Shown: one piece after another, positions 1-64,000 of the stretch
How the letters are laid out: each line of letters starts with the position of its first letter
How positions within the stretch are numbered: the first letter of the stretch is position 1
Source of the DNA: Thermohalobaculum xanthum
GTDB taxonomy: Bacteria; Pseudomonadota; Alphaproteobacteria; Rhodobacterales; Rhodobacteraceae
Assembly: GCF_016623495.1 (NCBI RefSeq)
Contig: NZ_JAEHHL010000008.1
Coordinates: 62,001-126,000, forward strand
Length of the DNA: 64,000 nt
Reading direction: 5' to 3'
Position numbers and translations under genes: made by a program
Notes under the pieces: model-generated
What the model saw: only the letters and a program-made list of their open reading frames with translations
The model's database searches: none
Told to the model about the DNA's origin: nothing

Positions 1-360
1 AATTCCAAGGGCTGCTGGGTCGCGGGTTTCTCGTTCGGCGCCTGGATCGGCATGCAGCTTCTGATGCGCCGGCCCGAGATCTCGGGCTTCGTCTCGGTCG
101 CGCCGCCCGCGAACATGTACGACTTCTCGTTCCTAGCGCCCTGCCCGTCCTCGGGCCTGATCATCAACGGCGAGGCCGACCGCATCGTGCCGATGGTCGA
201 GGTCGAGAAGCTCTCCACCAAGCTCAAGGCGCAGAAGGGCATCACCATCACCCACACCACCGTGCCCGACGCGAACCACTTCTTCGAGAAGGGCATGGAG
301 GAGATGATCGACATCGTGAAGGGCTACGTCCATGCCCGGCTGATCGAGGGCGGGCGCTGA
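1..360 (+). CDS. alpha/beta hydrolase, C-terminal part
   Basis: The reading frame is already open at base 1, so the gene starts before the window and 119 codons are visible. Near the start is the nucleophile elbow GFSFGAW (G-x-S-x-G), followed by an acid segment GEADRIVP and a late histidine in DANHFF. Together these form the Ser-Asp-His triad order of the alpha/beta hydrolase fold. The compact C-terminal half resembles the small hydrolases related to COG2945/dienelactone hydrolase. The substrate cannot be told. The next gene starts 78 bases downstream on the same strand with its own ribosome binding site. Confidence 0.8.
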   Translation, partial: NSKGCWVAGFSFGAWIGMQLLMRRPEISGFVSVAPPANMYDFSFLAPCPSSGLIINGEADRIVPMVEVEKLSTKLKAQKGITITHTTVPDANHFFEKGMEEMIDIVKGYVHARLIEGGR

Positions 361-438
361 ACCGCGCGGTTCGCAACGGCCCCCGTGCATGGTAGCCTGT
401 AAAGCCCAGCGAGGGTGGCGCCTGAAAGGGGCATCACC

Positions 439-651
439 ATGGGCGACAGCGTCTACAAGATCATCGAACTCGTCGGCACAAGCACCGAGTCATGGGAAAA
501 GGCCGCGCGCAGCGCGGTCGAGCGCGCGGCCAAGAGCCTGCGCGATCTGCGTGTCGCCGAAGTGACCGAGCAGGACCTCGTCATCAACGACGGCCGGATC
601 GAGGCCTACCGCTGCAAGGTCAAGGTCTCGTTCAAGTTCGAAGGCAGCTGA
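439..651 (+). CDS. dodecin family protein
   Basis: This 70-residue protein matches dodecins along its whole length, with N-terminal VYKIIELVGTSTESW, a central amphipathic helix and a C-terminal VKVSFKFEG strand. Dodecins form hollow dodecamers that store or buffer flavins. I chose the ATG at 439 over the in-frame ATG at 415 because AAAGGGG lies just before it and the protein then begins at the usual family start. The segment that reads LRWFEV in classical dodecins is LRVAEV here, and the usual YQV is YRC. The flavin-stacking Trp and the partner Gln are therefore absent. It belongs to the Trp-less group of dodecin-like proteins, and flavin binding should not be assumed. Confidence 0.85.
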   Translation: MGDSVYKIIELVGTSTESWEKAARSAVERAAKSLRDLRVAEVTEQDLVINDGRIEAYRCKVKVSFKFEGS

Positions 652-689
652 CGGCGCCGCCGCGCGCAGAGCGCGGACAAAAGCACGTC

Positions 690-1835
690 TCAGGGCTGCG
701 CCAGCCGGCCGCCGCAGACCGGCGCGGCGCAGCCCGTCGTCGCGGGCGCCGAAGTCGGCAGCCCCCGCAGGACCCGCACCGCGAGCCAGGCGAAGGCCTG
801 CGCCTCCAGCATGTCACCGTCCAGCCCGACGGCCTCGACCGGGTCGACCGGCGCGCCAAGCCGCTCGGCCAGCCAGCGCATCATCGTCGCGTTGCGCCGC
901 CCGCCCCCACAGACCAGCCATCGCGTCGGGGGCGAGGGAAAATGCCGCGCGCCCTCTGCCACGGCCTCGACGGTCAGCATGGTCAGGCTGGCCGCCCCGT
1001 CCTCGGTCGAGAGCGCGCCGATCCGGTCGAGGACCAGCGCGAACTCGTTGCGGTCGAGCGACTTTGGCGGACGGCGCTCGAAGAACGCGCCGGCCGAGTT
1101 GAGGCCGACCGCCATCCAGTCAACCTCGCCCGCCGCAGCCGCGGCGCCGTCGCGGTCCAGCCCCTGCCCCGTGCGCCTCAGCATCCAGTCGTTGATCAGC
1201 GCATTGCCGGGCCCGGTGTCGAAGGCCAGCAGCGCGCCCTGCGCCTCGGGCGCTGGCTGCGAGGGATCGACCCAGGTCACGTTGGCGACGCCGCCGATGT
1301 TGAGGAAGGCGAGCGGCCGGTCCGCTCCGATCCGGCGCGCCAGCGCGAAATGGTAGAACGGCGCCAGCGGCGCGCCCTCGCCGCCCGCCGCCATGTCGGC
1401 CGAGCGAAAGTCCCACACGACCGGCCGGTTGAGTGCCCGCGCGAGCGTCCCGCCGTCGCCCAGTTGCCAGGTCCAGCCCGCCTCCGGGGCATGGGCGACG
1501 GTCTGGCCGTGAAAGCCGATTACATCGGGCATCCGTGCTGCGCGCGCGAGCAGCCGGACAACGGCCGCGGCGTGGTTCGCCACGACCTCGCCCTCGGCCT
1601 CGGCCAATTCGGTCGCGTGGCCCTCGCCGGCCGGGGGGCGATAGCGGCGCCAGTCGCGGAACACCAGCTCGGTGAAGGTCGTGTCGCCCGGCCGGTAGTC
1701 CATCGCGGCCGCGGGACCGAAGGCCTCGATCGTCTCGCCATCGGTCAGGACCATGGCCGCGTCCACCCCGTCCATCGAGGTGCCGCTCATCAGGCCGAGT
1801 GACCAGACGGGCCTTCCGCGCGCGACGTCCACCAT
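690..1835 (-). CDS. anmK: anhydro-N-acetylmuramic acid kinase
   Basis: AnmK phosphorylates and opens 1,6-anhydro-MurNAc to MurNAc-6-phosphate in cytoplasmic cell-wall recycling. The 381-residue length is normal for the family. Visible motifs are the N-terminal phosphate loop [14 protein letters not shown] (about residues 14-27), [13 protein letters not shown] in the middle, [13 protein letters not shown] with the catalytic Asp region, and [14 protein letters not shown] near the C-terminus. All belong to the ASKHA-type AnmK/UPF0075 family. It converges with the dodecin gene and is divergent from tyrS with about 59 bases between the starts, an arrangement I recall as common in alphaproteobacteria. 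The start could also be a few codons later. Confidence 0.95.
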
Positions 1836-1894
1836 CCCCTTCCCTTTCCCGCCCCTTGGGCTATAGACAGCGCCCGAGAATAGGAGTGGCCAAG

Positions 1895-3148
1895 ATGACC
1901 TACCAGCCGAAATCCGACTTCCTGCACGCCGTCGCCGAGCGCGGCTTCCTGCAGGACTGCACCGATCTCGAGGGCCTCGACGAGGCGCTGCTGGAAGGGC
2001 CGCTCACCGCCTATATCGGCTTCGACTGCACCGCGCCCTCGCTGCATGTCGGCCACCTGACCGGCATCATGATGCTGCGCTGGTTCCAGAAGACCGGCCA
2101 CAACCCGATCGTGCTGATGGGCGGCGGAACAACCAAGATCGGCGATCCGTCGGGCAAGGACGAGGCGCGCCAGCTTCTGACCGATCAGGTCATCGGCGAG
2201 AACATGGCCAGCATCCGGCGGGTCTTCACCAGCTACCTCGACTTCGCCGAGGCCGGCGGCAGCGCGGTGATGATCAACAATGCCGACTGGCTGGACGAAC
2301 TGCGCTACATCCCGTTCCTGCGCGACTACGGCCGGCATTTCACCATCAACCGGATGCTGACCTTCGAATCGGTGAAGCTGCGGCTCGAGCGCGAGCAGCC
2401 GCTTACCTTCCTCGAATTCAACTACATGCTCCTGCAGGCCTACGACTTCCTCGAGCTCTACAAGCGCACCGGCTGCCGGCTGCAGATGGGCGGCTCGGAC
2501 CAGTGGGGCAACATCGTCAACGGCGTCGACCTCACCCGCCGGGTCGAGGGCGTCGAGGTTTTCGGCATGACCGCGCCGCTGCTGACCACCGCCGACGGCA
2601 AGAAGATGGGCAAGACGGCGGGCGGCGCCGTGTGGCTCAACGCCGACCAGCTATCCCCTTGGGACTTCTGGCAGTACTGGCGCAACGTGGCTGACGCCGA
2701 TGTCGGCAAGCTCCTGCGCCGCTTCACCGAGCTGCCGATGGACGAGATCCGGCGCCTTGAGGTGCTCAGGGACCAGGAGATCAACGAGGCCAAGAAGATC
2801 CTCGCCACCGAGGTGACCGCCCTCTGCCACGGCCGCGAGGCGGCGGAGGCAGCCGAGCGCACCGCGCGCGAGACTTTCGAGGCCGGCGGTCTCGGCGGCG
2901 ACCTGCCCGAGATCGCGCTCTCGCCCGCCGATTTCGCCGAAGGGGGGCTCTCGGTCGTGCAGCTCTTCCTGCGCGCGGGCCTTGCGAAATCCGGCAAGGA
3001 TGCCAAGCGCCTGATCGCCGAGGGCGGCGCGCGCATGGATGACGCTCCGGTCACCGACGCGAGCCTGATGCTGGGGACCGACGCCTTCGCGGCCCCGGTG
3101 AAGCTCAGCGCCGGCAAGAAGCGCCACGCCGTCGCTCGACTAAACTGA
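1895..3148 (+). CDS. tyrS: tyrosyl-tRNA synthetase
   Basis: This is a class I aminoacyl-tRNA synthetase charging tRNA-Tyr in the cytoplasm. The 417-residue product has the HIGH-type motif HVGHL near residue 51, the tyrosine-binding stretch [10 protein letters not shown] near residue 203, and the KMSKS-type loop KKMGKT near residue 235. An S4 RNA-binding domain lies in roughly the last 70 residues ([20 protein letters not shown]). The ATG at 1895 is preceded by AGGAG at 1882-1886, while the longer open frame upstream overlaps anmK and lacks family similarity. The length and KMGKT variant fit the TyrS class of alphaproteobacteria. Confidence 0.97.
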
Positions 3149-3660
3149 GCACAGGGATCGCGGCGCCTCCGCACGTCCGCGCCGCATCGCTTGGATGTAC
3201 GTTGGAGAAGGTGCGTACTGGCATCCGCGAACTCGCCCATGGGGCTAACATGAGCATTGGCAGCACCGTTACCTTGATTGTCTTCGTCGCGCTCATCGTC
3301 GCCGTGATCCTCTTAGTACGGCGGCAACGCGACGAGGCCCGACAGCGCAGGCTTTCCCAGACGCATTCCAATGCATGGCGAGGCGGCGGCCATGACGAGC
3401 AGGCGCGCATCCGAGACGGCGGCATGGGCAATCATGGCCTCGAGAAATGACCGCTGGACGGACGCTGCTTCTCGGCGATCCCCACCGCGTCCAGTTCCGC
3501 CTCGGTCTAGGGCCCCGGTGCGCGCTCCTTCGCTCGCAACGCGCCCTTTCGCGGGACTGCCTGGCTGACCGGCTGCCGGTCGATCGGGAACTGCCCTTTC
3601 TGTGACATCTTGCTCATTGATCGCTCGAACTTCATCGGGCCGGAGCCTGGTTTGGCGCTC
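3149..3660. other. low-information gap downstream of tyrS
   Basis: About 510 bases separate tyrS from the converging M20 gene. A 7-bp inverted repeat GCGGCGC/GCGCCGC (3160-3185) follows tyrS but has no T-run, so it is only a weak terminator candidate. One small hydrophobic open frame (3250-3450) is listed separately. A 42-codon frame on the minus strand near 3500-3640 has no recognisable motif. Base composition is a little more AT-rich than the flanking genes. I see no RNA gene or repeat. Confidence 0.5.
3250..3450 (+). CDS. possible small single-pass membrane protein
   Basis: This hypothetical frame of 66 codons starts at the ATG at 3250. Its product would have one strongly hydrophobic segment (TLIVFVALIVAVILLV, about residues 7-22). 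A positively charged run RRQRDEARQRR follows at once, a pattern that fits an N-out/C-in membrane anchor under the positive-inside rule. The remainder is polar and has no known motif. GGGG precedes the ATG, a weak ribosome binding site, and the frame also extends upstream to 3202. I do not recognise a family. It could be a real small protein or a chance frame. Confidence 0.35.
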   Translation: MSIGSTVTLIVFVALIVAVILLVRRQRDEARQRRLSQTHSNAWRGGGHDEQARIRDGGMGNHGLEK

Positions 3661-4833
3661 TTATCGAACCGGCATCGCCGTCTCGACCAGCTTCGCCCAG
3701 TAGGAGCACCCCACCGGGATCACCTCGTCGTTGAAGTCATAGGCCGGGTGATGCACCCCCGCGGTGTCGCCGTTGCCGGTGAAGATCATCGCCCCGGGCC
3801 GGGCCTCCAGCATGAACGAGAAGTCCTCGGCGCCCATCAGTGGCGCGACCTCGCGATCGACCTGCCCCTCGCCCGCGACCGAGGCGGCGACGTCGGCGGC
3901 GAAGGCCGCCTCGGCCCCGGTGTTCACGGTCACGGGATAGTTGCGGCGATACTCAAGCCGCGCCTGCGCCCCGAACGCCCGCGCAGTGTGATCGACGATG
4001 GTGGCGATGCGCTCCTCGACCTGGTCCTGGACCTGCCGCGACAGGGTGCGCACCGTCCCCTTCAGCGTCACCGTCTGGGGGATGACGTTGAAGGCGTCGC
4101 CCGCGGTGTGCAACGAGCAGATCGAGACCACCGCCGATTCGAGCGGATCGACCGTGCGCGCGACCACCGATTGCAGCGCGGTCATCATGTGCGCGGCCAC
4201 CAGCGTCGTGTCGATGCAGCAATGTGGCCGCGCCGCGTGGCCGCCCAGCCCCTCGATCTCGATCTCGACATGGTCGGCCGCCGCCATCAGCGGGCCCGGG
4301 CGGATCGCGAACTGGCCCACCGGCAGGCCCGGCATGTTGTGCATGCCGAACACCTGCTGAACGCCGAAGCGGTCGAGCATCCCGTCATTGACCATCTCGC
4401 GCCCGCCGCCGCCGCCTTCTTCGGCGGGCTGGAAGATCACCGCCACGGCGCCATCGAAATTGCGGGTGTCGGCCAGATACTTCGCCGCGCCCAGCAGCAT
4501 GGCGGTGTGCCCGTCATGGCCGCAGGCATGCATCTTTCCCGGGATGGTCGAGGCATGCGGCAGCCCCGTCGCCTCCATGATCGGCAGGGCGTCCATGTCC
4601 GCCCGCAACCCCACCACGCGGCCCGAGCCGGTCTCGCGCCCGCGGATCAGGCCGACGACGCCGGTGCGCCCGATCCCCTCGGCCACCTCGTCGCAGCCGA
4701 AGGCGCGCAGCTTCTCGGCGACGATCCCGGCAGTGCGCTGGACGTCGAACATCAGCTCGGGGTGGGCATGGATGTCGCGCCGCCACTCGGTGATCTCGGG
4801 GTGCAGGTCGGCAAATCTGTTAACGATGGGCAT
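3661..4833 (-). CDS. M20 family amidohydrolase (hippurate hydrolase/N-acyl amino acid amidohydrolase type)
   Basis: This is a zinc-dependent M20D peptidase-family amidohydrolase of 390 residues. The metal-binding and catalytic signatures are HACGHDGHTAM, QPAEEGGGGG and MGAEDFSFML, in the order typical of hippurate hydrolase, IAA-amino acid hydrolase and N-acetyl-diaminopimelate deacylase relatives. The likely reaction is cleavage of an N-acyl or N-aroyl group from an amino acid or short peptide. The ATG at 4833 is preferred over an in-frame TTG at 4845 because that TTGGAG stretch serves well as the ribosome binding site. It lies 17 bases downstream of the argE-like gene and is probably cotranscribed. 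The divergent peptide importer suggests imported acylated amino acids as substrates, which is an inference. Confidence 0.9.
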   Translation of the reverse strand: MPIVNRFADLHPEITEWRRDIHAHPELMFDVQRTAGIVAEKLRAFGCDEVAEGIGRTGVVGLIRGRETGSGRVVGLRADMDALPIMEATGLPHASTIPGKMHACGHDGHTAMLLGAAKYLADTRNFDGAVAVIFQPAEEGGGGGREMVNDGMLDRFGVQQVFGMHNMPGLPVGQFAIRPGPLMAAADHVEIEIEGLGGHAARPHCCIDTTLVAAHMMTALQSVVARTVDPLESAVVSICSLHTAGDAFNVIPQTVTLKGTVRTLSRQVQDQVEERIATIVDHTARAFGAQARLEYRRNYPVTVNTGAEAAFAADVAASVAGEGQVDREVAPLMGAEDFSFMLEARPGAMIFTGNGDTAGVHHPAYDFNDEVIPVGCSYWAKLVETAMPVR

Positions 4834-4850
4834 CTCGCTCTCCAATCAGG

Positions 4851-6008
4851 TCAGGCTGCAAGTCGGTCGATCAGCCGGCGCATGAAGCTCTCGCCTGCCT
4901 CGAACTGCTCGATGGTGATGTACTCGTCGGGCTGGTGGGCCTGCGCGATCGAGCCCGGCCCCACGATGCAGGCGGAATAGCCGCCCTGCTGGAACTGTCC
5001 CGCCTCGGTCCCATAGGACACGACATGCTCGGCATTGTCGCCGATCAGCGCGCGCGCCAGCGCCTCGGCCATGCCGCCCTGTTCGCGCTGGCAGCCCGGG
5101 ACGTGGTGCTTGCGGGTGATCTCGATGCCGGCTCCCGGACAGACGGCCTGCATCCCGGCCTCGACCGCGTCGGCCTGCGCGCGGTAGCGCGCGATCCAGT
5201 CGTCGACGCTCTCCTCGGGCAGCACGCGGAAATCGCTGACGAACCGGCATTCCTTCGCGGTGATGTTGCGCGCCGTCCCGCCCGAGACCATGCCGACATG
5301 CAGGGTCGTGTAGTTGGGGTCGAACAGGCACGCCGGATCGGCGGCGGCTGCGTTGGCCGCGGTCTGCTCGGCATGCCACGCGATCAGCCGGGCCGCCGAC
5401 ATCACCGCCGAGACGCCGCGCGGCGCAAGGCTCGAATGCACCTCGAAGCCGTGGACGACCGTGTCGATGCCGACGCTGCCCTTGTGCTGGGTGACCACCT
5501 GCATCTCGGTCGGCTCGCCGACCAGCACGGCCTCGGCCGGCGGCAGGCTTCGCGCCATCTCGGCAACCATCAGCGGCGCGCCGAGGCAGCCCACCTCCTC
5601 GTCATAGGACAGCGCGATCTGGATCGGGCGCTTCAGCCCCGCCGCAAGCATCTCGGGCACCAGCGCCAGCGCCAGCGCGTCGAAGCCCTTCATGTCGACC
5701 GCCCCGCGCCCGAACAGCTTGCCGTCGCGCTCGGTCAGGGTGAAGGGGTCGGTGCTCCAGTCCTGGCCGTCCACCGGCACCACGTCGGTGTGCCCCGACA
5801 GCACGACCCCGCCGGGAACCTCGGGACCGACCAGGGCGTAGAGATTGGCCTTGGTGCCGTCCGGGCTGGGCACGAGCCGGCTCTCGACGCCATGCGAGGC
5901 CAGGTAGCTGCGGACGAAGTCGATCAGTTCGAGATTGCTGTCGCGCGAGACGGTGGGAAACGCCACCAGGCGCGCCAGCATTTCCTTCGGTGTCAGTCTC
6001 GCGCCCAT
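4851..6008 (-). CDS. argE: acetylornithine deacetylase
   Basis: This M20A metallopeptidase-family enzyme has 385 residues. It would hydrolyse N-acetylornithine to ornithine, or act as a related N-acyl amino acid deacylase. The binuclear zinc motifs are SGHTDVVPVDGQDW (about residue 72), GRGAVDMKGFDA (about residue 104) and SYDEEVGCLGAP (about residue 137), with the long dimerisation insert typical of ArgE following. Alphaproteobacteria usually make ornithine with ArgJ, and several argE copies in such genomes are catabolic. Its operon with an M20D amidohydrolase and the divergent peptide ABC operon favour a scavenging role over arginine biosynthesis. The family call is firm and the exact substrate is not. 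Confidence 0.88.
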   Translation of the reverse strand: MGARLTPKEMLARLVAFPTVSRDSNLELIDFVRSYLASHGVESRLVPSPDGTKANLYALVGPEVPGGVVLSGHTDVVPVDGQDWSTDPFTLTERDGKLFGRGAVDMKGFDALALALVPEMLAAGLKRPIQIALSYDEEVGCLGAPLMVAEMARSLPPAEAVLVGEPTEMQVVTQHKGSVGIDTVVHGFEVHSSLAPRGVSAVMSAARLIAWHAEQTAANAAAADPACLFDPNYTTLHVGMVSGGTARNITAKECRFVSDFRVLPEESVDDWIARYRAQADAVEAGMQAVCPGAGIEITRKHHVPGCQREQGGMAEALARALIGDNAEHVVSYGTEAGQFQQGGYSACIVGPGSIAQAHQPDEYITIEQFEAGESFMRRLIDRLAA

Positions 6009-6077
6009 GTCCTGTTTCCCCTTCTCTCGGCGCGCTCATCCTGCGGCCTGCGGCGGCCGCGTCAAGAGACCGGCGCA

Positions 6078-6109
6078 GGCCAATCGACACTAAAGTGTTG
6101 CACTTGGCC
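6078..6109. promoter_or_regulatory. nested inverted repeat in the argE/peptide-ABC divergent region
   Basis: The 154-base gap between the divergent argE and peptide-ABC operons contains an outer inverted repeat, GGCCAA (6078-6083) with TTGGCC (6104-6109). Inside it is an inner one, ACACT (6087-6091) with AGTGT (6094-6098), offset by one base. No other structured element is visible in the gap. The position suits an operator for a regulator acting on either or both operons. No regulator gene lies next to it. Confidence 0.4.
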
Positions 6110-6162
6110 GAAACGCTCGTTCAACTCTGCGAACCACACTCTCGACAGGAGCCCCGGATCGG

Positions 6163-7153
<991 letters not shown>

Positions 7154-7164
<11 letters not shown>

Positions 7165-8149
7165 CCACGCACAGCCGCGCGAGACCCTGGTTTCCGTCAG
7201 CGGACTGAGCGTGCATTTCCCGATCTATGCGGGCCTGATCCGGCGCCAGGTCGGCACGGTGCGCGCGGTCGACGGCGTGACCTTCGACGTGGCGCGGGGC
7301 GAGACGCTGGGCCTCGTGGGCGAATCGGGCTGCGGCAAGTCCACCACCGGGCGCGCCATCCTGCGGCTGGTCGAGGCCACCTCGGGCAAGATCCTGATGG
7401 CGGGCCAGGACATCGCCAGCCTCGGCGCCGAGCCGCTGCGGCGCATGCGGCCGCGCATGCAGATGATCTTTCAGGACCCGCATGCCTCGCTCAATCCGCG
7501 CATGACCGTCGGCTCGATCATCGCCGAGCCGCTGACCGAGCACGGCACCCTGCGCGGCCGCGCCCGCCAGCGCCGGGTCGAGGAGTTGCTCGACGCCGTG
7601 GGCCTCAACCCCGACTTCGCGAACCGCTATCCGCACGAATTCTCCGGTGGCCAGCGCCAGCGCATCGGCATCGCCCGCGCGCTGGCGCTCGATCCCGACT
7701 TCATCGTCTGCGACGAGCCCATCGCCGCGCTCGACGTCTCGATCCAGGCACAGGTCGTCAACCTGCTCGAGGAGCTCCAGGAACGCCTCGGCCTCACCTA
7801 CCTCTTCATCAGCCACGATCTGAGCATGGTGCGCCACATCGCCGACCGGGTGGCGGTGATGTATCTGGGCAAGATCATCGAGCTCGCGACGCGCGACGCA
7901 CTCTATGACGCGCCCAAGCACCCCTACACACAGGCGCTGCTCTCGGCCGTGCCGATCCCCAACCCCAGGGTCGAGGCGACGCGCCGGCACATCATCCTCA
8001 AGGGCGACGTGCCAAGCCCCGCCAACCCGCCCTCGGGCTGCCGCTTCCGCACGCGCTGCCCGATCGCCGAGGCACGCTGCGCGGCCGAGGAGCCCGCATG
8101 GCGCAAGCTCGAGGATGGCAGGCACGTCGCCTGCCATTTCGCCACCTGA
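7154..8149 (+). CDS. di/oligopeptide ABC transporter ATP-binding protein (DppF type)
   Basis: This second ATPase of the importer has 331 residues. Walker A is GESGCGKST, the Q-loop is [14 protein letters not shown], the signature is FSGGQRQRI, Walker B is [12 protein letters not shown] and the switch histidine lies in FISHDLSMV. The C-terminal domain has four Cys (CRFRTRC, ARC, ACHF). Its N-terminus is long, as in OppF/DppF proteins. The start at 7154 overlaps the end of the preceding ATPase gene by 11 bases, which implies translational coupling. The two ATPases should form the heterodimer that drives the permeases encoded at 10045-11965. Confidence 0.95.
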
Positions 8150-8270
8150 CGGCGCCCGGTGCGCCGCCCGGCAAATGGAAACCGCAGCAGAGGGAGGACA
8201 GACACCAGACGACCAAGGGCAAGTGCCGAAACGAGCACGCAATGCTTACGCGAATAACAGGGAATTGATC

Positions 8271-9989
8271 ATGACACCGCTTCGACGCCTACTGGTGGCC
8301 AGCGTGGCCTGCGCCGCCCTGACCGCCACCGCCGCCCAAGCCCAGCGCGGCGCGGACGGCCAGCTCAACATCATCTACTGGCAGGCACCCTCGACGATGA
8401 ACCCGTTCCTGTCGGGCGGGACCAAGGAGGTCGAGGCCTCCTCGATGGTGCTCGAGCCGCTGGCAAGCTACGACAACGACGGCAACATCGTGCCGCGGCT
8501 CGCGGTCCAACTGCCGACCGTCGAAAATCGTGGCGTCTCGCCCGATCTCAAGACCATCACCTGGGATCTCAAGCCCGGCATTAAATGGTCTGACGGGACC
8601 GACTTCACCGCCGAGGACGCCGTCTTCACGTGGAAATACTGCACCGCGCCTGACGGCGGTTGCGCGCAGGCGTCGTATTTCGAGGGCGTCGCCAACATGG
8701 AGGCGGTCGACGCGCTGACGCTGAAGATCACCTTCGACGAGCCCAAGCCCTTCCCCTACACCGCGCTGGTCGGCGCCGAGTCGCCGATCATCCAGAAGAA
8801 GCAGTTCGAGAACTGCATGGGCGCCAAGGCCCCCGAATGCACCGCCCAGAACTTCAACCCGATCGGCACGGGCCCCTTTGTCGTCAAGGAGTTCCGGGCG
8901 AACGACGTGATCACGCTCGAGGCCAACCCGAACTACCGCGAGGCCGACAAGCCGCGCTTCCAGACGGTGCTGTTCAAGGGCGGCGGCGACGCGGCCTCGG
9001 CGGCGCGCTCGGTGCTCGAGACGGGCGAGTTCGACTACGCCTGGAACCTGCAGATCGAGCCCGAGGTGCTGACCCGGATGGAAGCCGCGGGCAAGGGCAA
9101 GGTCGTGAGCGCATTCGCCACGTCGGTCGAGCGCATCCTGATGAACTTCACCAATCCCGACCCCGCGCTGGGGCCGGACGACCGCTCGGTCTACAAGGCC
9201 GATGGCTCGAACCCGCACCCGATCCTGAACGACGTTCGCGTGCGCAAGGCGCTGTCGATGGCGATCGACCGCCCGCTGCTGACCGAGATCGGCTACGGCC
9301 GCACCGGGCGGCCGGTCTGCAACGTGCTTCCCGGACCGGAGCAATACGCCTCGACCGCCAATGACGGCTGCCTCGTGCAGGACATCGAGGGTGCCAAGAA
9401 GCTGCTCGACGAGGCCGGCTGGGTGCCAGGCGCGGACGGGGTGCGGGTGAAGGACGGGCGGCGGCTCTCGCTGCTCTACCAGACCTCGACCAACTCGGTG
9501 CGCCAGTCGTTCCAGTCGCTGATCAAGCAGTGGTGGGCCGAACTCGGCGTCGAGACCGAGCTTCGCAACATCTCGGCCAGCGTGTTCTTCGGCGGCGATC
9601 CGGCAAGCCCGGACACCTTCCAGAAGTTCTACTCGGACGTCGAGATGTACACGAACAACTTCTCGGGCGTGGACCCCGAGGCCTACATGGCCCAGTGGCG
9701 CTGCGACGACATTCCGGGACCCTCGACCCAGTGGCAGGGCTCGAACATCAACCGCTACTGCAACCCGGAATACGACGCCCTGACCGTGCAGATGTCGAAG
9801 ACGGCCGATCTCAACGAGCGCGCCGAGCTGGCCAAGAAGATGAACGATGTGCTGATGCAGGACTACGTGCTGCTGCCGCTCATCTACCGCTCGGGCACCT
9901 CGGCGCACAGCAACACGCTGGGCGGCGTTCGCATGAACGACTGGGACAGCGAGCTGTGGAACATCGCTGACTGGCACCGCGTGAAGTGA
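8271..9989 (+). CDS. peptide ABC transporter substrate-binding protein (SBP family 5)
   Basis: This periplasmic binding protein has 572 residues. A Sec signal peptide (MTPLRRLLVASVACAALTA, cleavage after AQA near residue 25) precedes a family-5 extracellular solute-binding domain. Conserved features are the N-terminal PFLSGGTKEVEASSMVLEPL region and the central VRKALSMAIDRPLLT helix. There is no lipobox, so the product is soluble in the periplasm. The ATG at 8271 follows AGGGA. A 121-base gap separates it from the ATPases, and a strong hairpin follows its stop. Substrates may be peptides, but this family also binds opines, nickel complexes and other ligands. Confidence 0.93.
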   Translation: MTPLRRLLVASVACAALTATAAQAQRGADGQLNIIYWQAPSTMNPFLSGGTKEVEASSMVLEPLASYDNDGNIVPRLAVQLPTVENRGVSPDLKTITWDLKPGIKWSDGTDFTAEDAVFTWKYCTAPDGGCAQASYFEGVANMEAVDALTLKITFDEPKPFPYTALVGAESPIIQKKQFENCMGAKAPECTAQNFNPIGTGPFVVKEFRANDVITLEANPNYREADKPRFQTVLFKGGGDAASAARSVLETGEFDYAWNLQIEPEVLTRMEAAGKGKVVSAFATSVERILMNFTNPDPALGPDDRSVYKADGSNPHPILNDVRVRKALSMAIDRPLLTEIGYGRTGRPVCNVLPGPEQYASTANDGCLVQDIEGAKKLLDEAGWVPGADGVRVKDGRRLSLLYQTSTNSVRQSFQSLIKQWWAELGVETELRNISASVFFGGDPASPDTFQKFYSDVEMYTNNFSGVDPEAYMAQWRCDDIPGPSTQWQGSNINRYCNPEYDALTVQMSKTADLNERAELAKKMNDVLMQDYVLLPLIYRSGTSAHSNTLGGVRMNDWDSELWNIADWHRVK

Positions 9990-9997
9990 CCATCTGC

Positions 9998-10021
9998 GGC
10001 GGCCCCCGCACGGGGGCCGCC
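9998..10021 (+). other. intercistronic GC hairpin after the binding-protein gene
   Basis: An 11-bp perfect inverted repeat, GGCGGCCCCCG and CGGGGGCCGCC with only CA between, sits 9 bases after the binding-protein stop and 24 bases before the permease start. It has no T-run, so it is not a classical terminator. It more likely protects the upstream mRNA or reduces read-through, giving excess binding protein over permease. A similar hairpin lies at 23549-23571. Confidence 0.7.
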
Positions 10022-10044
10022 CCTCACCCTCCGGGGAGCCGCCG

Positions 10045-11058
10045 ATGGCCCGCTATGCCTTGCGCCGCCTGCTGATCGCGATCCCGACGCTGCTGGCGAT
10101 CAGTTTCATCATCTTCGCTCTGCTGGATCTTGCGCCCAGCGACCCGACGGCGAACCTTCCGCTCACCATCCCGCCCGAGGTGCGCGAGAAGATCCGCCTC
10201 TCGCTCGGCATGGGCGAGCCCTTCGTGGTGCGCTACTTCAAGTGGCTCGAGCAGTTCATGGTCAACGAGCCGCTCAACGTGCTTGAGCAATGGACCGGCT
10301 GGACCATTGGCGACAGCGAGAACCGGCTGCGGGTGCTGTCGTGGGCCACGCGCTCGCCTGTCGTCGACCTGATCGTCGAGCGCCTGCCCCAGACCCTCTG
10401 GGTCGTCGGCATGTCCTACGTGATCGCCGTGGTGATCGCGGTGCCGATCGGGGTGATCTCGGCCTACCGGCAGTATTCGCTGTTCGACCAGATCGGGACC
10501 TTCATCTCGATGCTGGGCTTCTCGATCCCGACCTTCTTCACGGGCCTCCTGCTGATCGTGATCTTCTCGGTCTGGCTCGGCTGGCTGCCCTCGATCTACG
10601 ACACCACGCACGTAGTCCGCGACTGGGACAGCTTCGTCTTCCAGGTCAAGCAGATGATCATGCCGACCATGGTGCTGGCGCTGGCCAATGCCAGCCAGAT
10701 CAGCCGCTTCATGCGCGCCTCGATGCTCGACAACCTCACGCAGGACTATGTGCGCACCGCCCGCGCCAAGGGCCTGCGCGAGCGCGTGGTGGTGCTGACC
10801 CATGTGCTGCGCAACAGCCTGATCCCGGTCGTCACGGTGATCGCACTGGGCGTGCCCACGATCTTCGGCGGCGCCATCATCACCGAGCAGATCTTCCGGG
10901 TGAACGGGATCGGCCAGCTGCTGATCATCGGCATCGAGGGCGCAGACATCCCGCTGGTCCAGACCCTGACCTTCATCTTCGCGATCCTGATCGTGCTCTT
11001 CAACCTGATCGCCGACCTGATCTACGGCATGCTCGACCCGAGGATCCGCTATGACTGA
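10045..11058 (+). CDS. peptide ABC transporter permease (DppB type)
   Basis: This inner-membrane permease has 337 residues and about six transmembrane segments. The first (LLIAIPTLLAISFIIFALL) is the standard DppB/OppB anchor. The cytoplasmic EAA-type coupling loop is RTARAKGLRERVVVLTHVLR. An extended periplasmic stretch follows the first helix, as is usual in this subfamily. The GGGGAGCCGCC before the ATG is a good ribosome binding site. The product pairs with the permease encoded by the next gene, whose start overlaps this stop by 8 bases. Confidence 0.94.
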   Translation: MARYALRRLLIAIPTLLAISFIIFALLDLAPSDPTANLPLTIPPEVREKIRLSLGMGEPFVVRYFKWLEQFMVNEPLNVLEQWTGWTIGDSENRLRVLSWATRSPVVDLIVERLPQTLWVVGMSYVIAVVIAVPIGVISAYRQYSLFDQIGTFISMLGFSIPTFFTGLLLIVIFSVWLGWLPSIYDTTHVVRDWDSFVFQVKQMIMPTMVLALANASQISRFMRASMLDNLTQDYVRTARAKGLRERVVVLTHVLRNSLIPVVTVIALGVPTIFGGAIITEQIFRVNGIGQLLIIGIEGADIPLVQTLTFIFAILIVLFNLIADLIYGMLDPRIRYD

Positions 11059-11965
11059 AGCGACGCTCGCCGAACAGGGGATGAAGGCGCACCACTCGCT
11101 GTGGGGCGATGTCTGGCGCCAGTTCCGCGCCCATCGCGGCGCCATGGCGGGCAGCGCCGTCTTCCTCTTCATCGTGCTCGGGGTGACGGTCGGGCCCTAC
11201 ATCCACTCGATCGATCCGCAGTATCTGGACATGCGCGCGCGGAATGCGGGGATCAGCTGGGCGCATCCCTTCGGCACCGACAATGTCGGGCGTGACATGC
11301 TGGCCCAGGTGATGGCCGGCGGGCGGGTATCACTCGCGGTGGGCTTCGCGGCGATGCTGGTCTCGATCGTGATCGGCGCGCTGGTGGGAGTGCTCGCCGG
11401 CTACCTGCGCCGCCTCGACGGGCCGCTGATGCGGCTAACCGACCTCTTCCTCGCGCTGCCCATCCTGCCGCTGCTGCTGGTGATCCTGCTGCTCTTCCGC
11501 GACACGCTGCGCTCGCTCTTCGGGCCCGAGGCCGGCATCTTCCTGCTGATCGTCTTCGTGATCGGCATCACCTCGTGGATGCAGACCGCGCGCATCGTCC
11601 GTGGCGAGGTGCTGGCCCTGAAGGAGCGTGAATTCGTGCTCGCGGCCAAGAGCATCGGCACCCGCGGCCATCGCATCATCACCCGTCACCTTCTGCCCAA
11701 CGTGCTCTCGCCGATCATGGTCTCGGCCACCATCGGCATCGCCAACGCGATCATCACGGAAAGCGCGCTTTCCTTCCTCGGCCTCGGCTTCCCGCCAGAC
11801 TTCCCGACCTGGGGGCGGCTGCTCTATGACGGCAAGGACTTCATGACCCTGACGCCCGAGCGCGTGATCTGGCCAGGGCTGGCGATCTCGCTCACGGTGC
11901 TCAGCGTGAACTTCATCGGCGACGGCCTGCGCGACGCGCTCGATCCCCGCATCCGCGGGCGCTGA
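11051..11965 (+). CDS. peptide ABC transporter permease (DppC type)
   Basis: This second permease has 304 residues. It has the N-terminal OppC-type segment (FRAHRGAMAGSAVFLFIVLG) and the conserved PFGTDNVGRDMLAQV periplasmic motif. The coupling loop is AAKSIGTRGHRIITRHLLPN, and the C-terminal NFIGDGLRDALDPR is diagnostic for DppC. It ends the operon. The 110-base region beyond it is shared with the terminator of the converging glp operon. Confidence 0.94.
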   Translation: MTEATLAEQGMKAHHSLWGDVWRQFRAHRGAMAGSAVFLFIVLGVTVGPYIHSIDPQYLDMRARNAGISWAHPFGTDNVGRDMLAQVMAGGRVSLAVGFAAMLVSIVIGALVGVLAGYLRRLDGPLMRLTDLFLALPILPLLLVILLLFRDTLRSLFGPEAGIFLLIVFVIGITSWMQTARIVRGEVLALKEREFVLAAKSIGTRGHRIITRHLLPNVLSPIMVSATIGIANAIITESALSFLGLGFPPDFPTWGRLLYDGKDFMTLTPERVIWPGLAISLTVLSVNFIGDGLRDALDPRIRGR

Positions 11966-12073
11966 GCGGGCTCAGATCGCCGGCTTCGTCAGCATCAGCC
12001 AGATGATCACGAGCACCGCGCCGCGATTGATCGCGGGTACCGGCACGGCGCCGTGGGAAGCCGAAGGGTCGCC

Positions 12074-12105
12074 GAATAAAAATGGCCGCCCCGAGGGGCG
12101 GCCAT
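12074..12105 (-). terminator. Rho-independent terminator of the glp operon
   Basis: Read on the minus strand, an 11-bp perfect stem (12095-12105 with 12082-12092, arm ATGGCCGCCCC) with a two-base centre is followed directly by TTTTTATT. This is the best intrinsic terminator in the window. It lies about 50 bases after the glpV stop. Confidence 0.85.
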
Positions 12106-12122
12106 CCTAAGTCTGGCGGGGA

Positions 12123-12150
12123 CGAGCGCCGGCTCGGGGGCCGGCGCTCG
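12123..12150 (-). other. GC hairpin directly after glpV
   Basis: A perfect 10-bp stem (CGAGCGCCGG at 12123-12132 with CCGGCGCTCG at 12141-12150) and an 8-base loop lies 5 bases beyond the glpV stop codon, ahead of the T-rich terminator hairpin. The two hairpins in tandem probably secure transcript end and mRNA stability against the converging peptide operon. Confidence 0.65.
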
Positions 12151-12155
12151 CGGCC

Positions 12156-13871
12156 TCACTGCTGCCAGCTTTTCACCAGCTCGTCGTAGTTGACCGTCAC
12201 GGCCTGCGGCTTCTCGTTCTCGAGCTTCGGCTTCGGCGCACCCGGACGCTCGAGCCAGACGCTCGGGTCCTCCTCGGGGTTCAGCTTCGGACCGATGTCG
12301 CCCTGCACGCCGGCACGCTCGAGCCGCGAGAGCACCTGCTCCTGCGCGGCGCACAGCGCGTCCAGCGCTTCCTGCGCCGACTTCGCGCCCGAGGACGCGT
12401 CGCCGATGTTCTGCCACCAGAGCTGCGCGAGCTTGGGGTAGTCAGGCACGTTGGTGCCCGTGGGCGACCAGCGGACCCGGGCGGGCGAGCGGTAGAACTC
12501 GACCAGGCCGCCCAGCTTCACGGCGCGGTCGGTGAAGCTCGGGTCGTTGATGGTCGACTCGCGGATGAAGGTGAGCCCCGTGTGGCTCTTCTTGAGATCC
12601 ACGGTCTTCGACACGGTGAACTGGGCATAGAGCCACGCGGCCTTGGCGCGGTCCTCGGGGGTCGACTTCATCAGGGTCCACGAGCCCGCGTCCTGGTAGC
12701 CGACCTTCATGCCCTCCTCCCAGTAGGCGCCGTGCGGCGAGGGGGCCATGCGCCACTTGGGCGTGCCGTCCTCGTTCACGACCGGCAGGCCGTCCTTGAC
12801 CATGTCGGCGGTGAAGGCGGTGTACCAGAAGATCTGCTGGGCGATCTGGCCCTGGGCGGGCACCGGTCCCGCCTCGCCGAACACCATGCCGGCGGCCGAG
12901 GGCGGGGCGTAGTTCTTCAGCCAGTCGACATATTTCTCGACCCCGTAGACGGCTGCAGGCGAGTTGGTGGCACCCCCGCGCGCGACGCACGAGCCCACGG
13001 GGCGCGAGTTCTCGTCGACCCGGATGCCCCACTCGTCGACCGGCAGGCCGTTCGGCTCGCCCTTGTCGCCCATGCCGGCCATCGACATCCACGCATCGGT
13101 GAAGCGCCAGCCCAGCGAGGGGTCCTTCTTGCCGTAGTCCATGTGGCCATAGACCGGGCCCGAGACGCCCATGTGGCTGAGATCCCGGCCGGTGAAGAAC
13201 TCGGCGATGTCCTCGTAGGCCGACCAGTTGTCGGGCACGCCGAGTTCGTAGCCGTACTTGGCCTGGAAGTCGGCCTTGTTCTTCTCGTCGTTGAACCAGT
13301 CGTAGCGGAACCAGTAGAGGTTCGCGAACTGCTGGTCCGGCAGCTGGTAGAGCTTGCCGTCCGGGCCCGTGGTGAAGCTCGTCCCGATGAAGTCGTCGAC
13401 CGCGAGCGTCGGCAGCGTGACGTCCTTGCCCTCGCCTGCCATCCAGTCGGTGAGGTTGCGGACCTGCTGGTAGCGCCAGTGCGTGCCGATCAGGTCCGAG
13501 TCGTTGATATAGGCGTCGTAGATGTTCTGCCCCGACTGCATCTGCGTCTGGAGCTTCTCGACGACGTCACCCTCGCCGATCAGGTCATGGGTGACCCTGA
13601 TGCCGGTCAGCTTGCTGAACAGCGGCGCCAGTGTCTTCGACTCGTACTCGTGCGTGGTGATGGTCTCCGAGACGACCTTGATCTCCATGCCCGCGAAGGG
13701 CTTGGCGGCCTCCATGAACCATTCCAGTTCGGCCCGCTGCTCGGCCTCGGACAGGACCGATGGCTGCATCTCGGCGATGATCTCGTCGATCGCGCTTGCG
13801 TCCTGCGCAAGGGCCGCACCCCCGGCGAGGAGAGCGACGGTCGCGACCGTTCCCAGTATCCCCAGTCTCAT
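12156..13871 (-). CDS. glpV: glycerol ABC transporter substrate-binding protein
   Basis: This periplasmic binding protein has 571 residues. A signal peptide (MRLGILGTVATVALLAGG, cleavage near ALA-Q) precedes a large family-1 solute-binding domain. The N-terminal region EIIAEMQPSVLSEAEQRAEL and the PDQQFANLYWFRYDWF segment are features I associate with GlpV of the Rhizobium glpSTPQUV glycerol importer. It is the last gene of the operon, after glpU, with GGGAGGAC before the ATG. The role is capture of glycerol for import by GlpPQ powered by GlpST. The identification rests on sequence style plus the complete operon context. Confidence 0.9.
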   Translation of the reverse strand: MRLGILGTVATVALLAGGAALAQDASAIDEIIAEMQPSVLSEAEQRAELEWFMEAAKPFAGMEIKVVSETITTHEYESKTLAPLFSKLTGIRVTHDLIGEGDVVEKLQTQMQSGQNIYDAYINDSDLIGTHWRYQQVRNLTDWMAGEGKDVTLPTLAVDDFIGTSFTTGPDGKLYQLPDQQFANLYWFRYDWFNDEKNKADFQAKYGYELGVPDNWSAYEDIAEFFTGRDLSHMGVSGPVYGHMDYGKKDPSLGWRFTDAWMSMAGMGDKGEPNGLPVDEWGIRVDENSRPVGSCVARGGATNSPAAVYGVEKYVDWLKNYAPPSAAGMVFGEAGPVPAQGQIAQQIFWYTAFTADMVKDGLPVVNEDGTPKWRMAPSPHGAYWEEGMKVGYQDAGSWTLMKSTPEDRAKAAWLYAQFTVSKTVDLKKSHTGLTFIRESTINDPSFTDRAVKLGGLVEFYRSPARVRWSPTGTNVPDYPKLAQLWWQNIGDASSGAKSAQEALDALCAAQEQVLSRLERAGVQGDIGPKLNPEEDPSVWLERPGAPKPKLENEKPQAVTVNYDELVKSWQQ

Positions 13872-13941
13872 TTCGTTATGTCCTCCCTATCGGACGTTCT
13901 GGTGGTCAGCCGGCGGCGCTGATGCCCCGCCGGAAGTGGCG

Positions 13942-14349
13942 TCACACCCAGCGGAACACGGCTGCGGCGTAGACGAGCGAGAGAGCAAGCGCGGACCAGA
14001 GCGGCGGGCCGGCAAGGCCCAGCCAGGCAAGGTTGATGAACGCGCTGCCCAGAAGCGAGATGAAGAGGCGGTCGCCCGGCGTCGTCTCGATGCCGAGCAC
14101 CCCGATGCGCGGCGGCTGCGGCCTCAGGGCCTGCCAGACGGTCATGGCGACCAGCAGGCAGGCAATCACGCCGAAGAAGGTGGCCCCCGCCCAGGTCCAG
14201 GCCATCCAGTTGCCCGGGGCGATCGGCTGGCTGAGATCAAGCGCGCCGAAGACCGTACCGATGAGCCCGGCATGGTGCAGGCCGCCGAGCACGAGCCCGA
14301 GCCCGACCAACGCGGCCGAGATCTCGAGGTTGCGCGCGATCCCTTTCAT
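13942..14349 (-). CDS. glpU: small integral membrane protein, DUF2160 (GlpU)
   Basis: This 135-residue protein is made largely of hydrophobic segments: ISAALVGLGLVLGGLHHAGLI, a TWAGATFFGVIACLLVAMTV helix, LISLLGSAFINLAWLGLAG-like and C-terminal LALSLVYAAAVFRWV regions. It fits the DUF2160 family found between the permease and binding-protein genes of glycerol ABC operons, where it is named glpU. Its biochemical role is unknown. An accessory part of the transporter is likely. Its ATG overlaps the glpQ stop by one base (TGATG), so the two are translationally coupled. Confidence 0.85.
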   Translation of the reverse strand: MKGIARNLEISAALVGLGLVLGGLHHAGLIGTVFGALDLSQPIAPGNWMAWTWAGATFFGVIACLLVAMTVWQALRPQPPRIGVLGIETTPGDRLFISLLGSAFINLAWLGLAGPPLWSALALSLVYAAAVFRWV

Positions 14350-15193
14350 CACACCCTCCCCAGGGCGAAGCCCTTGGCGATGTAGTTGCGCACGAAATAG
14401 ATGACCAAGGCGCCGGGGATGATGGTCAGCACCCCGGCGGCGGCCAGCACGCCCCAGTCGAGCCCCGAGGCCGAGACCGTGCGCGTCATCGTGGCCGCGA
14501 TCGATTTCGCCTCGGTCGAGGCGAGCGTGCGCGAGAGCAGCAGCTCGACCCACGAGAACATGAAGCAGAAGAAGGCGGCCACGCCGATGCCGGACGCGAT
14601 GAGCGGCATGAAGATCCGCACGAAGAAGCGCGGCCAAGAATAGCCGTCGATGAAGGCGGTCTCGTCAATCTCGCGCGGTACGCCGCGCATGAAGCCCTCG
14701 AGGATCCAGACCGCCAGCGGCACGTTGAACAGGCAGTGCGCCAGCGCGATCGCGATATGCGTGTCGAAGAGCCCGATAGACGAGTAGAGCTGGAAGAACG
14801 GCAGCGCGAACACCGCCGGCGGCGCCATCCGGTTGGTCAGGAGCCAGAAGAACAGGTGCTTGTCGCCGAGGAAGCGATAGCGCGAGAAGGCATAGGCCGC
14901 GGGCAGCGCCACGGTGATCGAGATCGCCGTGTTCATCACCACGTAGATGATGGAATTGACATAGCCCATGTACCAGCTCGGGTCGGTGAAGATCACCGCG
15001 TAGTTCCTGAGCGTGGGCTGGCGCGGCCACAGCGTGAACGAGGAAAGGATCTCCTCGTTCGTCTTGAAGCTCATGTTCACCAGCCAGTAGATCGGCAGCA
15101 TCAGGAACAGGATGTAGAGCGCGCAGACGATCCCGCTGCGGCTGACGCGCAGGCCCGGCAGCGCGAGCGTCGGGCGGGCAGCGACGGCCTCGG

Positions 15194-15197
<4 letters not shown>
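14349..15197 (-). CDS. glpQ: glycerol ABC transporter permease
   Basis: This MalG-type sugar/polyol permease has 282 residues and about six transmembrane helices. The first helix is GIVCALYILFLMLPIYWLV, the coupling loop is EIDETAFIDGYSWPRFFVRI and the C-terminus YFVRNYIAKGFALGRV is typical. The start at 15197 overlaps the glpP stop by four bases (ATGA), and the stop overlaps glpU by one. With GlpP it forms the membrane channel for glycerol. Confidence 0.93.
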
Positions 15198-17154
<1,957 letters not shown>

Positions 17155-17167
17155 CTCGCCCTCCTCC

Positions 17168-18256
17168 TCAGGCCGCGACCGCGTAGGGCGCGGCGGCCAC
17201 CAACCGCTCGTCCTCGCCGAAGACATAGACGTGAGCGGGATCGAGATAGACGGGCTGCTCGGCACCGGCCGGAAGCTCGCGCACGCCATGAACCAGCGCA
17301 ACCCAGCGGTCGCCGCCGTGATCGACATGGATGTAGCTTTCCGAGCCCGTGATCTCGGTGATCGCCACGCGGGCGCTGAACTCGAGCAGATGCGCACCGC
17401 GCGGCTCGATCCCGAGGTGGTTAGGGCGGAACCCCGCGACGTAGCGCCCGTCCGGCAGCTCCGCCAGCGGGCCCTTCGCGTCGATCTCCTGCCCGCTGCC
17501 GAGACCGAGCCGCGCACCGCGCTTCTGGACCCGCAGGAAGTTCATCGGCGGGTCCGAGAAGACCCTCGCGGTGATCGCATCGCCGGGCTTGCGGTAGACC
17601 TCGGCCGTCGGCCCGAACTGGGTGATCCGCCCCTCCCAGAGGCAGGCCGTGTTGCCGCCCAGAAGCAGCGCCTCGTGCGGCTCGGTCGTGGCGTAGACGA
17701 ATATCGAACCCGCCTCCTCGAAGATGGCCGGGATCTCGGCGCGCAGTTCCTCGCGCAGCTTGTAGTCGAGATTTGCCAGCGGCTCGTCCAGCAGCACCAG
17801 CCCGGCATTCTTGACCAGCGCACGCGCCAGCGCACAGCGCTGCTGCTGGCCGCCCGAGAGCTCGAGCGGCTTTCGCTGCAGCATCGGCGTGAGCTTCATC
17901 ATCGCAGCGGCCCTGGCCACGCGCTCCTCGATCTCGGGACGCGACAGCCCCGCGATCCTGAGCGGCGAGGCGATATTCTCGAAGACGCTCATCGAGGGGT
18001 AGTTGATGAACTGCTGATAGACCATTGCGACGCCCCGGTCCTGGACGCGCAGGCCCGTCACGTCGCGGCCTTCCCACAGGATCCGCCCGCCGGTCGGCTG
18101 GTCGAGCCCCGCCATCAGCCGCATCAGCGAGGTCTTGCCACTCAGCGTCGGCCCCAGCAGCACGTTCATGCTGCCACGGCTCAGTGTCAGCGACACCGGG
18201 TGGATATGGGTCTCGCCCCGCACGACCTTCGAGACGCTTTCGAGCGTCAGGGTCAT
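17168..18256 (-). CDS. glpS: glycerol ABC transporter ATP-binding protein
   Basis: This first ATPase of the glycerol importer has 362 residues. Walker A is GPTLSGKTS, the Q-loop is VYQQFINYPSM, the signature is the canonical LSGGQQQR and Walker B is LVLLDEPLANLD. The usual THDQ switch-histidine segment reads YATTEPHEAL, so the catalytic His position is Thr. I chose the ATG at 18256, with GGAGGAGACGAGAGG before it, over a longer frame starting at 18370 that overlaps glpD. It lies about 80 bases after glpD. Confidence 0.92.
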   Translation of the reverse strand: MTLTLESVSKVVRGETHIHPVSLTLSRGSMNVLLGPTLSGKTSLMRLMAGLDQPTGGRILWEGRDVTGLRVQDRGVAMVYQQFINYPSMSVFENIASPLRIAGLSRPEIEERVARAAAMMKLTPMLQRKPLELSGGQQQRCALARALVKNAGLVLLDEPLANLDYKLREELRAEIPAIFEEAGSIFVYATTEPHEALLLGGNTACLWEGRITQFGPTAEVYRKPGDAITARVFSDPPMNFLRVQKRGARLGLGSGQEIDAKGPLAELPDGRYVAGFRPNHLGIEPRGAHLLEFSARVAITEITGSESYIHVDHGGDRWVALVHGVRELPAGAEQPVYLDPAHVYVFGEDERLVAAAPYAVAA

Positions 18257-18335
18257 CGCCTCTCGTCTCCTCCGTCCGGCGCCGTTGACCGGCGCCTCGT
18301 CATTGCTGCCGGGAACGCATTCCGGCTTCTGTCGT

Positions 18336-19883
18336 TCATGCCGCGGCCGTGGACCCGGCAACAAGTGCACGATGCTCGACCATCCAGGCGTCGAGCGCGA
18401 CCGCCTCGTCGGGCGTCAGCCGCAACCCCAGCTTACTCCGGCGCCACAGCACGTCATCAGCCGTTCGCGCCCATTCGCGCGTCATCAGCCAGCGCACCTC
18501 AGCCTCGGTGAGGTCGTGGCCGAAGTTGCGGCCGAGGTCAGCCTCGGTTTTCGCCTCGCCCAGAATAGCGCGCGCCTCGGTGCCGTAGGCCCGCACCAGC
18601 CGCAGCGCCCAGGCGCGGTCGAGGAACGGGTAGCTCGCGCACAGATCGTCGACGAGAGTGTCGCGCGCATCGACCGCGAAATCCCCACCCGGCATCGGCA
18701 CGCGCGCGGTCCAGTCGGGCCCCATCCGCGGGAAAAAGGGCGCAAGCTTTGCCAGCGCGGCTTCGGCCAGGCGCCGATAGGTCGTGATCTTGCCCCCGAA
18801 GATGTTCAGAAGCGGCGCCTCACCCGGCCGCCCCTCGACCTTGAGCACATAGTCGCGCGTTGCGGCCGTGGCCGAGGTGGCCCCGTCATCGTAAAGCGGC
18901 CGCACGCCGGAATAGGTCCAGACCACGTCATCCGCGGTCACGGGCGTGGCAAGATAGTCGGACACCGAGGCGCAAAGATAATCGCGCTCCTCGTCCGTGC
19001 ACCGCGCCGAGCCCGGGCCATCCTGGTGATCGCGGTCGGTCGTGCCGATCAGCGTGAAGTCGGTCTCGTAGGGGATGGCGAAGACGATCCGCCCGTCCGC
19101 GTTCTGGAAGATGTAGGCCCGGTCATGCTCGAAGAGCCGCCGCGTCACGATATGGCTGCCGCGCACCAGGCGGATGCGATCCGACACGTTCTCGCGCACG
19201 CGGTTGCGGATGACATCGTCAACCCAGGGGCCGCCCGCATTGACCAGCGCCCGCGCACGCACCTCATGCACCTCGCCGGTGACGGCGTCCTCCAGCGTCA
19301 CGTCCCAAAGCTCGCCCTCGCGCGAGGCCGAGGTGCAGCGCATGCGCGTGAGCACCTTCGCGCCACGCGCCACCGCGTCGCGCGCATTCAGCACCACCAG
19401 GCGCGAATCCTCGACCCAGCAGTCCGAATATTCGAAGCCGCGCGCGAATTCGGGTTTCAACGGCTTGCCTGCCGGATCGCTGCGCAGATCGAGCGTCCGG
19501 GTCGGCGGCAAGAGCTTCCGCCCGCCAAGATGGTCGTAGATGAACAGTCCCAGCCGAAGCAGCCAGGCGGGCCTCAGCCCCTTGTGATGAGGCAGGACGA
19601 AACGCAAGGGCCACGAGATATGCGGCATCGCCACCAGCAGGGTCTCGCGCTCGATCAGCGCCTCGCGCACCAGGCGGAACTCGTAGTATTCGAGGTAGCG
19701 CAGCCCGCCGTGGAACAGCTTGGTCGAGGCCGAGGACGTCGCGCCCGCCAAGTCGCCCTGCTCGCACACCAGCACCGACAGCCCCCGCCCCGCCGCGTCA
19801 CGCGCGATGCCGGTCCCGTTCACGCCACCACCGATGATGGCGAGGTCGAAAACCTCGATGTCCCGCGAGGCTGATGACGGCAA
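18336..19883 (-). CDS. glpD: aerobic glycerol-3-phosphate dehydrogenase
   Basis: This membrane-associated FAD enzyme oxidises glycerol-3-phosphate to dihydroxyacetone phosphate and passes electrons to quinone. The N-terminal dinucleotide fold FDLAIIGGGVNGTGIARDAA is followed by SSASTKLFHGGLRYLEYYEF, a GlpD hallmark, and the C-terminal domain ends near the usual length (about 515 residues). No ATG lies in frame. I prefer the TTG at 19883, which has CGGAG seven bases upstream. An in-frame TTG at 19952 would add 23 poorly conserved residues. It is the first gene of the glp operon. No glycerol kinase gene is present here, so glpK must lie elsewhere. Confidence 0.94.
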   Translation of the reverse strand: MPSSASRDIEVFDLAIIGGGVNGTGIARDAAGRGLSVLVCEQGDLAGATSSASTKLFHGGLRYLEYYEFRLVREALIERETLLVAMPHISWPLRFVLPHHKGLRPAWLLRLGLFIYDHLGGRKLLPPTRTLDLRSDPAGKPLKPEFARGFEYSDCWVEDSRLVVLNARDAVARGAKVLTRMRCTSASREGELWDVTLEDAVTGEVHEVRARALVNAGGPWVDDVIRNRVRENVSDRIRLVRGSHIVTRRLFEHDRAYIFQNADGRIVFAIPYETDFTLIGTTDRDHQDGPGSARCTDEERDYLCASVSDYLATPVTADDVVWTYSGVRPLYDDGATSATAATRDYVLKVEGRPGEAPLLNIFGGKITTYRRLAEAALAKLAPFFPRMGPDWTARVPMPGGDFAVDARDTLVDDLCASYPFLDRAWALRLVRAYGTEARAILGEAKTEADLGRNFGHDLTEAEVRWLMTREWARTADDVLWRRSKLGLRLTPDEAVALDAWMVEHRALVAGSTAAA

Positions 19884-19975
19884 GGCATTGCTCCGCAGAG
19901 GCTGTCGGGCGCGAACTCCACGCCATGATCGACAGCGCGCGAAAGGAGTCAATGGGATTTTCGTTTTCGCGCATT

Positions 19976-19995
19976 TTTGTTCGATATTGATCGTG
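19976..19995. promoter_or_regulatory. candidate GlpR operator
   Basis: In the AT-rich glpD-glpR gap, TTTGTTCGATATTGATCGTG agrees at 15 of 20 positions with the E. coli/Pseudomonas GlpR operator consensus as I remember it. The left half TGTTCGATA is intact and the right half is weaker. Repeated TTTTCG blocks lie just before it (19958-19975). The position suits control of the minus-strand glp operon by the adjacent glpR product. Confidence 0.5.
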
Positions 19996-19999
19996 GCTC

Positions 20000-20027
20000 G
20001 AAGTGGCTATTGGCGGCATGCCACTTC
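20000..20027. promoter_or_regulatory. 8-bp inverted repeat in the glpD-glpR gap
   Basis: GAAGTGGC (20000-20007) and GCCACTTC (20020-20027) form a perfect inverted repeat whose halves are 20 bases apart, two helical turns. An AT-rich stretch containing GATAAT (20047-20052), a possible -10 element for glpR, follows. This could be a second regulator site or a GlpR site controlling its own gene. Confidence 0.4.
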
Positions 20028-20150
20028 CAGACTACTGTTTAAAAAAGATAATATCCCTCCTCCGAGATAGGGCGCCCAAAGTTTCACGCTTGATCGTCAC
20101 GCTTGGCGGTGCAATTCTTGCGCGAAATCGAAATCGGGCATCGACCGCGC

Positions 20151-20933
20151 ATGATCCTCTCCTTCCGTCAGCACGAGATCGTCGAGCTTGCGCGCCTCCA
20201 TGGACGCGTGGTGGTCGAGGAGCTTGCCGAGCGCTTTGCCGTCAGCCCGCAGACGATTCGCCGCGATCTGGGTGAGCTTTGCGACGCGGGCACCCTGCAG
20301 CGCGTTCATGGCGGCGCAGTGCTCGGCTCGGGCGTCGCCAATCTCGGCTATGACGCGCGCCGGACCCTCGCCAGCGCCGAGAAGGAGGCGATCGGACGGC
20401 TCTGCGCCAGCGCGATCCCCGAGAACGCGTCGCTCTTCATCAACATCGGCACCACGACCGAAGCGGTCGCCCGCGCGCTCGCCGGTCATCGTGACCTGAT
20501 GGCGATCACGAACAACCTCAATGTCGCGAACATCATGGCCGCGAACCCGAACATCGAGGTGATCGTGGCCGGCGGCGTGCTGCGCCGATCGGACTGCGGG
20601 CTGATCGGCGAGGCGACGACCGACTTCATCCGGCAGTTCAAGGTCGATCTCGCGATCATCGGCGCCTCGGCGCTCGACGAGGAAGGCTGGCTGCTCGATT
20701 TCGATTACCGCGAGGTGCGGGTGAGCCGGGCGATCATCGAGAATGCGCGCGAGGTCTTCCTTGTCGCCGACGCCTCGAAATTCGCGCGCTCGGCACCCGT
20801 GCGCATCACCGAGATCTCGGCCGTGACGGCCTTCTTCACCGACCGACCTCCTCCCGCCGCGTTCACCGCACGCTGCGCCGAGGCAGGGGTCAGAATCGAG
20901 ATCGCGGAACCATCCGAACAGGCGGCGGGCTGA
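20151..20933 (+). CDS. glpR: DeoR-family transcriptional regulator (glycerol-3-phosphate repressor type)
   Basis: This 260-residue regulator has an N-terminal DeoR helix-turn-helix (RQHEIVELARLHGRVVVEEL, then FAVSPQTIRRDLGEL) and a C-terminal sugar-phosphate sensor domain. The sensor contains LFINIGTTTEAVARAL and the DFIRQFKVDLAIIGASALD segment. The closest functional match is GlpR, which releases DNA when it binds glycerol-3-phosphate. It is transcribed away from glpD. I chose the ATG at 20151. The frame is also open from a TTG at 20103, and both fit the family length. Confidence 0.9.
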   Translation: MILSFRQHEIVELARLHGRVVVEELAERFAVSPQTIRRDLGELCDAGTLQRVHGGAVLGSGVANLGYDARRTLASAEKEAIGRLCASAIPENASLFINIGTTTEAVARALAGHRDLMAITNNLNVANIMAANPNIEVIVAGGVLRRSDCGLIGEATTDFIRQFKVDLAIIGASALDEEGWLLDFDYREVRVSRAIIENAREVFLVADASKFARSAPVRITEISAVTAFFTDRPPPAAFTARCAEAGVRIEIAEPSEQAAG

Positions 20934-20950
20934 CCGCGACGCCCGACGGC

Positions 20951-21670
20951 TCAGATCACGGCAATGTCGATCTCGCCCACGCCCTCGACCGAAGCGTGCA
21001 GTTGATCGCCGCGCTGCACCGGGCCGACCCCCGCAGGCGTGCCGGTAAAGATCAGGTCGCCCGGCGCGAGCACGAAGAACCGCGAGAGATAGGCAATCAT
21101 CTCCGGCACCTTCCAGATCATCTGGGCAAGATCGCCCTCCTGCCGCCGCGTGCCGTTCACGTCCAGCGCGATCACGCCGCATTCGGGATGCCCGGTCTCG
21201 AACACCGACTCGATGGGACCGATCGGGGCGGAATGCTCGAAGGCCTTCCCGATCTCCCAGGGCCGGCCCATCTTCTTCGCCTCGCCCTGAAGGTCGCGGC
21301 GCGTCATGTCGAGCCCGACGGCATATCCCCAGACATGCTCGAGCGCCTCGTCCTCGGCGATGTTCACACCGCCCCTGCCGAGGGCGACCACCAACTCGAT
21401 CTCGAAATGCACGTCCGAGCTCATCGGTGGATAGGGAAAATCTGCGCCGAACAGCAGGTTGTCGGGGTTCTTCTGGAAGAAGAAGGGCGGCTCGCGGCTG
21501 GGGTCGTGCCCCATCTCGATCGCGTGATCGGCATAGTTTCGGCCGATGCAGTAGACCCGGTGGACCGGGAAGAGCCCGCCGCCCCGCACGGGCACCGTCA
21601 CAGCCGGCGGCGGCGCGATCACAAAAGGCTCGGGAGTTTCGGCCCCGGCTTCCTCGTTCTCGGCGCTCAT
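20951..21670 (-). CDS. fumarylacetoacetate hydrolase family protein
   Basis: This 239-residue FAH-fold enzyme most resembles the fumarylpyruvate hydrolase/acylpyruvase group. Visible signatures are [14 protein letters not shown] near the N-terminus and the metal-binding [30 protein letters not shown] and the C-terminal [16 protein letters not shown] are also present. The usual reaction is metal-dependent C-C hydrolysis of an acylpyruvate or decarboxylation of oxaloacetate. The ATG at 21670 has GAGGAGAA before it, and the longer upstream frame lacks family features. It converges with glpR (17 bases) and is divergent from the second peptide ABC operon. Confidence 0.9.
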
Positions 21671-21862
21671 GAGGCGGTTCTCCTCGCTTCTTGTCCGGCC
21701 CGGCATCGGGGGCGACTCGGCCCGAAACCGGCCGCAGTTTTCCATGGGATCCTGCCCGCGTATATCCCCGGCCGCGACCCGCACGAAGCCCTCATCGACG
21801 ACCGAGCAGGGAAATCCATGCACATCGTGATGCCTGCCCCGGCGTCAGGGCACCGGTTCCGT

Positions 21863-21895
21863 TTGACACATCCGACAAGCTTGGTCAGCTATAGG
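21863..21895 (+). promoter_or_regulatory. candidate promoter of the second peptide ABC operon
   Basis: A perfect TTGACA (21863-21868) is followed by TATAGG (21890-21895). The 21-base spacing is longer than ideal, so the -10 assignment is uncertain. It is the only consensus -35 in the 282-base gap before the binding-protein gene at 21953. Confidence 0.35.
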
Positions 21896-21952
21896 CAGCT
21901 TAGCCGGGGATGCTCGACTGCAAGCGCCCCGATGTGACAGGGAGAAACAAGA

Positions 21953-23536
21953 ATGAAACGGCTACTGGCCTCATTGATGCTGGGTAGCGCCGCGATCGCG
22001 ATTGCGGCCACCGCGAACGCCGAGACGCTGCGCTGGGCGCGCGCGGGCGACAGCCTCACGCTCGACCCCCATGCCCAGAACGAGGGTCCGACCCACACGC
22101 TGGCGCACCAGATCTACGAGCCGCTCCTGCATCGCGACATGGCCGGCCAGATCGTGCCCGCGCTGGCTACCGAGTGGGCGCCGACCGAGGACCCCAGCGT
22201 CTGGCGCTTCAAGCTGCGCGAGGGCGTGACGTTCCACGACGGCGCGCCCTTTACCGCGTCGGACGTGGTGTTCTCGCTCAATCGCGCCATGATGCCCGAC
22301 AGCGACATGAAGGAGCTGCTGGCCTCGGTGAAGGAAGTCACGGCGGTCGACGATCTGACGGTCGACATCACAACCGACGGGCCAAACCCGATCCTGCCGT
22401 CGAACCTCACCAACCTCTTCATCATGGACGAGGACTGGTCCAAGTCGAACGGGGTCGAGAAGCCGCAGGACTTCGAGGGTGGCGAGGAGACCTTCGCCGT
22501 GCGCAACGCCAACGGCACCGGCGCCTACATGCTGGCCGAGCGCGCGCCGGATTCGAAGACCGTGCTCAAGCAGAACCCCAACTACTGGGGCAAGGGCGAG
22601 TTCCCGCTGGAAGTCACCGAAATCGTCTTCACGCCGGTCCAGAACGCCGCCACCCGCGTGGCCGCCCTGCTCTCGGGTGAGGTCGACTTCATCCAGGACG
22701 TGCCGGTCCAGGATCTCGGCCGGGTCGAAGCCGCCGACGGGCTGGTCGTGCGCACCGCGCCGCAGAACCGCACGATCTTCTTCGGCATCAATGTCGGCGA
22801 TGCCGACCTGAAGTCCGACAATGTCGACGGCAAGAACCCCTTCGCCGACAAGCGCGTGCGCGAGGCGATGAACATGGCGCTGAACCGCGACGCGATCCGC
22901 CAGGTCGTGATGCGCGGCCAGTCGCAGCCGACCGGCGTGATCATGCCTCCCTTCGTCAACGGCTGGACCGAGGCGCTTGACGCCGTGCCGCCGACCGACG
23001 TCGCCAAGGCCAAGGAGCTGATGGCCGAGGCCGGCTATGGCGACGGCTTCTCGGTCACGCTCAACTGCCCGAACGATCGCTACATCAATGATGAGGCGAT
23101 CTGCCAGGCGGCCGTCGGCATGCTGGGCCAGATCGGCATCAAGGTTGCGCTCGATGCCAAGCCCAAGGCACAGCACTTCCCGCTGATCAACAATCTCGAG
23201 ACCGACTTCTACATGCTCGGCTGGGGCGTGCCGACCTTCGACTCGGAGTACATCTTCAACTTCCTCGTCCACACCAAGGGCGAGAAGTACGGCTCGTGGA
23301 ACGGCACCCGCTACTCGAACCCCGAACTCGACAAGATGATCGAAGGTCTCGCCTCCGAGACCGACCTCGCCAAGCGCGATGCCATGATCGCCGAAATCTG
23401 GAGCACGGTGCAGGGCGAGACGATCTACCTGCCGCTGCATCACCAGGTGCTGAACTGGGGCATGAAGACTGCGATCGACTTCCCCGTCCAGCCCGAGGAC
23501 CAGCCGCACTTCAAGTACCTGACCTACGCGAAGTGA
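21953..23536 (+). CDS. peptide-type ABC transporter substrate-binding protein (SBP family 5)
   Basis: This 527-residue periplasmic protein has a signal peptide (MKRLLASLMLGSAAIAIAAT, cleavage near ANA-E) and a complete family-5 binding domain. WRFKLREGVTFHDGAPFTASDVVFSLN-type sequence lies near residues 80-110 and the VREAMNMALNRDAIRQVVM helix in the middle. It is soluble, without a lipobox. CAGGGAGAA precedes the ATG. It opens a six-gene operon with an NTF2-like gene, two permeases and two ATPases. The ligand is unknown. The divergent FAH-family hydrolase does not settle it. Confidence 0.93.
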   Translation: MKRLLASLMLGSAAIAIAATANAETLRWARAGDSLTLDPHAQNEGPTHTLAHQIYEPLLHRDMAGQIVPALATEWAPTEDPSVWRFKLREGVTFHDGAPFTASDVVFSLNRAMMPDSDMKELLASVKEVTAVDDLTVDITTDGPNPILPSNLTNLFIMDEDWSKSNGVEKPQDFEGGEETFAVRNANGTGAYMLAERAPDSKTVLKQNPNYWGKGEFPLEVTEIVFTPVQNAATRVAALLSGEVDFIQDVPVQDLGRVEAADGLVVRTAPQNRTIFFGINVGDADLKSDNVDGKNPFADKRVREAMNMALNRDAIRQVVMRGQSQPTGVIMPPFVNGWTEALDAVPPTDVAKAKELMAEAGYGDGFSVTLNCPNDRYINDEAICQAAVGMLGQIGIKVALDAKPKAQHFPLINNLETDFYMLGWGVPTFDSEYIFNFLVHTKGEKYGSWNGTRYSNPELDKMIEGLASETDLAKRDAMIAEIWSTVQGETIYLPLHHQVLNWGMKTAIDFPVQPEDQPHFKYLTYAK

Positions 23537-23548
23537 GCTGATCACGCG

Positions 23549-23571
23549 GGGGGCGCGCCCGGCGCGCCCCC
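23549..23571 (+). other. intercistronic GC hairpin after the binding-protein gene
   Basis: A perfect 10-bp stem (GGGGGCGCGC with GCGCGCCCCC) and a 3-base loop lies 12 bases after the binding-protein stop. It has no T-run. Position and shape match the hairpin at 9998-10021 in the first peptide operon, which suggests a shared way of favouring binding-protein mRNA. Confidence 0.65.
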
Positions 23572-23614
23572 TCAGCCTGCCCCTGCGGGGCGCGCGGCAG
23601 GAAAGGCCACCGCC

Positions 23615-24013
23615 ATGGCACCGACACCCCAAGCCGTCGCCGAGATGGCCGCGCGCTACGCGGCAGCCTGGAGTGCCCATGTTCCGGCCGACGTCGCCGG
23701 CTTCTACGCCAGGGACGGGCACATCACCATCAACGACGGCGACCCCGTCGTCGGGCGCGCCGCGCTGACCGGGATGGTCGCGGGGTTCTATGCCGAGTTC
23801 CCGGATATCGTCGTGCATATGGACCTTGTGCGCACGGCCGGGACACACGCAATCTTCGCCTGGACGCTCGAGGGCACCCATGCGCAGACCAGAAATGCCG
23901 TGCGTGTCTCGGGCTGGGAAGCCTGGACATTGAACGACGACTGCGAAATTGCCGCCTCGCGCGGCCATTTCGACGCTGACGAGTACGAGCGCCAGATCGC
24001 CGAGGGCATCTGA
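23615..24013 (+). CDS. NTF2-like/SnoaL-like domain protein
   Basis: This 132-residue protein has the NTF2/SnoaL cone-fold pattern. A first helix (MAARYAAAWSAHVPADVAGFY) is followed by the YARDGHITINDGDPVVGRAAL strand-turn region and later strands ending in HFDADEYERQIAEG. Such domains act as small enzymes, such as isomerases or hydrolases, or as ligand-binding proteins. It lacks a signal peptide, so it should be cytoplasmic. It is placed between the binding protein and the permeases of an ABC operon, which suggests that it acts on the imported compound. The exact role is unknown. Confidence 0.75.
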   Translation: MAPTPQAVAEMAARYAAAWSAHVPADVAGFYARDGHITINDGDPVVGRAALTGMVAGFYAEFPDIVVHMDLVRTAGTHAIFAWTLEGTHAQTRNAVRVSGWEAWTLNDDCEIAASRGHFDADEYERQIAEGI

Positions 24014-24042
24014 GCCGCGCGCCGCCCCGTGGAGAGGACCCG

Positions 24043-25026
24043 ATGCTCGCCTTCGTCATCCGCCGCGTGTTCCAGTCGCTGATCGTGCTCCTCGTGGTGG
24101 GGCTCGTCGCCTTCTCGCTGTTCCGGTTCGTCGGCGATCCCGTGGAAAACATGCTCGGCCAGGAACGGACCCAGCAGGACATCGACCGGCTGCGCACCCA
24201 GCTTGGCCTCGACCAGCCCTTCCCCGTGCAGTACTGGCGCTTCCTCAAGAATGCGGCCGAGGGCAATTTCGGCGTGAGCTACCGGCAAGGCCGGCCGGTC
24301 ACGGATCTCCTGATCGAGCGCGCACCCGCCACGCTCGAGCTCGCCTTCGTCTCCGGCGTCTTCGCGCTGGTGGGCGGCATCGCGCTGGGCATCTATACCG
24401 CGATCCGAAAGAGCGGCTGGCTCGCGCAGTTCGTGATGACGGCCTCGCTCATAGGGGTCTCGCTGCCCACCTTCCTCATCGGCATCCTTCTGATCTGGAT
24501 CTTCGCCGTCGAGCTTGGCTGGCTCCCCAGCTTCGGGCGCGGCGAGACGGTTGCGATCGGCTGGTGGACCACGGGCTTTCTGACCGCCAGCGGCCTCAAG
24601 GCGCTGATCCTGCCGTCGATCACGCTCGGCCTCTACCAGATGACGCTGATCATGCGCCTCGTGCGGTCCGAGATGCTCGAGGTGCTGCGCCAGGATTACA
24701 TCCGCTTCGCGCGCGCACGCGGGCTCAGCGAGCGGGCCGTCAATTTCGGCCACGCCCTCAAGAACACCCTCGTCCCGGTCATCACCGTAACCGGCCTCCA
24801 GCTCGGCTCGATCATCGCCTTCGCGATCATCACCGAGACGGTGTTCCAGTGGCCCGGCGTGGGCCTTCTGTTCATCAACGCGGTCCAGTTCGTCGATATC
24901 CCGGTGATGGCGGCCTATCTGATGCTCATCTCGTTCATGTTCGTCGCCATCAACCTGATCGTCGATCTGCTCTACGTCGCGATCGATCCGCGCCTGCGCG
25001 TCGATCGCGCGGCTGCGGCGAAGTGA
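24043..25026 (+). CDS. peptide-type ABC transporter permease (DppB type)
   Basis: This 327-residue permease begins with FVIRRVFQSLIVLLVVGLVA, the DppB anchor helix. The region after it has the DIDRLRTQLGLDQPFPVQYW periplasmic motif, and the coupling loop is RARGLSERAVNFGHALKNTL. About six membrane helices are visible. GGAGAGGACCCG precedes the ATG. It is followed after 10 bases by the partner permease. Confidence 0.94.
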   Translation: MLAFVIRRVFQSLIVLLVVGLVAFSLFRFVGDPVENMLGQERTQQDIDRLRTQLGLDQPFPVQYWRFLKNAAEGNFGVSYRQGRPVTDLLIERAPATLELAFVSGVFALVGGIALGIYTAIRKSGWLAQFVMTASLIGVSLPTFLIGILLIWIFAVELGWLPSFGRGETVAIGWWTTGFLTASGLKALILPSITLGLYQMTLIMRLVRSEMLEVLRQDYIRFARARGLSERAVNFGHALKNTLVPVITVTGLQLGSIIAFAIITETVFQWPGVGLLFINAVQFVDIPVMAAYLMLISFMFVAINLIVDLLYVAIDPRLRVDRAAAAK

Positions 25027-25036
25027 GGGTCCAGCG

Positions 25037-25951
25037 ATGAACGCCATGCGCCGCGCCTGGGAAAGCGACCTCAGCTACTCCTTCCGCCACAGCCCGATCA
25101 CCGTGCTTGCGGCCTTCATGGTGATCGTGCTGTTCGCCGGCGCGATCCTCGCGCCGCTGATCGCGCCCTACAGCCCGTTCGATCCGGCGACGCTCAACCT
25201 GATGAACGGCTTCACCCCGCCGATGACGCCCAACACCTTTACCGGCGAGACCTTCTGGCTCGGCACCGACGACCAGGGGCGCGACATGTTCTCGGCCATC
25301 CTCTACGGCATGCGGATCTCGCTCTTCGTCGGCTTCGCAGCGGTCCTGCTCGCGCTCGTTCTGGGTGTGGTGGCAGGGCTGGTCGCGGGCTATGCCGGCG
25401 GCTGGGTCGACACGATCATCATGCGCATCGCCGACGTGCAGCTGACCTTTCCCTCGATCCTCGTCGCCATGCTGATCTTCGGCATCGCCAAGGGCCTCAC
25501 GCCGCCCGACATGCGCGACCAGATGGCGATCTGGGTGCTCATCGTCTCGATCGGCCTCAGCGACTGGGTGCAGTTCGCCCGCGTCGTGCGCGGCGCCACC
25601 TTGGTCGAGCGCAACCGGGAATACGTGCAGGCCGCGCGCCTGATCGGCCGCAGCCGGTCTGCCATCATGTTCCGCCACGTACTACCCAACGTGACCTCGC
25701 CCGTACTGGTGATCGCGACCATCGGGCTTGCGCTCGCCATCATCGCCGAGGCGACCCTGAGCTTCCTCGGCGTGGGCGCGCCGCCGACCCAGCCGTCTCT
25801 GGGCACGCTCATCCGCATCGGCCAAGGCTATCTGTTCTCGGGCGAGTGGTGGATCCTGTTCTTCCCGGCCGTGACGCTGCTGGTGCTGGCCCTATCGGTC
25901 AACCTGCTCGGCGACTGGTTGCGCGAAGCCCTCAACCCGAGGCTCAGATGA
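25037..25951 (+). CDS. peptide-type ABC transporter permease (DppC type)
   Basis: This 304-residue permease has the DppC N-terminal helix (ITVLAAFMVIVLFAGAILAP) and the FWLGTDDQGRDMFSAILYG motif. The coupling loop is QAARLIGRSRSAIMFRHVLP, and the C-terminus [15 protein letters not shown] is family-typical. Its stop overlaps the next ATPase start by four bases (ATGA). Confidence 0.94.
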   Translation: MNAMRRAWESDLSYSFRHSPITVLAAFMVIVLFAGAILAPLIAPYSPFDPATLNLMNGFTPPMTPNTFTGETFWLGTDDQGRDMFSAILYGMRISLFVGFAAVLLALVLGVVAGLVAGYAGGWVDTIIMRIADVQLTFPSILVAMLIFGIAKGLTPPDMRDQMAIWVLIVSIGLSDWVQFARVVRGATLVERNREYVQAARLIGRSRSAIMFRHVLPNVTSPVLVIATIGLALAIIAEATLSFLGVGAPPTQPSLGTLIRIGQGYLFSGEWWILFFPAVTLLVLALSVNLLGDWLREALNPRLR

Positions 25952-26937
25952 CCGAGACGCCCATCCTGTCCCTGCGCAATCTCGTGGTCGAGATCCCGAC
26001 CCGCCGCGACGTGCTGCGACCGGTCGACCGCGTGTCGTTCCAGATCGCGCGCGGCGAGGTGCTCGGCGTGGTCGGCGAATCCGGGGCCGGCAAGTCGATG
26101 ACCGGGACGGCGGTGATCGGCCTGATCGACCCGCCGGGCCATATCGCTGGCGGCAGGGTCGAGCTCGACGGTCAGCGCATCGACAACCTGCCGGCGGAAA
26201 AGATGCGCCGCATCCGCGGCAAGCGCATCGGCATGGTGTTCCAGGACCCGCTCACCTCACTCAACCCGCTGATCCGCATCGGCGACCAGCTGACCGAGAC
26301 GATTCTGGCCCATCTCGACGTCTCGGAAGCCGAGGCCCGCCGCCGCGCCGTCGCCGCGCTCGAGGAAGTCGGCATTCCGGCCGCCGCGCGGCGCATCGAC
26401 AGCTATCCGCACGAATTTTCGGGCGGCATGCGCCAGCGCGTGGTGATCGCCCTCGCGCTGGCGGCCGAGCCGGACCTCGTGATCGCGGACGAGCCCACGA
26501 CGGCGCTCGATGTCAGCGTGCAGGCCCAGATCATCGCGCTGCTCAAGCGCCTGTGTCGCGAGCGCGGGACCGCGGTGATGCTTATCACCCACGACATGGG
26601 CGTGATCGCCGAGGCCGCCGACCGGGTCGCGGTGATGTATGCCGGCCGACTCGCTGAGATCGGCCCGGTGGCCGAAGTCATCGCGCACCCGCAGCATCCC
26701 TACACGCGCGGGCTGATGGCCGCGACGCCAATGGCGACCCCGCCCGGCGAGCGGCTGAACCAGATCCCGGGCGCGATGCCGCGGCTCGACGCCATTCCCG
26801 CCGGTTGCGCCTTCCATCCGCGCTGCCCGGTCGCCGAGGCCGGATGCAGGGTGGGCGACCCGCCTCGCGTCGAGGAATGCGGCGGCCGCGCCGCCTGCTG
26901 GGTCGTTGCCCGCGAGGCGGGGCTCGTGCGCGCATGA
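25948..26937 (+). CDS. peptide-type ABC transporter ATP-binding protein (DppD type)
   Basis: This 329-residue ATPase has Walker [10 protein letters not shown]-loop [12 protein letters not shown], signature FSGGMRQRV, Walker [13 protein letters not shown] and the switch histidine in LITHDMGVI. The C-terminal peptide-transporter domain keeps four Cys (CAFHPRC, AGC, ACWV), the pattern linked to an iron-sulfur cluster in DppD-type proteins. It overlaps its neighbours by four bases on each side, so translation is coupled through the cassette. Confidence 0.95.
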
Positions 26938-27911
26938 CCGCCCTTGTCCGTATCGCCGGCCTTGTGCGCCGCTTCGATGTCTCGAAGCCCTGGCTCAACC
27001 GCCTGATCGAGCGTGCGCCCCGCCAGATCCTCACCGCCGTGGCCGATGTGAGCCTCGAGATCCCCGAGCGCGGCGTCTATGCGCTGGTCGGCGAATCCGG
27101 CTCGGGCAAGTCCACCATCGGCAAGATCGCGGTCGGGCTGCTTGCGCCCTCGGAGGGCGCGGTCGAGATCGGCGGCGTCGACCTGCACCGCGAGCGCGAC
27201 CCGGCCCGCCGAACAGAGACGCGCGCCCATATCCAGATGATCTTCCAGGACCCCTACGCCTCGCTCAACCCGCGCTGGCGGGTGCGCGACATCATCGAGG
27301 AACCCGTGCGCGCGCGCGGCGACCGGAGCGAGGGGCTCGCCGAGCGCCTGCTCGAGCAGGTCGGCCTCTCGGCGCGCGATGCCGACAAGTTCCCGCACGA
27401 GTTCTCCGGCGGCCAGCGCCAGCGCATCTGCGTGGCGCGCGCGCTTGCGTCCGAGCCGCGATTCATCGTGTGCGACGAGCCCACCTCGGCACTCGATGTC
27501 AGCGTGCAGGCCCAGGTGCTCAACCTGATGAAGGACCTGCAGGAGCGGCTCGGCCTGACCTATCTGTTCATCAGCCACGATCTCTCGGTCGTGCGCTACA
27601 TGGCCGACCGCATCGGGGTTCTCTATCTCGGCCGGCTGGTGGAGGAGGCACCGCGCGACGCGTTGTTCGAGACGCCGCGCCACCCCTATACCCGGATGCT
27701 GCTCGAGGCCGCACCCCGCATCGACGCCTTCGGGCGCGAGGTCGATCCGCCCAAGGGCGAGATCCCCGACCCGATCAATCCGCCGACCGGCTGCGCCTAT
27801 CACCCGCGCTGCCCCTTCGCCGACGAACGTTGCAAGCGCGAGCGCCCCGCGATGCGCGACGCGGGCGCGAGCCGCGCCGCGTGCCATGCCGTCGAGGAAG
27901 GCCGCCTCTGA
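26934..27911 (+). CDS. peptide-type ABC transporter ATP-binding protein (DppF type)
   Basis: This 325-residue second ATPase has Walker A GESGSGKST, Q-loop MIFQDPYASLNPRW, signature FSGGQRQRI, Walker B FIVCDEPTSALD and switch His in FISHDLSVV. Four Cys are kept in the C-terminal domain (CAYHPRC, ERC, ACHA). It has the extra N-terminal segment of OppF/DppF proteins. It closes the operon and converges with the gene at 27957, with 45 bases between. Confidence 0.95.
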   Translation: MTALVRIAGLVRRFDVSKPWLNRLIERAPRQILTAVADVSLEIPERGVYALVGESGSGKSTIGKIAVGLLAPSEGAVEIGGVDLHRERDPARRTETRAHIQMIFQDPYASLNPRWRVRDIIEEPVRARGDRSEGLAERLLEQVGLSARDADKFPHEFSGGQRQRICVARALASEPRFIVCDEPTSALDVSVQAQVLNLMKDLQERLGLTYLFISHDLSVVRYMADRIGVLYLGRLVEEAPRDALFETPRHPYTRMLLEAAPRIDAFGREVDPPKGEIPDPINPPTGCAYHPRCPFADERCKRERPAMRDAGASRAACHAVEEGRL

Positions 27912-27956
27912 GGCGCCATCGCGCACGGCCATTCACCGACGCCCGCTCGGCGCGCC

Positions 27957-29324
27957 TCACCCGCCGCGGCGCCAGCGTGCGTTGCGGCGCAGGACTTCGC
28001 CCATATCGCCCATTGCGGGAAGACGCGCGCCATGCGCCGCGGCCGCGCTGCTTCCTCCGGAAAGCCCGCCATGCTGGCCCGACGCGGCCTCGCGCCACCT
28101 GTCCTCCGCGGCCTGACGCGCCGCTTCGGCCTCGCGAAGGACCTCGGCCGAGCCGGCTACCCTGACCGCGCCAGGGCCGCCGATGCGCGCATCGGCAAGA
28201 CTGAAGCTCGCGGCCGCCATCGCCTGGTGGGCCAGCATCCGCCCCGCCGTTGCCGCGGCCGCCCCGATCGTCGGCGCAAAGCGCAGGATCTCGCGATCCA
28301 GCACGATCGGTTCGGACAGCTGGCGCGCCACTTCCTGGGCGCGTTCCTCGAGCTCGGCATCGTCCAGGATGTCGGTGAAGACCACGGCATAGCTTGCGCC
28401 GTCGAGCCGCGCCACGATGTCGTCTCCACGGCACATGCCCGACAACCGCGCCGCGATCTCGGTCAACACGGCCTCGGCCGCGGCGCGCCCCCGCCGGCCC
28501 GTCTGCTCGTCGAATTGCATAAGCTGGATCTCCAGCACACCCACCAGCTGCCCGCCGAGACCCGGATCCTCCATGGCGAGGTCGAGTTGCAGCATCAGGC
28601 TGTCCCGGTTCGCAAGGCCGGTCAGCGGATCGTGGAACGCGGCGTGCTGAACCGCGTCATGCGCTGCGATCAGGCGCCGCATCTGCCCCCCGATCCGGGC
28701 GACCAGCGGCCTCAGCAGCAGCCCCGAGATGGCCGCCAGCGCCGCCAGCCAGCTGACCGCGAAGGCCTCGTTCAGGCGGCGCACGACCAGCGCCGCCCTG
28801 CCCGCCTCATCCGCCTGGACCGCGCGCGCCAGCGCCAGCCCATCCGCGACCCTGCGCAAGGCGGTGAGATCGACCGGCACCGCGCCGGGTCGCGTTGCCG
28901 CCTCGGCGTCTGCCATCGCATCGGACAGGCGATGCGGATCCGCGAACAGCATTGCCGCGAGCCGCCCGTCACCGGGAGCCGGGATGCCGCGCGCCGCATC
29001 GCCCTCGCTCAACGCCCGGCGATTCGCCGAGAACCGCGCCCGCGCGGCCGCGCGTTCCTCGGCCCCGGCTTCGTCGTATAGCCCGGCGGACAGCATCAGG
29101 CGCTGCGCCTGGATCTGCTGATCTGCCAGAATGGCCTCGAGCCGCGCCGCGTCCCTGGCGCTCGAGACCGCCCAGCGCCCTGCCAGCACGTCGGCAAGCC
29201 CGATCGCCAGCAGGATCCCCCCCGCCACCGCGAAGACTGCCACCATCCGGCGCTCGACCGCGCGGGGTTCCGCGTCAAGCGCGTGGGACAGTCGAGCCTC
29301 GCGCTTGTCGTCCATGCTCGTCAT
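27957..29324 (-). CDS. membrane protein with degenerate GGDEF domain
   Basis: This 455-residue protein has an N-terminal helix (MVAVFAVAGGILLAIGLADV, about residue 25). A helical periplasmic sensor of about 150 residues and a second hydrophobic segment (AFAVSWLAALAAISGLLL) follow. The cytoplasmic GGDEF-like domain then starts at FHDPLTGLANRDSL. The active-site loop that should read R-x-GGDEF is RLDGASYAVVF, so the catalytic and metal-binding residues are lost. It should not make c-di-GMP. It may act as a sensor, scaffold or GTP-binding module. The C-terminal tail is Ala/Gly/Arg-rich and low in complexity. The ATG at 29324 has GGGGGCG before it. An ATG three codons later is also possible. Confidence 0.8.
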   Translation of the reverse strand: MTSMDDKREARLSHALDAEPRAVERRMVAVFAVAGGILLAIGLADVLAGRWAVSSARDAARLEAILADQQIQAQRLMLSAGLYDEAGAEERAAARARFSANRRALSEGDAARGIPAPGDGRLAAMLFADPHRLSDAMADAEAATRPGAVPVDLTALRRVADGLALARAVQADEAGRAALVVRRLNEAFAVSWLAALAAISGLLLRPLVARIGGQMRRLIAAHDAVQHAAFHDPLTGLANRDSLMLQLDLAMEDPGLGGQLVGVLEIQLMQFDEQTGRRGRAAAEAVLTEIAARLSGMCRGDDIVARLDGASYAVVFTDILDDAELEERAQEVARQLSEPIVLDREILRFAPTIGAAAATAGRMLAHQAMAAASFSLADARIGGPGAVRVAGSAEVLREAEAARQAAEDRWREAASGQHGGLSGGSSAAAAHGARLPAMGDMGEVLRRNARWRRGG

Positions 29325-29387
29325 CACGCGCCCCCGCACCACACACCAACCGGACCGATCCTGCGGCGCGAGACGTAAAGGATCGGT

Positions 29388-29408
29388 TTGCGACGCTCGC
29401 TGTCGCAA
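29388..29408. promoter_or_regulatory. TTGCGA-N9-TCGCAA dyad, candidate IclR-type operator
   Basis: In the gap upstream of the dimethylglycine-dehydrogenase-like gene, TTGCGAC (29388-29394) and GTCGCAA (29402-29408) form a perfect inverted repeat. It sits 7 bases before a perfect TTGACA (29416-29421). The same dyad with the same 9-base core spacing occurs at 36108-36128. The two sites flank the block that contains an IclR gene. Confidence 0.55.
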
Positions 29409-29490
29409 GGCTCGATTGACAGGACTGCGCTGGCATTGTCTCACTGCGCGCATCGTCGCGGAGCCAGCGGCCAGAGAGGGGATTGCATTC

Positions 29491-31905
29491 ATGAAAAGCC
29501 ATGCGCGTGTCGTCGTGATCGGGGGCGGCGTCGTCGGCTGCTCGGTGCTCTATCACCTGACCAAGCTGGGCTGGACCGACGTGATGCTGATCGAGCGCTC
29601 CGAGCTCACCTCGGGGTCGACCTGGCACGCCGCGGGCGGCTTTCACACGCTGAACGCCGACACCAACATGGCGGCGCTGCAGGGCTACACCATCCGCCTC
29701 TATCGCGAGCTCGAAGAGATCACCGGCATGTCCTGCGGCCTGCACCACGTGGGCGGGCTGACGCTTGCCTGCGACCGCGACCGGCTGGATTTCCTCAAGG
29801 CCGAGCATGCCAAGCATGCCTACATGGGGCTCGACACCCGAATCGTCGGGCCCGAGGAGATCCGCGAGCTCTCGCCCATCACCAACACCGACGGCGTGCT
29901 GGCCGCGCTCTACGACCCGCTCGACGGGCATCTCGACCCGTCCGGCACGACCCACGCCTACGCCAAGGCCGCGCGCATGGCCGGGGCCGAGATCGTGCTT
30001 CGCACCCCGGTGATCGCGACCCGCCCCCGGGCGGGCGGCGGCTGGGACGTCGTCACCGAACAGGGCACCGTGACCTGCGAGCACGTGGTCAACGCCGCCG
30101 GCCTCTGGGCGCGCGAGGTCGGCGCGCTGGCCGGGGTCTACCTGCCGCTGCACCCGATGGAGCACCAGTACCTGGTGACCGAGGAGACGCCCGAGGTCTA
30201 CGAGCGCGACACCGAGCTTCCCCACGTGATGGACCCCGCGGGCGAGAGCTACCTGCGCCAGGAAGGGCGCGGCCTCGTCATCGGCTTCTACGAGCAGGCG
30301 GCCGAGCACTGGGCCGTCGACGGCACCCCGCCCGACTTCGGGCACGAACTGCTCAACGACAAGCTCGACCGGATCGGCGACAGCCTCGAATTCGCCTTCC
30401 GCCGCTTCCCGGTGCTCGAGCGCGCCGGCATCAAGCGCGTGATCAATGGCCCCTTCACCTTCGCGCCCGACGGCAACCCGCTGGTCGGCCCGGTGCCCGG
30501 CCTCCCGGGCTACTGGACCGCCTGCGCCGTGATGGCGGGCTTCAGCCAGGGCGGCGGCGTCGGCCTCGCGCTGGCGCAGTGGATGGTCGAGGGCGAGCCC
30601 GAACGCGACTGCTTCGCCATGGACGTCGCGCGCTTCGGCGACTGGATCACGCCGGGCTACACGCGCGCGACCGTGATGCAGAACTACCAGCGGCGGTTCT
30701 CGATCTCCTACCCGAACGAGGACCTGCCGGCCGGGCGCCCCCACAACTGCACGCCCGCCTGGGGCATCTGGGACGCCCAGCGCGCGGTCTGGGGCGCAGG
30801 CTACGGCCTCGAGCATGTCAACTACTTCGCACCCGCGGGCGAGCCTAGGGCCGAGATCCCCTCGTTCCGCCGCTCGAACGCGCATCCGGTCGTGGCCGAG
30901 GAATGCCGCGCCGTGCGCGAGGCCGTGGGCATCAACGAGATCCACAACTTCGGCAAGTACGAGGTGACCGGCCCGCGCGCCGAGGCCTGGCTCGACCGCA
31001 TCATGGCCGGCCGGATGCCCCGGCAGGGGCGGCTCACGCTGACGCCCATGCTCAGCCCGCGCGGCAAGCTGATCGGCGACTTCACGGTGACAAGGCTGGG
31101 CGACGAGCGCTTCCAGCTGACCGCATCCTATGGCGCGCGCGCGTTCCACATGCGCTGGTTCCTCGACCATCTCGAGGACGGCGTCGAGATCCGCGACATC
31201 TCGCTCGAGCGCATCGGCTTTCAGATCGCCGGCCCCCGCGCGCAGGAGCTGCTGTCGCGCGTCGCGCGTGGCGACGTGTCGACCGCCGCCCTGCCGTTCA
31301 TGGCGGTGCGCGAACTCGACATCGGCACCTCGCAAGCCATCGTCCAGCGCGTGAGCTACACCGGCGATCTCGGCTACGAGATCTACGTCCCCGCCGCCGA
31401 GCAGGTCGCGCTCTACCACCAGCTTGCCGCCGCGGGCGCCGGGCTGGGCCTGCGCCCCTTCGGCATGCGGGCAATGATGAGCCTGCGGCTCGAGAAGGGC
31501 TTCGGCTCGTGGATGCACGAGTTCCGCCCCGACTACCTGCCGGCCGAGACCGGGCTCGACCGCTTCGTCGCCTACAACAAGCCCGCCGACTTCATCGGCA
31601 AGGCGGCGGCGCTGAAGGAGAAGGCCGAAGGCCCCGGCCGGCGCCTGTGCGTCTTCGAGGTCGATGCGCTCGACGCCGACGTCGTGGGCGACGAGCCAAT
31701 CCGCGTTGACGGCGAGCTCGTGGGCTTCTGCACCTCGGGCGGCTACGCACATTACGTCGGCAAGTCGGTCGCCATCGGCTTCCTGCCGGTCGGGCTGATC
31801 GAGGAAGGCCGCGCGGCCGAGATCGACATCCTGGGCGAGCGCCGCGCAGCCCAGGTGGTCACGCGCCCGCTGTTCGACCCCGAGGCACAGCGGATGCGCG
31901 GCTGA
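29491..31905 (+). CDS. FAD-dependent dimethylglycine/sarcosine dehydrogenase-like protein with GcvT domain
   Basis: This 804-residue flavoprotein has a DAO-type FAD domain (VVVIGGGVVGCSVLYHL at residues 7-23). STWHAAGGFHTL follows at about residue 44, where the His aligns with the covalent flavin attachment site of DMGDH and SARDH. The second half (from about residue 400) is a GcvT-like aminomethyl-folate domain with YTGDLGYEIYVP and a RLEKGFGSWMHEF-type segment. The expected reaction is oxidative demethylation of dimethylglycine, sarcosine or a related N-methyl amine, passing the C1 unit to tetrahydrofolate. The ATG at 29491 is preceded by GAGAGGGG. Substrate choice among N-methyl amines cannot be read from sequence alone. 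Confidence 0.87.
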   Translation: MKSHARVVVIGGGVVGCSVLYHLTKLGWTDVMLIERSELTSGSTWHAAGGFHTLNADTNMAALQGYTIRLYRELEEITGMSCGLHHVGGLTLACDRDRLDFLKAEHAKHAYMGLDTRIVGPEEIRELSPITNTDGVLAALYDPLDGHLDPSGTTHAYAKAARMAGAEIVLRTPVIATRPRAGGGWDVVTEQGTVTCEHVVNAAGLWAREVGALAGVYLPLHPMEHQYLVTEETPEVYERDTELPHVMDPAGESYLRQEGRGLVIGFYEQAAEHWAVDGTPPDFGHELLNDKLDRIGDSLEFAFRRFPVLERAGIKRVINGPFTFAPDGNPLVGPVPGLPGYWTACAVMAGFSQGGGVGLALAQWMVEGEPERDCFAMDVARFGDWITPGYTRATVMQNYQRRFSISYPNEDLPAGRPHNCTPAWGIWDAQRAVWGAGYGLEHVNYFAPAGEPRAEIPSFRRSNAHPVVAEECRAVREAVGINEIHNFGKYEVTGPRAEAWLDRIMAGRMPRQGRLTLTPMLSPRGKLIGDFTVTRLGDERFQLTASYGARAFHMRWFLDHLEDGVEIRDISLERIGFQIAGPRAQELLSRVARGDVSTAALPFMAVRELDIGTSQAIVQRVSYTGDLGYEIYVPAAEQVALYHQLAAAGAGLGLRPFGMRAMMSLRLEKGFGSWMHEFRPDYLPAETGLDRFVAYNKPADFIGKAAALKEKAEGPGRRLCVFEVDALDADVVGDEPIRVDGELVGFCTSGGYAHYVGKSVAIGFLPVGLIEEGRAAEIDILGERRAAQVVTRPLFDPEAQRMRG

Positions 31906-31923
31906 TCGGCGGCGGCGGCTCGC

Positions 31924-32748
31924 TCAGCCGCGGCCGACCGTCGCGCCGGGCGTGCCCAGTTCGCGCCCGATCTCGACCAGCCGCGGCCCGTGGCGCTCCA
32001 TCAGCTTCTCGACCGGGGTCGAGAAGGACGGCCCGCCGCAGTTGAGGCCGTAGATGCGCTGTCCGTCGGGCGCCACCACGGGCACGCCGACGGCGTTCAC
32101 ATCACCCTTCCAGTCGCCGAACGAGGTGCAGAAGCCCTGCGACTCGATCTCGCGAATCGCCGCCGTCACGCCCTTCTCGATCGCGGGGAATTCGTCGGGT
32201 GTGCGCTCGCGCACCGCGCGCATCAGGTAGTCGCGCTCGCCGGCCGGCAGCACCGCCAGGATCGCCCGACCCATCGCCGTGGTCGCCAGCGGGATGCGCG
32301 AGCCCGCCTCGAGCGACAGCGTCACCGTCGCCGGGCCCTTGAAGCAGTCGAGATATACCACCGACAGCCGGTCGCGCGCGCCCAGCGCCACCGAGCAGGA
32401 CGCCTCGTTCGCCAGCGCCTGCAGCATCGGCCGCGCCCGCTCGCGGATCTCAAGCCCCGCCAGCATGGCATAGCCCAGCGCCAGCACGCCCGGACCCAGC
32501 GAATAGGACCCCATCCGCCCGTGATCGACCAGGTAACCCAATTCCCGCAGGGTGTTGGTCAGGCGCGAGACGGTGGGCTTGGGCAGCCCCGTGCGCTCGG
32601 CCAGTTCCTGGTTGCCCAGGGCGACTTCGCCGGGGCGGAAGGCGCGCAGGATCGAAAGGCCGCGCGCCAGCGCGGTGACGAACTGGCGGTCCTTCGACGC
32701 GTCCTCACCTTCGGCTTCAGTCGGTCTGGGGGTCTCTTGACTGGTCAT
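31924..32748 (-). CDS. IclR-family transcriptional regulator
   Basis: This 274-residue regulator has an N-terminal winged helix (LARGLSILRAF, then LAERTGLPKPTVSRLTNTLR) and a C-terminal effector domain. The effector domain contains ATTAMGRAILAVLP and the CTSFGDWKGDVNAVGVPV segment. It is encoded at the end of the operon TAXI binding protein-TRAP permease-regulator, its ATG overlapping the permease stop by four bases. It probably senses the transported substrate or a product. I infer that it binds the dyads at 29388 and 36108. Confidence 0.92.
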   Translation of the reverse strand: MTSQETPRPTEAEGEDASKDRQFVTALARGLSILRAFRPGEVALGNQELAERTGLPKPTVSRLTNTLRELGYLVDHGRMGSYSLGPGVLALGYAMLAGLEIRERARPMLQALANEASCSVALGARDRLSVVYLDCFKGPATVTLSLEAGSRIPLATTAMGRAILAVLPAGERDYLMRAVRERTPDEFPAIEKGVTAAIREIESQGFCTSFGDWKGDVNAVGVPVVAPDGQRIYGLNCGGPSFSTPVEKLMERHGPRLVEIGRELGTPGATVGRG

Positions 32749-34685
32749 GATGTGGCCTCGCGATGGCGCGCACGGGCATAAAGGATCGGACCTGCCGCAA
32801 GCAAGAGGCCGATGCCGCTCAGCTCCCAGTGGCCCAGCCCGATCAGCTCCGACCCCGGCGCGGCGAAGAACAGCCCCGCCACGCCAAGAAGAACTCGCAG
32901 CGCGTAGCCCGGCGCGGTGCGGCCGAACCCACCAACCAGGCTCAGATGCCCCTGCAGCGAGGCCCCGATGAACCACACGCCGATCACAGCGGTCGCCAAT
33001 ACGGCCAGCACCTCGCCGGCCGGCGCCTCGCCCACCAGCGCGGGGTTCAGCACGAAGAAGAAGGGCGCGACATAGATGACGCCGCCCAGCCGCATCGCCT
33101 CCCAGCCGGCGCGGAAGGGGGTCGTGCCCGCCAGCGTCGCGGCGGCGAACGCGCCCAGCGCCACCGGCGGCGTGATGAAGCTGACCATGCCCCAGTAGAG
33201 GATGAAGAGATGCACCGCCAGCTGGTTGAGCCCCGCCTGCTCGAGCGCCGGCGCCAGCACCACGGCAAGGAAGATGTAGCAGGCGGTCACCGTCATCCCC
33301 ATCCCGAAGACAAAGGCCGTGAGCGCCCCCATCAGCAGGAGTGCGATCGTCGAGTTGCCCGCCATGAACACCAGGTCGTTGACCAGCGTGCCTGCAAGCC
33401 CCGTGGCCGAGAAGGCGCCCACGATCAGGCCCACCCCCAGCAGCACGGCCGTGAGCTCGGTCAGGGCGCGGCCGACCCCCACGATCAGGTCGCCGGCCGA
33501 GCGCCAGGTGAAGCGGTGCCCGCGCATCATCTGGTTGATCGCCAGAAGCAGGGCTGTCGCGTAGAACGGGGCCAGCGTCTCGATGCGCCATGCCAGCATC
33601 AGGAAGATCAGCACGGCGAATACGGCGATGTAGACCCAGCCCTCGGCCAGCGCCGTGCGCATCGACGGCAGCTCTTCGCGCCTCATCCCGCGCAGTCCGC
33701 GCCGCGCGGCATAGGCGTCGATCTGAACGAACAGCGCCAGGTAATAGAGCAGCGACGGGATCGCCGCCGCCAGCGCGATGTCGATATAGGGCCGCGACAG
33801 GAACGAGGCCATGACGAAGGCCGTCGCTCCCATGATGGGCGGCATCAGCACGCCGCCGGTCGAGGCACAGGCCTCGGTCGCCGCGGCATAGCGCGGCTCG
33901 AAGCCGGTCTTCTTCATCGCCGGGATCGAGACGGCGCCCGTGGTCAGCACGTTCGAGATGACCGAACCCGACATCGAGCCCATGAAGCCCGAGGCGAAGA
34001 TCGCGACCTTGGCCGCGCCGCCGCGATAGCCGCCCACCAGCGCCAGCGCCAGGTCATTGAAAAACTTGCCGCCGCCAGTCTTCTGCAGCACGGCGCCGAA
34101 CAGGATGAACCCGATCACGAGATTGCCGAAGGCATTCATCGGAATGCCGAACGAGCTCTCGGCCGACAGGATGTGATAGGGGATCGCATCCCAGAACGGC
34201 TGCGAGAAGCCGTTCAGCGGGTCGGGCACCTTGTCGGCAAAGGTCGGGTAGAGCGAGACCAGCGTCACGATGACGAAAAGCGCCGTCCCCCCGGCCCGCC
34301 GCGTCGCCTCGAGGATCAGGAGCCAGACCACGACCGACAGCCACTGGGCCGTCTCGGGCGGCGCGTATTCCCAGCCGGATTCGAGGCTCGTCTCGGCGGT
34401 CCAGGCGAACCAGCCCAGCGCACCCAGCGCGACGGCCGCGCAGATCCAGTCCGGCAGCCGCGCGCCCTTCGACCGATTGATCGGAAACACGAGGAAGGCC
34501 GTCGACAGGAAGATCCCGCCCAGCAGGTAGAGATAGCGCCCCTCGATCAGCACGATCCCGCCGATGCGCAGGTTGAAGAGCTGGTGGATCGCCAGGGCCA
34601 CCGCCACCAGCGTGGCGACGATCACGACCGCCCGGGCGGGGACCGACATGGGTGCGACGGCGGATTCGGCTGCGTTATCGCTCAT
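32745..34685 (-). CDS. TRAP transporter fused permease (DctQM type)
   Basis: This 646-residue membrane protein has the short four-helix DctQ-like part fused in front of the long DctM-like part, as in TRAP systems that use TAXI binding proteins. The DctM half shows NAFGNLVIGFILFGAVLQKT, GSMSGSVISNVLTTGAVSIP and FGMGMTVTACYIFLAVVLAP, hallmarks of TRAP permeases. Well over a dozen hydrophobic segments are visible. It should drive Na+- or H+-coupled uptake of the ligand delivered by the protein encoded at 34876-36048. The stop overlaps the IclR start by four bases. Confidence 0.95.
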   Translation of the reverse strand: MSDNAAESAVAPMSVPARAVVIVATLVAVALAIHQLFNLRIGGIVLIEGRYLYLLGGIFLSTAFLVFPINRSKGARLPDWICAAVALGALGWFAWTAETSLESGWEYAPPETAQWLSVVVWLLILEATRRAGGTALFVIVTLVSLYPTFADKVPDPLNGFSQPFWDAIPYHILSAESSFGIPMNAFGNLVIGFILFGAVLQKTGGGKFFNDLALALVGGYRGGAAKVAIFASGFMGSMSGSVISNVLTTGAVSIPAMKKTGFEPRYAAATEACASTGGVLMPPIMGATAFVMASFLSRPYIDIALAAAIPSLLYYLALFVQIDAYAARRGLRGMRREELPSMRTALAEGWVYIAVFAVLIFLMLAWRIETLAPFYATALLLAINQMMRGHRFTWRSAGDLIVGVGRALTELTAVLLGVGLIVGAFSATGLAGTLVNDLVFMAGNSTIALLLMGALTAFVFGMGMTVTACYIFLAVVLAPALEQAGLNQLAVHLFILYWGMVSFITPPVALGAFAAATLAGTTPFRAGWEAMRLGGVIYVAPFFFVLNPALVGEAPAGEVLAVLATAVIGVWFIGASLQGHLSLVGGFGRTAPGYALRVLLGVAGLFFAAPGSELIGLGHWELSGIGLLLAAGPILYARARHREATS

Positions 34686-34796
34686 CGGGTCTCGCTTGCG
34701 GCTTGAGCTGCGTCCGGGCCCGGTGTAACGCGCGCGGCCATTGCGGCCGGGATGCCGGCGGGGCGGCCCGTGCAGATCCGGGCGCCGGGGTTCGCG

Positions 34797-34830
34797 TCAT
34801 CCCCGGCCCGTCCGCAACGGACCGGGGTGA
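34797..34830 (-). other. intercistronic hairpin between TAXI binding-protein and permease genes
   Basis: In the 190-base gap between these two minus-strand genes, TCA-CCCCGG-TCCG on one side pairs with CGGA-CCGGGG-TGA on the other. It closes a 3-base CAA loop with small bulges. It has no T-run. It is the third binding-protein gene in the window followed by a GC-rich hairpin. Confidence 0.5.
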
Positions 34831-34875
34831 CCCAGGCGGTCCGCCGGAGAAGCGGGCCGCTTGCGGCGAGGCGGA

Positions 34876-36048
34876 TCAGAAGACCACCTCGAAGCCGCCC
34901 TCCGTCAACGCCTCGCGCCGGCGCGCGTCCCACGCCGCTTCCCACTCCGCCGGCTTCTCGGCAGCAAGCTCGTCCCAGGCCGCGCGCAGCGCGTCCTGGC
35001 GGGCGACCAGGCGGTCGTTATGCGCCTGCGCGGCGTCCGACCACTTGCCCAGCTCCTTGAAATAGCGGATCGCACCGCCGTGATAGGGCACGACCCATTC
35101 GAAGTTCTGCTTGTCGATGTTCCAGCCGCCGATGCCCGGCGCGTTGCCGTCATATTCGGGGAACAGCTCCACCATCGCCTTGGTCATCTGGTAGACGAGT
35201 TCCTCGTCCTGCGTGTTCATGGCGATCAGCACCGGATAGGCATAGCCCGCCGTCGGTGTGCCCGGCCCGCCATCGATCGACGCCCCGACCGTCGCCGTCA
35301 TCGGCGCGAAGAAGGGCGCGATGTCGCGCATCCGCTTCAACCCTTCGGCATTATCCGGGTCGATCGGCGGCCAGTAGAGACCGCGCGCGCTCGCCGCCGC
35401 CTCGTAGGCCTTGCCCGAGTTGGTCGAGGCGAAGGCCGCGTCGACCTCGCCACTTACCATCGCGGCCCAGGACGCACCGAAACCGCCGAACTCGACCATC
35501 TCGACATCGTCCCAGGTCAGCCCGCCATAGGCGAGGTAGGCAGTATTGTTCACGTTGAGCGCCGGGGCGCCCTTGACCCAGGCCACCTTCATGCCCTTGA
35601 GGTCGGAATACTCGAACCCCTCGCAGCCCGGCTTGCCGGCCTTCTCACAGACCTCGGCCGCGACGCCCATGGCCAGACCCACGGCGCCGCCATTGTTGGC
35701 CACAAGAACGCGCACGGGCTGCGGACCCCAGTTCTCGGCGCCGAACTCGAAGACGCCCTCCTGCGCCATGAACGAGCCGCCGACGCCGGTGGCCGAGAAG
35801 TCGACCTTGCCCTGCCGCAGCGGCTCGGAGCGTGCCACGTCGTTCTTGCCCGGCAGCACGCGCAGGTTGGTGCCCGTCGCGTTCTTCAGCGCGGCGCCGA
35901 TCGCGACCGCCTGGTTGTAGCCGGCCGAGCCCGTGTCATAGGCGGTCCAGGCGAGTTGTCCGGGCAGCTTCAGCTCGGCCGCGCCCGCCGGCGCCGCGAT
36001 CAGTGCCGCTGCGCACGCGCCAGCCAGTACGGAAGTGATCCGCGTCAT
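34876..36048 (-). CDS. TAXI-family TRAP transporter substrate-binding protein
   Basis: This 390-residue periplasmic protein has a signal peptide (MTRITSVLAGACAAALIAAP, cleavage near AGA-A). The TAXI-type N-terminus follows: LAWTAYDTGSAGYNQAVAIG, which contains the tyrosine and DTGS segment typical of the family. NDVARSEPLRQGKVDFSATG and WAAMVSGEVDAAFAS are also conserved. Members bind glutamate, 2-oxoacids or other small acids, and the ligand is not known here. GGAGGACGACAC precedes the ATG. It starts the operon that includes the fused permease and the IclR regulator. Confidence 0.92.
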   Translation of the reverse strand: MTRITSVLAGACAAALIAAPAGAAELKLPGQLAWTAYDTGSAGYNQAVAIGAALKNATGTNLRVLPGKNDVARSEPLRQGKVDFSATGVGGSFMAQEGVFEFGAENWGPQPVRVLVANNGGAVGLAMGVAAEVCEKAGKPGCEGFEYSDLKGMKVAWVKGAPALNVNNTAYLAYGGLTWDDVEMVEFGGFGASWAAMVSGEVDAAFASTNSGKAYEAAASARGLYWPPIDPDNAEGLKRMRDIAPFFAPMTATVGASIDGGPGTPTAGYAYPVLIAMNTQDEELVYQMTKAMVELFPEYDGNAPGIGGWNIDKQNFEWVVPYHGGAIRYFKELGKWSDAAQAHNDRLVARQDALRAAWDELAAEKPAEWEAAWDARRREALTEGGFEVVF

Positions 36049-36107
36049 GTGTCGTCCTCCCTGAGTTGACCCCGGCCATTGCTGCCGGGCCGCCCGCATC
36101 TCCGGGC

Positions 36108-36128
36108 TTGCGAAACAGGATTTCGCAT
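36108..36128. promoter_or_regulatory. TTGCGA-N9-TCGCAT dyad, candidate IclR-type operator
   Basis: Between the divergent TAXI and ThDP-enzyme genes, TGCGAAA (36109-36115) and TTTCGCA (36121-36127) form a perfect inverted repeat. Its core TTGCGA-N9-TCGCA matches the dyad at 29388-29408. The location lets one regulator control both directions, and TTTCGCA/TGCGAAA half-sites are of the type often bound by IclR proteins. Confidence 0.55.
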
Positions 36129-36169
36129 TTGAGAGTGGTCGTCAAACACGAATACGGGGGAGATGCACG

Positions 36170-37819
36170 ATGCGCGCGGCTGATCTGATGGTGGAATGCC
36201 TGGCGGCCCAGGGCGCAGACCGGATCTTCTGCGTCCCCGGCGAGAGCTATCTGGCGCTGCTCGACGCGCTGCGCGACGACGCGCGCATCGACACGGTCGT
36301 CTGCCGGCACGAGGGCGGCGCCGGACTGATGGCCGTGGCCGACGCCAAGCTCACCGGCCGGCCCGGCGTGGCCGCAGTCAGCCGGGGCCCGGGCGCGACC
36401 AACGCCTCGATCGCGATCCACCTCGCCCAGCAGGACGCGACGCCGCTCGTCGCCCTGATCGGCCAGGTCGCCCGGGACGAGCGCGGCCGCGGCGCCTTTC
36501 AGGAGGTCGATTACGCCGCCATGTTCGGCACCATCGCCAAGGCGGTGTGGGAGGTCGCGGATGCCGACCATCTGCCCGAGGTGCTGGCCCGCGCCTGGCA
36601 GACCGCGCAGGCCGGAACGCCGGGGCCCGTCGTCATCTCGCTGCCCGAGGACATGCTGGGCGACGAGACGTCGGTGCCCGTGGTGCCGCCGCTGCCCCTG
36701 CCCTCGGCCCGCCCGGCGGCCGACGAGGTCGCGCGCGCCGCGGCCCTGCTTGCCCGGGCCGAGCGCCCGCTCCTGATCGCGGGCGGAGCGCTCGCGCATG
36801 GCACCAGCAGGGCGGCGCTCGCCCGCGCGGCGGCCGCGCACCAGATCCCGGTCGCGCTGACCTTCAAACGGCAGGAGATCTTCGACAACGCATCGCCCCT
36901 GTTCGCGGGGCACCTGGGCTTCAAGATCCCGCGCGCCCATGTCGAGGCGCTGGCGCGCGCCGACCTGGTGCTGGCCGTCGGCACGCGGCTGGGCGACACG
37001 CCGACCCAAGGCTACACCTTCCCGCGCGCGCCCGTGCCCGACCAGCCGCTGATCCATGTCTACCCCGACCCCGGCGTGGTCGGGCGGCTGCACCGCGCCG
37101 AGATCGCGCTGGCCTGCGACCCCACCGCGTTCCTTGAGGCGCTGGCGGCCTCCCCCGCCACGCCGTCCGAAGCGCGAAGCGCCTGGGCGGCCGAGACCGG
37201 CGCCAAGGGTGCCGCAACCAAGGGGTACGCGCCCCGCAGCAATCCCGACGGGGTCGACTTCGGCGCCGTGGTGGCCGAGCTTGCCCGCAACGCGCCGCCC
37301 GACACCGTGATCACCACCGATGCCGGCAACTTCTCGAGCTGGGTGCACCGCGTTTGGCCCTGGGATGGCGGCAGCCTCGCGATCGGGGCCGCGGGCGGGG
37401 CGATGGGCCTTGGCATTCCCGGTGCCGTCGCGGCCTGCCTGCGGCTGCCCGACCGGCGCGTCATCGCCTTCTCCGGCGACGGCGGGGCGATGATGACCGG
37501 CAACGAGCTCGCCACCGCCCGCGCGGCCGGCGCGAGGCCCATCATCGTGATCGCGAACAACGGCAGCTATGGCACCATCCGCCAGCACCAGGAGCGCGCC
37601 TATCCCCACCGCACCGCGGCGACCGACCTCGCCAACCCCGATTTTGCCGCATGGGGCGCGGCCTTCGGGGCGCTGGGGCTCACCATCTCGCGCGACGACG
37701 AGGCGCCCGCGGCGGTCGCCCGCGCGCTGGCCCATGACGGGCCGGTGGTTATCGACGCTCGCACCTCGCTCGAGGCGATCTCGGCGAACGCCACCCTCAC
37801 CGCGCTCCGGACAGGCTGA
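36170..37819 (+). CDS. thiamine diphosphate-dependent enzyme (acetolactate synthase-like)
   Basis: This 549-residue protein has the three-domain POX/AHAS layout. The N-terminal PYR domain carries the catalytic Glu in VCRHEGGAGLMAVADA (about residue 48). The central domain is FAD/ADP-type, and the C-terminal PP domain carries the metal/ThDP motif GDGGAMMTGNELATA ending in VIANNGSYG. Candidates are acetolactate synthase-like, sulfoacetaldehyde acetyltransferase-like or 2-oxoacid decarboxylase-like enzymes, and motif reading does not decide. It is divergent from the TAXI-TRAP operon and may act on the imported acid. GGGGGAGATGCACG before the ATG is a good ribosome binding site. Confidence 0.88.
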   Translation: MRAADLMVECLAAQGADRIFCVPGESYLALLDALRDDARIDTVVCRHEGGAGLMAVADAKLTGRPGVAAVSRGPGATNASIAIHLAQQDATPLVALIGQVARDERGRGAFQEVDYAAMFGTIAKAVWEVADADHLPEVLARAWQTAQAGTPGPVVISLPEDMLGDETSVPVVPPLPLPSARPAADEVARAAALLARAERPLLIAGGALAHGTSRAALARAAAAHQIPVALTFKRQEIFDNASPLFAGHLGFKIPRAHVEALARADLVLAVGTRLGDTPTQGYTFPRAPVPDQPLIHVYPDPGVVGRLHRAEIALACDPTAFLEALAASPATPSEARSAWAAETGAKGAATKGYAPRSNPDGVDFGAVVAELARNAPPDTVITTDAGNFSSWVHRVWPWDGGSLAIGAAGGAMGLGIPGAVAACLRLPDRRVIAFSGDGGAMMTGNELATARAAGARPIIVIANNGSYGTIRQHQERAYPHRTAATDLANPDFAAWGAAFGALGLTISRDDEAPAAVARALAHDGPVVIDARTSLEAISANATLTALRTG

Positions 37820-37831
37820 GGCCCGCTCTCG

Positions 37832-38470
37832 TCACGACCGCTGCAGGGCGAGGTTCGCCCCCAGCCCGATCAGAAGCGAGCCCCCGACCCAGCGCGCCGC
37901 GCGCTCGGCCCGGTGCGAGCGGCTCAGCCGCTGCGTCACCGCGCCGGCCAGCATCACGCAGACCAGATCGGCCGAGCTGAAGGTCAGGTTCACGATCGTG
38001 CCGAGCACGACGAACTGCGCCCAGACCGGCAGCGCGGCGGCAGGATCGACGAACTGCGGCAGGAAGGCCAGGAAGAACAGCGCCGCCTTGGGGTTCAAAA
38101 CCTCGACCGTGACGCTCTCGAGGAATGCGCGGCGGCCCGTCTTCACCGCCACCTGCGGAACGGCATGCGCGGCCTCGCCCGCCACATGGGTGCGGATCAC
38201 GCGAAAACCCAGCCACGCCAAGTAGATCGCGCCCGCCGTCTTGAGCACGACATAGGCCACCGGCACCGCGTGGAAGATCGCCGAAAGCCCGGCGGCCGCG
38301 GCCAGCACATGCACATAGCCGCCCGCATGGATGCCGAGCGCGGCCATCAGGCCCGCACGGCGCCCGCGCGCCAGGGTCTGCGCCGCGGTGTAGAGCATCG
38401 CGGGCCCCGGCATGTAGGCGAAGACCAGCGTGGCAAGGGCAAAGGCGACGAGAAGCTCGGCAGAGGGCAT
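37832..38470 (-). CDS. LysE/RhtB-family amino acid exporter
   Basis: This 212-residue membrane protein has about six hydrophobic segments. The N-terminal LVAFALATLVFAYMPGPAML contains the PGP motif of LysE/RhtB exporters. GRRAGLMAALGIHAGGYVHV and NPKAALFFLAFLPQFV complete the family pattern. The likely role is export of an amino acid or derivative. It converges with the ThDP-enzyme gene with only 12 bases between. Confidence 0.93.
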   Translation of the reverse strand: MPSAELLVAFALATLVFAYMPGPAMLYTAAQTLARGRRAGLMAALGIHAGGYVHVLAAAAGLSAIFHAVPVAYVVLKTAGAIYLAWLGFRVIRTHVAGEAAHAVPQVAVKTGRRAFLESVTVEVLNPKAALFFLAFLPQFVDPAAALPVWAQFVVLGTIVNLTFSSADLVCVMLAGAVTQRLSRSHRAERAARWVGGSLLIGLGANLALQRS

Positions 38471-38524
38471 GGCAGGTGGCTCCGGCGGTGGGGTGCGCGA
38501 TCATGCACCAGCGCGGGCGCGCAG

Positions 38525-38552
38525 TCACGCCCCCTCACGCCCCCTCACGCCC
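38525..38552. repeat. short tandem repeat, 10-bp unit
   Basis: TCACGCCCCC occurs twice in full and once as its first 8 bases, in the gap between the LysE gene start and the next gene's end. The repeat number may vary between strains. It has no obvious function. Confidence 0.7.
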
Positions 38553-38570
38553 TGCGCCCGCCTGCCCGCC

Positions 38571-39305
38571 TCAGCTGCGCCAGGCCGGTGGCCACAGCGC
38601 CCAGTCATCGACCTCGAAGCGGCGCCGGATCGCCGGGCTCAGCGCCAGCAGCACCAGCCCGATCGAGAACAGGCACCAGATCGCGGGCATCTCGTTGGGG
38701 TTGTCCGTCAGCAGCCTGGCAAGGACCGGCCCCGCCAGCGCATGGAACAGGACGAAGCGCCAGGCGCCATAGAGCAGCGGTAATACGAAAACCGTGAGCA
38801 GATAGGTCGGGAAGGCCGAAGCCAGCATGTCCGGCAGTCCCAGCTTCATCAGCAAGCCGTTATAGGGAATGTCCCAGGCGATGTGCCATTCACCCGACAC
38901 GAGGCAGAGCCGCGCACCGCACAAGATATCGCCCGGCCGGCAACGCCCCAGCGCCTCGATCGGCAGCAGTTGAGCCAGCATCACGCCTGCCGAAACGGCG
39001 CAGGCGCCGAAGACCAGCCACCGCATCCGCGCCTTCACCGGTGCGGGCACCAGTTCCATCATGAAGGCGTTGATGACGAAGGGCTGGAAGGCGATGTGCA
39101 GATACGACAGCAGCGTGATCGCCCTGTTCGCCGGGCTGCCGCAGTCGTCCACCACCTGGTAGCCGGCGAACTGCAGCGCCTCCATCACGGTGAAGTAGCC
39201 CAGCGCGACCGGGATCGCCGCCGGCTCGCGGCGCATCATCGTCACGCCTGTCGCAACCGCGCCGATCCCGACCATGCCCAGGGATGCCGCCTCGCTCCAG
39301 CACAT
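38571..39305 (-). CDS. conserved membrane protein, DUF5765-like
   Basis: This 244-residue integral membrane protein has about seven hydrophobic segments. It starts with MCWSEAASLGMVGIGAVATG, and contains FTVMEALQFAGYQVVDDCG and two Cys-rich loop segments (LGRCRPGDILCGARLC). From memory this N-terminus fits the DUF5765 family, for which no function is known to me. The paired Cys in the loops could form disulfides or bind metal. No neighbour suggests a role. Confidence 0.7.
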   Translation of the reverse strand: MCWSEAASLGMVGIGAVATGVTMMRREPAAIPVALGYFTVMEALQFAGYQVVDDCGSPANRAITLLSYLHIAFQPFVINAFMMELVPAPVKARMRWLVFGACAVSAGVMLAQLLPIEALGRCRPGDILCGARLCLVSGEWHIAWDIPYNGLLMKLGLPDMLASAFPTYLLTVFVLPLLYGAWRFVLFHALAGPVLARLLTDNPNEMPAIWCLFSIGLVLLALSPAIRRRFEVDDWALWPPAWRS

Positions 39306-39480
39306 CGGCAGGTCCTCCGATCGCCTGCACCACGCGCGGATCTTCCCCGGGCTTCCGCCGCGACGGAAACGCGGCGCCCATTCTGCTCGTTCTGCGCAAG
39401 GCGATCCGCATGGCCGACAAAGCCTTGCCGCGTTTCAGCATATACTGCCCGGCACCGTGCGGCAGCGCCTCGTGCGGATG

Positions 39481-39505
39481 TGCCGCAGGGCGGCGCCCCG
39501 CGGCA
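39481..39505 (-). other. stem-loop after the enoyl-CoA hydratase gene
   Basis: TGCCGC-A-GGGC-GGC-GCCC-C-GCGGCA folds into a 10-pair stem with one mismatch and lies 3 bases beyond the stop of the gene at 39509-40285. No T-run follows on the minus strand, so it is a stabilising or Rho-assisted element rather than a proven terminator. Confidence 0.45.
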
Positions 39506-39508
39506 TCC

Positions 39509-40285
39509 TCATTCGCCGCGAAACGCGGGGCGGCGCTTCTCGATGAAGGCCGCCATGCCTTCCTTGCGGTCCTCGGTCGCGAACAGCAATTGGAACGCCT
39601 TGCGCTCGAGCGCCAGCGCGGCATCGAGCGAGGCGTCCGCCCCCTTCACCACCGCCTCCTTGATTGCCTGCACCGCCAACGGCGGCATGCGCGAGATCGA
39701 GCCCGCCATCTTCAGCGCCGTGTCGAGGACCTCGTCGTCCGGCACGCAGTCGCAGGCCAGCCCCATGCGCAGCGCCTCGGGGCCGGTCACGGGCCTGGCG
39801 GTCAGGCACATCTTCATCGCGTTGAACTTGCCCACGGCACGGGTCAGGCGCTGCGTGCCGCCCGCGCCCGGCATGATGCCCACCCGCACCTCGGGCTGGC
39901 CAAGGCTGGCGCCCTCGCCCACCACGATCAGGTCGCAGGCCATGGCAAGCTCGAGGCCCCCGCCCAGCGCGTGGCCGCGGATGGCCGCGATCACTGGCTG
40001 GGGCGTCGCCGCCACGGTGTTCCAGTAGCGCTCGGACCGCCGTTGCATGATTTCGACCGGCGTCGCGGTGGCGAATTCCTTGAGGTCGGCTCCCGCGGCA
40101 AAGGCCCGATCGTCGCCCGTCAGCACCACCGCGCGCACGCCGGCGTCGTCGTGCAAGGCCGCGAATGCCTCGGCCAGCGCCTTGCGCGTCGCCATGTTCA
40201 GTGCATTCATTGCCTCCGGCCGGTTCAGCCGGACCAGCGCGACGCCGGGCTCGGGCCGCTCGGTGATGACAAGCTGGTCTGACAT
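39509..40285 (-). CDS. enoyl-CoA hydratase
   Basis: This 258-residue crotonase-family enzyme has both catalytic glutamates: one in HALGGGLELAMACD and one in SLGQPEVRVGIMPGAGGTQR. These match the Glu144/Glu164 pair of classical enoyl-CoA hydratase. The oxyanion segment FAAGADLKEF is also present. It should hydrate trans-2-enoyl-CoA. It is divergent from the CoA-degradation operon starting at 40385, with a shared regulatory gap containing an inverted repeat. The long frame upstream of its ATG on this strand is a shadow of the opposite genes. Confidence 0.94.
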   Translation of the reverse strand: MSDQLVITERPEPGVALVRLNRPEAMNALNMATRKALAEAFAALHDDAGVRAVVLTGDDRAFAAGADLKEFATATPVEIMQRRSERYWNTVAATPQPVIAAIRGHALGGGLELAMACDLIVVGEGASLGQPEVRVGIMPGAGGTQRLTRAVGKFNAMKMCLTARPVTGPEALRMGLACDCVPDDEVLDTALKMAGSISRMPPLAVQAIKEAVVKGADASLDAALALERKAFQLLFATEDRKEGMAAFIEKRRPAFRGE

Positions 40286-40301
40286 GGTTTCCCCCTTCCG
40301 C

Positions 40302-40318
40302 GTTTTGACTGGCAAAAC
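40302..40318. promoter_or_regulatory. GTTTTG-N5-CAAAAC inverted repeat, candidate operator
   Basis: This perfect 6-bp inverted repeat lies in the 99-base gap between the divergent enoyl-CoA hydratase and the hydroxyacyl-CoA dehydrogenase operon. It overlaps a TTGACT hexamer. Its size and place suit a TetR- or FadR-like repressor answering to acyl-CoA. No regulator gene lies beside it. Confidence 0.45.
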
Positions 40319-40384
40319 ACTATTCCATGTCTGCTTGGCTCTGCTAGTCTCCCGGGAAAACGGCCGACGGGAGGAAGGCGCAAG

Positions 40385-41890
40385 ATGAAACCTGCGGATG
40401 CAGCCGATTACGTGCTGGGCGTCGCCGGCGCGGGCGCCATGGGCCAGGGCATCGCCCAGGTCGCGGCGGCGGGGGGCATGCGCGTGCTGCTGCTCGACGC
40501 GCGCGAGGGCGCGGCTGCGTCCGCGCGCGACACAATCGCCGGTCGGCTCGCGCGCCTTGCCGAGAAGGGCCGCATCTCGGCCGACGACGCCGAGGCCGCG
40601 GCGGCGCGCATCGAGCCGGTCGCAAGCGTTGCCGCCCTCGCCCCCTGCGATGCGGTGGTCGAGGCCGTGTTCGAGGATCTCGAGGTCAAGCGAAGCCTCT
40701 TCGCCCAGATCGAGGAAGCCGTCGCGCCCGACTGCATCATCGCCTCGAACACCTCGTCGATCCCGATCGCGCTCATCGCCCGCGCCTGCCGTTACCGCGC
40801 GCGCATCGCGGGGCTGCATTTCTTCAACCCCGTGCCACTGATGAAGCTGGTCGAGGTGATCCGCGCCGCCGAGACCGGCGACGAGGTGGTGGAAACGCTG
40901 GTCGGCCTCGGCCGGCGCATGACCCGCGTGCCGGTGGTGGTCAAGGACAGCCCCGGCTTCCTCGTCAACATGGGCGGGCGCGCCTTCACGACCGAAGGCC
41001 TGCGGATCGCGCATGAAGGCGTGGCCACGCCCGCCCAGATCGATGCGATCATGCGCGACTGCCGCGGCTTCCGCATGGGGCCGTTCGAGCTGATGGACCT
41101 CACCGGCATCGACGTGAACTATCCCGTGAGCCAGATCGTGTGGGAGGGCTATCAGCAGGACCGCCGGCTCGCGACCTCGGCCAATCACAAGGCGATGTTC
41201 GATGCGGGGCTGCTGGGCCGCAAGACCGGCGCGGGCTGGTACCGCTACGCCGGCGCCGACCAGGTCGACCCGCCCTCGCCCGATCACCAGACGCAGGCCG
41301 AGCCCGCCCGCACCGTCAGCCTCGCCGAGCAGGACGAGGCCCTCGCCACCTTCGCGGAATCCCTCGGGCTGCGCATCGCGCCGGACGACGGCACGGCACC
41401 GATCCTCGCCGCGCCCATCGGCGACGATGCAACCCATACCGCACTGGCCACCGGCGCGGATTTCCGGCGGCTCGTCTGCATCGACCTCGCCTGCGACACC
41501 TCGCGGCGCGTGACGGTCATGACCGCGCCCGGCGCGGACGCCGCGGCCCGCGACGCGGTCGCGGCGGCCATTGCCGCCTCGGGACGCAAGGTCACCGCGA
41601 TCGGCGACAGCCCCGGCTTCGTCGCCCAGCGCATCGGCTCGATGATCGCAAATCTGGGCTGCCACATGGCCGAGATCGGCCTCGCCACGCCCGCCGACAT
41701 CGAGACCGCGATGCGCCTTGGCCTGAACTACCCGCTCGGCCCGATGGGGCTCGCGGACGATCTCGGCCATTCGACCTGCCTGCGCATCATGGAGCGCCTG
41801 CAGGCGATCACCGGCGACGACCGCTATCGGCCCGCGCTGTGGCTCAAGCGCCGGGCCCTGCTCGGCCTGCCGATCGACACACCCTCCTGA
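40385..41890 (+). CDS. 3-hydroxyacyl-CoA dehydrogenase
   Basis: This 501-residue NAD-dependent enzyme has an N-terminal Rossmann fold (GVAGAGAMGQGIAQVAAAGG) and the CoA/catalytic segment AGLHFFNPVPLMKLVEV with the active-site His. Two successive C-terminal 3HCDH helical domains follow (around MGPFELMDLTGIDVNY and around YPLGPMGLADDLG). The double C-terminal domain and length match PaaH/PaaC-type dehydrogenases. GGGAGGAAGGCGCAAG precedes the ATG. It leads an operon whose genes overlap or nearly touch. Confidence 0.93.
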   Translation: MKPADAADYVLGVAGAGAMGQGIAQVAAAGGMRVLLLDAREGAAASARDTIAGRLARLAEKGRISADDAEAAAARIEPVASVAALAPCDAVVEAVFEDLEVKRSLFAQIEEAVAPDCIIASNTSSIPIALIARACRYRARIAGLHFFNPVPLMKLVEVIRAAETGDEVVETLVGLGRRMTRVPVVVKDSPGFLVNMGGRAFTTEGLRIAHEGVATPAQIDAIMRDCRGFRMGPFELMDLTGIDVNYPVSQIVWEGYQQDRRLATSANHKAMFDAGLLGRKTGAGWYRYAGADQVDPPSPDHQTQAEPARTVSLAEQDEALATFAESLGLRIAPDDGTAPILAAPIGDDATHTALATGADFRRLVCIDLACDTSRRVTVMTAPGADAAARDAVAAAIAASGRKVTAIGDSPGFVAQRIGSMIANLGCHMAEIGLATPADIETAMRLGLNYPLGPMGLADDLGHSTCLRIMERLQAITGDDRYRPALWLKRRALLGLPIDTPS

Positions 41891-41899
41891 CGGGAGCGC

Positions 41900-42616
41900 A
41901 TGATGTCCCGCGACCACGTCCTCGTCACCGGCGTCAGCCGCGGCATCGGCCGCGCCATCGCCGCGCGCCTCGCGGATGACGGCTTCACCGTCATCGGCAT
42001 CTCGCGCCGTCCCGTCCCGGATTTCCGCGGCATCCATCGCGCCATCGACCTCACGGCCCCCGAGGCGCGCGAGGCCCTTGGCGCCATCGCCGCCGAGTTC
42101 GCGCCGCTGCGCCTCGTCGCCAATGCCGGCGTGGTCGAGGCCGCGCCCCTCGACGGCGTGACCACGGCGCAGTTCCAGCACGCGATGCGCGTGAACCTCG
42201 AATCCGTGATCTGGGCCATGCAGGCGCTGGCGCCGGCCATGCGCGGCGCCGGGTTCGGCCGGATCGTGACGCTGGGCTCGCGCGCGGCACTGGGCAAGGC
42301 CGAGCGCGCGGTATACGCGGCGTCGAAGGCGGGGGTTGCCGGCCTCACGCGGTCGATGGCGCTGGAACTCGCGCCGCACGGGATCACGGTGAACTGCGTG
42401 GCACCCGGCCCCATCGACACCGAGATGTTCGCCGAGAACCAGCCCGAGGGCTCGCCCGCGCGCCAGGCGCTCGTCTCCCGCGTGCCGCTCGGCCGGATGG
42501 GCGCGCCCTCGGAAGTGGCTGCCGCCGTCGCCTTCCTCGCGTCGGACCAGGCCTCCTACGTCACCGGGCAGACGATCTATGTCTGCGGCGGCTACAGTGT
42601 CGGAGGGGGTGCATGA
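41900..42616 (+). CDS. short-chain dehydrogenase/reductase
   Basis: This 238-residue SDR has the cofactor motif TGVSRGIGRAI, the catalytic Ser in TLGSRAAL, and YAASKAGVAGLTRSMALELA (YxxxK). It ends in the usual YVTGQTIYVCGGYSVGG region. It resembles FabG-like 3-oxoacyl reductases. In this operon it probably oxidises or reduces a hydroxyacyl-CoA or a ring alcohol. Two ATGs are adjacent (41900 and 41903). Its stop overlaps the ligase start by four bases. Confidence 0.92.
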   Translation: MMSRDHVLVTGVSRGIGRAIAARLADDGFTVIGISRRPVPDFRGIHRAIDLTAPEAREALGAIAAEFAPLRLVANAGVVEAAPLDGVTTAQFQHAMRVNLESVIWAMQALAPAMRGAGFGRIVTLGSRAALGKAERAVYAASKAGVAGLTRSMALELAPHGITVNCVAPGPIDTEMFAENQPEGSPARQALVSRVPLGRMGAPSEVAAAVAFLASDQASYVTGQTIYVCGGYSVGGGA

Positions 42617-44700
42617 CCACGCTCGAGGACCTGCTCTGCCCGCGATCGATCGCCATCGTCGGCGCCTCGGACGACCCGACCCGCATCGGCGGGCGGCCAC
42701 TCTCCCACATGATCAACCAGCGCTTCGACGGCGCGGTCTACCCGGTCAATCCCAAGCGCGAGACGGTGCAGGGATTGCCCGCCTATCCGACGCTGGCCGA
42801 GGTGCCGGGCGAGGTCGACTTCGTCCTCGTCGCCGTGCCCGCCGCGGGCGTGGCCGAGGTCGTCCGGCAGGCCGCCGAGAAACACGCCAGAACGGTCCTG
42901 ATCTTCTCGTCGGGCTTCGCCGAGATGGGCGGTGATGGCATCGCCATGCAGGCCGAGCTCAGCCGCCTCGCCCGCGAGACCGGGGTGCGCGTCATCGGCC
43001 CCAACTGCCTCGGCGCCTTCAACTCGGCGACTCGGTTCTACCCGACCTTCACCTCGACCATCGACCGCGCGACGCCCGTGCCCGGCGGCATCTCGATCGC
43101 CTCGCAGTCGGGCGCCTATGGCAGCCACATCTACATGGTCAGCCACCTGCGCGGCCTCGGCATCCGCTACTGGCTGACCACCGGCAACGAGGCGGACCTG
43201 CACATCGCCGAATGCATCCGCCTGCTGGCCGAGAACGACGACGTCCACACCATCATGGCCTATGCCGAGTCGGTGAAGGACGGCCCCATGCTGTCCGAGG
43301 CGCTCGAGACCGCTCGCGCCGCCCGCAAGCCGGTGATCTTCATGAAGGTCGGCCGCTCGGCGGTCGGGGCGGCGGCGGCCTCGTCGCACACGGCCTCGCT
43401 GGCGGGCGAGGACGCGATCTACGACGCGGTGCTGCGGAGCCACGGTGCATGGCGGGCCAGGTCGACCGAGGAAATGCTCGACATCGCCTATGCCTGCCGG
43501 CCGCGCATCTATCCCGCCGGTCGGCGGCTGGGGCTCGTCACCATCTCGGGCGGCGCGGGCGTGCTGATGGCCGATGCCGCCGAGGATGCGGGACTCGACG
43601 TCGCCCCGATGCCGGCCGACGCGCAGGCCGAGATCAAGCAGGTGGTCCCCTTCGCCTCGGCCCTCAACCCGGTCGATGTCACGGCGCAATTCTTCAACGA
43701 TCTTAGCCTTGTGCCTCGTTTTACCAAGGCGATGCTGGAGCGCGGCGGCTATGACGGCCTGATCGGCTTCTGGACCTCGGTCGCGGGCTCGCCGGTGCTG
43801 GCAACGCCACTGCTCAAGTCCCTGACCCAGGCCATGAAAGGCCGCGAGGACCAGATCTTCCTGCAATCGGTCGTCGCGCCCGACGAGATCCGCAAGGCCT
43901 ACGAGGACGCGGGCTTTCCCTGTTTCGAGGACCCCACCCGCGCGGTGAACGCAATGGCAGCGCTGATGGCCTTTGGCATCGCGTTCGAGAAGGGGCGCGC
44001 CGATATGCCCGAGGCGCCGGCCCTGCCCCCACTGCCCGATGGCCCGATGGGTGAGCGCGAAGCCAAGCGCCTCCTGGCGGAGGCCGGCCTGCCGGTGGTC
44101 GAGGATCGTCTGGTGAGAAGCGCCGAAGAAGCAGCCGAGGCGGCCCGCGAGTTCGGCCGGTCGGCCTTCAAGATCGCCTCGCCCGACATCCTGCACAAGA
44201 CCGAGGCGGGCGGCGTTCGCCTTGGCGTCACGGCCGATGATGCGGCGGCCGCCTTCGAGCGGATCATGGCCTCGGCCCGCGCCCATGACAGCAAGGCGCG
44301 GCTCGATGGCGTACTGGTCTCGCCCATGATCGAGGGAGGCGTCGAGATGATTCTGGGCGCCCGGATCGACCCGGTCTTCGGCCCCGTGGTCATGGCGGGT
44401 CTGGGGGGCGTCTTTACCGAGATCTTTCGCGACGTCAGCTTCCGCCGCGCGCCGGTCTCGGCCGACACGGCCATGGAAATGCTCGACGAACTCAAGGGCT
44501 CCGCCCTGCTCAAGGGCGCCCGCGGCCAGCCCGCGGCTGACGCGAGGTCATTGGCCCAAGCCCTTTCCCAGCTCTCGATTTTCGCCGCCGCACATGCCAA
44601 CACGCTCGAGAGCGTCGAGATGAACCCCGTCCGCGCCCTGCCCGACGGCGCGGTCGCGCTCGACGCCCTGATCGTCACGCGAAAGGACCGAGCGTCATGA
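42613..44700 (+). CDS. acetate--CoA ligase (ADP-forming)/acyl-CoA synthetase family protein
   Basis: This 695-residue protein has an N-terminal CoA-binding domain (SIAIVGASDDPTRIGGRPL) and a succinyl-CoA ligase-like middle containing ASQSGAYGSHIY. It also has the phospho-His loop SSHTASLAGEDA, and a C-terminal ATP-grasp domain (MGEREAKRLLAEAGLPVVED onward). This single-chain order is that of ADP-forming acyl-CoA synthetases. It likely activates the pathway substrate or a free-acid intermediate to its CoA ester. It overlaps its two neighbours by four bases each. Confidence 0.9.
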   Translation: MTTLEDLLCPRSIAIVGASDDPTRIGGRPLSHMINQRFDGAVYPVNPKRETVQGLPAYPTLAEVPGEVDFVLVAVPAAGVAEVVRQAAEKHARTVLIFSSGFAEMGGDGIAMQAELSRLARETGVRVIGPNCLGAFNSATRFYPTFTSTIDRATPVPGGISIASQSGAYGSHIYMVSHLRGLGIRYWLTTGNEADLHIAECIRLLAENDDVHTIMAYAESVKDGPMLSEALETARAARKPVIFMKVGRSAVGAAAASSHTASLAGEDAIYDAVLRSHGAWRARSTEEMLDIAYACRPRIYPAGRRLGLVTISGGAGVLMADAAEDAGLDVAPMPADAQAEIKQVVPFASALNPVDVTAQFFNDLSLVPRFTKAMLERGGYDGLIGFWTSVAGSPVLATPLLKSLTQAMKGREDQIFLQSVVAPDEIRKAYEDAGFPCFEDPTRAVNAMAALMAFGIAFEKGRADMPEAPALPPLPDGPMGEREAKRLLAEAGLPVVEDRLVRSAEEAAEAAREFGRSAFKIASPDILHKTEAGGVRLGVTADDAAAAFERIMASARAHDSKARLDGVLVSPMIEGGVEMILGARIDPVFGPVVMAGLGGVFTEIFRDVSFRRAPVSADTAMEMLDELKGSALLKGARGQPAADARSLAQALSQLSIFAAAHANTLESVEMNPVRALPDGAVALDALIVTRKDRAS

Positions 44701-45686
44701 CCCTGCCCCCCGCCCTCAGCCGGCTGCGCCTGCCGGTGATCGGCGCGCCGCTGTTCATCATCTCGAACCCCGACCTCGTGCTCGCGCAGTGCAAGGCCGG
44801 GATCGTCGGCGCGTTCCCCGCGCTGAACGGGCGCGAGGCGCCGGGCGACCCGATCGAGCTCGAGACCTGGCTGCGCCGCATCACCGAGGAGCTCGACCGC
44901 CACAACCAGGCGAACCCCGACAACCCGGCCGCGCCCTTCGCGGTGAACCAGATCGTGCACCGCTCGAACGCCCGCCTGCAGCGCGACATCGAGATCTGCC
45001 ACAAGTGGCGCGTGCCGGTCTGGATCACTTCGCTCGGCGCCCGTCCCGAGGTGAACGAGGCGGCCCATGACTGCGGCGCCATCGTGCTTCACGACGTCAT
45101 CAACGACCGCTTCGCCCGCAAGGCGATCGAGAAGGGCGCCGACGGGCTGATCGCGGTCGCGGCCGGCGCGGGCGGCCATGCCGGCACCACCTCGCCCTTC
45201 GCGCTGATCCACGAAATCCGCGCCTGGTTCGACGGGCCCGTGGCACTGTCGGGCGCCATCGCCACCGGTGACGCGGTGCTCGCCGCACAGGCCATGGGGG
45301 CCGACCTCGCCTATATCGGCTCGGCCTTCATCGCCACCCACGAGGCCCGCGCCTCCGAGGCCTACAAGCGCATGGTCGTGGAATCGAGCTCGGACGACAT
45401 CGTCTATTCGAGCCTCTTCACCGGGGTGCACGGCAACTACCTCAAGGGCTCGGTCCGCGCCGCCGGGATGGACCCCGACAACCTGCCCGAGAGCGACCCC
45501 TCGAAGATGGACTTCGCCTCGGGCTCGTCGAAGCCGAAAAGCTGGAAGGACATCTGGGGCGCGGGCCAGGGCGTCGGCGCGGTGCACGAGGTCACGGCGG
45601 CGGCCCAACTCGTGGACCGGCTTGCCCGCGAATACGATGCGGCGCGCGCGCGGCTCGGCCTCTCGTCGGCCCGCGCGGCCGAGTGA
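44697..45686 (+). CDS. nitronate monooxygenase-like FMN flavoprotein
   Basis: This 329-residue TIM-barrel flavoprotein has an N-terminal LRLPVIGAPLFIISNPDLV and a central GAGGHAGTTSPFALI, which binds the FMN phosphate. GPVALSGAIATGDAVLAAQ and ADLAYIGSAFIAT follow, as in NMO/2-nitropropane dioxygenase and FabK-type enoyl reductases. In a CoA-thioester operon it may be an enoyl-CoA reductase or an oxygenase on a CoA substrate rather than a nitronate detoxifier, which is an inference. It overlaps the ligase gene by four bases. Confidence 0.88.
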   Translation: MTLPPALSRLRLPVIGAPLFIISNPDLVLAQCKAGIVGAFPALNGREAPGDPIELETWLRRITEELDRHNQANPDNPAAPFAVNQIVHRSNARLQRDIEICHKWRVPVWITSLGARPEVNEAAHDCGAIVLHDVINDRFARKAIEKGADGLIAVAAGAGGHAGTTSPFALIHEIRAWFDGPVALSGAIATGDAVLAAQAMGADLAYIGSAFIATHEARASEAYKRMVVESSSDDIVYSSLFTGVHGNYLKGSVRAAGMDPDNLPESDPSKMDFASGSSKPKSWKDIWGAGQGVGAVHEVTAAAQLVDRLAREYDAARARLGLSSARAAE

Positions 45687-45766
45687 GGCGCGACACGAGG
45701 AACATCGAGGCCGCGGCCCGGTGCCGGGGCAACGCAGGAAAGACCCAGACGGGCGGGAGGAAGACG

Positions 45767-46159
45767 ATGGAAGCTGGCTATTTCGACGGTCCGGGCCCCG
45801 AGGCCCGGTTCAAGGCCTACCTCGCCGAGGGGCGCTTCATGATCCAGCGCTCGCGCTCGAACGGCGCACATGTCTTCTATCCGCGCGTCGCCATGCCCGG
45901 CACCGGCGAGGCCGATCTCGACTGGGTCGAGGCCTCGGGCCTCGGCACCGTCTATGCCACCACCTGCAACCGCGCGCGTCCCGAGCATGGCGGCGACTAC
46001 AACATCGCCCTCATCGACCTCGACGAGGGCCCGCGTATGATGGCCCGGGTCGAGGGCATCGCACCCGACGCGGTGACCATCGGGATGCGGGTCCGCGCCA
46101 CCATCGGCGAGATCAAGGGCGAGCCCGCCGTCATCTTCCAGCCGGAGGGCGCGTCATGA
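45767..46159 (+). CDS. OB-fold DUF35 protein without zinc-ribbon cysteines
   Basis: This 130-residue protein matches DUF35/ChsH2-type partners of SCP2 thiolases. A short helix is followed by a degenerate ribbon (RSNGAHVFYPRVAMPGTG) and an OB-fold (GLGTVYATTCNRARPEHGG, then LIDLDEGPRMMARVEG). The four ribbon Cys are missing, and the only Cys in the protein is in TTCNR. It probably forms a complex with the thiolase-like protein encoded next, which starts in its last codons. I chose the ATG at 45767 because GGGAGGAAGACG lies before it. The frame opens earlier but overlaps the flavoprotein gene. Confidence 0.85.
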   Translation: MEAGYFDGPGPEARFKAYLAEGRFMIQRSRSNGAHVFYPRVAMPGTGEADLDWVEASGLGTVYATTCNRARPEHGGDYNIALIDLDEGPRMMARVEGIAPDAVTIGMRVRATIGEIKGEPAVIFQPEGAS

Positions 46160-47322
46160 GCCTGCGCGGAAAAGCCGCCTGTGTCGGCCTCGCCACCGCC
46201 GGCTGCGGCGAGGCGCCCGGCCGCAACGCGATGGAGCTGATGGCCGAGGCCGTGGTCAGGGCGCTCGACGATGCGCAAATCCCGCTCGCCAAGGTCGACG
46301 GCCTCTTCGCCGCCACCGCCTTCCATTCCATGGCCGCGATGTCCCTGGCCGAGCATCTGGGGATTCAGCCCAAGTTCTCCGACGGCTCGAACATCGGCGG
46401 CTCGTCCTTCATGGCGCATGCGCTGATGGCCGCCATGGCACTCGATGCCGGGCTGATCGAGGTGGCGGTGATCGCCTACGGCTCGAACCAGCGCACGGCT
46501 GGCGGCTTCAAGTCGATCTCCGAGCCGATGCCTTTCGAGGCGATCTATGGGCCACGCAACCCGATCACGGCCTATGCTCTGGCAACCTCGCGCTATTGCC
46601 ACGAGTTCGGCGCCACTCGCGAGGATCTGGCCGAGGTCGCGGTCTCGGCCCGCGCCTGGGCGAACCTCAACCCCGAGGCCTTCGCCCGCGGCCCTCTCGG
46701 TGTCGCTGACGTAACCGGCGCGCGAATGATCTCGGACCCGCTGGGCAAGCTCGACTGCTGCCTCGTCACCGACGGCGCCGCAGCGATCGTCCTGACCCGC
46801 CCCGAGCGCGCCAAGGACGGGCCGCGCACGCCGGTCTACCTGCTGGGCGCGGCGATGGAGCATCACCACCGCATGATCTCGGCCATGCCCTCGCTCACCA
46901 CCACCGCGGCGGCGGCGTCGGGCCCGCGCGCCTTCGCCATGGCCGGCTGCACGCCCGCGGACATGGACACGGTGCAGCTCTACGACGCCTTCACCATCAA
47001 CACGATCCTCTTCCTCGAGGATCTCGGCTTCTGCGCCAAGGGCGAGGGCAAGGACTTCGTCAGGCGCGGCCGCATCGCCCCGGGCGGCGCGCTCGCCGTC
47101 AACACCAATGGCGGCGGGCTTTCTTGCGTGCATCCGGGGATGTACGGCCTCTTCGTCACCATCGAGGCGATCCGCCAGATCCGCGCCGCCGCCGGCGACG
47201 ACGAGGGGCCGCGCGAACCCGGCGGCTGGATCCCCGGCGCCAGGCTCAGCCTTGCCCACGGCAATGGCGGCGTGCTCTCGAGCCAGGTGACAAGCATCTG
47301 GGGCCACGGCGACACGCTCTGA
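46156..47322 (+). CDS. SCP2-type thiolase-like protein lacking the nucleophilic Cys
   Basis: This 388-residue protein has the thiolase fold of the SCP2/Ltp2 group. At the position of the usual nucleophilic Cys it has Ser (NIGGSSFMAHALMAAMA). The VNTNGGGLSCVHPGMYG loop keeps the His region, while the C-terminal CxG motif is replaced by LAHGNGGVLSSQ. Thiolase-like proteins that lack this Cys and are paired with a DUF35 protein act as retro-aldolases in sterol side-chain degradation (Ltp2-ChsH2). I infer an aldol-type side-chain cleavage of a 3-hydroxyacyl-CoA. It overlaps the DUF35 gene by four bases. Confidence 0.88.
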   Translation: MSLRGKAACVGLATAGCGEAPGRNAMELMAEAVVRALDDAQIPLAKVDGLFAATAFHSMAAMSLAEHLGIQPKFSDGSNIGGSSFMAHALMAAMALDAGLIEVAVIAYGSNQRTAGGFKSISEPMPFEAIYGPRNPITAYALATSRYCHEFGATREDLAEVAVSARAWANLNPEAFARGPLGVADVTGARMISDPLGKLDCCLVTDGAAAIVLTRPERAKDGPRTPVYLLGAAMEHHHRMISAMPSLTTTAAAASGPRAFAMAGCTPADMDTVQLYDAFTINTILFLEDLGFCAKGEGKDFVRRGRIAPGGALAVNTNGGGLSCVHPGMYGLFVTIEAIRQIRAAAGDDEGPREPGGWIPGARLSLAHGNGGVLSSQVTSIWGHGDTL

Positions 47323-47333
47323 GGAGAACCGCG

Positions 47334-48530
47334 ATGGAACTCACCTACAGCCCCGCCGAGCAGGCGTTCCGCACTGAGGTGCGGGACTGGATCCGCGAGA
47401 ACCTGCCTCCCGCCCTCGCGGCCAAGGTCAGGGGCGGCAAACGCCTCTCCAAGGCCGATTACGAGCTTTGGCACGCCCGGCTCCAGACCCGCAACTGGCT
47501 CGCCTGGCACTGGCCGGTCGAGCATGGCGGGCCCGGCTGGACCCCGGTGCAGAAGCACATCTTCGACGAGGAGATGATCGCCGCCGGCGCGCCGCGGATC
47601 ATCCCCTTCGGCGTCAACATGCTTGGCCCGGTGCTGATCGAGTTCGGCACCGAGGCGCAGAAGGCCCGCTGGCTGCCGCGGATCCTGGACGGCTCGGACT
47701 GGTGGTGCCAGGGCTATTCCGAGCCGGGCGCGGGCTCCGACCTCGCCTCGCTGCGCACCCGCGCGGTGCGCCAGGGCGACCATTACGTCGTCAACGGCCA
47801 GAAGACATGGACGACGCTGGGCCACCACGCGAACATGATGTTCTGCCTCGCGCGCACCGACCCAGATGCGAAGCCCCAGGAGGGCATCAGCTTCCTGCTG
47901 ATCGACATGGCCTCGCCCGGGATCGAGGTCCGCCCCATCGTCACCCTCGACGGCGAGCACGAGGTCAACGAGGTCTGGCTGACTGACGTGAAGGTGCCCG
48001 CCAAGAACCTCGTGGGCGAGGAGAACAGGGGCTGGACCTGCGCCAAGTACCTGCTGGGCTTCGAGCGCACCGGCATCGCCGGCGTAGCATTCTCGAAGGC
48101 CGCGCTGTCGCATCTCAAGCGCGTGGCGCGCGAGCGCCGCAAGGATGGCCGCCCGCTGGCTGAAAACCCTTTCTTCGCCGCCCGCATGGCGCGGCTCGAG
48201 ATCGACCTGATGGCGATGGACATCTTCAACCTGCGCATGATCGCAGCGGCCGCGCAGGGCAAGTCGCCGGGCCCCGAGGCGTCGCTCCTGAAGATCAAGG
48301 GCACCGAGGTCCGGCAGGAGGCCTCCGACCTGATCCGCCGCGCGCTGGGGCCCTACGCCATGCCCTTCCTGCCCGAGGCGCTTGACGAGGGCTGGAACGG
48401 AGAGCCGGTCGGCCCCGACTACGCCAACACCGCCGCCACCCAGTATTTCAACCTGCGCAAGACCTCGATCTACGGCGGGTCGAACGAGATCCAGAAGAAC
48501 ATCTACGCCAAGCTCGCGCTCGACCTCTGA
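47334..48530 (+). CDS. acyl-CoA dehydrogenase, probable catalytic subunit
   Basis: This 398-residue FAD enzyme has CQGYSEPGAGSDLASL (flavin and substrate contact) and the C-terminal IYGGSNEIQKNIYAKLAL motif. The usual Y-E-G catalytic Glu near the C-terminus is Gly (IYGGS). Glu in LLGFERTGIAG aligns by eye with the alternative catalytic Glu of isovaleryl-CoA dehydrogenases. The next gene encodes a second acyl-CoA dehydrogenase without that Glu. Together they look like the two-subunit FadE enzymes of sterol catabolism. GGAGAACCGCG precedes the ATG. Confidence 0.92.
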   Translation: MELTYSPAEQAFRTEVRDWIRENLPPALAAKVRGGKRLSKADYELWHARLQTRNWLAWHWPVEHGGPGWTPVQKHIFDEEMIAAGAPRIIPFGVNMLGPVLIEFGTEAQKARWLPRILDGSDWWCQGYSEPGAGSDLASLRTRAVRQGDHYVVNGQKTWTTLGHHANMMFCLARTDPDAKPQEGISFLLIDMASPGIEVRPIVTLDGEHEVNEVWLTDVKVPAKNLVGEENRGWTCAKYLLGFERTGIAGVAFSKAALSHLKRVARERRKDGRPLAENPFFAARMARLEIDLMAMDIFNLRMIAAAAQGKSPGPEASLLKIKGTEVRQEASDLIRRALGPYAMPFLPEALDEGWNGEPVGPDYANTAATQYFNLRKTSIYGGSNEIQKNIYAKLALDL

Positions 48531-48539
48531 GGGGGACCC

Positions 48540-49661
48540 ATGGACTTCACGCTCTCGGAAGAACGGCGGATGCTGGTGGAAACGGCCCAGCGCTTCCTGC
48601 GCGACCGCTACGACATGCCGACCCGCCACAAGGCCGCCGCCGCGCCGGACGGCTTCGATCGGGCTTTGTGGGCCGACATGGCCGAACTCGGCCTGATCGG
48701 TGCGCTGGTGCCGCCCGAGGCCGGCGGCTTCGGCGGCGCAGGCGAGGACGTGGCGCTGGTGTTCGAGCAGGTCGGGCGAGGCCTCGTGGTCGAGCCATTC
48801 CTCGCGTCGGGCGTGCTGGGTCTCTGGCCGCTGGTCCGCGCCGGCGAGACCGCTCTGGTCGAGCAGGTGATGGCGGGCGAGACCATAGCCGCCTTCGCCC
48901 ATGGCGAGCCCGACGGGCGCTACGGCCTGGCCGAGGTGTCGACCCGGGCCGCCGAGGGCGACGGCTGGCGCATCACCGGCGCGAAGGCGGTCGTGCTCAA
49001 CGGCGACGCGGCCGACGTCCTGATCGTCTCGGCCCGCGTGTCCGGCGATGCGGATGCCGAGGACGGGCTCGGCCTCTTCCTGGTCGAGGCGGCGGGCCCC
49101 GGCGTCACCCGCCGCGGCTATGGCACGGTCGATGGCGCGCGCGCGGCCGAGATCGTCTTCGACGAGGCGCCCGCCCGCCCGCTGGGCGAGCCGGGCCGCG
49201 GCTTCGCGCTGATCGAGGAGACCATGGGCCGCGGCGTCCTCGCCCTCGCCGCCGAGGCGGTCGGGCTCATGGAGGTCTGCAAGGACACAACGCTCGACTA
49301 CCTCAGGACGCGCAAGCAGTTTGGAAGGCCGCTCGGCGCCTTCCAGGCGCTGCAGCACCGCATGGTCGAGATGGTGCTCGAGATCGAGCAGGCCCGTTCG
49401 GCGGTGATGCTGGCCGCCGGAACCTTCGAGGCCGACCGCCTCACCCGCGAGCGCAACCTCGCCGCCGCCAAGCACCTCACCGGCCGCGTCGGCCGGATGG
49501 TCGCCGAGGAGGCGATCCAGCTTCACGGCGGCATCGCCATGACCTGGGAGTACCCGCTGCCGCATTACGCCAAGCGGCTGGTGATGCTCGACCACCTGCT
49601 GGGCGACACGGACCATCACCTCGAGCGGTTCATCCGGTTGGGCCGGGAGGACGCGGCATGA
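48540..49661 (+). CDS. acyl-CoA dehydrogenase, probable non-catalytic partner
   Basis: This 373-residue acyl-CoA dehydrogenase fold has an N-terminal LSEERRMLVETAQRFLRDRY and a conserved ALVPPEAGGFGGAGEDVALV. C-terminal features are the RKQFGRPLGAFQALQHRMVE helix and EEAIQLHGGIAMTWEYPL. The catalytic Glu site that reads FERTG in the partner reads MGRGVLALAA here, so Glu is Gly. The protein probably forms a heterotetramer with the upstream product. It starts 9 bases after that gene and overlaps the next by four. Confidence 0.9.
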   Translation: MDFTLSEERRMLVETAQRFLRDRYDMPTRHKAAAAPDGFDRALWADMAELGLIGALVPPEAGGFGGAGEDVALVFEQVGRGLVVEPFLASGVLGLWPLVRAGETALVEQVMAGETIAAFAHGEPDGRYGLAEVSTRAAEGDGWRITGAKAVVLNGDAADVLIVSARVSGDADAEDGLGLFLVEAAGPGVTRRGYGTVDGARAAEIVFDEAPARPLGEPGRGFALIEETMGRGVLALAAEAVGLMEVCKDTTLDYLRTRKQFGRPLGAFQALQHRMVEMVLEIEQARSAVMLAAGTFEADRLTRERNLAAAKHLTGRVGRMVAEEAIQLHGGIAMTWEYPLPHYAKRLVMLDHLLGDTDHHLERFIRLGREDAA

Positions 49662-50437
49662 CCGAGGGGCGCATCGGGCTCGAGCGCAAGGACGCGGTCC
49701 TGACCGTCACCAACAACGACCCGGCCACGCGCAACGCGCTGAGCTGGGATTTCTACGACGGCTTCCGCGAGATCCTCGACGAGGCCGCCGATGACGCGCG
49801 CACACGCGCCATCGTGCTGACCGGCGCGGGCGGTTTCTTCTGCTCGGGCGGCAATGTCTCTGGCCTCGCCGAGCGCGCCAGAGCCACCCACGCGGTGCGC
49901 CGCTCCTCGGTCGAGCGGCTCCACGGCATGATTCGGGCGATGCGCGGCTGCCCAAAGCCCATCGTCGCCGCGATCGAGGGGGGCGCGGCTGGCGCGGGTG
50001 TCTCGATGGCGCTGGCCTGCGACCTGATCGTCGCGGCGCGCGAGTCCTATGTCTCGGTGGCCTATGTGCGCATCGGGCTCACGCCGGACGGGGGCGCCAC
50101 CGCGATGCTGGGCCGCGCCCTGCCCCGCCAGCTGGTCACCGAGATGGTGATGACCGGCGATCGCGTGGGCGCCGAGCGGCTGCATGCGCTGGGCCTCGTG
50201 AACCGCCTGACGGCGCCAGGCGCTGCGCTGGCCGAGGCCCAGGCCCTCGCCGCGCGGCTGGCCGAGGGGCCCGCTGGCGCGCTGGCCGCGGGCAAGGCGC
50301 TGATCGGCGGCGCGGCCGAGGAAAGCCTCGACGGCCAGCTCGACGCCGAGGCGGCGGCGATCGCCGAGGCCCTTGGCGGGCGCGAGGCGGCCGAGGGGAT
50401 CGCGGCGTTCCTCGAGAAGCGCAAGCCCCGCTGGTAG
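49658..50437 (+). CDS. crotonase-family protein, PaaG-like isomerase type
   Basis: This 259-residue crotonase fold has a normal oxyanion segment (FFCSGGNVSGLAER and IEGGAAGAGVSMALACD). Both hydratase glutamates are absent: Ser at the first site and Tyr at the second (VSVAYVRIGLTPDGG). The Asp in LTPDGG matches the catalytic Asp of PaaG-like enoyl-CoA isomerases. Double-bond isomerisation is therefore more likely than hydration. Hydration could be done by the enzyme encoded at 39509-40285. It ends the operon. Confidence 0.88.
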   Translation: MTEGRIGLERKDAVLTVTNNDPATRNALSWDFYDGFREILDEAADDARTRAIVLTGAGGFFCSGGNVSGLAERARATHAVRRSSVERLHGMIRAMRGCPKPIVAAIEGGAAGAGVSMALACDLIVAARESYVSVAYVRIGLTPDGGATAMLGRALPRQLVTEMVMTGDRVGAERLHALGLVNRLTAPGAALAEAQALAARLAEGPAGALAAGKALIGGAAEESLDGQLDAEAAAIAEALGGREAAEGIAAFLEKRKPRW

Positions 50438-50455
50438 CCGCCACGGGCAGCCGCC

Positions 50456-50998
50456 CTACTGGTGCGGGGCGCCGGGCCCGCCCAGCGGCTTTTCGAAATG
50501 GAACCGCCGGATCCCGCCGCCGACGGTCTTGTTGCTCGCGGTGTCCGCGACCTCCTCGCGGGTCAGGCGGTAACCAGCGCGGCGATAGAACGCCAGCGCG
50601 GCCTCCTGCACCTCCGAGGTGCTCAGGACCAGCCAAACCGCGCCCGCTCGCCGCGCCTCCGCTTCGGCCCGCGCCAGCATCGACCGGGCGACCCCGCCGC
50701 GCCGGGCCGCGGGTGCGACATACATGCGCCGCAGCTCGAATGCGTCCGGCCCGGCCCGCTCGAGACCGAACATGCCGACGACCCCGCCGTCGCGCAGCGT
50801 GACCCAGAACCCGCCGTCGCGCGCCGCGTAATAGGCCCCGATGCAGCCGATCTCCTCGGCCAACGCGCGCTCGATATAGCGCTCGAACGCCGCCTCCTGC
50901 CCGCTCGGCGCAAGCTCGCGATTGATCGCGACGAAGAGATCGCGGACTGCGCCCGCATCGTCCTCGCGGAACGGCCGGATCACGGGGTCACCTGCCAT
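50456..50998 (-). CDS. GNAT-family N-acetyltransferase
   Basis: This 180-residue acetyltransferase starts with IRPFREDDAGAVRDLFVAIN. The acetyl-CoA binding motif A is MYVAPAARRGGVARSML (R-x-x-G-x-A pattern), and the C-terminal motif is ALAFYRRAGYRLTREE. The acceptor substrate cannot be told. I chose the ATG at 50998 with AAGGGG before it. It converges with the CoA operon, 18 bases from its end, and is divergent from the nucleoside operon. Confidence 0.92.
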   Translation of the reverse strand: MAGDPVIRPFREDDAGAVRDLFVAINRELAPSGQEAAFERYIERALAEEIGCIGAYYAARDGGFWVTLRDGGVVGMFGLERAGPDAFELRRMYVAPAARRGGVARSMLARAEAEARRAGAVWLVLSTSEVQEAALAFYRRAGYRLTREEVADTASNKTVGGGIRRFHFEKPLGGPGAPHQ

Positions 50999-51102
50999 CT
51001 TCGGCCCCTTGCCCTGCCGGCCGCCGAATGGCCGCCGCGCGCCCAGCATTGCATGGCACGCATCGCGCCCGCGATCACAACGTCGTGGAGCAACGCTATT
51101 TT

Positions 51103-51131
51103 TTGAAAATCCATTATTATCAACATATTGA
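51103..51131 (+). promoter_or_regulatory. AT-rich promoter candidate of the nucleoside operon
   Basis: TTGAAA (51103-51108) and TATTGA (51126-51131) are 17 bases apart in the most AT-rich pocket of this part of the window. A CATATT two bases earlier is an alternative -10. The operator-like repeats start 5 bases after it, so a bound repressor would block the start site. Confidence 0.5.
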
Positions 51132-51136
51132 TCGTG

Positions 51137-51166
51137 CTTTCACGTGTGAAAGCCTTGGTCTTTCAC
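51137..51166. promoter_or_regulatory. three CTTTCAC half-sites, candidate operator
   Basis: CTTTCAC (51137-51143), GT, and GTGAAAG (51146-51152) form a perfect inverted repeat. A further CTTTCAC lies at 51160-51166, 23 bases from the first. The group sits between the promoter candidate and the first gene at 51244. The regulator is not encoded next to it. Confidence 0.6.
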
Positions 51167-51243
51167 ACCGGTGGGCGACAGGTGGTTGCGCCGCTCGCGG
51201 TGGCACGCCATCATCGCGGCCCCATCATCCGCGGACCGGTCCG

Positions 51244-51903
51244 ATGCGCCTGCGCCTCAAGATCTGCTGCATCGCCTCGCCCGACGAAGCCCGGCTCGCC
51301 GCGCGCATGGGCGCCGACCTGCTGGGGCTCGTCGGCCCCATGCCCTCGGGCCCCGGCGTGATCGACCTCGCCGCCGCGCGGCGCATCGCGGCCGCCGCTC
51401 CGCCCTGGGCACGGCCGGTCCTGCTGACATCCTCCGAGACCGCCGAGGCAATCGCCGCGGATGCCACCGAGGCCGGCATCGACGCTGTGCAGATCGTCCG
51501 CCACGTCGCGCCCGCCGAACACGACCGCCTCGCCCGCCTCGCCCCGTCGCTTGCCCGCATCCAGGTGATCCATGTCGAGGGCCGCGCCGCGCTCGACCTG
51601 ATCCCGGCCTATGCCATGCGCGGCACCCAGGCCTTCCTGCTCGATTCCGGCCGCCCCGGTGCGGCCGAGCTGGGCGGCACGGGCCGGGTCCACGACTGGG
51701 AGGTCTCGGCCGAGTTCGTCCGCCGCTCGCCCCTGCCGGTCTTCCTGGCCGGTGGGCTTGGCCCCGCCAACGCCGCCGAGGCGGTCGCCCGCGTCCACCC
51801 CTTCGGCCTCGACATCTGCTCGGGCGTCCGCAGCGGGGGCGCGCTCGATCGGGGCAAGCTTGGCGCCTTCGTCGCCGCGGCGTTCCAGGGAGGGGCGGCA
51901 TGA
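51244..51903 (+). CDS. TrpF-family (phosphoribosylanthranilate isomerase-like) protein
   Basis: This 219-residue TIM barrel follows TrpF along its length. KICCIASPDEARLAARMGAD carries the general-base Cys position, and AFLLDSG carries the catalytic Asp followed by LGGTGRVHDWEV. LAGGLGPANAAEAV and LDICSGVRSGGALDRGKLG bind the phosphate. TrpF performs an Amadori rearrangement of a phosphoribosyl-amine. No trp gene is near. It lies first in a nucleoside operon with a ribokinase-type kinase and a nucleoside hydrolase, so a different phosphoribosyl substrate is likely. That role is inferred. It overlaps the kinase gene by four bases. Confidence 0.82.
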   Translation: MRLRLKICCIASPDEARLAARMGADLLGLVGPMPSGPGVIDLAAARRIAAAAPPWARPVLLTSSETAEAIAADATEAGIDAVQIVRHVAPAEHDRLARLAPSLARIQVIHVEGRAALDLIPAYAMRGTQAFLLDSGRPGAAELGGTGRVHDWEVSAEFVRRSPLPVFLAGGLGPANAAEAVARVHPFGLDICSGVRSGGALDRGKLGAFVAAAFQGGAA

Positions 51904-52778
51904 CCATCGTCAACCTGGGCTCGATCAACATCGATCATGTCCACCGCGTGCCCCGCTTCCCGGCGCCGGGCGAGACCCTGGCCGATCTCGCCTACAGCGC
52001 GGGCCTCGGCGGCAAGGGCCTCAACCAGTCGCTCGCGGCAGCGGCGGCGGGGGCGCGGGTGATCCACGCGGGCGCGGTCGGCGCAGACGGGGTCTGGGCG
52101 GTCGAGAGGCTGGCGGCCGCAGGGATCGACACCTCCGGCATCGCCACCGTGTCCGAGGCCACGGGCCACGCCGTGATCCTCGTCGACCCCGAGGGTGAGA
52201 ACCAGATCGTCATCCACGGGGGCGCGAACCGCACGGTCCCGGCCGCGGCAGTCGAGGCGGCGATCGCCGGCGCCCACCACGGCGACTGGTTCCTCGCGCA
52301 GAACGAGACCAACGGCACCGTCGAGGCCGCCGCGGCAGCGAAGGCCGCGGGCCTGCGGGTCGCCTATTCCGCCGCTCCCTTCGACGCGACCGCCTGCGCC
52401 GAGATACTGCCTCATGCCGACCTGCTCATGGTCAACGAGGGCGAGGCGATCAGCCTCGCGGCCCATCTCGGCCGCGCGCCGCAGGGTGTCGCCATCCTGG
52501 TGACCCTGGGCGCGCGCGGCGCGCGCCACATCGGCCCGGACGGGCGCACCGAAACCCCGGCCATCCCGGTCACACCCGTCGACACGACGGGCGCCGGCGA
52601 TTGCTTCTGCGGCTATTTCCTCGCCGGGCTCGATGCCGGGCTGCCGGTATCTCGCGCCCTTCGCCGCGCGGCGGCGGCGGCGGCGATCTGCGTGACCCGC
52701 CCCGGCGCCGCCGACGCGATCCCAACCGGCTCCGAGGTCGACGCCTTCCTCGCCACCCGCGACCCGGAGGTCTCATGA
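51900..52778 (+). CDS. PfkB/ribokinase-family sugar kinase
   Basis: This 292-residue kinase has the N-terminal VNLGSINIDHVHRVPRFPAP and the GGKGLNQSLAAAAAGA substrate segment. The C-terminal VDTTGAGDCFCGYFLAGL contains the anion-hole GAGD catalytic Asp. The order and length are those of ribokinase. It likely phosphorylates ribose freed by the nucleoside hydrolase encoded next. It could instead phosphorylate the nucleoside itself, and both options fit the family. It overlaps both neighbours by four bases. Confidence 0.9.
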   Translation: MTIVNLGSINIDHVHRVPRFPAPGETLADLAYSAGLGGKGLNQSLAAAAAGARVIHAGAVGADGVWAVERLAAAGIDTSGIATVSEATGHAVILVDPEGENQIVIHGGANRTVPAAAVEAAIAGAHHGDWFLAQNETNGTVEAAAAAKAAGLRVAYSAAPFDATACAEILPHADLLMVNEGEAISLAAHLGRAPQGVAILVTLGARGARHIGPDGRTETPAIPVTPVDTTGAGDCFCGYFLAGLDAGLPVSRALRRAAAAAAICVTRPGAADAIPTGSEVDAFLATRDPEVS

Positions 52779-53701
52779 CACCCAACCGCATCATCATCGA
52801 CACCGATCCGGGGATCGACGACGCCATGGCCATCCTGCTGGCCATGGCCGATCCGCGGATCGAGCTGATGGGCCTCACCTGCATCTTCGGCAACGTCCCG
52901 GTCGAACGCGCCACCCGCAACGCGCTCTGGCTGACCGAGATCGCCCGCCATCCCTGCCTCGTCGCCCAGGGCGCGCGCCACCCGCTGATGCGCCCGCCCC
53001 AGGACCATCCCGACTTCGTCCACGGCGTCGAGGGTTTCGGCGCCGAACCCGCGCCAGCCCCCCGCGCAACGCCCGACCCCCGCGGTGCCGCGCGTTTCCT
53101 GTGCGAGAGCGTGGCCGAGCACCCGGGCGAGATCACTCTCATCGCCGTCGGTCCGCTCACCAACCTTGCCGAGGCCCTGGCGCACGACCCCGCCATCGCC
53201 CGCGGGGTGAAGGGCGTGATCGTCATGGGGGGCGCTCTGCGGGTCCCTGGCAACGTCACGTCCCATGCCGAGGCGAACATCTGGCAGGACCCCGAGGCCG
53301 CGGCGGCGGTGTTCGCGGCCGACTGGCCCGTGACGCTCGTCGGCCTCGACGTGACCGAGGCCGTTCACGGCACGGCCGCGGACTTCGCCGCGATCGCCCG
53401 CGCGGCCCCCGAGGCGGGTGGCTTCCTCGACCGCGCGGTGCAGTTCTATTTCGCGTTCCACCGCGACGCGCACGGTCTCGACGGATGCCACATGCACGAC
53501 CCCACCGCGGTGATCGCGCTCACCGATCCCGGCCTTTTCACGATCCACGAGACCCCCGTCCGCGTGATCACCGAGGGCGCCGAGGCCGGCCGCACGGTCG
53601 AGGGCGGCACCGGCCCGCGGCTGCGCGCCTGCCTGGGCGTCGATGCGGCCGCCGTGATGGAGGTTTACCGATCAACACTTTCCAATGGGCGCTTGCCGTG
53701 A
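52775..53701 (+). CDS. nucleoside hydrolase
   Basis: This 308-residue enzyme of the inosine-uridine nucleoside N-ribohydrolase family has the Ca2+-binding N-terminal motif IDTDPGIDDAMAILLAM. GEITLIAVGPLTNLAEAL and GVIVMGGALRVPGN are conserved in the middle. The late CHMHDPTAVIALTDP supplies the catalytic His/Asp region. It should split a nucleoside to base and ribose in the cytoplasm after import. Base preference is not evident. Confidence 0.93.
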   Translation: MTPNRIIIDTDPGIDDAMAILLAMADPRIELMGLTCIFGNVPVERATRNALWLTEIARHPCLVAQGARHPLMRPPQDHPDFVHGVEGFGAEPAPAPRATPDPRGAARFLCESVAEHPGEITLIAVGPLTNLAEALAHDPAIARGVKGVIVMGGALRVPGNVTSHAEANIWQDPEAAAAVFAADWPVTLVGLDVTEAVHGTAADFAAIARAAPEAGGFLDRAVQFYFAFHRDAHGLDGCHMHDPTAVIALTDPGLFTIHETPVRVITEGAEAGRTVEGGTGPRLRACLGVDAAAVMEVYRSTLSNGRLP

Positions 53702-53763
53702 TGCCCCCGGGGGATAAACTGGCGCATTCATCCTGACGACCCGAGGCCCACCCGCGAGCGCCG

Positions 53764-54603
53764 ATGTTCACGATCCGCACCGTCTCATACACCGACCCCG
53801 CCGCGCCGGCGGCCTTCGCGCGCTCGCTGCGCGAGACCGGCTTTGCCGTGCTCACCGACCATCCGATCACGCCAGACCGGATCGAGGCGACCTACGCGGC
53901 CTGGGGCCGCTTCTTCGGCTCGGACAGCAAGTTCGACTACAAGGTCAACCCCGAGCGGCAGGACGGCTACTTTCCCTTCAAGTCGGAAAACGCCAAGGAC
54001 AGCCGGGTCAAGGACCTCAAGGAATTCTATCATGTCTACCCGGACGGCCGGGTGCCGCCCGAGCTCGAGGCGCTGACGCGAGGCCTTTATGACGACCTCG
54101 CCACGATCGGCCACACGCTGCTTGGCTGGATTCAGGACAACACGCCCGACGATGTCCGCGCGCGGTTCTCGGAACCTTTGCCCCGGATGCTCGAGGGCTC
54201 GCGCCAGAACCTGCTGCGCATCCTGCACTACCCGCCGCTGACCGAGGCGCCCGAGCCCGGCGCCGTCCGGGCCGCGGCGCATGGCGACATCAACCTGATC
54301 ACGCTGCTCGTCGCGGGCTCCGAGCCCGGGCTCGAGGCGCGCGACACCGCGGGCAACTGGCATGCCGTGCCCTGCGATCCGGGCATGATGGCGATCAATG
54401 CGGGCGACATGCTCGAAATGGCGTCCGGGGGCCACTATCCGTCGACCGAGCACCGCGTCATCAACCCGCCGGCGGCGCGCAACGTCGCGCGGTTCTCGAT
54501 GCCGATGTTCTGCCATCCGCGACCCGAAGTGGTGCTGAAGCCCGGCACCACGGCCGACGATTTCCTCACTCAGCGGCTGCGCGAGATCGGCCTCAAGGCG
54601 TGA
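53764..54603 (+). CDS. isopenicillin N synthase-like 2-oxoglutarate/Fe(II) oxygenase
   Basis: This 279-residue protein has the double-stranded beta-helix signature. The iron ligands are HGDINLITLL (H-x-D) and TEHRVINPP (distal His), and NVARFSMPMF holds the Arg that binds 2-oxoglutarate. The N-terminal DIOX_N part is SLRETGFAVLTDHPI. Fungal pyrimidine nucleoside hydroxylases and thymine-7-hydroxylase belong to this family, so hydroxylation of an imported nucleoside or base is plausible. No strong ribosome binding site is seen, and the gene starts 62 bases after the hydrolase stop. It is on the same strand as the rest of the operon. Confidence 0.88.
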   Translation: MFTIRTVSYTDPAAPAAFARSLRETGFAVLTDHPITPDRIEATYAAWGRFFGSDSKFDYKVNPERQDGYFPFKSENAKDSRVKDLKEFYHVYPDGRVPPELEALTRGLYDDLATIGHTLLGWIQDNTPDDVRARFSEPLPRMLEGSRQNLLRILHYPPLTEAPEPGAVRAAAHGDINLITLLVAGSEPGLEARDTAGNWHAVPCDPGMMAINAGDMLEMASGGHYPSTEHRVINPPAARNVARFSMPMFCHPRPEVVLKPGTTADDFLTQRLREIGLKA

Positions 54604-54648
54604 ACAACCAGCCGCGCAACGACGCGGCACCAGACAGGGAGCAACGAG

Positions 54649-55647
54649 ATGCGTGTGATCAGCCTTCTTGCCGGCGTGGCGCTTGGCGTCGTCGCGACGG
54701 CCGCCAGCGCGGCCGACTTCAAGCCCGCGGTCGTGTTCGACATGGGCGGCAAGTTCGACAAGTCGTTCAACGAGGGCGTCTGGAACGGCGTCAAGAAGTT
54801 CATGGACGAGTCCGGCGTCGAGGTCATGGAGTTCGAGGTCACCAACGAGACCCAGCGCGAGCAGGCCATGCGCCGCATGGTCAGCCGCGGCGCCACTATC
54901 GTGCTGGGCGTGGGCTTTGCCCAGGCCGACGCGATCGACAAGGTCGCCGCCGAGCATCCGGACATCCAGTTCGCGATCATCGACGTAAGCTGGCTCGACC
55001 GGCCGAACCTGCGGCAGTACGCCTTCAAGGAGCACGAGGGCAGCTACCTCGTCGGCGTCGCGGCTGCGAACAAGTCCGAGACGGGCAAGGTCGGCTTCGT
55101 CGGCGGCATGGACATCCCGCTGATCCGCAAGTTCGCCTGCGGCTATGTCCAGGGCGCCAAGGAAACGGCTGACGGCACCGAGGTGCTGCAGAACATGACC
55201 GGCACCACGCCCACCGCATGGAACGACCCGACCAAGGGAGCCGAGCTTGCGCAGAGCCAGATCGACCGCGGCGCCGACGTGATCTACCACGCGGCCGGCG
55301 GCACCGGGCTTGGCGTGATCCGCGCGACGGCGGATGCCGACAAGCTCGCGATCGGCGTCGACTCGAACCAGAACGGCATTGCCCCGGGGCATGTGCTGAC
55401 CTCGATGGTCAAGCGCGTGGACGTCGCCGCCTATGAGACCTTCAAGGACGCGATGGACGGCAATTTCACGAGCGGCGTGAAGATCCTCGGTCTCGCCGAG
55501 AACGGCGTCGACTGGGCGGTCGACGAGAACAACGCACCGCTTCTGACCGACGACCTGAAGGCGGCCGTCGAGGCCGCGCGCGAGGGCATCATCGCGGGAA
55601 CCATCAAGGTCCATAACTACGAGGACACGGGCTCCTGCCCGTACTGA
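54649..55647 (+). CDS. BMP-family ABC transporter substrate-binding protein
   Basis: This 332-residue periplasmic protein has a signal peptide (MRVISLLAGVALGVVATAAS, cleavage near ASA-A). The BMP/PnrA hallmark FDMGGKFDKSFNEGVWNGVK follows directly. VGFVGGMDIPLIRKFACGYV and AIGVDSNQNGIAPGHVLTSM are also diagnostic. Characterised members bind purine or pyrimidine nucleosides. There is no lipobox. GGGAGCAACGAG precedes the ATG. It serves the importer encoded by the next three genes. Confidence 0.94.
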   Translation: MRVISLLAGVALGVVATAASAADFKPAVVFDMGGKFDKSFNEGVWNGVKKFMDESGVEVMEFEVTNETQREQAMRRMVSRGATIVLGVGFAQADAIDKVAAEHPDIQFAIIDVSWLDRPNLRQYAFKEHEGSYLVGVAAANKSETGKVGFVGGMDIPLIRKFACGYVQGAKETADGTEVLQNMTGTTPTAWNDPTKGAELAQSQIDRGADVIYHAAGGTGLGVIRATADADKLAIGVDSNQNGIAPGHVLTSMVKRVDVAAYETFKDAMDGNFTSGVKILGLAENGVDWAVDENNAPLLTDDLKAAVEAAREGIIAGTIKVHNYEDTGSCPY

Positions 55648-55654
55648 GTCGCAG

Positions 55655-57325
55655 GTGAACCCCGACGACCGCGCCGGGGGCACGCCCCCGGCTGTGCGGC
55701 TCAGCGGCATTTCGAAACGCTTCGGCGCGGTGCAGGCCAACCGCGACGTCGACCTCGAGGTCGCTCGTGGCTCGATCCACGGCATCATCGGCGAGAATGG
55801 CGCCGGCAAGTCGACGCTGGTCTCGATCCTTTACGGCTTCTACGAGGCCGACGCGGGCCGCATCGAGATCGACGGGCATGTGGTGGCGATCCGGTCCTCC
55901 GCCGCCGCCATCGCGCAAGGCATCGGAATGGTGCACCAGCACTTCATGCTGGTCCCGACCTTCACGGTGCTGGAAAATGTCATGCTCGGGGCCGAGGGCG
56001 GCCCGCTGCTTGCCCGAGGCGCGGCGGAAACGCGGGCCGAGCTTCTCGATCTCTCAACGGCTTACGGGCTCGAGGTCGATCCCGACGCGAAGGTGGGCGA
56101 CCTCGCGGTGGGATTGCAGCAACGCGTCGAGATCCTCAAGGCGCTGCGGCGCGGCGCCAGGATCCTCATCCTCGATGAGCCCACGGGGGTCCTGACGCCT
56201 GACGAGACCGGCCGGCTGTTCGACATCCTGCGCGGCCTGCGGCGCGAGGGCGTCACGATCCTTCTGATCACCCACAAGCTGCGCGAGATCATGGCGGTGA
56301 CCGACCGGGTCTCGGTCATGCGCCAGGGCGAGATGGTGGCCCATCGCGAGACGGCCTCGACCACGCCCGAGGAGCTAGCCGAGCTGATGGTCGGCCGCCG
56401 TGTCGCCGCCATGCCGCGGCGCGAGCTCGTCGCGGCCCTCGGGGTCGACGCCGGCGGCGGCGGCACGCCACGAGCGCGATCCCGGCCGCAACCCAATGCC
56501 GGCGCGCTCGAGGTGCGCGGCCTGGGATGGCGCGATGCTCGGGGCATCACGCGCCTTTCCGATGTTTCCCTGACCCTGCGCGAGGGCGAGATCCTCGGGC
56601 TCGCCGGCGTCGCCGGCAACGGGCAGTCCGAACTGCTCGACGTCCTGTCAGGGATCGCCACCCCACAATCGGGCGTGATCCGCATCGGCGAGAGGATCAT
56701 CAACCGCGACCGCCCAGCGGGCCCGGCCGAACTGCGGGCCCTTGGCCTAGCCCATGTCCCCGAAGACCGCCACCGCCGCGGTGTCGTGCTGGGCTTCACG
56801 GCACAGGAGAACGCCGTTCTCGGCTACCAGCACGGCCCGGCCGCCGGCGACGGTCGGCTCCTCAGCCCGGCCGCCCTCGCCTGCCACTGCGCGGCATTGA
56901 TGAAACGCTTCGACGTGCGCCCCGCCGCGCCGGGCCTGCGGATGTCGGGCTTCTCTGGCGGAAACCAGCAAAAGCTCGTGCTCGCCCGCGAGATCGAGGC
57001 CGAACCGCGTATCCTTCTGGTCGGGCAGCCCACGCGCGGCGTCGATATCGGGGCGATCGAGTTCATCCATGGCGAGATCCTGAAGCTTCGCGACCAGGGC
57101 TGCGCGATCCTGCTCGTCTCGGTCGAGCTCGACGAGATCCTCGCCCTCGCGGACCGCGTGGCGGTGATGAATGCGGGTCGCATCGTCGGCGAGCGCCGCC
57201 TCTCGGGCATCGACGCCGAGGACCGATCCGAGATCGGGCTGATGATGGCCGGCATCGCGCGCATCCGCGAACCGGCAGCTGCCCGCCCGGCCGCCAGTCC
57301 CGAGGCCGGGAGCGCCGAGGCATGA
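55655..57325 (+). CDS. nucleoside ABC transporter, double ATP-binding protein (RbsA/BmpE type)
   Basis: This 556-residue protein has two ATPase domains. The first has GENGAGKST, the variant signature LAVGLQQRVEILKAL and Walker B ILILDEPTGVLTP. The second has a variant Walker A (GVAGNGQSELL), a normal FSGGNQQKLVLAREIE signature and LLVGQPTRGVDIGA. This unequal pair is usual for sugar/nucleoside RbsA-like proteins. The start codon is GTG at 55655, 7 bases after the binding-protein stop, with a weak ribosome binding site. The stop overlaps the permease start by four bases. Confidence 0.93.
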   Translation: MNPDDRAGGTPPAVRLSGISKRFGAVQANRDVDLEVARGSIHGIIGENGAGKSTLVSILYGFYEADAGRIEIDGHVVAIRSSAAAIAQGIGMVHQHFMLVPTFTVLENVMLGAEGGPLLARGAAETRAELLDLSTAYGLEVDPDAKVGDLAVGLQQRVEILKALRRGARILILDEPTGVLTPDETGRLFDILRGLRREGVTILLITHKLREIMAVTDRVSVMRQGEMVAHRETASTTPEELAELMVGRRVAAMPRRELVAALGVDAGGGGTPRARSRPQPNAGALEVRGLGWRDARGITRLSDVSLTLREGEILGLAGVAGNGQSELLDVLSGIATPQSGVIRIGERIINRDRPAGPAELRALGLAHVPEDRHRRGVVLGFTAQENAVLGYQHGPAAGDGRLLSPAALACHCAALMKRFDVRPAAPGLRMSGFSGGNQQKLVLAREIEAEPRILLVGQPTRGVDIGAIEFIHGEILKLRDQGCAILLVSVELDEILALADRVAVMNAGRIVGERRLSGIDAEDRSEIGLMMAGIARIREPAAARPAASPEAGSAEA

Positions 57326-58410
57326 CCGGGCTTCCGAAATGGGTCGACCTCGGGTTGCTGCCGCTGATGAACCTCGCGCTCGCCTTCCTGATCGCGGGCG
57401 GCGTGGTCGCGATCATCGGCGAGAGCCCCGTCGAAGCGCTGTCGGTGATGCTCAAGGGCGCCTTCGTCTATGACGGCGGGCTCGGCTACACGCTTTATTA
57501 CACGACGAATTTCCTGTTCACCGGACTCGCAGTGTCGGTCGCCTTCCACGCCATGCTGTTCAACATCGGGGGCGAGGGACAGGCCGCGATCGGCGGCCTC
57601 GGCGCCATACTCGTCTGCCTCGCGCTCGACGCGGTGATGCCCGGCTTGATCGTCATCCCCCTCGCGATCGCGGCCGCAGCGGTTTTCGGCGGGGCCTGGG
57701 CCGTCGTCCCGGGGTGGCTGCAGGCCTACCGGGGCAGCCACATCGTGATCACCACGATCATGTTCAATTTCATCGCCGCCGGCGTGCTGGTGTCGCTTTT
57801 GTCCGGGCCTTTGATGCGCGCGGGTCAGAGCTCTCCCCAGAGCCGCGACATCGCCGAGGCGGCCCAGTTGCCCTTCATCCACGACATCGCCCGGGCTCTG
57901 GGGTTCCCCGCCACATCGACGCCGCTCAACCTCAGCTTCGTCCTCGCGCTGATCGCGGCAGTTGGGGTGTGGGTCCTGATCTGGCGCACCCGCTGGGGCT
58001 ATGCCCTGCGCGCGGTCGGGCAGTCCGAGCCGGCGGCCCAGTATGCCGGCATTCGCGTGCCTCGGACGGTGGTGGCCGCCATGGCGATCTCGGGTGCGCT
58101 GGCGGGCTGCATGGCGGTAAACGAGATCCTGGGCGCACAACACAAGATGGTGCTGAACTTCACTGCCGGTTACGGCTTCACCGGCATCGCCGTGGCGCTG
58201 ATGGGACGCAACCACCCGGTCGGCATCTTCCTCGCGGCGCTTCTGTTCGGCGCGCTCTACCAGGGCGGCGCCGAGCTCGACTTCGAGTTCCAGACCATCA
58301 CGCGCGAGATGGTGCTGCTGATCCAGGGGCTCATCATCCTGTTCTCAGGCGCACTGAGCCTGATGTTCGTGCCCGCCCTTCAGCGCGTTTTCCGACCGGG
58401 GCCGGCGTGA
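57322..58410 (+). CDS. nucleoside ABC transporter permease (first)
   Basis: This 362-residue permease has about eight to ten hydrophobic segments. FHAMLFNIGGEGQAAIGGLG is the BPD_transp_2 signature of BMP-type importers, and YRGSHIVITTIMFNFIAAGV is the coupling region. GFTGIAVALMGRNHPVGIF is also conserved. It overlaps the ATPase gene by four bases and the second permease gene by one, so the importer is translated as a block. Confidence 0.93.
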   Translation: MTGLPKWVDLGLLPLMNLALAFLIAGGVVAIIGESPVEALSVMLKGAFVYDGGLGYTLYYTTNFLFTGLAVSVAFHAMLFNIGGEGQAAIGGLGAILVCLALDAVMPGLIVIPLAIAAAAVFGGAWAVVPGWLQAYRGSHIVITTIMFNFIAAGVLVSLLSGPLMRAGQSSPQSRDIAEAAQLPFIHDIARALGFPATSTPLNLSFVLALIAAVGVWVLIWRTRWGYALRAVGQSEPAAQYAGIRVPRTVVAAMAISGALAGCMAVNEILGAQHKMVLNFTAGYGFTGIAVALMGRNHPVGIFLAALLFGALYQGGAELDFEFQTITREMVLLIQGLIILFSGALSLMFVPALQRVFRPGPA

Positions 58411-59399
58411 TGGACTGGGCGGCGCTCTCGGAACTCTGGATCGACACGCTGCGCATCCTCGACGGCAGCTTCCGGCTGGCGACGCCCCTCATCCTGTGCG
58501 CGATGGCCGGGCTGGTGTCCGAGCGATCGGGCGTGATCGACATCGGGCTCGAGGGCAAGATGCTCGCCGCGGCCTTTGCGGCGGCGGCCGTGGCAAGCCT
58601 TTCGGGCAGCCCCTGGGCGGGGCTCGTGGCGGCACTGGGCGTGTCGGCTGCGCTCGCGCTTGTGCACGGGTTTGCCTGCATCACCCATCGTGGCGAGCAG
58701 ATCATCTCGGGCGTCGCCATCAACATCCTCGCCTCGGGCGGCACGGTCGTCGCGGGGATCGCTCTGTTCCGGCAAGGCGGCCAGTCGCCGCCCCTGATGG
58801 CGGACGAGCGCTTCCGCCCCATCGCCCTTCCGGGGGCCGAGGCGTTGTCGGGCATTCCCGTGATCGGGCCCTTCTATGCCGAGCTTGTCTCGGGCCACAC
58901 GCTGCCAGTCTATCTCGCGCTGATCGCGGTGCCGCTGGTCGCGTGGATGCTCGCGCGCACGACCTTCGGCCTTCGCTTGCGCGCGACCGGCGAGATGCCG
59001 CTCGCGGTCGATAGCGCCGGCGTCTCGGTGGTGCTGATCCGCTACCGCGCGGTGCTGATCGCCGGTCTGCTCTGCGGTCTCGCTGGCGTCTTCCTCTCGA
59101 CCGCACATGGTGCGGGCTTCGTGCGCGAGATGTCGGCGGGCAAGGGCTATATCGCGCTCGCGGCGATGATCTTCGGCAAGTGGCGGCCCTGGCCCGTGCT
59201 GGGCGCGTGCCTGCTGTTTGGCTTCCTCGAAACCGCGGCGGCGCGGCTCCAGGGGGTCCAGCTTCCGCTCATCGGGGAAGCCCCGGTCGAGCTGATCCTG
59301 ATGCTGCCCTACGTCGCGACGGTGGTATTGCTGGCGGGCTTCTTCGGCCGGGCCATTCCGCCAAAGGCGCTTGGTGTCCCCTACCGCAAGGAGCGCTGA
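58410..59399 (+). CDS. nucleoside ABC transporter permease (second)
   Basis: This 329-residue permease has LVSERSGVIDIGLEGKMLAA, the matching signature of the second BMP-type permease. HRGEQIISGVAINILASGG and GKGYIALAAMIFGKWRPW are also typical. It begins within the preceding stop (GTGATGG). It is the last gene of the operon. No obvious terminator hairpin is seen in the 95 bases before the polysaccharide gene. Confidence 0.93.
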   Translation: MDWAALSELWIDTLRILDGSFRLATPLILCAMAGLVSERSGVIDIGLEGKMLAAAFAAAAVASLSGSPWAGLVAALGVSAALALVHGFACITHRGEQIISGVAINILASGGTVVAGIALFRQGGQSPPLMADERFRPIALPGAEALSGIPVIGPFYAELVSGHTLPVYLALIAVPLVAWMLARTTFGLRLRATGEMPLAVDSAGVSVVLIRYRAVLIAGLLCGLAGVFLSTAHGAGFVREMSAGKGYIALAAMIFGKWRPWPVLGACLLFGFLETAAARLQGVQLPLIGEAPVELILMLPYVATVVLLAGFFGRAIPPKALGVPYRKER

Positions 59400-59494
59400 G
59401 GCCTGCAACCCAGGCTCGGCTCGCGCAGGGCGGACTGGACGTCACATTGCCGTTGCGCTAACCGGCGCCCGTCAGACACGGGCCGGAGAGGCGA

Positions 59495-60424
59495 ATGATC
59501 CGAAAGGCACTCAAGCGATGGATGGCTCGGCATGCCTCGGGCTGGCGCTCGACGCGCCATCTCGAGGCGCGGCTTCGCTTTCCCGGCATGGACTTCCACG
59601 AAGCCCTGATCCGCGTGACCTACAAGCGCGTCTTCGGCGTCTGGCCCGATCTCGAAACACCGCGCACGATCTCCGAGAAGATGTGCTGGCTCAAGATCAA
59701 CGACCGAAGGCCGGTCTGCGCCGAGATCACCGACAAGTACCGCATGCGCGGCTATGCCGAGCGGCTGGGGCTCGGCCACATGCTGAACGACCTGCACGCG
59801 GTCTGGGACAGCGCCGAGGCCGTGGATTTCCGCGCACTACCCGACGCCTATGCTCTCAAGGTCACGAATGGCAGCGCCTGGAACGTGATCAAGCGCCCCG
59901 GCGTCCCCATTGACGAGGGAGCAGCGCGCCGCCGGCTCGATCTTTGGATGAACACCAACATGGCCGATCACAAGGGCGAGTGGTATTACGCGGCCTCGCC
60001 CTCGCGCATCATCGCCGAGCACTATCTCGACAATGGCGGCGGCGACATCCCCGATTACAAGCTGTTCGTCTTCAATGGCGAAACGCGCTTCGTCCAGTTT
60101 TGCGAGGGCCGCTACCAGAACCTGCGCAGCATCTTCATGAGCCCGGAATGGGAGCCGCTGCCCTTCTCCTACAAGATGTTCAAACCGTTCGGCCCGCCGC
60201 CCGAGCGCCCCGCGCATCTCGAGGAGATGATCGCGGCGGCGCGCGCTCTGACCGAGGGGTTCCCGCTGGTGCGCGTGGATTTCTATGTCCATGGCGGAAG
60301 GCTGCTGCTGGGCGAGCTGTCGCTCAACCCCGTCGGCGGCTACACCGTCTTCCGGCCCGATGACTGGAACCTGAGGATCGGCGACTGGCTCGACCTGCCC
60401 GACAAGGCGTCGCTGGCGGCCTGA
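59495..60424 (+). CDS. TupA-like ATP-grasp protein
   Basis: This 309-residue protein matches the TupA-like ATP-grasp family. It has TYKRVFGVWPDLETPRTISE near the N-terminus and DKYRMRGYAERLGLG. ATP-binding segments are ALKVTNGSAWNVIKR, DIPDYKLFVFNGETRFVQF and LVRVDFYVHGGRLLLGELSL. Members occur in cell-surface polysaccharide and teichuronopeptide loci and are thought to ligate amino acids to sugar acids. It is convergent with the flippase gene and probably part of the same surface-polysaccharide block. Confidence 0.85.
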   Translation: MIRKALKRWMARHASGWRSTRHLEARLRFPGMDFHEALIRVTYKRVFGVWPDLETPRTISEKMCWLKINDRRPVCAEITDKYRMRGYAERLGLGHMLNDLHAVWDSAEAVDFRALPDAYALKVTNGSAWNVIKRPGVPIDEGAARRRLDLWMNTNMADHKGEWYYAASPSRIIAEHYLDNGGGDIPDYKLFVFNGETRFVQFCEGRYQNLRSIFMSPEWEPLPFSYKMFKPFGPPPERPAHLEEMIAAARALTEGFPLVRVDFYVHGGRLLLGELSLNPVGGYTVFRPDDWNLRIGDWLDLPDKASLAA

Positions 60425-60467
60425 GCCAGGCCCTGGGCCATACCCTCGGCCCGACAACGCCGCGCCG

Positions 60468-61910
60468 TCAGATCAGGTCCGGGCGCTCCTCGGCGATCTC
60501 CGCGCGCGCGGCGGCTTCGCGCTCGGCCGCGGCCTCGGCGGCGCGACTGCGCCGGATCCGCTTCTTCAGAAGCCGCCGGCCGATGACCATGAACAGCACG
60601 AAATAGACGACCTGGAAGCCCAGCATCCCGAAGCCGATGGCAATCAGCCCCATCGGCCCCAGCAGCGGCAGAGCGATCGCGACGAAGACCGCCGTGGCAA
60701 TCAGCTGGAGCACCAGCAGAGTGCCCGCCTTGTTGGCCGACAGGAAGGCGGGCTCGAGCGCGAAGCCCAGAACCCGCAGGAGAGAGCCCGCGATGAGCAG
60801 GTTGAAAAGCCAGATTTCGGCGACCAGCTCGGGCCCGAAAAGCACCTCGATCGCATAAGGCAGCACCGAGAACAGGATCGTGGCAAAAACCACCAGTGCC
60901 GCCCCCGTCATCACCAGCTGCTTCTTCATGATCCGGCGAATGCTGACCCAGTCGCCGCGCGCGGCAAGGCGCGAGAACTCGGGGAACAGCAGCGGCCCAA
61001 GCAGCCTCGTGGGCCGTGCCAGCGCCGTGGAAAACTGCCGAGCGATGTCGAAGATCGCGGCCGAGGCAGCACCAAGCTGCGCGCCGACCACCAGGACCGT
61101 GCCGTAGTTCACCACCAGAGGCGCGGCGCTGGCCAGGTTCGACATCCACAGATACCGCCACACCCCCGGGAACGCGGCAGCTGCACGGCTCCAGCGCAGC
61201 GTGAGCCTGGGCTTGAGCGCGCGACGGCGCATCTCGACGAAGCTCGCGACATAGACCAGCGCGCCGCTCAGGACCGAGGCGCCGAACCAGGCCAGTACGA
61301 TGTGCAGCACCTCGCCCCCCAGGAGCCAGGCGAGCAGGACACCCAGGAACCGCAGGACCGAGTTCGACGCGTATTGCAGCGCCAGCATGTCGACCCGGTC
61401 GAACAGGCGCAGGACGCCGTTGGGCGTGGCATGCGTGATGAAGATGATCGACAGCATGTAGAACGGCGCGAAATCGACCACCCCGGGCGGCCACTCGAAC
61501 CAGACGCGCGCCCAGGGAATGAAGACGATCGCCCCCGCGATGGCGATCACGAAGCTCACGACGTCGATCGACAGCGTGAAGCCCACCAGCTTGCGGAACT
61601 GGTTCCAGTCGCCCTGTTCCTCGAGGATCGCGCCGAAGCGCAGCACCGCCTGCCAGGACTGGAACTTGACGATCTCCGAGAACAGGCGCGCATAGCTTTG
61701 CAGCAGCAGGACGACGCCCAGGTCACCCAGCCCGAAGGCACGGGCGACCAGCACGTTGGTGCCAAGGTTCAGGAGCCCGAAAACCACGCGGCTGCCGATG
61801 ATCATGCCGGCATTCTTCAGGAACCGCCGGTAGAGCTCGCGCAGATCCACCCTTGCCCCCTGACCCTTGGCCGCGCCGGCACCGGGTGCGGCCGGCGCGC
61901 CGTCGCTCAT
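60468..61910 (-). CDS. polysaccharide flippase (Wzx/oligosaccharide translocase type)
   Basis: This 480-residue membrane protein has about twelve to fourteen hydrophobic segments. The N-terminal FLKNAGMIIGSRVVFGLLNL and GTNVLVARAFGLGDLGVVLL are typical of MATE/MOP-superfamily polysaccharide exporters. The C-terminal tail is charged and Ala/Glu/Arg-rich and is probably cytoplasmic. It should flip lipid-linked oligosaccharide units. The ATG at 61910 overlaps the upstream gene's stop by four bases. The longer upstream frame is a shadow. Confidence 0.9.
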   Translation of the reverse strand: MSDGAPAAPGAGAAKGQGARVDLRELYRRFLKNAGMIIGSRVVFGLLNLGTNVLVARAFGLGDLGVVLLLQSYARLFSEIVKFQSWQAVLRFGAILEEQGDWNQFRKLVGFTLSIDVVSFVIAIAGAIVFIPWARVWFEWPPGVVDFAPFYMLSIIFITHATPNGVLRLFDRVDMLALQYASNSVLRFLGVLLAWLLGGEVLHIVLAWFGASVLSGALVYVASFVEMRRRALKPRLTLRWSRAAAAFPGVWRYLWMSNLASAAPLVVNYGTVLVVGAQLGAASAAIFDIARQFSTALARPTRLLGPLLFPEFSRLAARGDWVSIRRIMKKQLVMTGAALVVFATILFSVLPYAIEVLFGPELVAEIWLFNLLIAGSLLRVLGFALEPAFLSANKAGTLLVLQLIATAVFVAIALPLLGPMGLIAIGFGMLGFQVVYFVLFMVIGRRLLKKRIRRSRAAEAAAEREAAARAEIAEERPDLI

Positions 61911-63292
61911 TCCAGCGGCGACGGGCTCGACGCGTCGAAGAAGGTGCGGTTCTTGCCGAACCTGCCCTTCTCGTCGCAAGCGAGCTTCCATTCAACGCCC
62001 GGATAGCGCCGCGCCGCCAGCACCATCTGCGTGTGCCACCAATAAGGCGGCTGCAGCGTCGTATGCGCGTTGCGCCCGTTGGGCAGCGACTTCTCGGCGG
62101 GGTAGCACGCCGCGACGACAAAGACGAACCGGCGCGCGCGGGCAAACATCTGATCGATGACCCAGGGCACGTCGAAGCTCGCCAGGTGCTCGACCACATC
62201 GGTCGAGATCACGCCGTCGAACTGCTCGTCGGGCAGGGTGGCAAAGGGGGGATGGCCGGGATCGTAGCAGCGCACCCGCACCCCGGGCCATGCCGTCACG
62301 GTACGCCAGGCGCTGTCCTCGGGCTCGCCCTCGATACGCGAATACTCCTTGCCCTTGCCCGAGCCGTAATCGAGCAGCGTCGCGGCACCGGTCTTCTTGA
62401 TGAGCTCGGCGACCGTCTCGACATGCTTGCCCAGGCGATGCCCGGCGAAGGTCTCGGGCGTTTCGTGCATCTGCTGGTAGAGACGCACCAGCTCGGCGAA
62501 CTCACGGCTCGGATGCTCGGCGGTGAACATCAGGTAGCCTGCCTCGTCCGCCGCCTTCTCCATGTCGTGCCAGAGATACCCCAGCGCATTCTCGCCATAG
62601 CGCAGCATCTCGGGGAAGGGTTTCCAGGGCTGCGTGTGAAGGGTGGTGTAATGCAGGCACCTGATCTGCGGCACCGGATGCTCACCGTCGCGCGAGTTCC
62701 AGACGCCGGGCAGCTCGCCGAACAGCCCCGTCGCGGACATCACGCCCTTGAAATGGGCATGCCCCTCGCCCGCCTTGACCGCGTCGAGCGTCCAGTGCGG
62801 CGCCATCACCTCGCAGTCGATCAGCATGACCGAGTTCTCCTTCTCGGAGATCGCGAGCACGCCCTTGCCCTGCATGTCCAGGTCGAACATCTCCGCCGGG
62901 TCGGACAGGTAGATCTGGTCCACGTCGTTGTAGATCCCCCGCCCGGCGTTACCGGCCAGGTGCGGGATGGCGTAGCGGTAGTTGGTGAAGCCGGTCTTCC
63001 ATCCCTCGCGCGGGATGCCGTCGAGGTCGGACATCAGCGTGATCTCGTAGGCGCGCGCCGGGTCGCGGTGCTGCATCACCGACCACACGAAGATGCGCGT
63101 GGCGCGGTACTGGCGCGGCTCGGTCCCGAGGAAGATCCGCACCGGCGGCTTGCCCGAGGGCTCGTGCCCCTCGACCGGGTCGAGGCGGATCACCTCGGGC
63201 GTCTTGTTCGTGCCCATCGGCCGATGCGGATCACGGTCGAGCCAGAATTGCGGCTGCCGGTGATACCAATGGGTCTTGTAGGGGTTTGCCAT
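61907..63292 (-). CDS. glycosyltransferase-like/SAM methyltransferase fusion protein
   Basis: This 461-residue protein has two parts. Residues 50-240 resemble a GT-A glycosyltransferase, with IFLGTEPRQYRATRIFVWSV and a DXD-type GIYNDVDQIYLSDPAEMF. Residues 290-440 form a class I methyltransferase: LLDYGSGKGKEY is the SAM-binding loop and DGVISTDVVEHLASFDVPWV the acceptor strand. The fusion suggests addition and methylation of a sugar in one step of surface-glycan synthesis. It is cotranscribed with the flippase. The glycosyltransferase part is less certain than the methyltransferase. Confidence 0.82.
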   Translation of the reverse strand: MANPYKTHWYHRQPQFWLDRDPHRPMGTNKTPEVIRLDPVEGHEPSGKPPVRIFLGTEPRQYRATRIFVWSVMQHRDPARAYEITLMSDLDGIPREGWKTGFTNYRYAIPHLAGNAGRGIYNDVDQIYLSDPAEMFDLDMQGKGVLAISEKENSVMLIDCEVMAPHWTLDAVKAGEGHAHFKGVMSATGLFGELPGVWNSRDGEHPVPQIRCLHYTTLHTQPWKPFPEMLRYGENALGYLWHDMEKAADEAGYLMFTAEHPSREFAELVRLYQQMHETPETFAGHRLGKHVETVAELIKKTGAATLLDYGSGKGKEYSRIEGEPEDSAWRTVTAWPGVRVRCYDPGHPPFATLPDEQFDGVISTDVVEHLASFDVPWVIDQMFARARRFVFVVAACYPAEKSLPNGRNAHTTLQPPYWWHTQMVLAARRYPGVEWKLACDEKGRFGKNRTFFDASSPSPLE

Positions 63293-63390
63293 GTCGCGGC
63301 CCTCTCTCGGATCGGCGCTGTTTTAGTGACGTATGGGGCAACCACGCAAGATGCCGGGAATGCCCCCCGGCGCGGCAGATGCGCGCCCCG

Positions 63391-64000
63391 TCATGAGGCG
63401 GATACATGGGGTTCCGGCTCGACCAGCCGGAAGCGGGCGGCGGGGACGCTCAGCGCCAGCTCGGCAAAGGCAGGACTCAGCGTGGCGATCTCGCCCTCGT
63501 AGGCGGCGAGGCAGCCGCGGATGAAGGCCGTGTCGGTCTCGAGGTCGTGGCTCGGGGTATAAGCGTTCTCGGCCGGACCGCCCCCCGGATAGGCGCCGGC
63601 CGGATGGCTGAACATGTCCATCCCGGCGACGATGATGCGCTCGGGCCGCAGCGCGACCGCGGCGGCGAGCATGTAGGCGCCTGTCGTCGGCCTGAGCGGC
63701 CCCTCGATCGCGGGGACCACGCCGGCCGCGATCTCCTCGATCACCGCGTAGCTGAAGGGGCCGTGCCAGAACTCCAGCAGCCGCGCCGCGAATAATGCCC
63801 GCTCCTTGCGCGCAGTGGCGACCCCGATCGGACCCCGCCCGGCCGCGCGCATCGACCGCTTTACCCCGGCGAAGATCATGTCGGGCGTCGCCAGAAACCC
63901 CTGTGACTTCCACTGGTGATTGACGCGGAAGAGGGCGTCATGGGCGATCTGCTCGAGCACAGGCTCGGCGCTGGTCGGACCGTTGCCGAGGCACAGGATC
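63391..64000 (-). CDS. GT29 (sialyltransferase-like) glycosyltransferase, N-terminus cut off by window end
   Basis: The frame is open to base 64000 on the minus strand, so the start lies outside the window, and about 202 codons are visible. ILCLGNGPTSAEP and ALFRVNHQW resemble sialyl-motif L of GT29, and GPLRPTTGAYMLAAAVAL resembles motif S. PSHDLETDTAFIRGCLAAYE follows near the C-terminus. GT29 enzymes use CMP-sugars such as CMP-sialic acid or CMP-Kdo. A GTG at 63960 is in frame but is not the true start. The donor is unknown. It lies about 98 bases upstream of the fusion gene and may start the operon. Confidence 0.72.
   Translation of the reverse strand, partial: ILCLGNGPTSAEPVLEQIAHDALFRVNHQWKSQGFLATPDMIFAGVKRSMRAAGRGPIGVATARKERALFAARLLEFWHGPFSYAVIEEIAAGVVPAIEGPLRPTTGAYMLAAAVALRPERIIVAGMDMFSHPAGAYPGGGPAENAYTPSHDLETDTAFIRGCLAAYEGEIATLSPAFAELALSVPAARFRLVEPEPHVSAS

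Follow-up and report, generated by a model that had tools for sequence, protein, structure and literature searches.

Two adjoining genes of Thermohalobaculum xanthum raise the question of which reaction can be carried out by a thiolase homologue that lacks the nucleophilic cysteine and is paired with a DUF35 protein that lacks the zinc ligands. The window, i.e. the whole 64,000-nucleotide stretch of DNA that was analysed, encodes a DUF35 protein of 130 amino acids and a thiolase homologue of 388 amino acids, and an ATGA at 46156-46159 forms a 4-base overlap between the two genes. The DUF35 protein contains the expected OB-fold domain (Pfam OB_ChsH2_C, 71.4 bits, cut-off 27.1), and the thiolase homologue was matched by Pfam Thiolase_C_1 (191.1 bits, cut-off 28) and assigned to its family by NCBIfam PRK06158/NF004811 (574.9 bits, cut-off 421). 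These profile matches and the overlapping genes on the + strand bear out the pairing that had been put forward in a preliminary description of this DNA. The pair and its neighbours are as follows.

39509-40300, - strand: enoyl-CoA hydratase (PRK08138, 384 bits, cut-off 355; start codon provisional)
40385-41890, + strand: 3-hydroxyacyl-CoA dehydrogenase (PRK08268, 578 bits, cut-off 508)
41900-42616, + strand: SDR oxidoreductase
42613-44700, + strand: ADP-forming acyl-CoA synthetase (one-chain acetate--CoA ligase family)
44697-45686, + strand: nitronate-monooxygenase-like FMN protein, a conserved neighbour
45767-46159, + strand: DUF35/ChsH2-type protein, with a zinc-ribbon-like loop (residues 23-56; S29, N32, M43 and T46 at the Cys places) and an OB fold (residues 57-130)
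46156-47322, + strand: PRK06158-type thiolase-like protein, with Gly82 at the nucleophile place, Y276-D-A-F, H326-P and H368
47334-48530, + strand: acyl-CoA dehydrogenase (best NCBIfam model PimC large subunit, 448 bits, under the cut-off of 624)
48540-49661, + strand: acyl-CoA dehydrogenase (best NCBIfam model PimD small subunit, 316 bits, under the cut-off of 653)
49658-50437, + strand: enoyl-CoA hydratase/isomerase (oxepin_alt model, 339.5 bits, cut-off 300)

The catalytic columns of the thiolase-like protein were placed by a joint alignment with DUF35-type Cys thiolases, whose consensus motifs are N-A-C-A-S-G, H-D-C-F and G-H-P. The nucleophile Cys column, which in catalytic thiolases lies at the start of the N-terminal helix (81-98 in the model), falls on Gly82 (N-I-G-G-S-S-F). 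The HDxF His column corresponds to Tyr276 (Y-D-A-F) and the GHP His column to His326, the H326-P327 motif being kept. The nucleophilic Cys is therefore absent, as first described, but serine, which had been proposed to replace it, is the following residue and is ruled out in this role by the Gly in the column. Likewise, the term Cys-less applies to the catalytic place and not to the whole protein, which holds eight cysteines. We defined the family as the 107 PRK06158-like loci with a phmmer score of at least 390 to the window protein. G81-G82, Y276 and H326-P were kept in all 107 of them, YDAF in 106 and H368 in 102, and the conservation of G81-G82, H326 and YDAF indicates that the change at the nucleophile place is not due to chance. 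Of 151 loci, 150 have Gly at this place and the remaining one is gapped there; in 11 of the 151 (L128-L131, L133-L137, L150 and L034) a Cys was observed one residue past the Gly (GGC). The protein might also be a thiolase that cleaves or condenses with another nucleophile, e.g. Ser83, as residue 83 is Ser in 91 of the 107 loci (SS in 68, SA in 23). Its replacement by Ala in 15 loci and by Gly in one, together with the position of the Cys column, makes this extremely unlikely.

DUF35 membership was judged by PF01796 plus PF12172. When the window DUF35 protein was aligned with the zinc-binding TcChsH2 chain using HMMER, the four zinc places read S29, N32, M43 and T46. None of the C4 or C3H1 ligands expected of a zinc ribbon is thus provided by a Cys at these places, in agreement with the reported loss of all ribbon cysteines. 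The sole Cys of the protein, C67, is located in the OB fold, and histidines are found at positions 35 and 74. In a Pfam scan, the zinc-ribbon model (zf-ChsH2) gave no match in the window protein and matched 39 of 82 members. The ribbon was nevertheless folded in an AlphaFold single-chain model computed without metal (pLDDT 93.3; ribbon block means 93-97), which superimposed on Trf with a Z score of 15.9 and on the DUF35 chains that bind zinc in the Ltp2 and Sal complexes with a Z score of 15.4 (6ok1_B). dN/dS values against eight relatives were about 0.3-0.7 for the ribbon and 0.2-0.5 for the OB part, denoting purifying selection on the ribbon that is somewhat weaker than on the OB part. The ribbon looks constrained rather than decaying, and a recent decay of the zinc site is not favoured.

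A DUF35 gene was found directly upstream of the thiolase gene, at 100 nt or less, in 104 of the 107 family loci; among the exceptions, L049 and L062 begin about 120 bases or less from a contig end. In L116, the DUF35 gene lies on the strand opposite to the thiolase, which sets this locus apart from the rest of the paired loci in the family. Among named genomes, that of Limibaculum sediminis came closest in the scan, with a thiolase 94% identical, and a close copy was present in all four further Limibaculum genomes searched. We infer that the two window proteins associate in a complex like that of Ltp2 and ChsH2(DUF35).

The absence of the zinc site had been taken to indicate a divergent form of such a complex. 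Its distribution was examined in 148 paired loci, obtained from the 151 by excluding three in which no DUF35 match lay on the strand of the thiolase; L001-L007, which duplicate the window or L008, were also left out of the counts. No zinc Cys was retained in 86 of these loci, one in 13, four in 49, and two or three in none, in a set where L118-L157 and L179-L198 were hand-picked to span identity bands or scores rather than at random, where L010 and L042 are the same sequence from two collections, and where L066 was scored as having no Cys while its ribbon half lies outside the frame read. The 13 one-Cys loci keep only the first zinc Cys. Within the family of the window protein, zinc Cys were absent altogether in 83 of 107 loci. 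In L034 (1118-1492) the ribbon loop of the DUF35 partner is also several residues shorter, besides having no Cys. Among the 99 loci without four Cys, Ser or Thr occupied the former Cys places 1 to 4 in 70/85, 89/97, 15/98 and 87/98 readable cells, respectively (cells with Cys or a gap excluded), for a background of Ser plus Thr of 10.7%. Three other residues were kept more often in zinc-free than in zinc-type members, namely R28 (91% vs 18%), D50 (88% vs 41%) and W53 (99% vs 59%), these percentages being calculated from 81 readable zinc-free and 17 zinc-type family loci with no correction for relatedness.

A careful tree of 75 family thiolases required 8 changes of zinc state (7-8 in bootstrap trees), at least 4 of which were forced by well-supported branches, and the grouping of the C4 rows as one clade was rejected (AU p 0.0038). 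As the C4 members do not form one clade, the zinc state must have changed several times. Trees alone cannot separate gain from loss, but since a simultaneous regain of four Cys is implausible, the changes are read as losses. A quick tree of 117 rows, from which rows short or gapped at the first zinc place (146 of 151 left) and then rows more than 90% alike had been removed, gave 13 changes, 7 of them forced for C4 by starred branches; the 75-row tree is preferred because two long branches meet in the larger one. The comparison of thiolase columns with zinc state yielded 3 supported independent pairs, too few for a sign test. Judged from these alignments and trees, zinc loss proves to be a common and repeatedly evolved feature, indeed the majority state of the family, and not a divergent form or an oddity of this genome. 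A search of the open-access literature brought up no report of DUF35 partners without zinc, and according to passages of a 2019 paper, zinc is bound by every DUF35 protein of known structure (PMC6996347). The automatic names of NCBI already split "OB-fold domain-containing" from "Zn-ribbon domain-containing OB-fold" proteins. The repeated losses suggest that the metal is dispensable for the fold or for pairing.

Loss of the zinc site does not depend on the absence of the thiolase nucleophile. In the 30 Cys-thiolase loci that were read, a DUF35 match was found for 16 and none nearby for the other 14. The full Cys pattern was seen in 13 of the 16 matches and was missing from L190 and L195; L178 was cut off before the ribbon. 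In L190 (2945-4405, - strand) and L195 (2964-4457, - strand), proteins that by eye are HMG-CoA-synthase-DUF35-like fusions adjoin Cys thiolases and display Cys-x2-Thr with no later Cys pair, so that only the first zinc Cys is kept, apparently an independent case of the same change. Since zinc has been lost beside at least these two true Cys thiolases, and many Cys-less thiolases have C4 DUF35 partners, the two losses are not linked.

The same genome also contains a second pair (L008, 10336-11870), whose thiolase is 54% identical to that of the window and whose DUF35 protein holds all four Cys (R-C-A-P-C-G and C-R-S-C-G). It is surrounded by genes for an enoyl-CoA hydratase, an SDR, a MaoC-type hydratase, acyl-CoA dehydrogenases and a branched-chain-type ABC transporter. 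The presence of a zinc-type and a zinc-free pair in one cell speaks against a genome-wide cause of zinc loss, and such pairs offer a direct test of the need for the metal.

A role in sterol side-chain degradation had been suggested at first. An aldolase of the Ltp2 or Sal type acting on sterol or bile-acid side chains would agree with the fold and the catalytic Tyr that the window protein has in common with 6ok1 and 9myr, and with the paired acyl-CoA dehydrogenases that adjoin the window pair. In the genome of this organism (99.94% complete), PRK12845, which we take to be the 3-ketosteroid dehydrogenase (KstD-type) model, gave a match of only 54 bits for a cut-off of 793, and neither of the two DUF35 genes present in all (130 and 129 aa) is fused to MaoC. 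Moreover, the Ltp2-like model PRK07855 scored the window protein at 231 bits, under its cut-off of 469, compared with 583 bits for an Ltp2-like protein of plasmid pIBU218. The single weak ring marker and the missing MaoC-DUF35 fusion make a steroid substrate unlikely, and the sterol role, which was not borne out, is in our opinion very improbable.

The gene order 3-hydroxyacyl-CoA dehydrogenase, (SDR), acyl-CoA synthetase, nitronate monooxygenase, DUF35, thiolase, two acyl-CoA dehydrogenases and enoyl-CoA hydratase recurs in Limibaculum, Neomegalonema and several Kiloniellaceae, and is partly preserved elsewhere. Among 82 loci, where neighbour counts are depressed by short contigs, matches to the window genes were recovered for the synthetase in 33, the acyl-CoA dehydrogenases in 37 and 36, the hydratases in 36 and 33, the SDR in 24, and the 3-hydroxyacyl-CoA dehydrogenase and the nitronate-monooxygenase-like protein in 19 each. 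A literature search on the latter neighbour gave no lead. Other family members reside in different neighbourhoods, so that the family probably serves several substrates. Upstream of the cluster, an IclR regulator, a DctM-type TRAP permease (32745-34685) and an NMT1-like solute receptor (34876-36099) are encoded at 31924-36099 on the - strand, and possibly represent its control and its importer. On the other side, a pfkB-type kinase and a nucleoside hydrolase (Pfam; 51918-53701, + strand), followed by what appear from their translations to be a purine-type lipoprotein receptor and an ABC ATPase (54649-57325, + strand), have the look of a separate nucleoside-use cluster. An alphaproteobacterial-type cluster with an 82% identical thiolase was also observed in L040. 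The title of this contig names Oceanobacillus sp. HTM 045 (Bacillota), and its assembly is probably misnamed or mixed. A 62% identical thiolase adjoining an OB-fold protein was found at 486066-487205 of NZ_CP131792.1, an 847 kb plasmid of a Pseudomonas aeruginosa blood isolate.

The AlphaFold single-chain model of the window thiolase-like protein gave Z scores of 51.9 to 4u4e, 51.7 to CtSal and 51.0 to TcLtp2, which are counted as tied because they lie within 1, and of about 36 to classic thiolases. Passages of a study on Sal (PMC12329534) give Tyr294 of YDHF and Tyr344 as the catalytic residues of TcLtp2, and Tyr302 and Cys304 of YDCY as essential in CtSal, where changing Cys304 to Ala, Ser or His led to total loss of activity; Sal also has Gly at the Cys place. 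A HMMER alignment identified Tyr276 as the shared catalytic Tyr, Ala278 as the equivalent of Sal Cys304 and Ltp2 His296, and His326 as the equivalent of Ltp2 Tyr344, and it likewise placed a Gly at the Cys place in Ltp2. The Tyr base of YDHF is therefore present, whereas the His of this motif and the second Tyr of Ltp2 are replaced by Ala278 and His326, and the YDC motif with the essential Cys of Sal is replaced by YDAF. As judged from these residues, the window enzyme keeps the putative base and has a candidate acid of its own and, while differing from Ltp2 and Sal at their remaining catalytic residues, could work like them.

The lack of a nucleophile, a fold closest to Ltp2, Sal and 4u4e, and the conserved Tyr make an aldolase-type reaction the best reading. 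We consider it fairly probable that the pair is a complex of the Ltp2-ChsH2 kind, in which the thiolase-like subunit would be a retro-aldol C-C lyase acting on a 3-hydroxyacyl-CoA and the DUF35 protein a metal-free scaffold. The substrate would be a 3-hydroxyacyl-CoA with a hydroxyl carbon unsuited to ordinary thiolysis, prepared by activation (42613), alpha-beta desaturation (47334 and 48540) and hydration (39509 and 49658), in this presumed order. Tyr276, the base in Ltp2 and Sal, would deprotonate the hydroxyl, the bond to the alpha carbon would break, and the CoA enolate would be held in the old thiolase oxyanion pocket, to be protonated by His326, at the place of the Ltp2 acid Tyr344, or by a neighbour, the choice of acid being a guess from position. 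An aldehyde or ketone and a short acyl-CoA would be released. Gly82 in place of Cys may leave room for the substrate and would exclude acyl-enzyme chemistry, and the ribbon of the scaffolding DUF35 subunit is predicted to fold without metal, with Ser/Thr at three of the four Cys places in most members.

Against this aldolase reading stand the Ala found at the place of Sal Cys304, where the same change abolishes Sal activity, and the 3-hydroxyacyl-CoA dehydrogenase of the cluster, which is compatible with ordinary 3-keto chemistry, canonical thiolases being encoded outside the cluster. No canonical thiolase was found among the cluster proteins scanned; elsewhere in the genome there are four strong PF00108 matches. 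Together with the change of two of the three Cys-enzyme residues, this dehydrogenase and these thiolases could mean that the protein is a non-catalytic acyl-CoA scaffold passing on intermediates for canonical thiolases to cleave. A mere scaffold would not need G82, Y276 and H326, invariant across the family, nor the largely conserved H368, and this explanation is unlikely. Cys-free proteins of the thiolase fold can also form the enolate from CoA esters of the malonyl or alkylmalonyl type, and a decarboxylase of this sort would account for the missing nucleophile and the retained His326, and TbSLP is described as slowly decarboxylating malonyl-CoA in the same passages in which CtSal gave no such activity (PMC12329534). 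With no carboxylase among the cluster proteins scanned, and dehydrogenases and hydratases there that make 3-hydroxyacyl-CoA, we find it rather unlikely as well.

A literature search found no shown activity for PRK06158 members, which carry names such as thiolase or acetyl-CoA acetyltransferase, as seen on plasmids. If the retro-aldol reading is true, these names are wrong, the family consists of C-C lyases, and its members could be of use in biocatalysis or pollutant breakdown. More speculatively, and with doubt prevailing, the DUF35 zinc site may be a removable tuning part, lost many times in Cys-less thiolase complexes with convergent Cys-to-Ser/Thr changes that close the ribbon metal-free. 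Each loss would reset the accepted acyl group, which is conceivable because the ribbon packs on a helix shaping the substrate pocket, as described for CtShy-CtSal, or would free the enzyme from zinc supply. PRK06158 would then be a large and as yet unassigned set of Tyr-His aldolases that occur in marine and soil proteobacteria and act on bulky or tertiary 3-hydroxyacyl-CoAs other than steroids.

Among known systems, the DUF35-type Cys thiolases (PRK12578-like proteins, the benzoylsuccinyl-CoA thiolase BbsB and the archaeal acetoacetyl-CoA thiolase) share with the window pair the two-gene architecture and the GHP His. They differ from it by their nucleophile Cys and HDxF motif and by DUF35 proteins that mostly keep four Cys (13 of 15 readable), where that of the window keeps none. 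Ltp2-ChsH2(DUF35) (6ok1) and Sal-Shy(DUF35) (9myr) have in common with the window pair the fold, the DUF35 partner, the Gly at the Cys place and the catalytic Tyr; they are distinguished by YDHF and Tyr344 (Ltp2), YDCY (Sal), steroid substrates and DUF35 domains that bind zinc, as C4 and C3H1 in the passages cited (PMC12329534). The closest solved structure is 4u4e, a putative thiolase of Sphaerobacter thermophilus from structural genomics, about 46% identical in the fold alignment, whose title gives no partner or function. Like the window protein, it reads GGSSF around the nucleophile position and HP at that of the His, and it has YDSF where the window protein has YDAF.

Of the relatives linked to a role by genetics, the closest is the IpfD/IpfE pair of ibuprofen degradation, located on pIBU218 through accession numbers given in PMC11347016. 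Passages of PMC9195938, in which the mutant loci are given differently in table and text, tie ipfD (thiolase-like) and ipfE (DUF35) to growth on ibuprofen by transposon mutants, and those of PMC11347016 assign the reaction as release of propionyl-CoA and isobutylcatechol. By analogy, this would be equivalent in form to the retro-aldol cleavage of a beta-hydroxy thioester. A ring-hydroxylating dioxygenase and an AMP-binding CoA ligase are among the neighbours of IpfD/IpfE, and neither was found among the window proteins scanned (about 27-54 kb). A second pair of pIBU218 associates a four-Cys DUF35 protein with a thiolase-like protein bearing YDHF. IpfD is 33% identical to the window protein (hhalign) and has Tyr where the latter has His326. 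Its best NCBIfam model is PRK06158, as for the window protein, at 287 bits, under the cut-off of 421. Both proteins have Gly at the Cys place and both have YDAF, and IpfE, like the window DUF35 protein, is without a zinc site, reading H and T, with a single Cys close to the third place.
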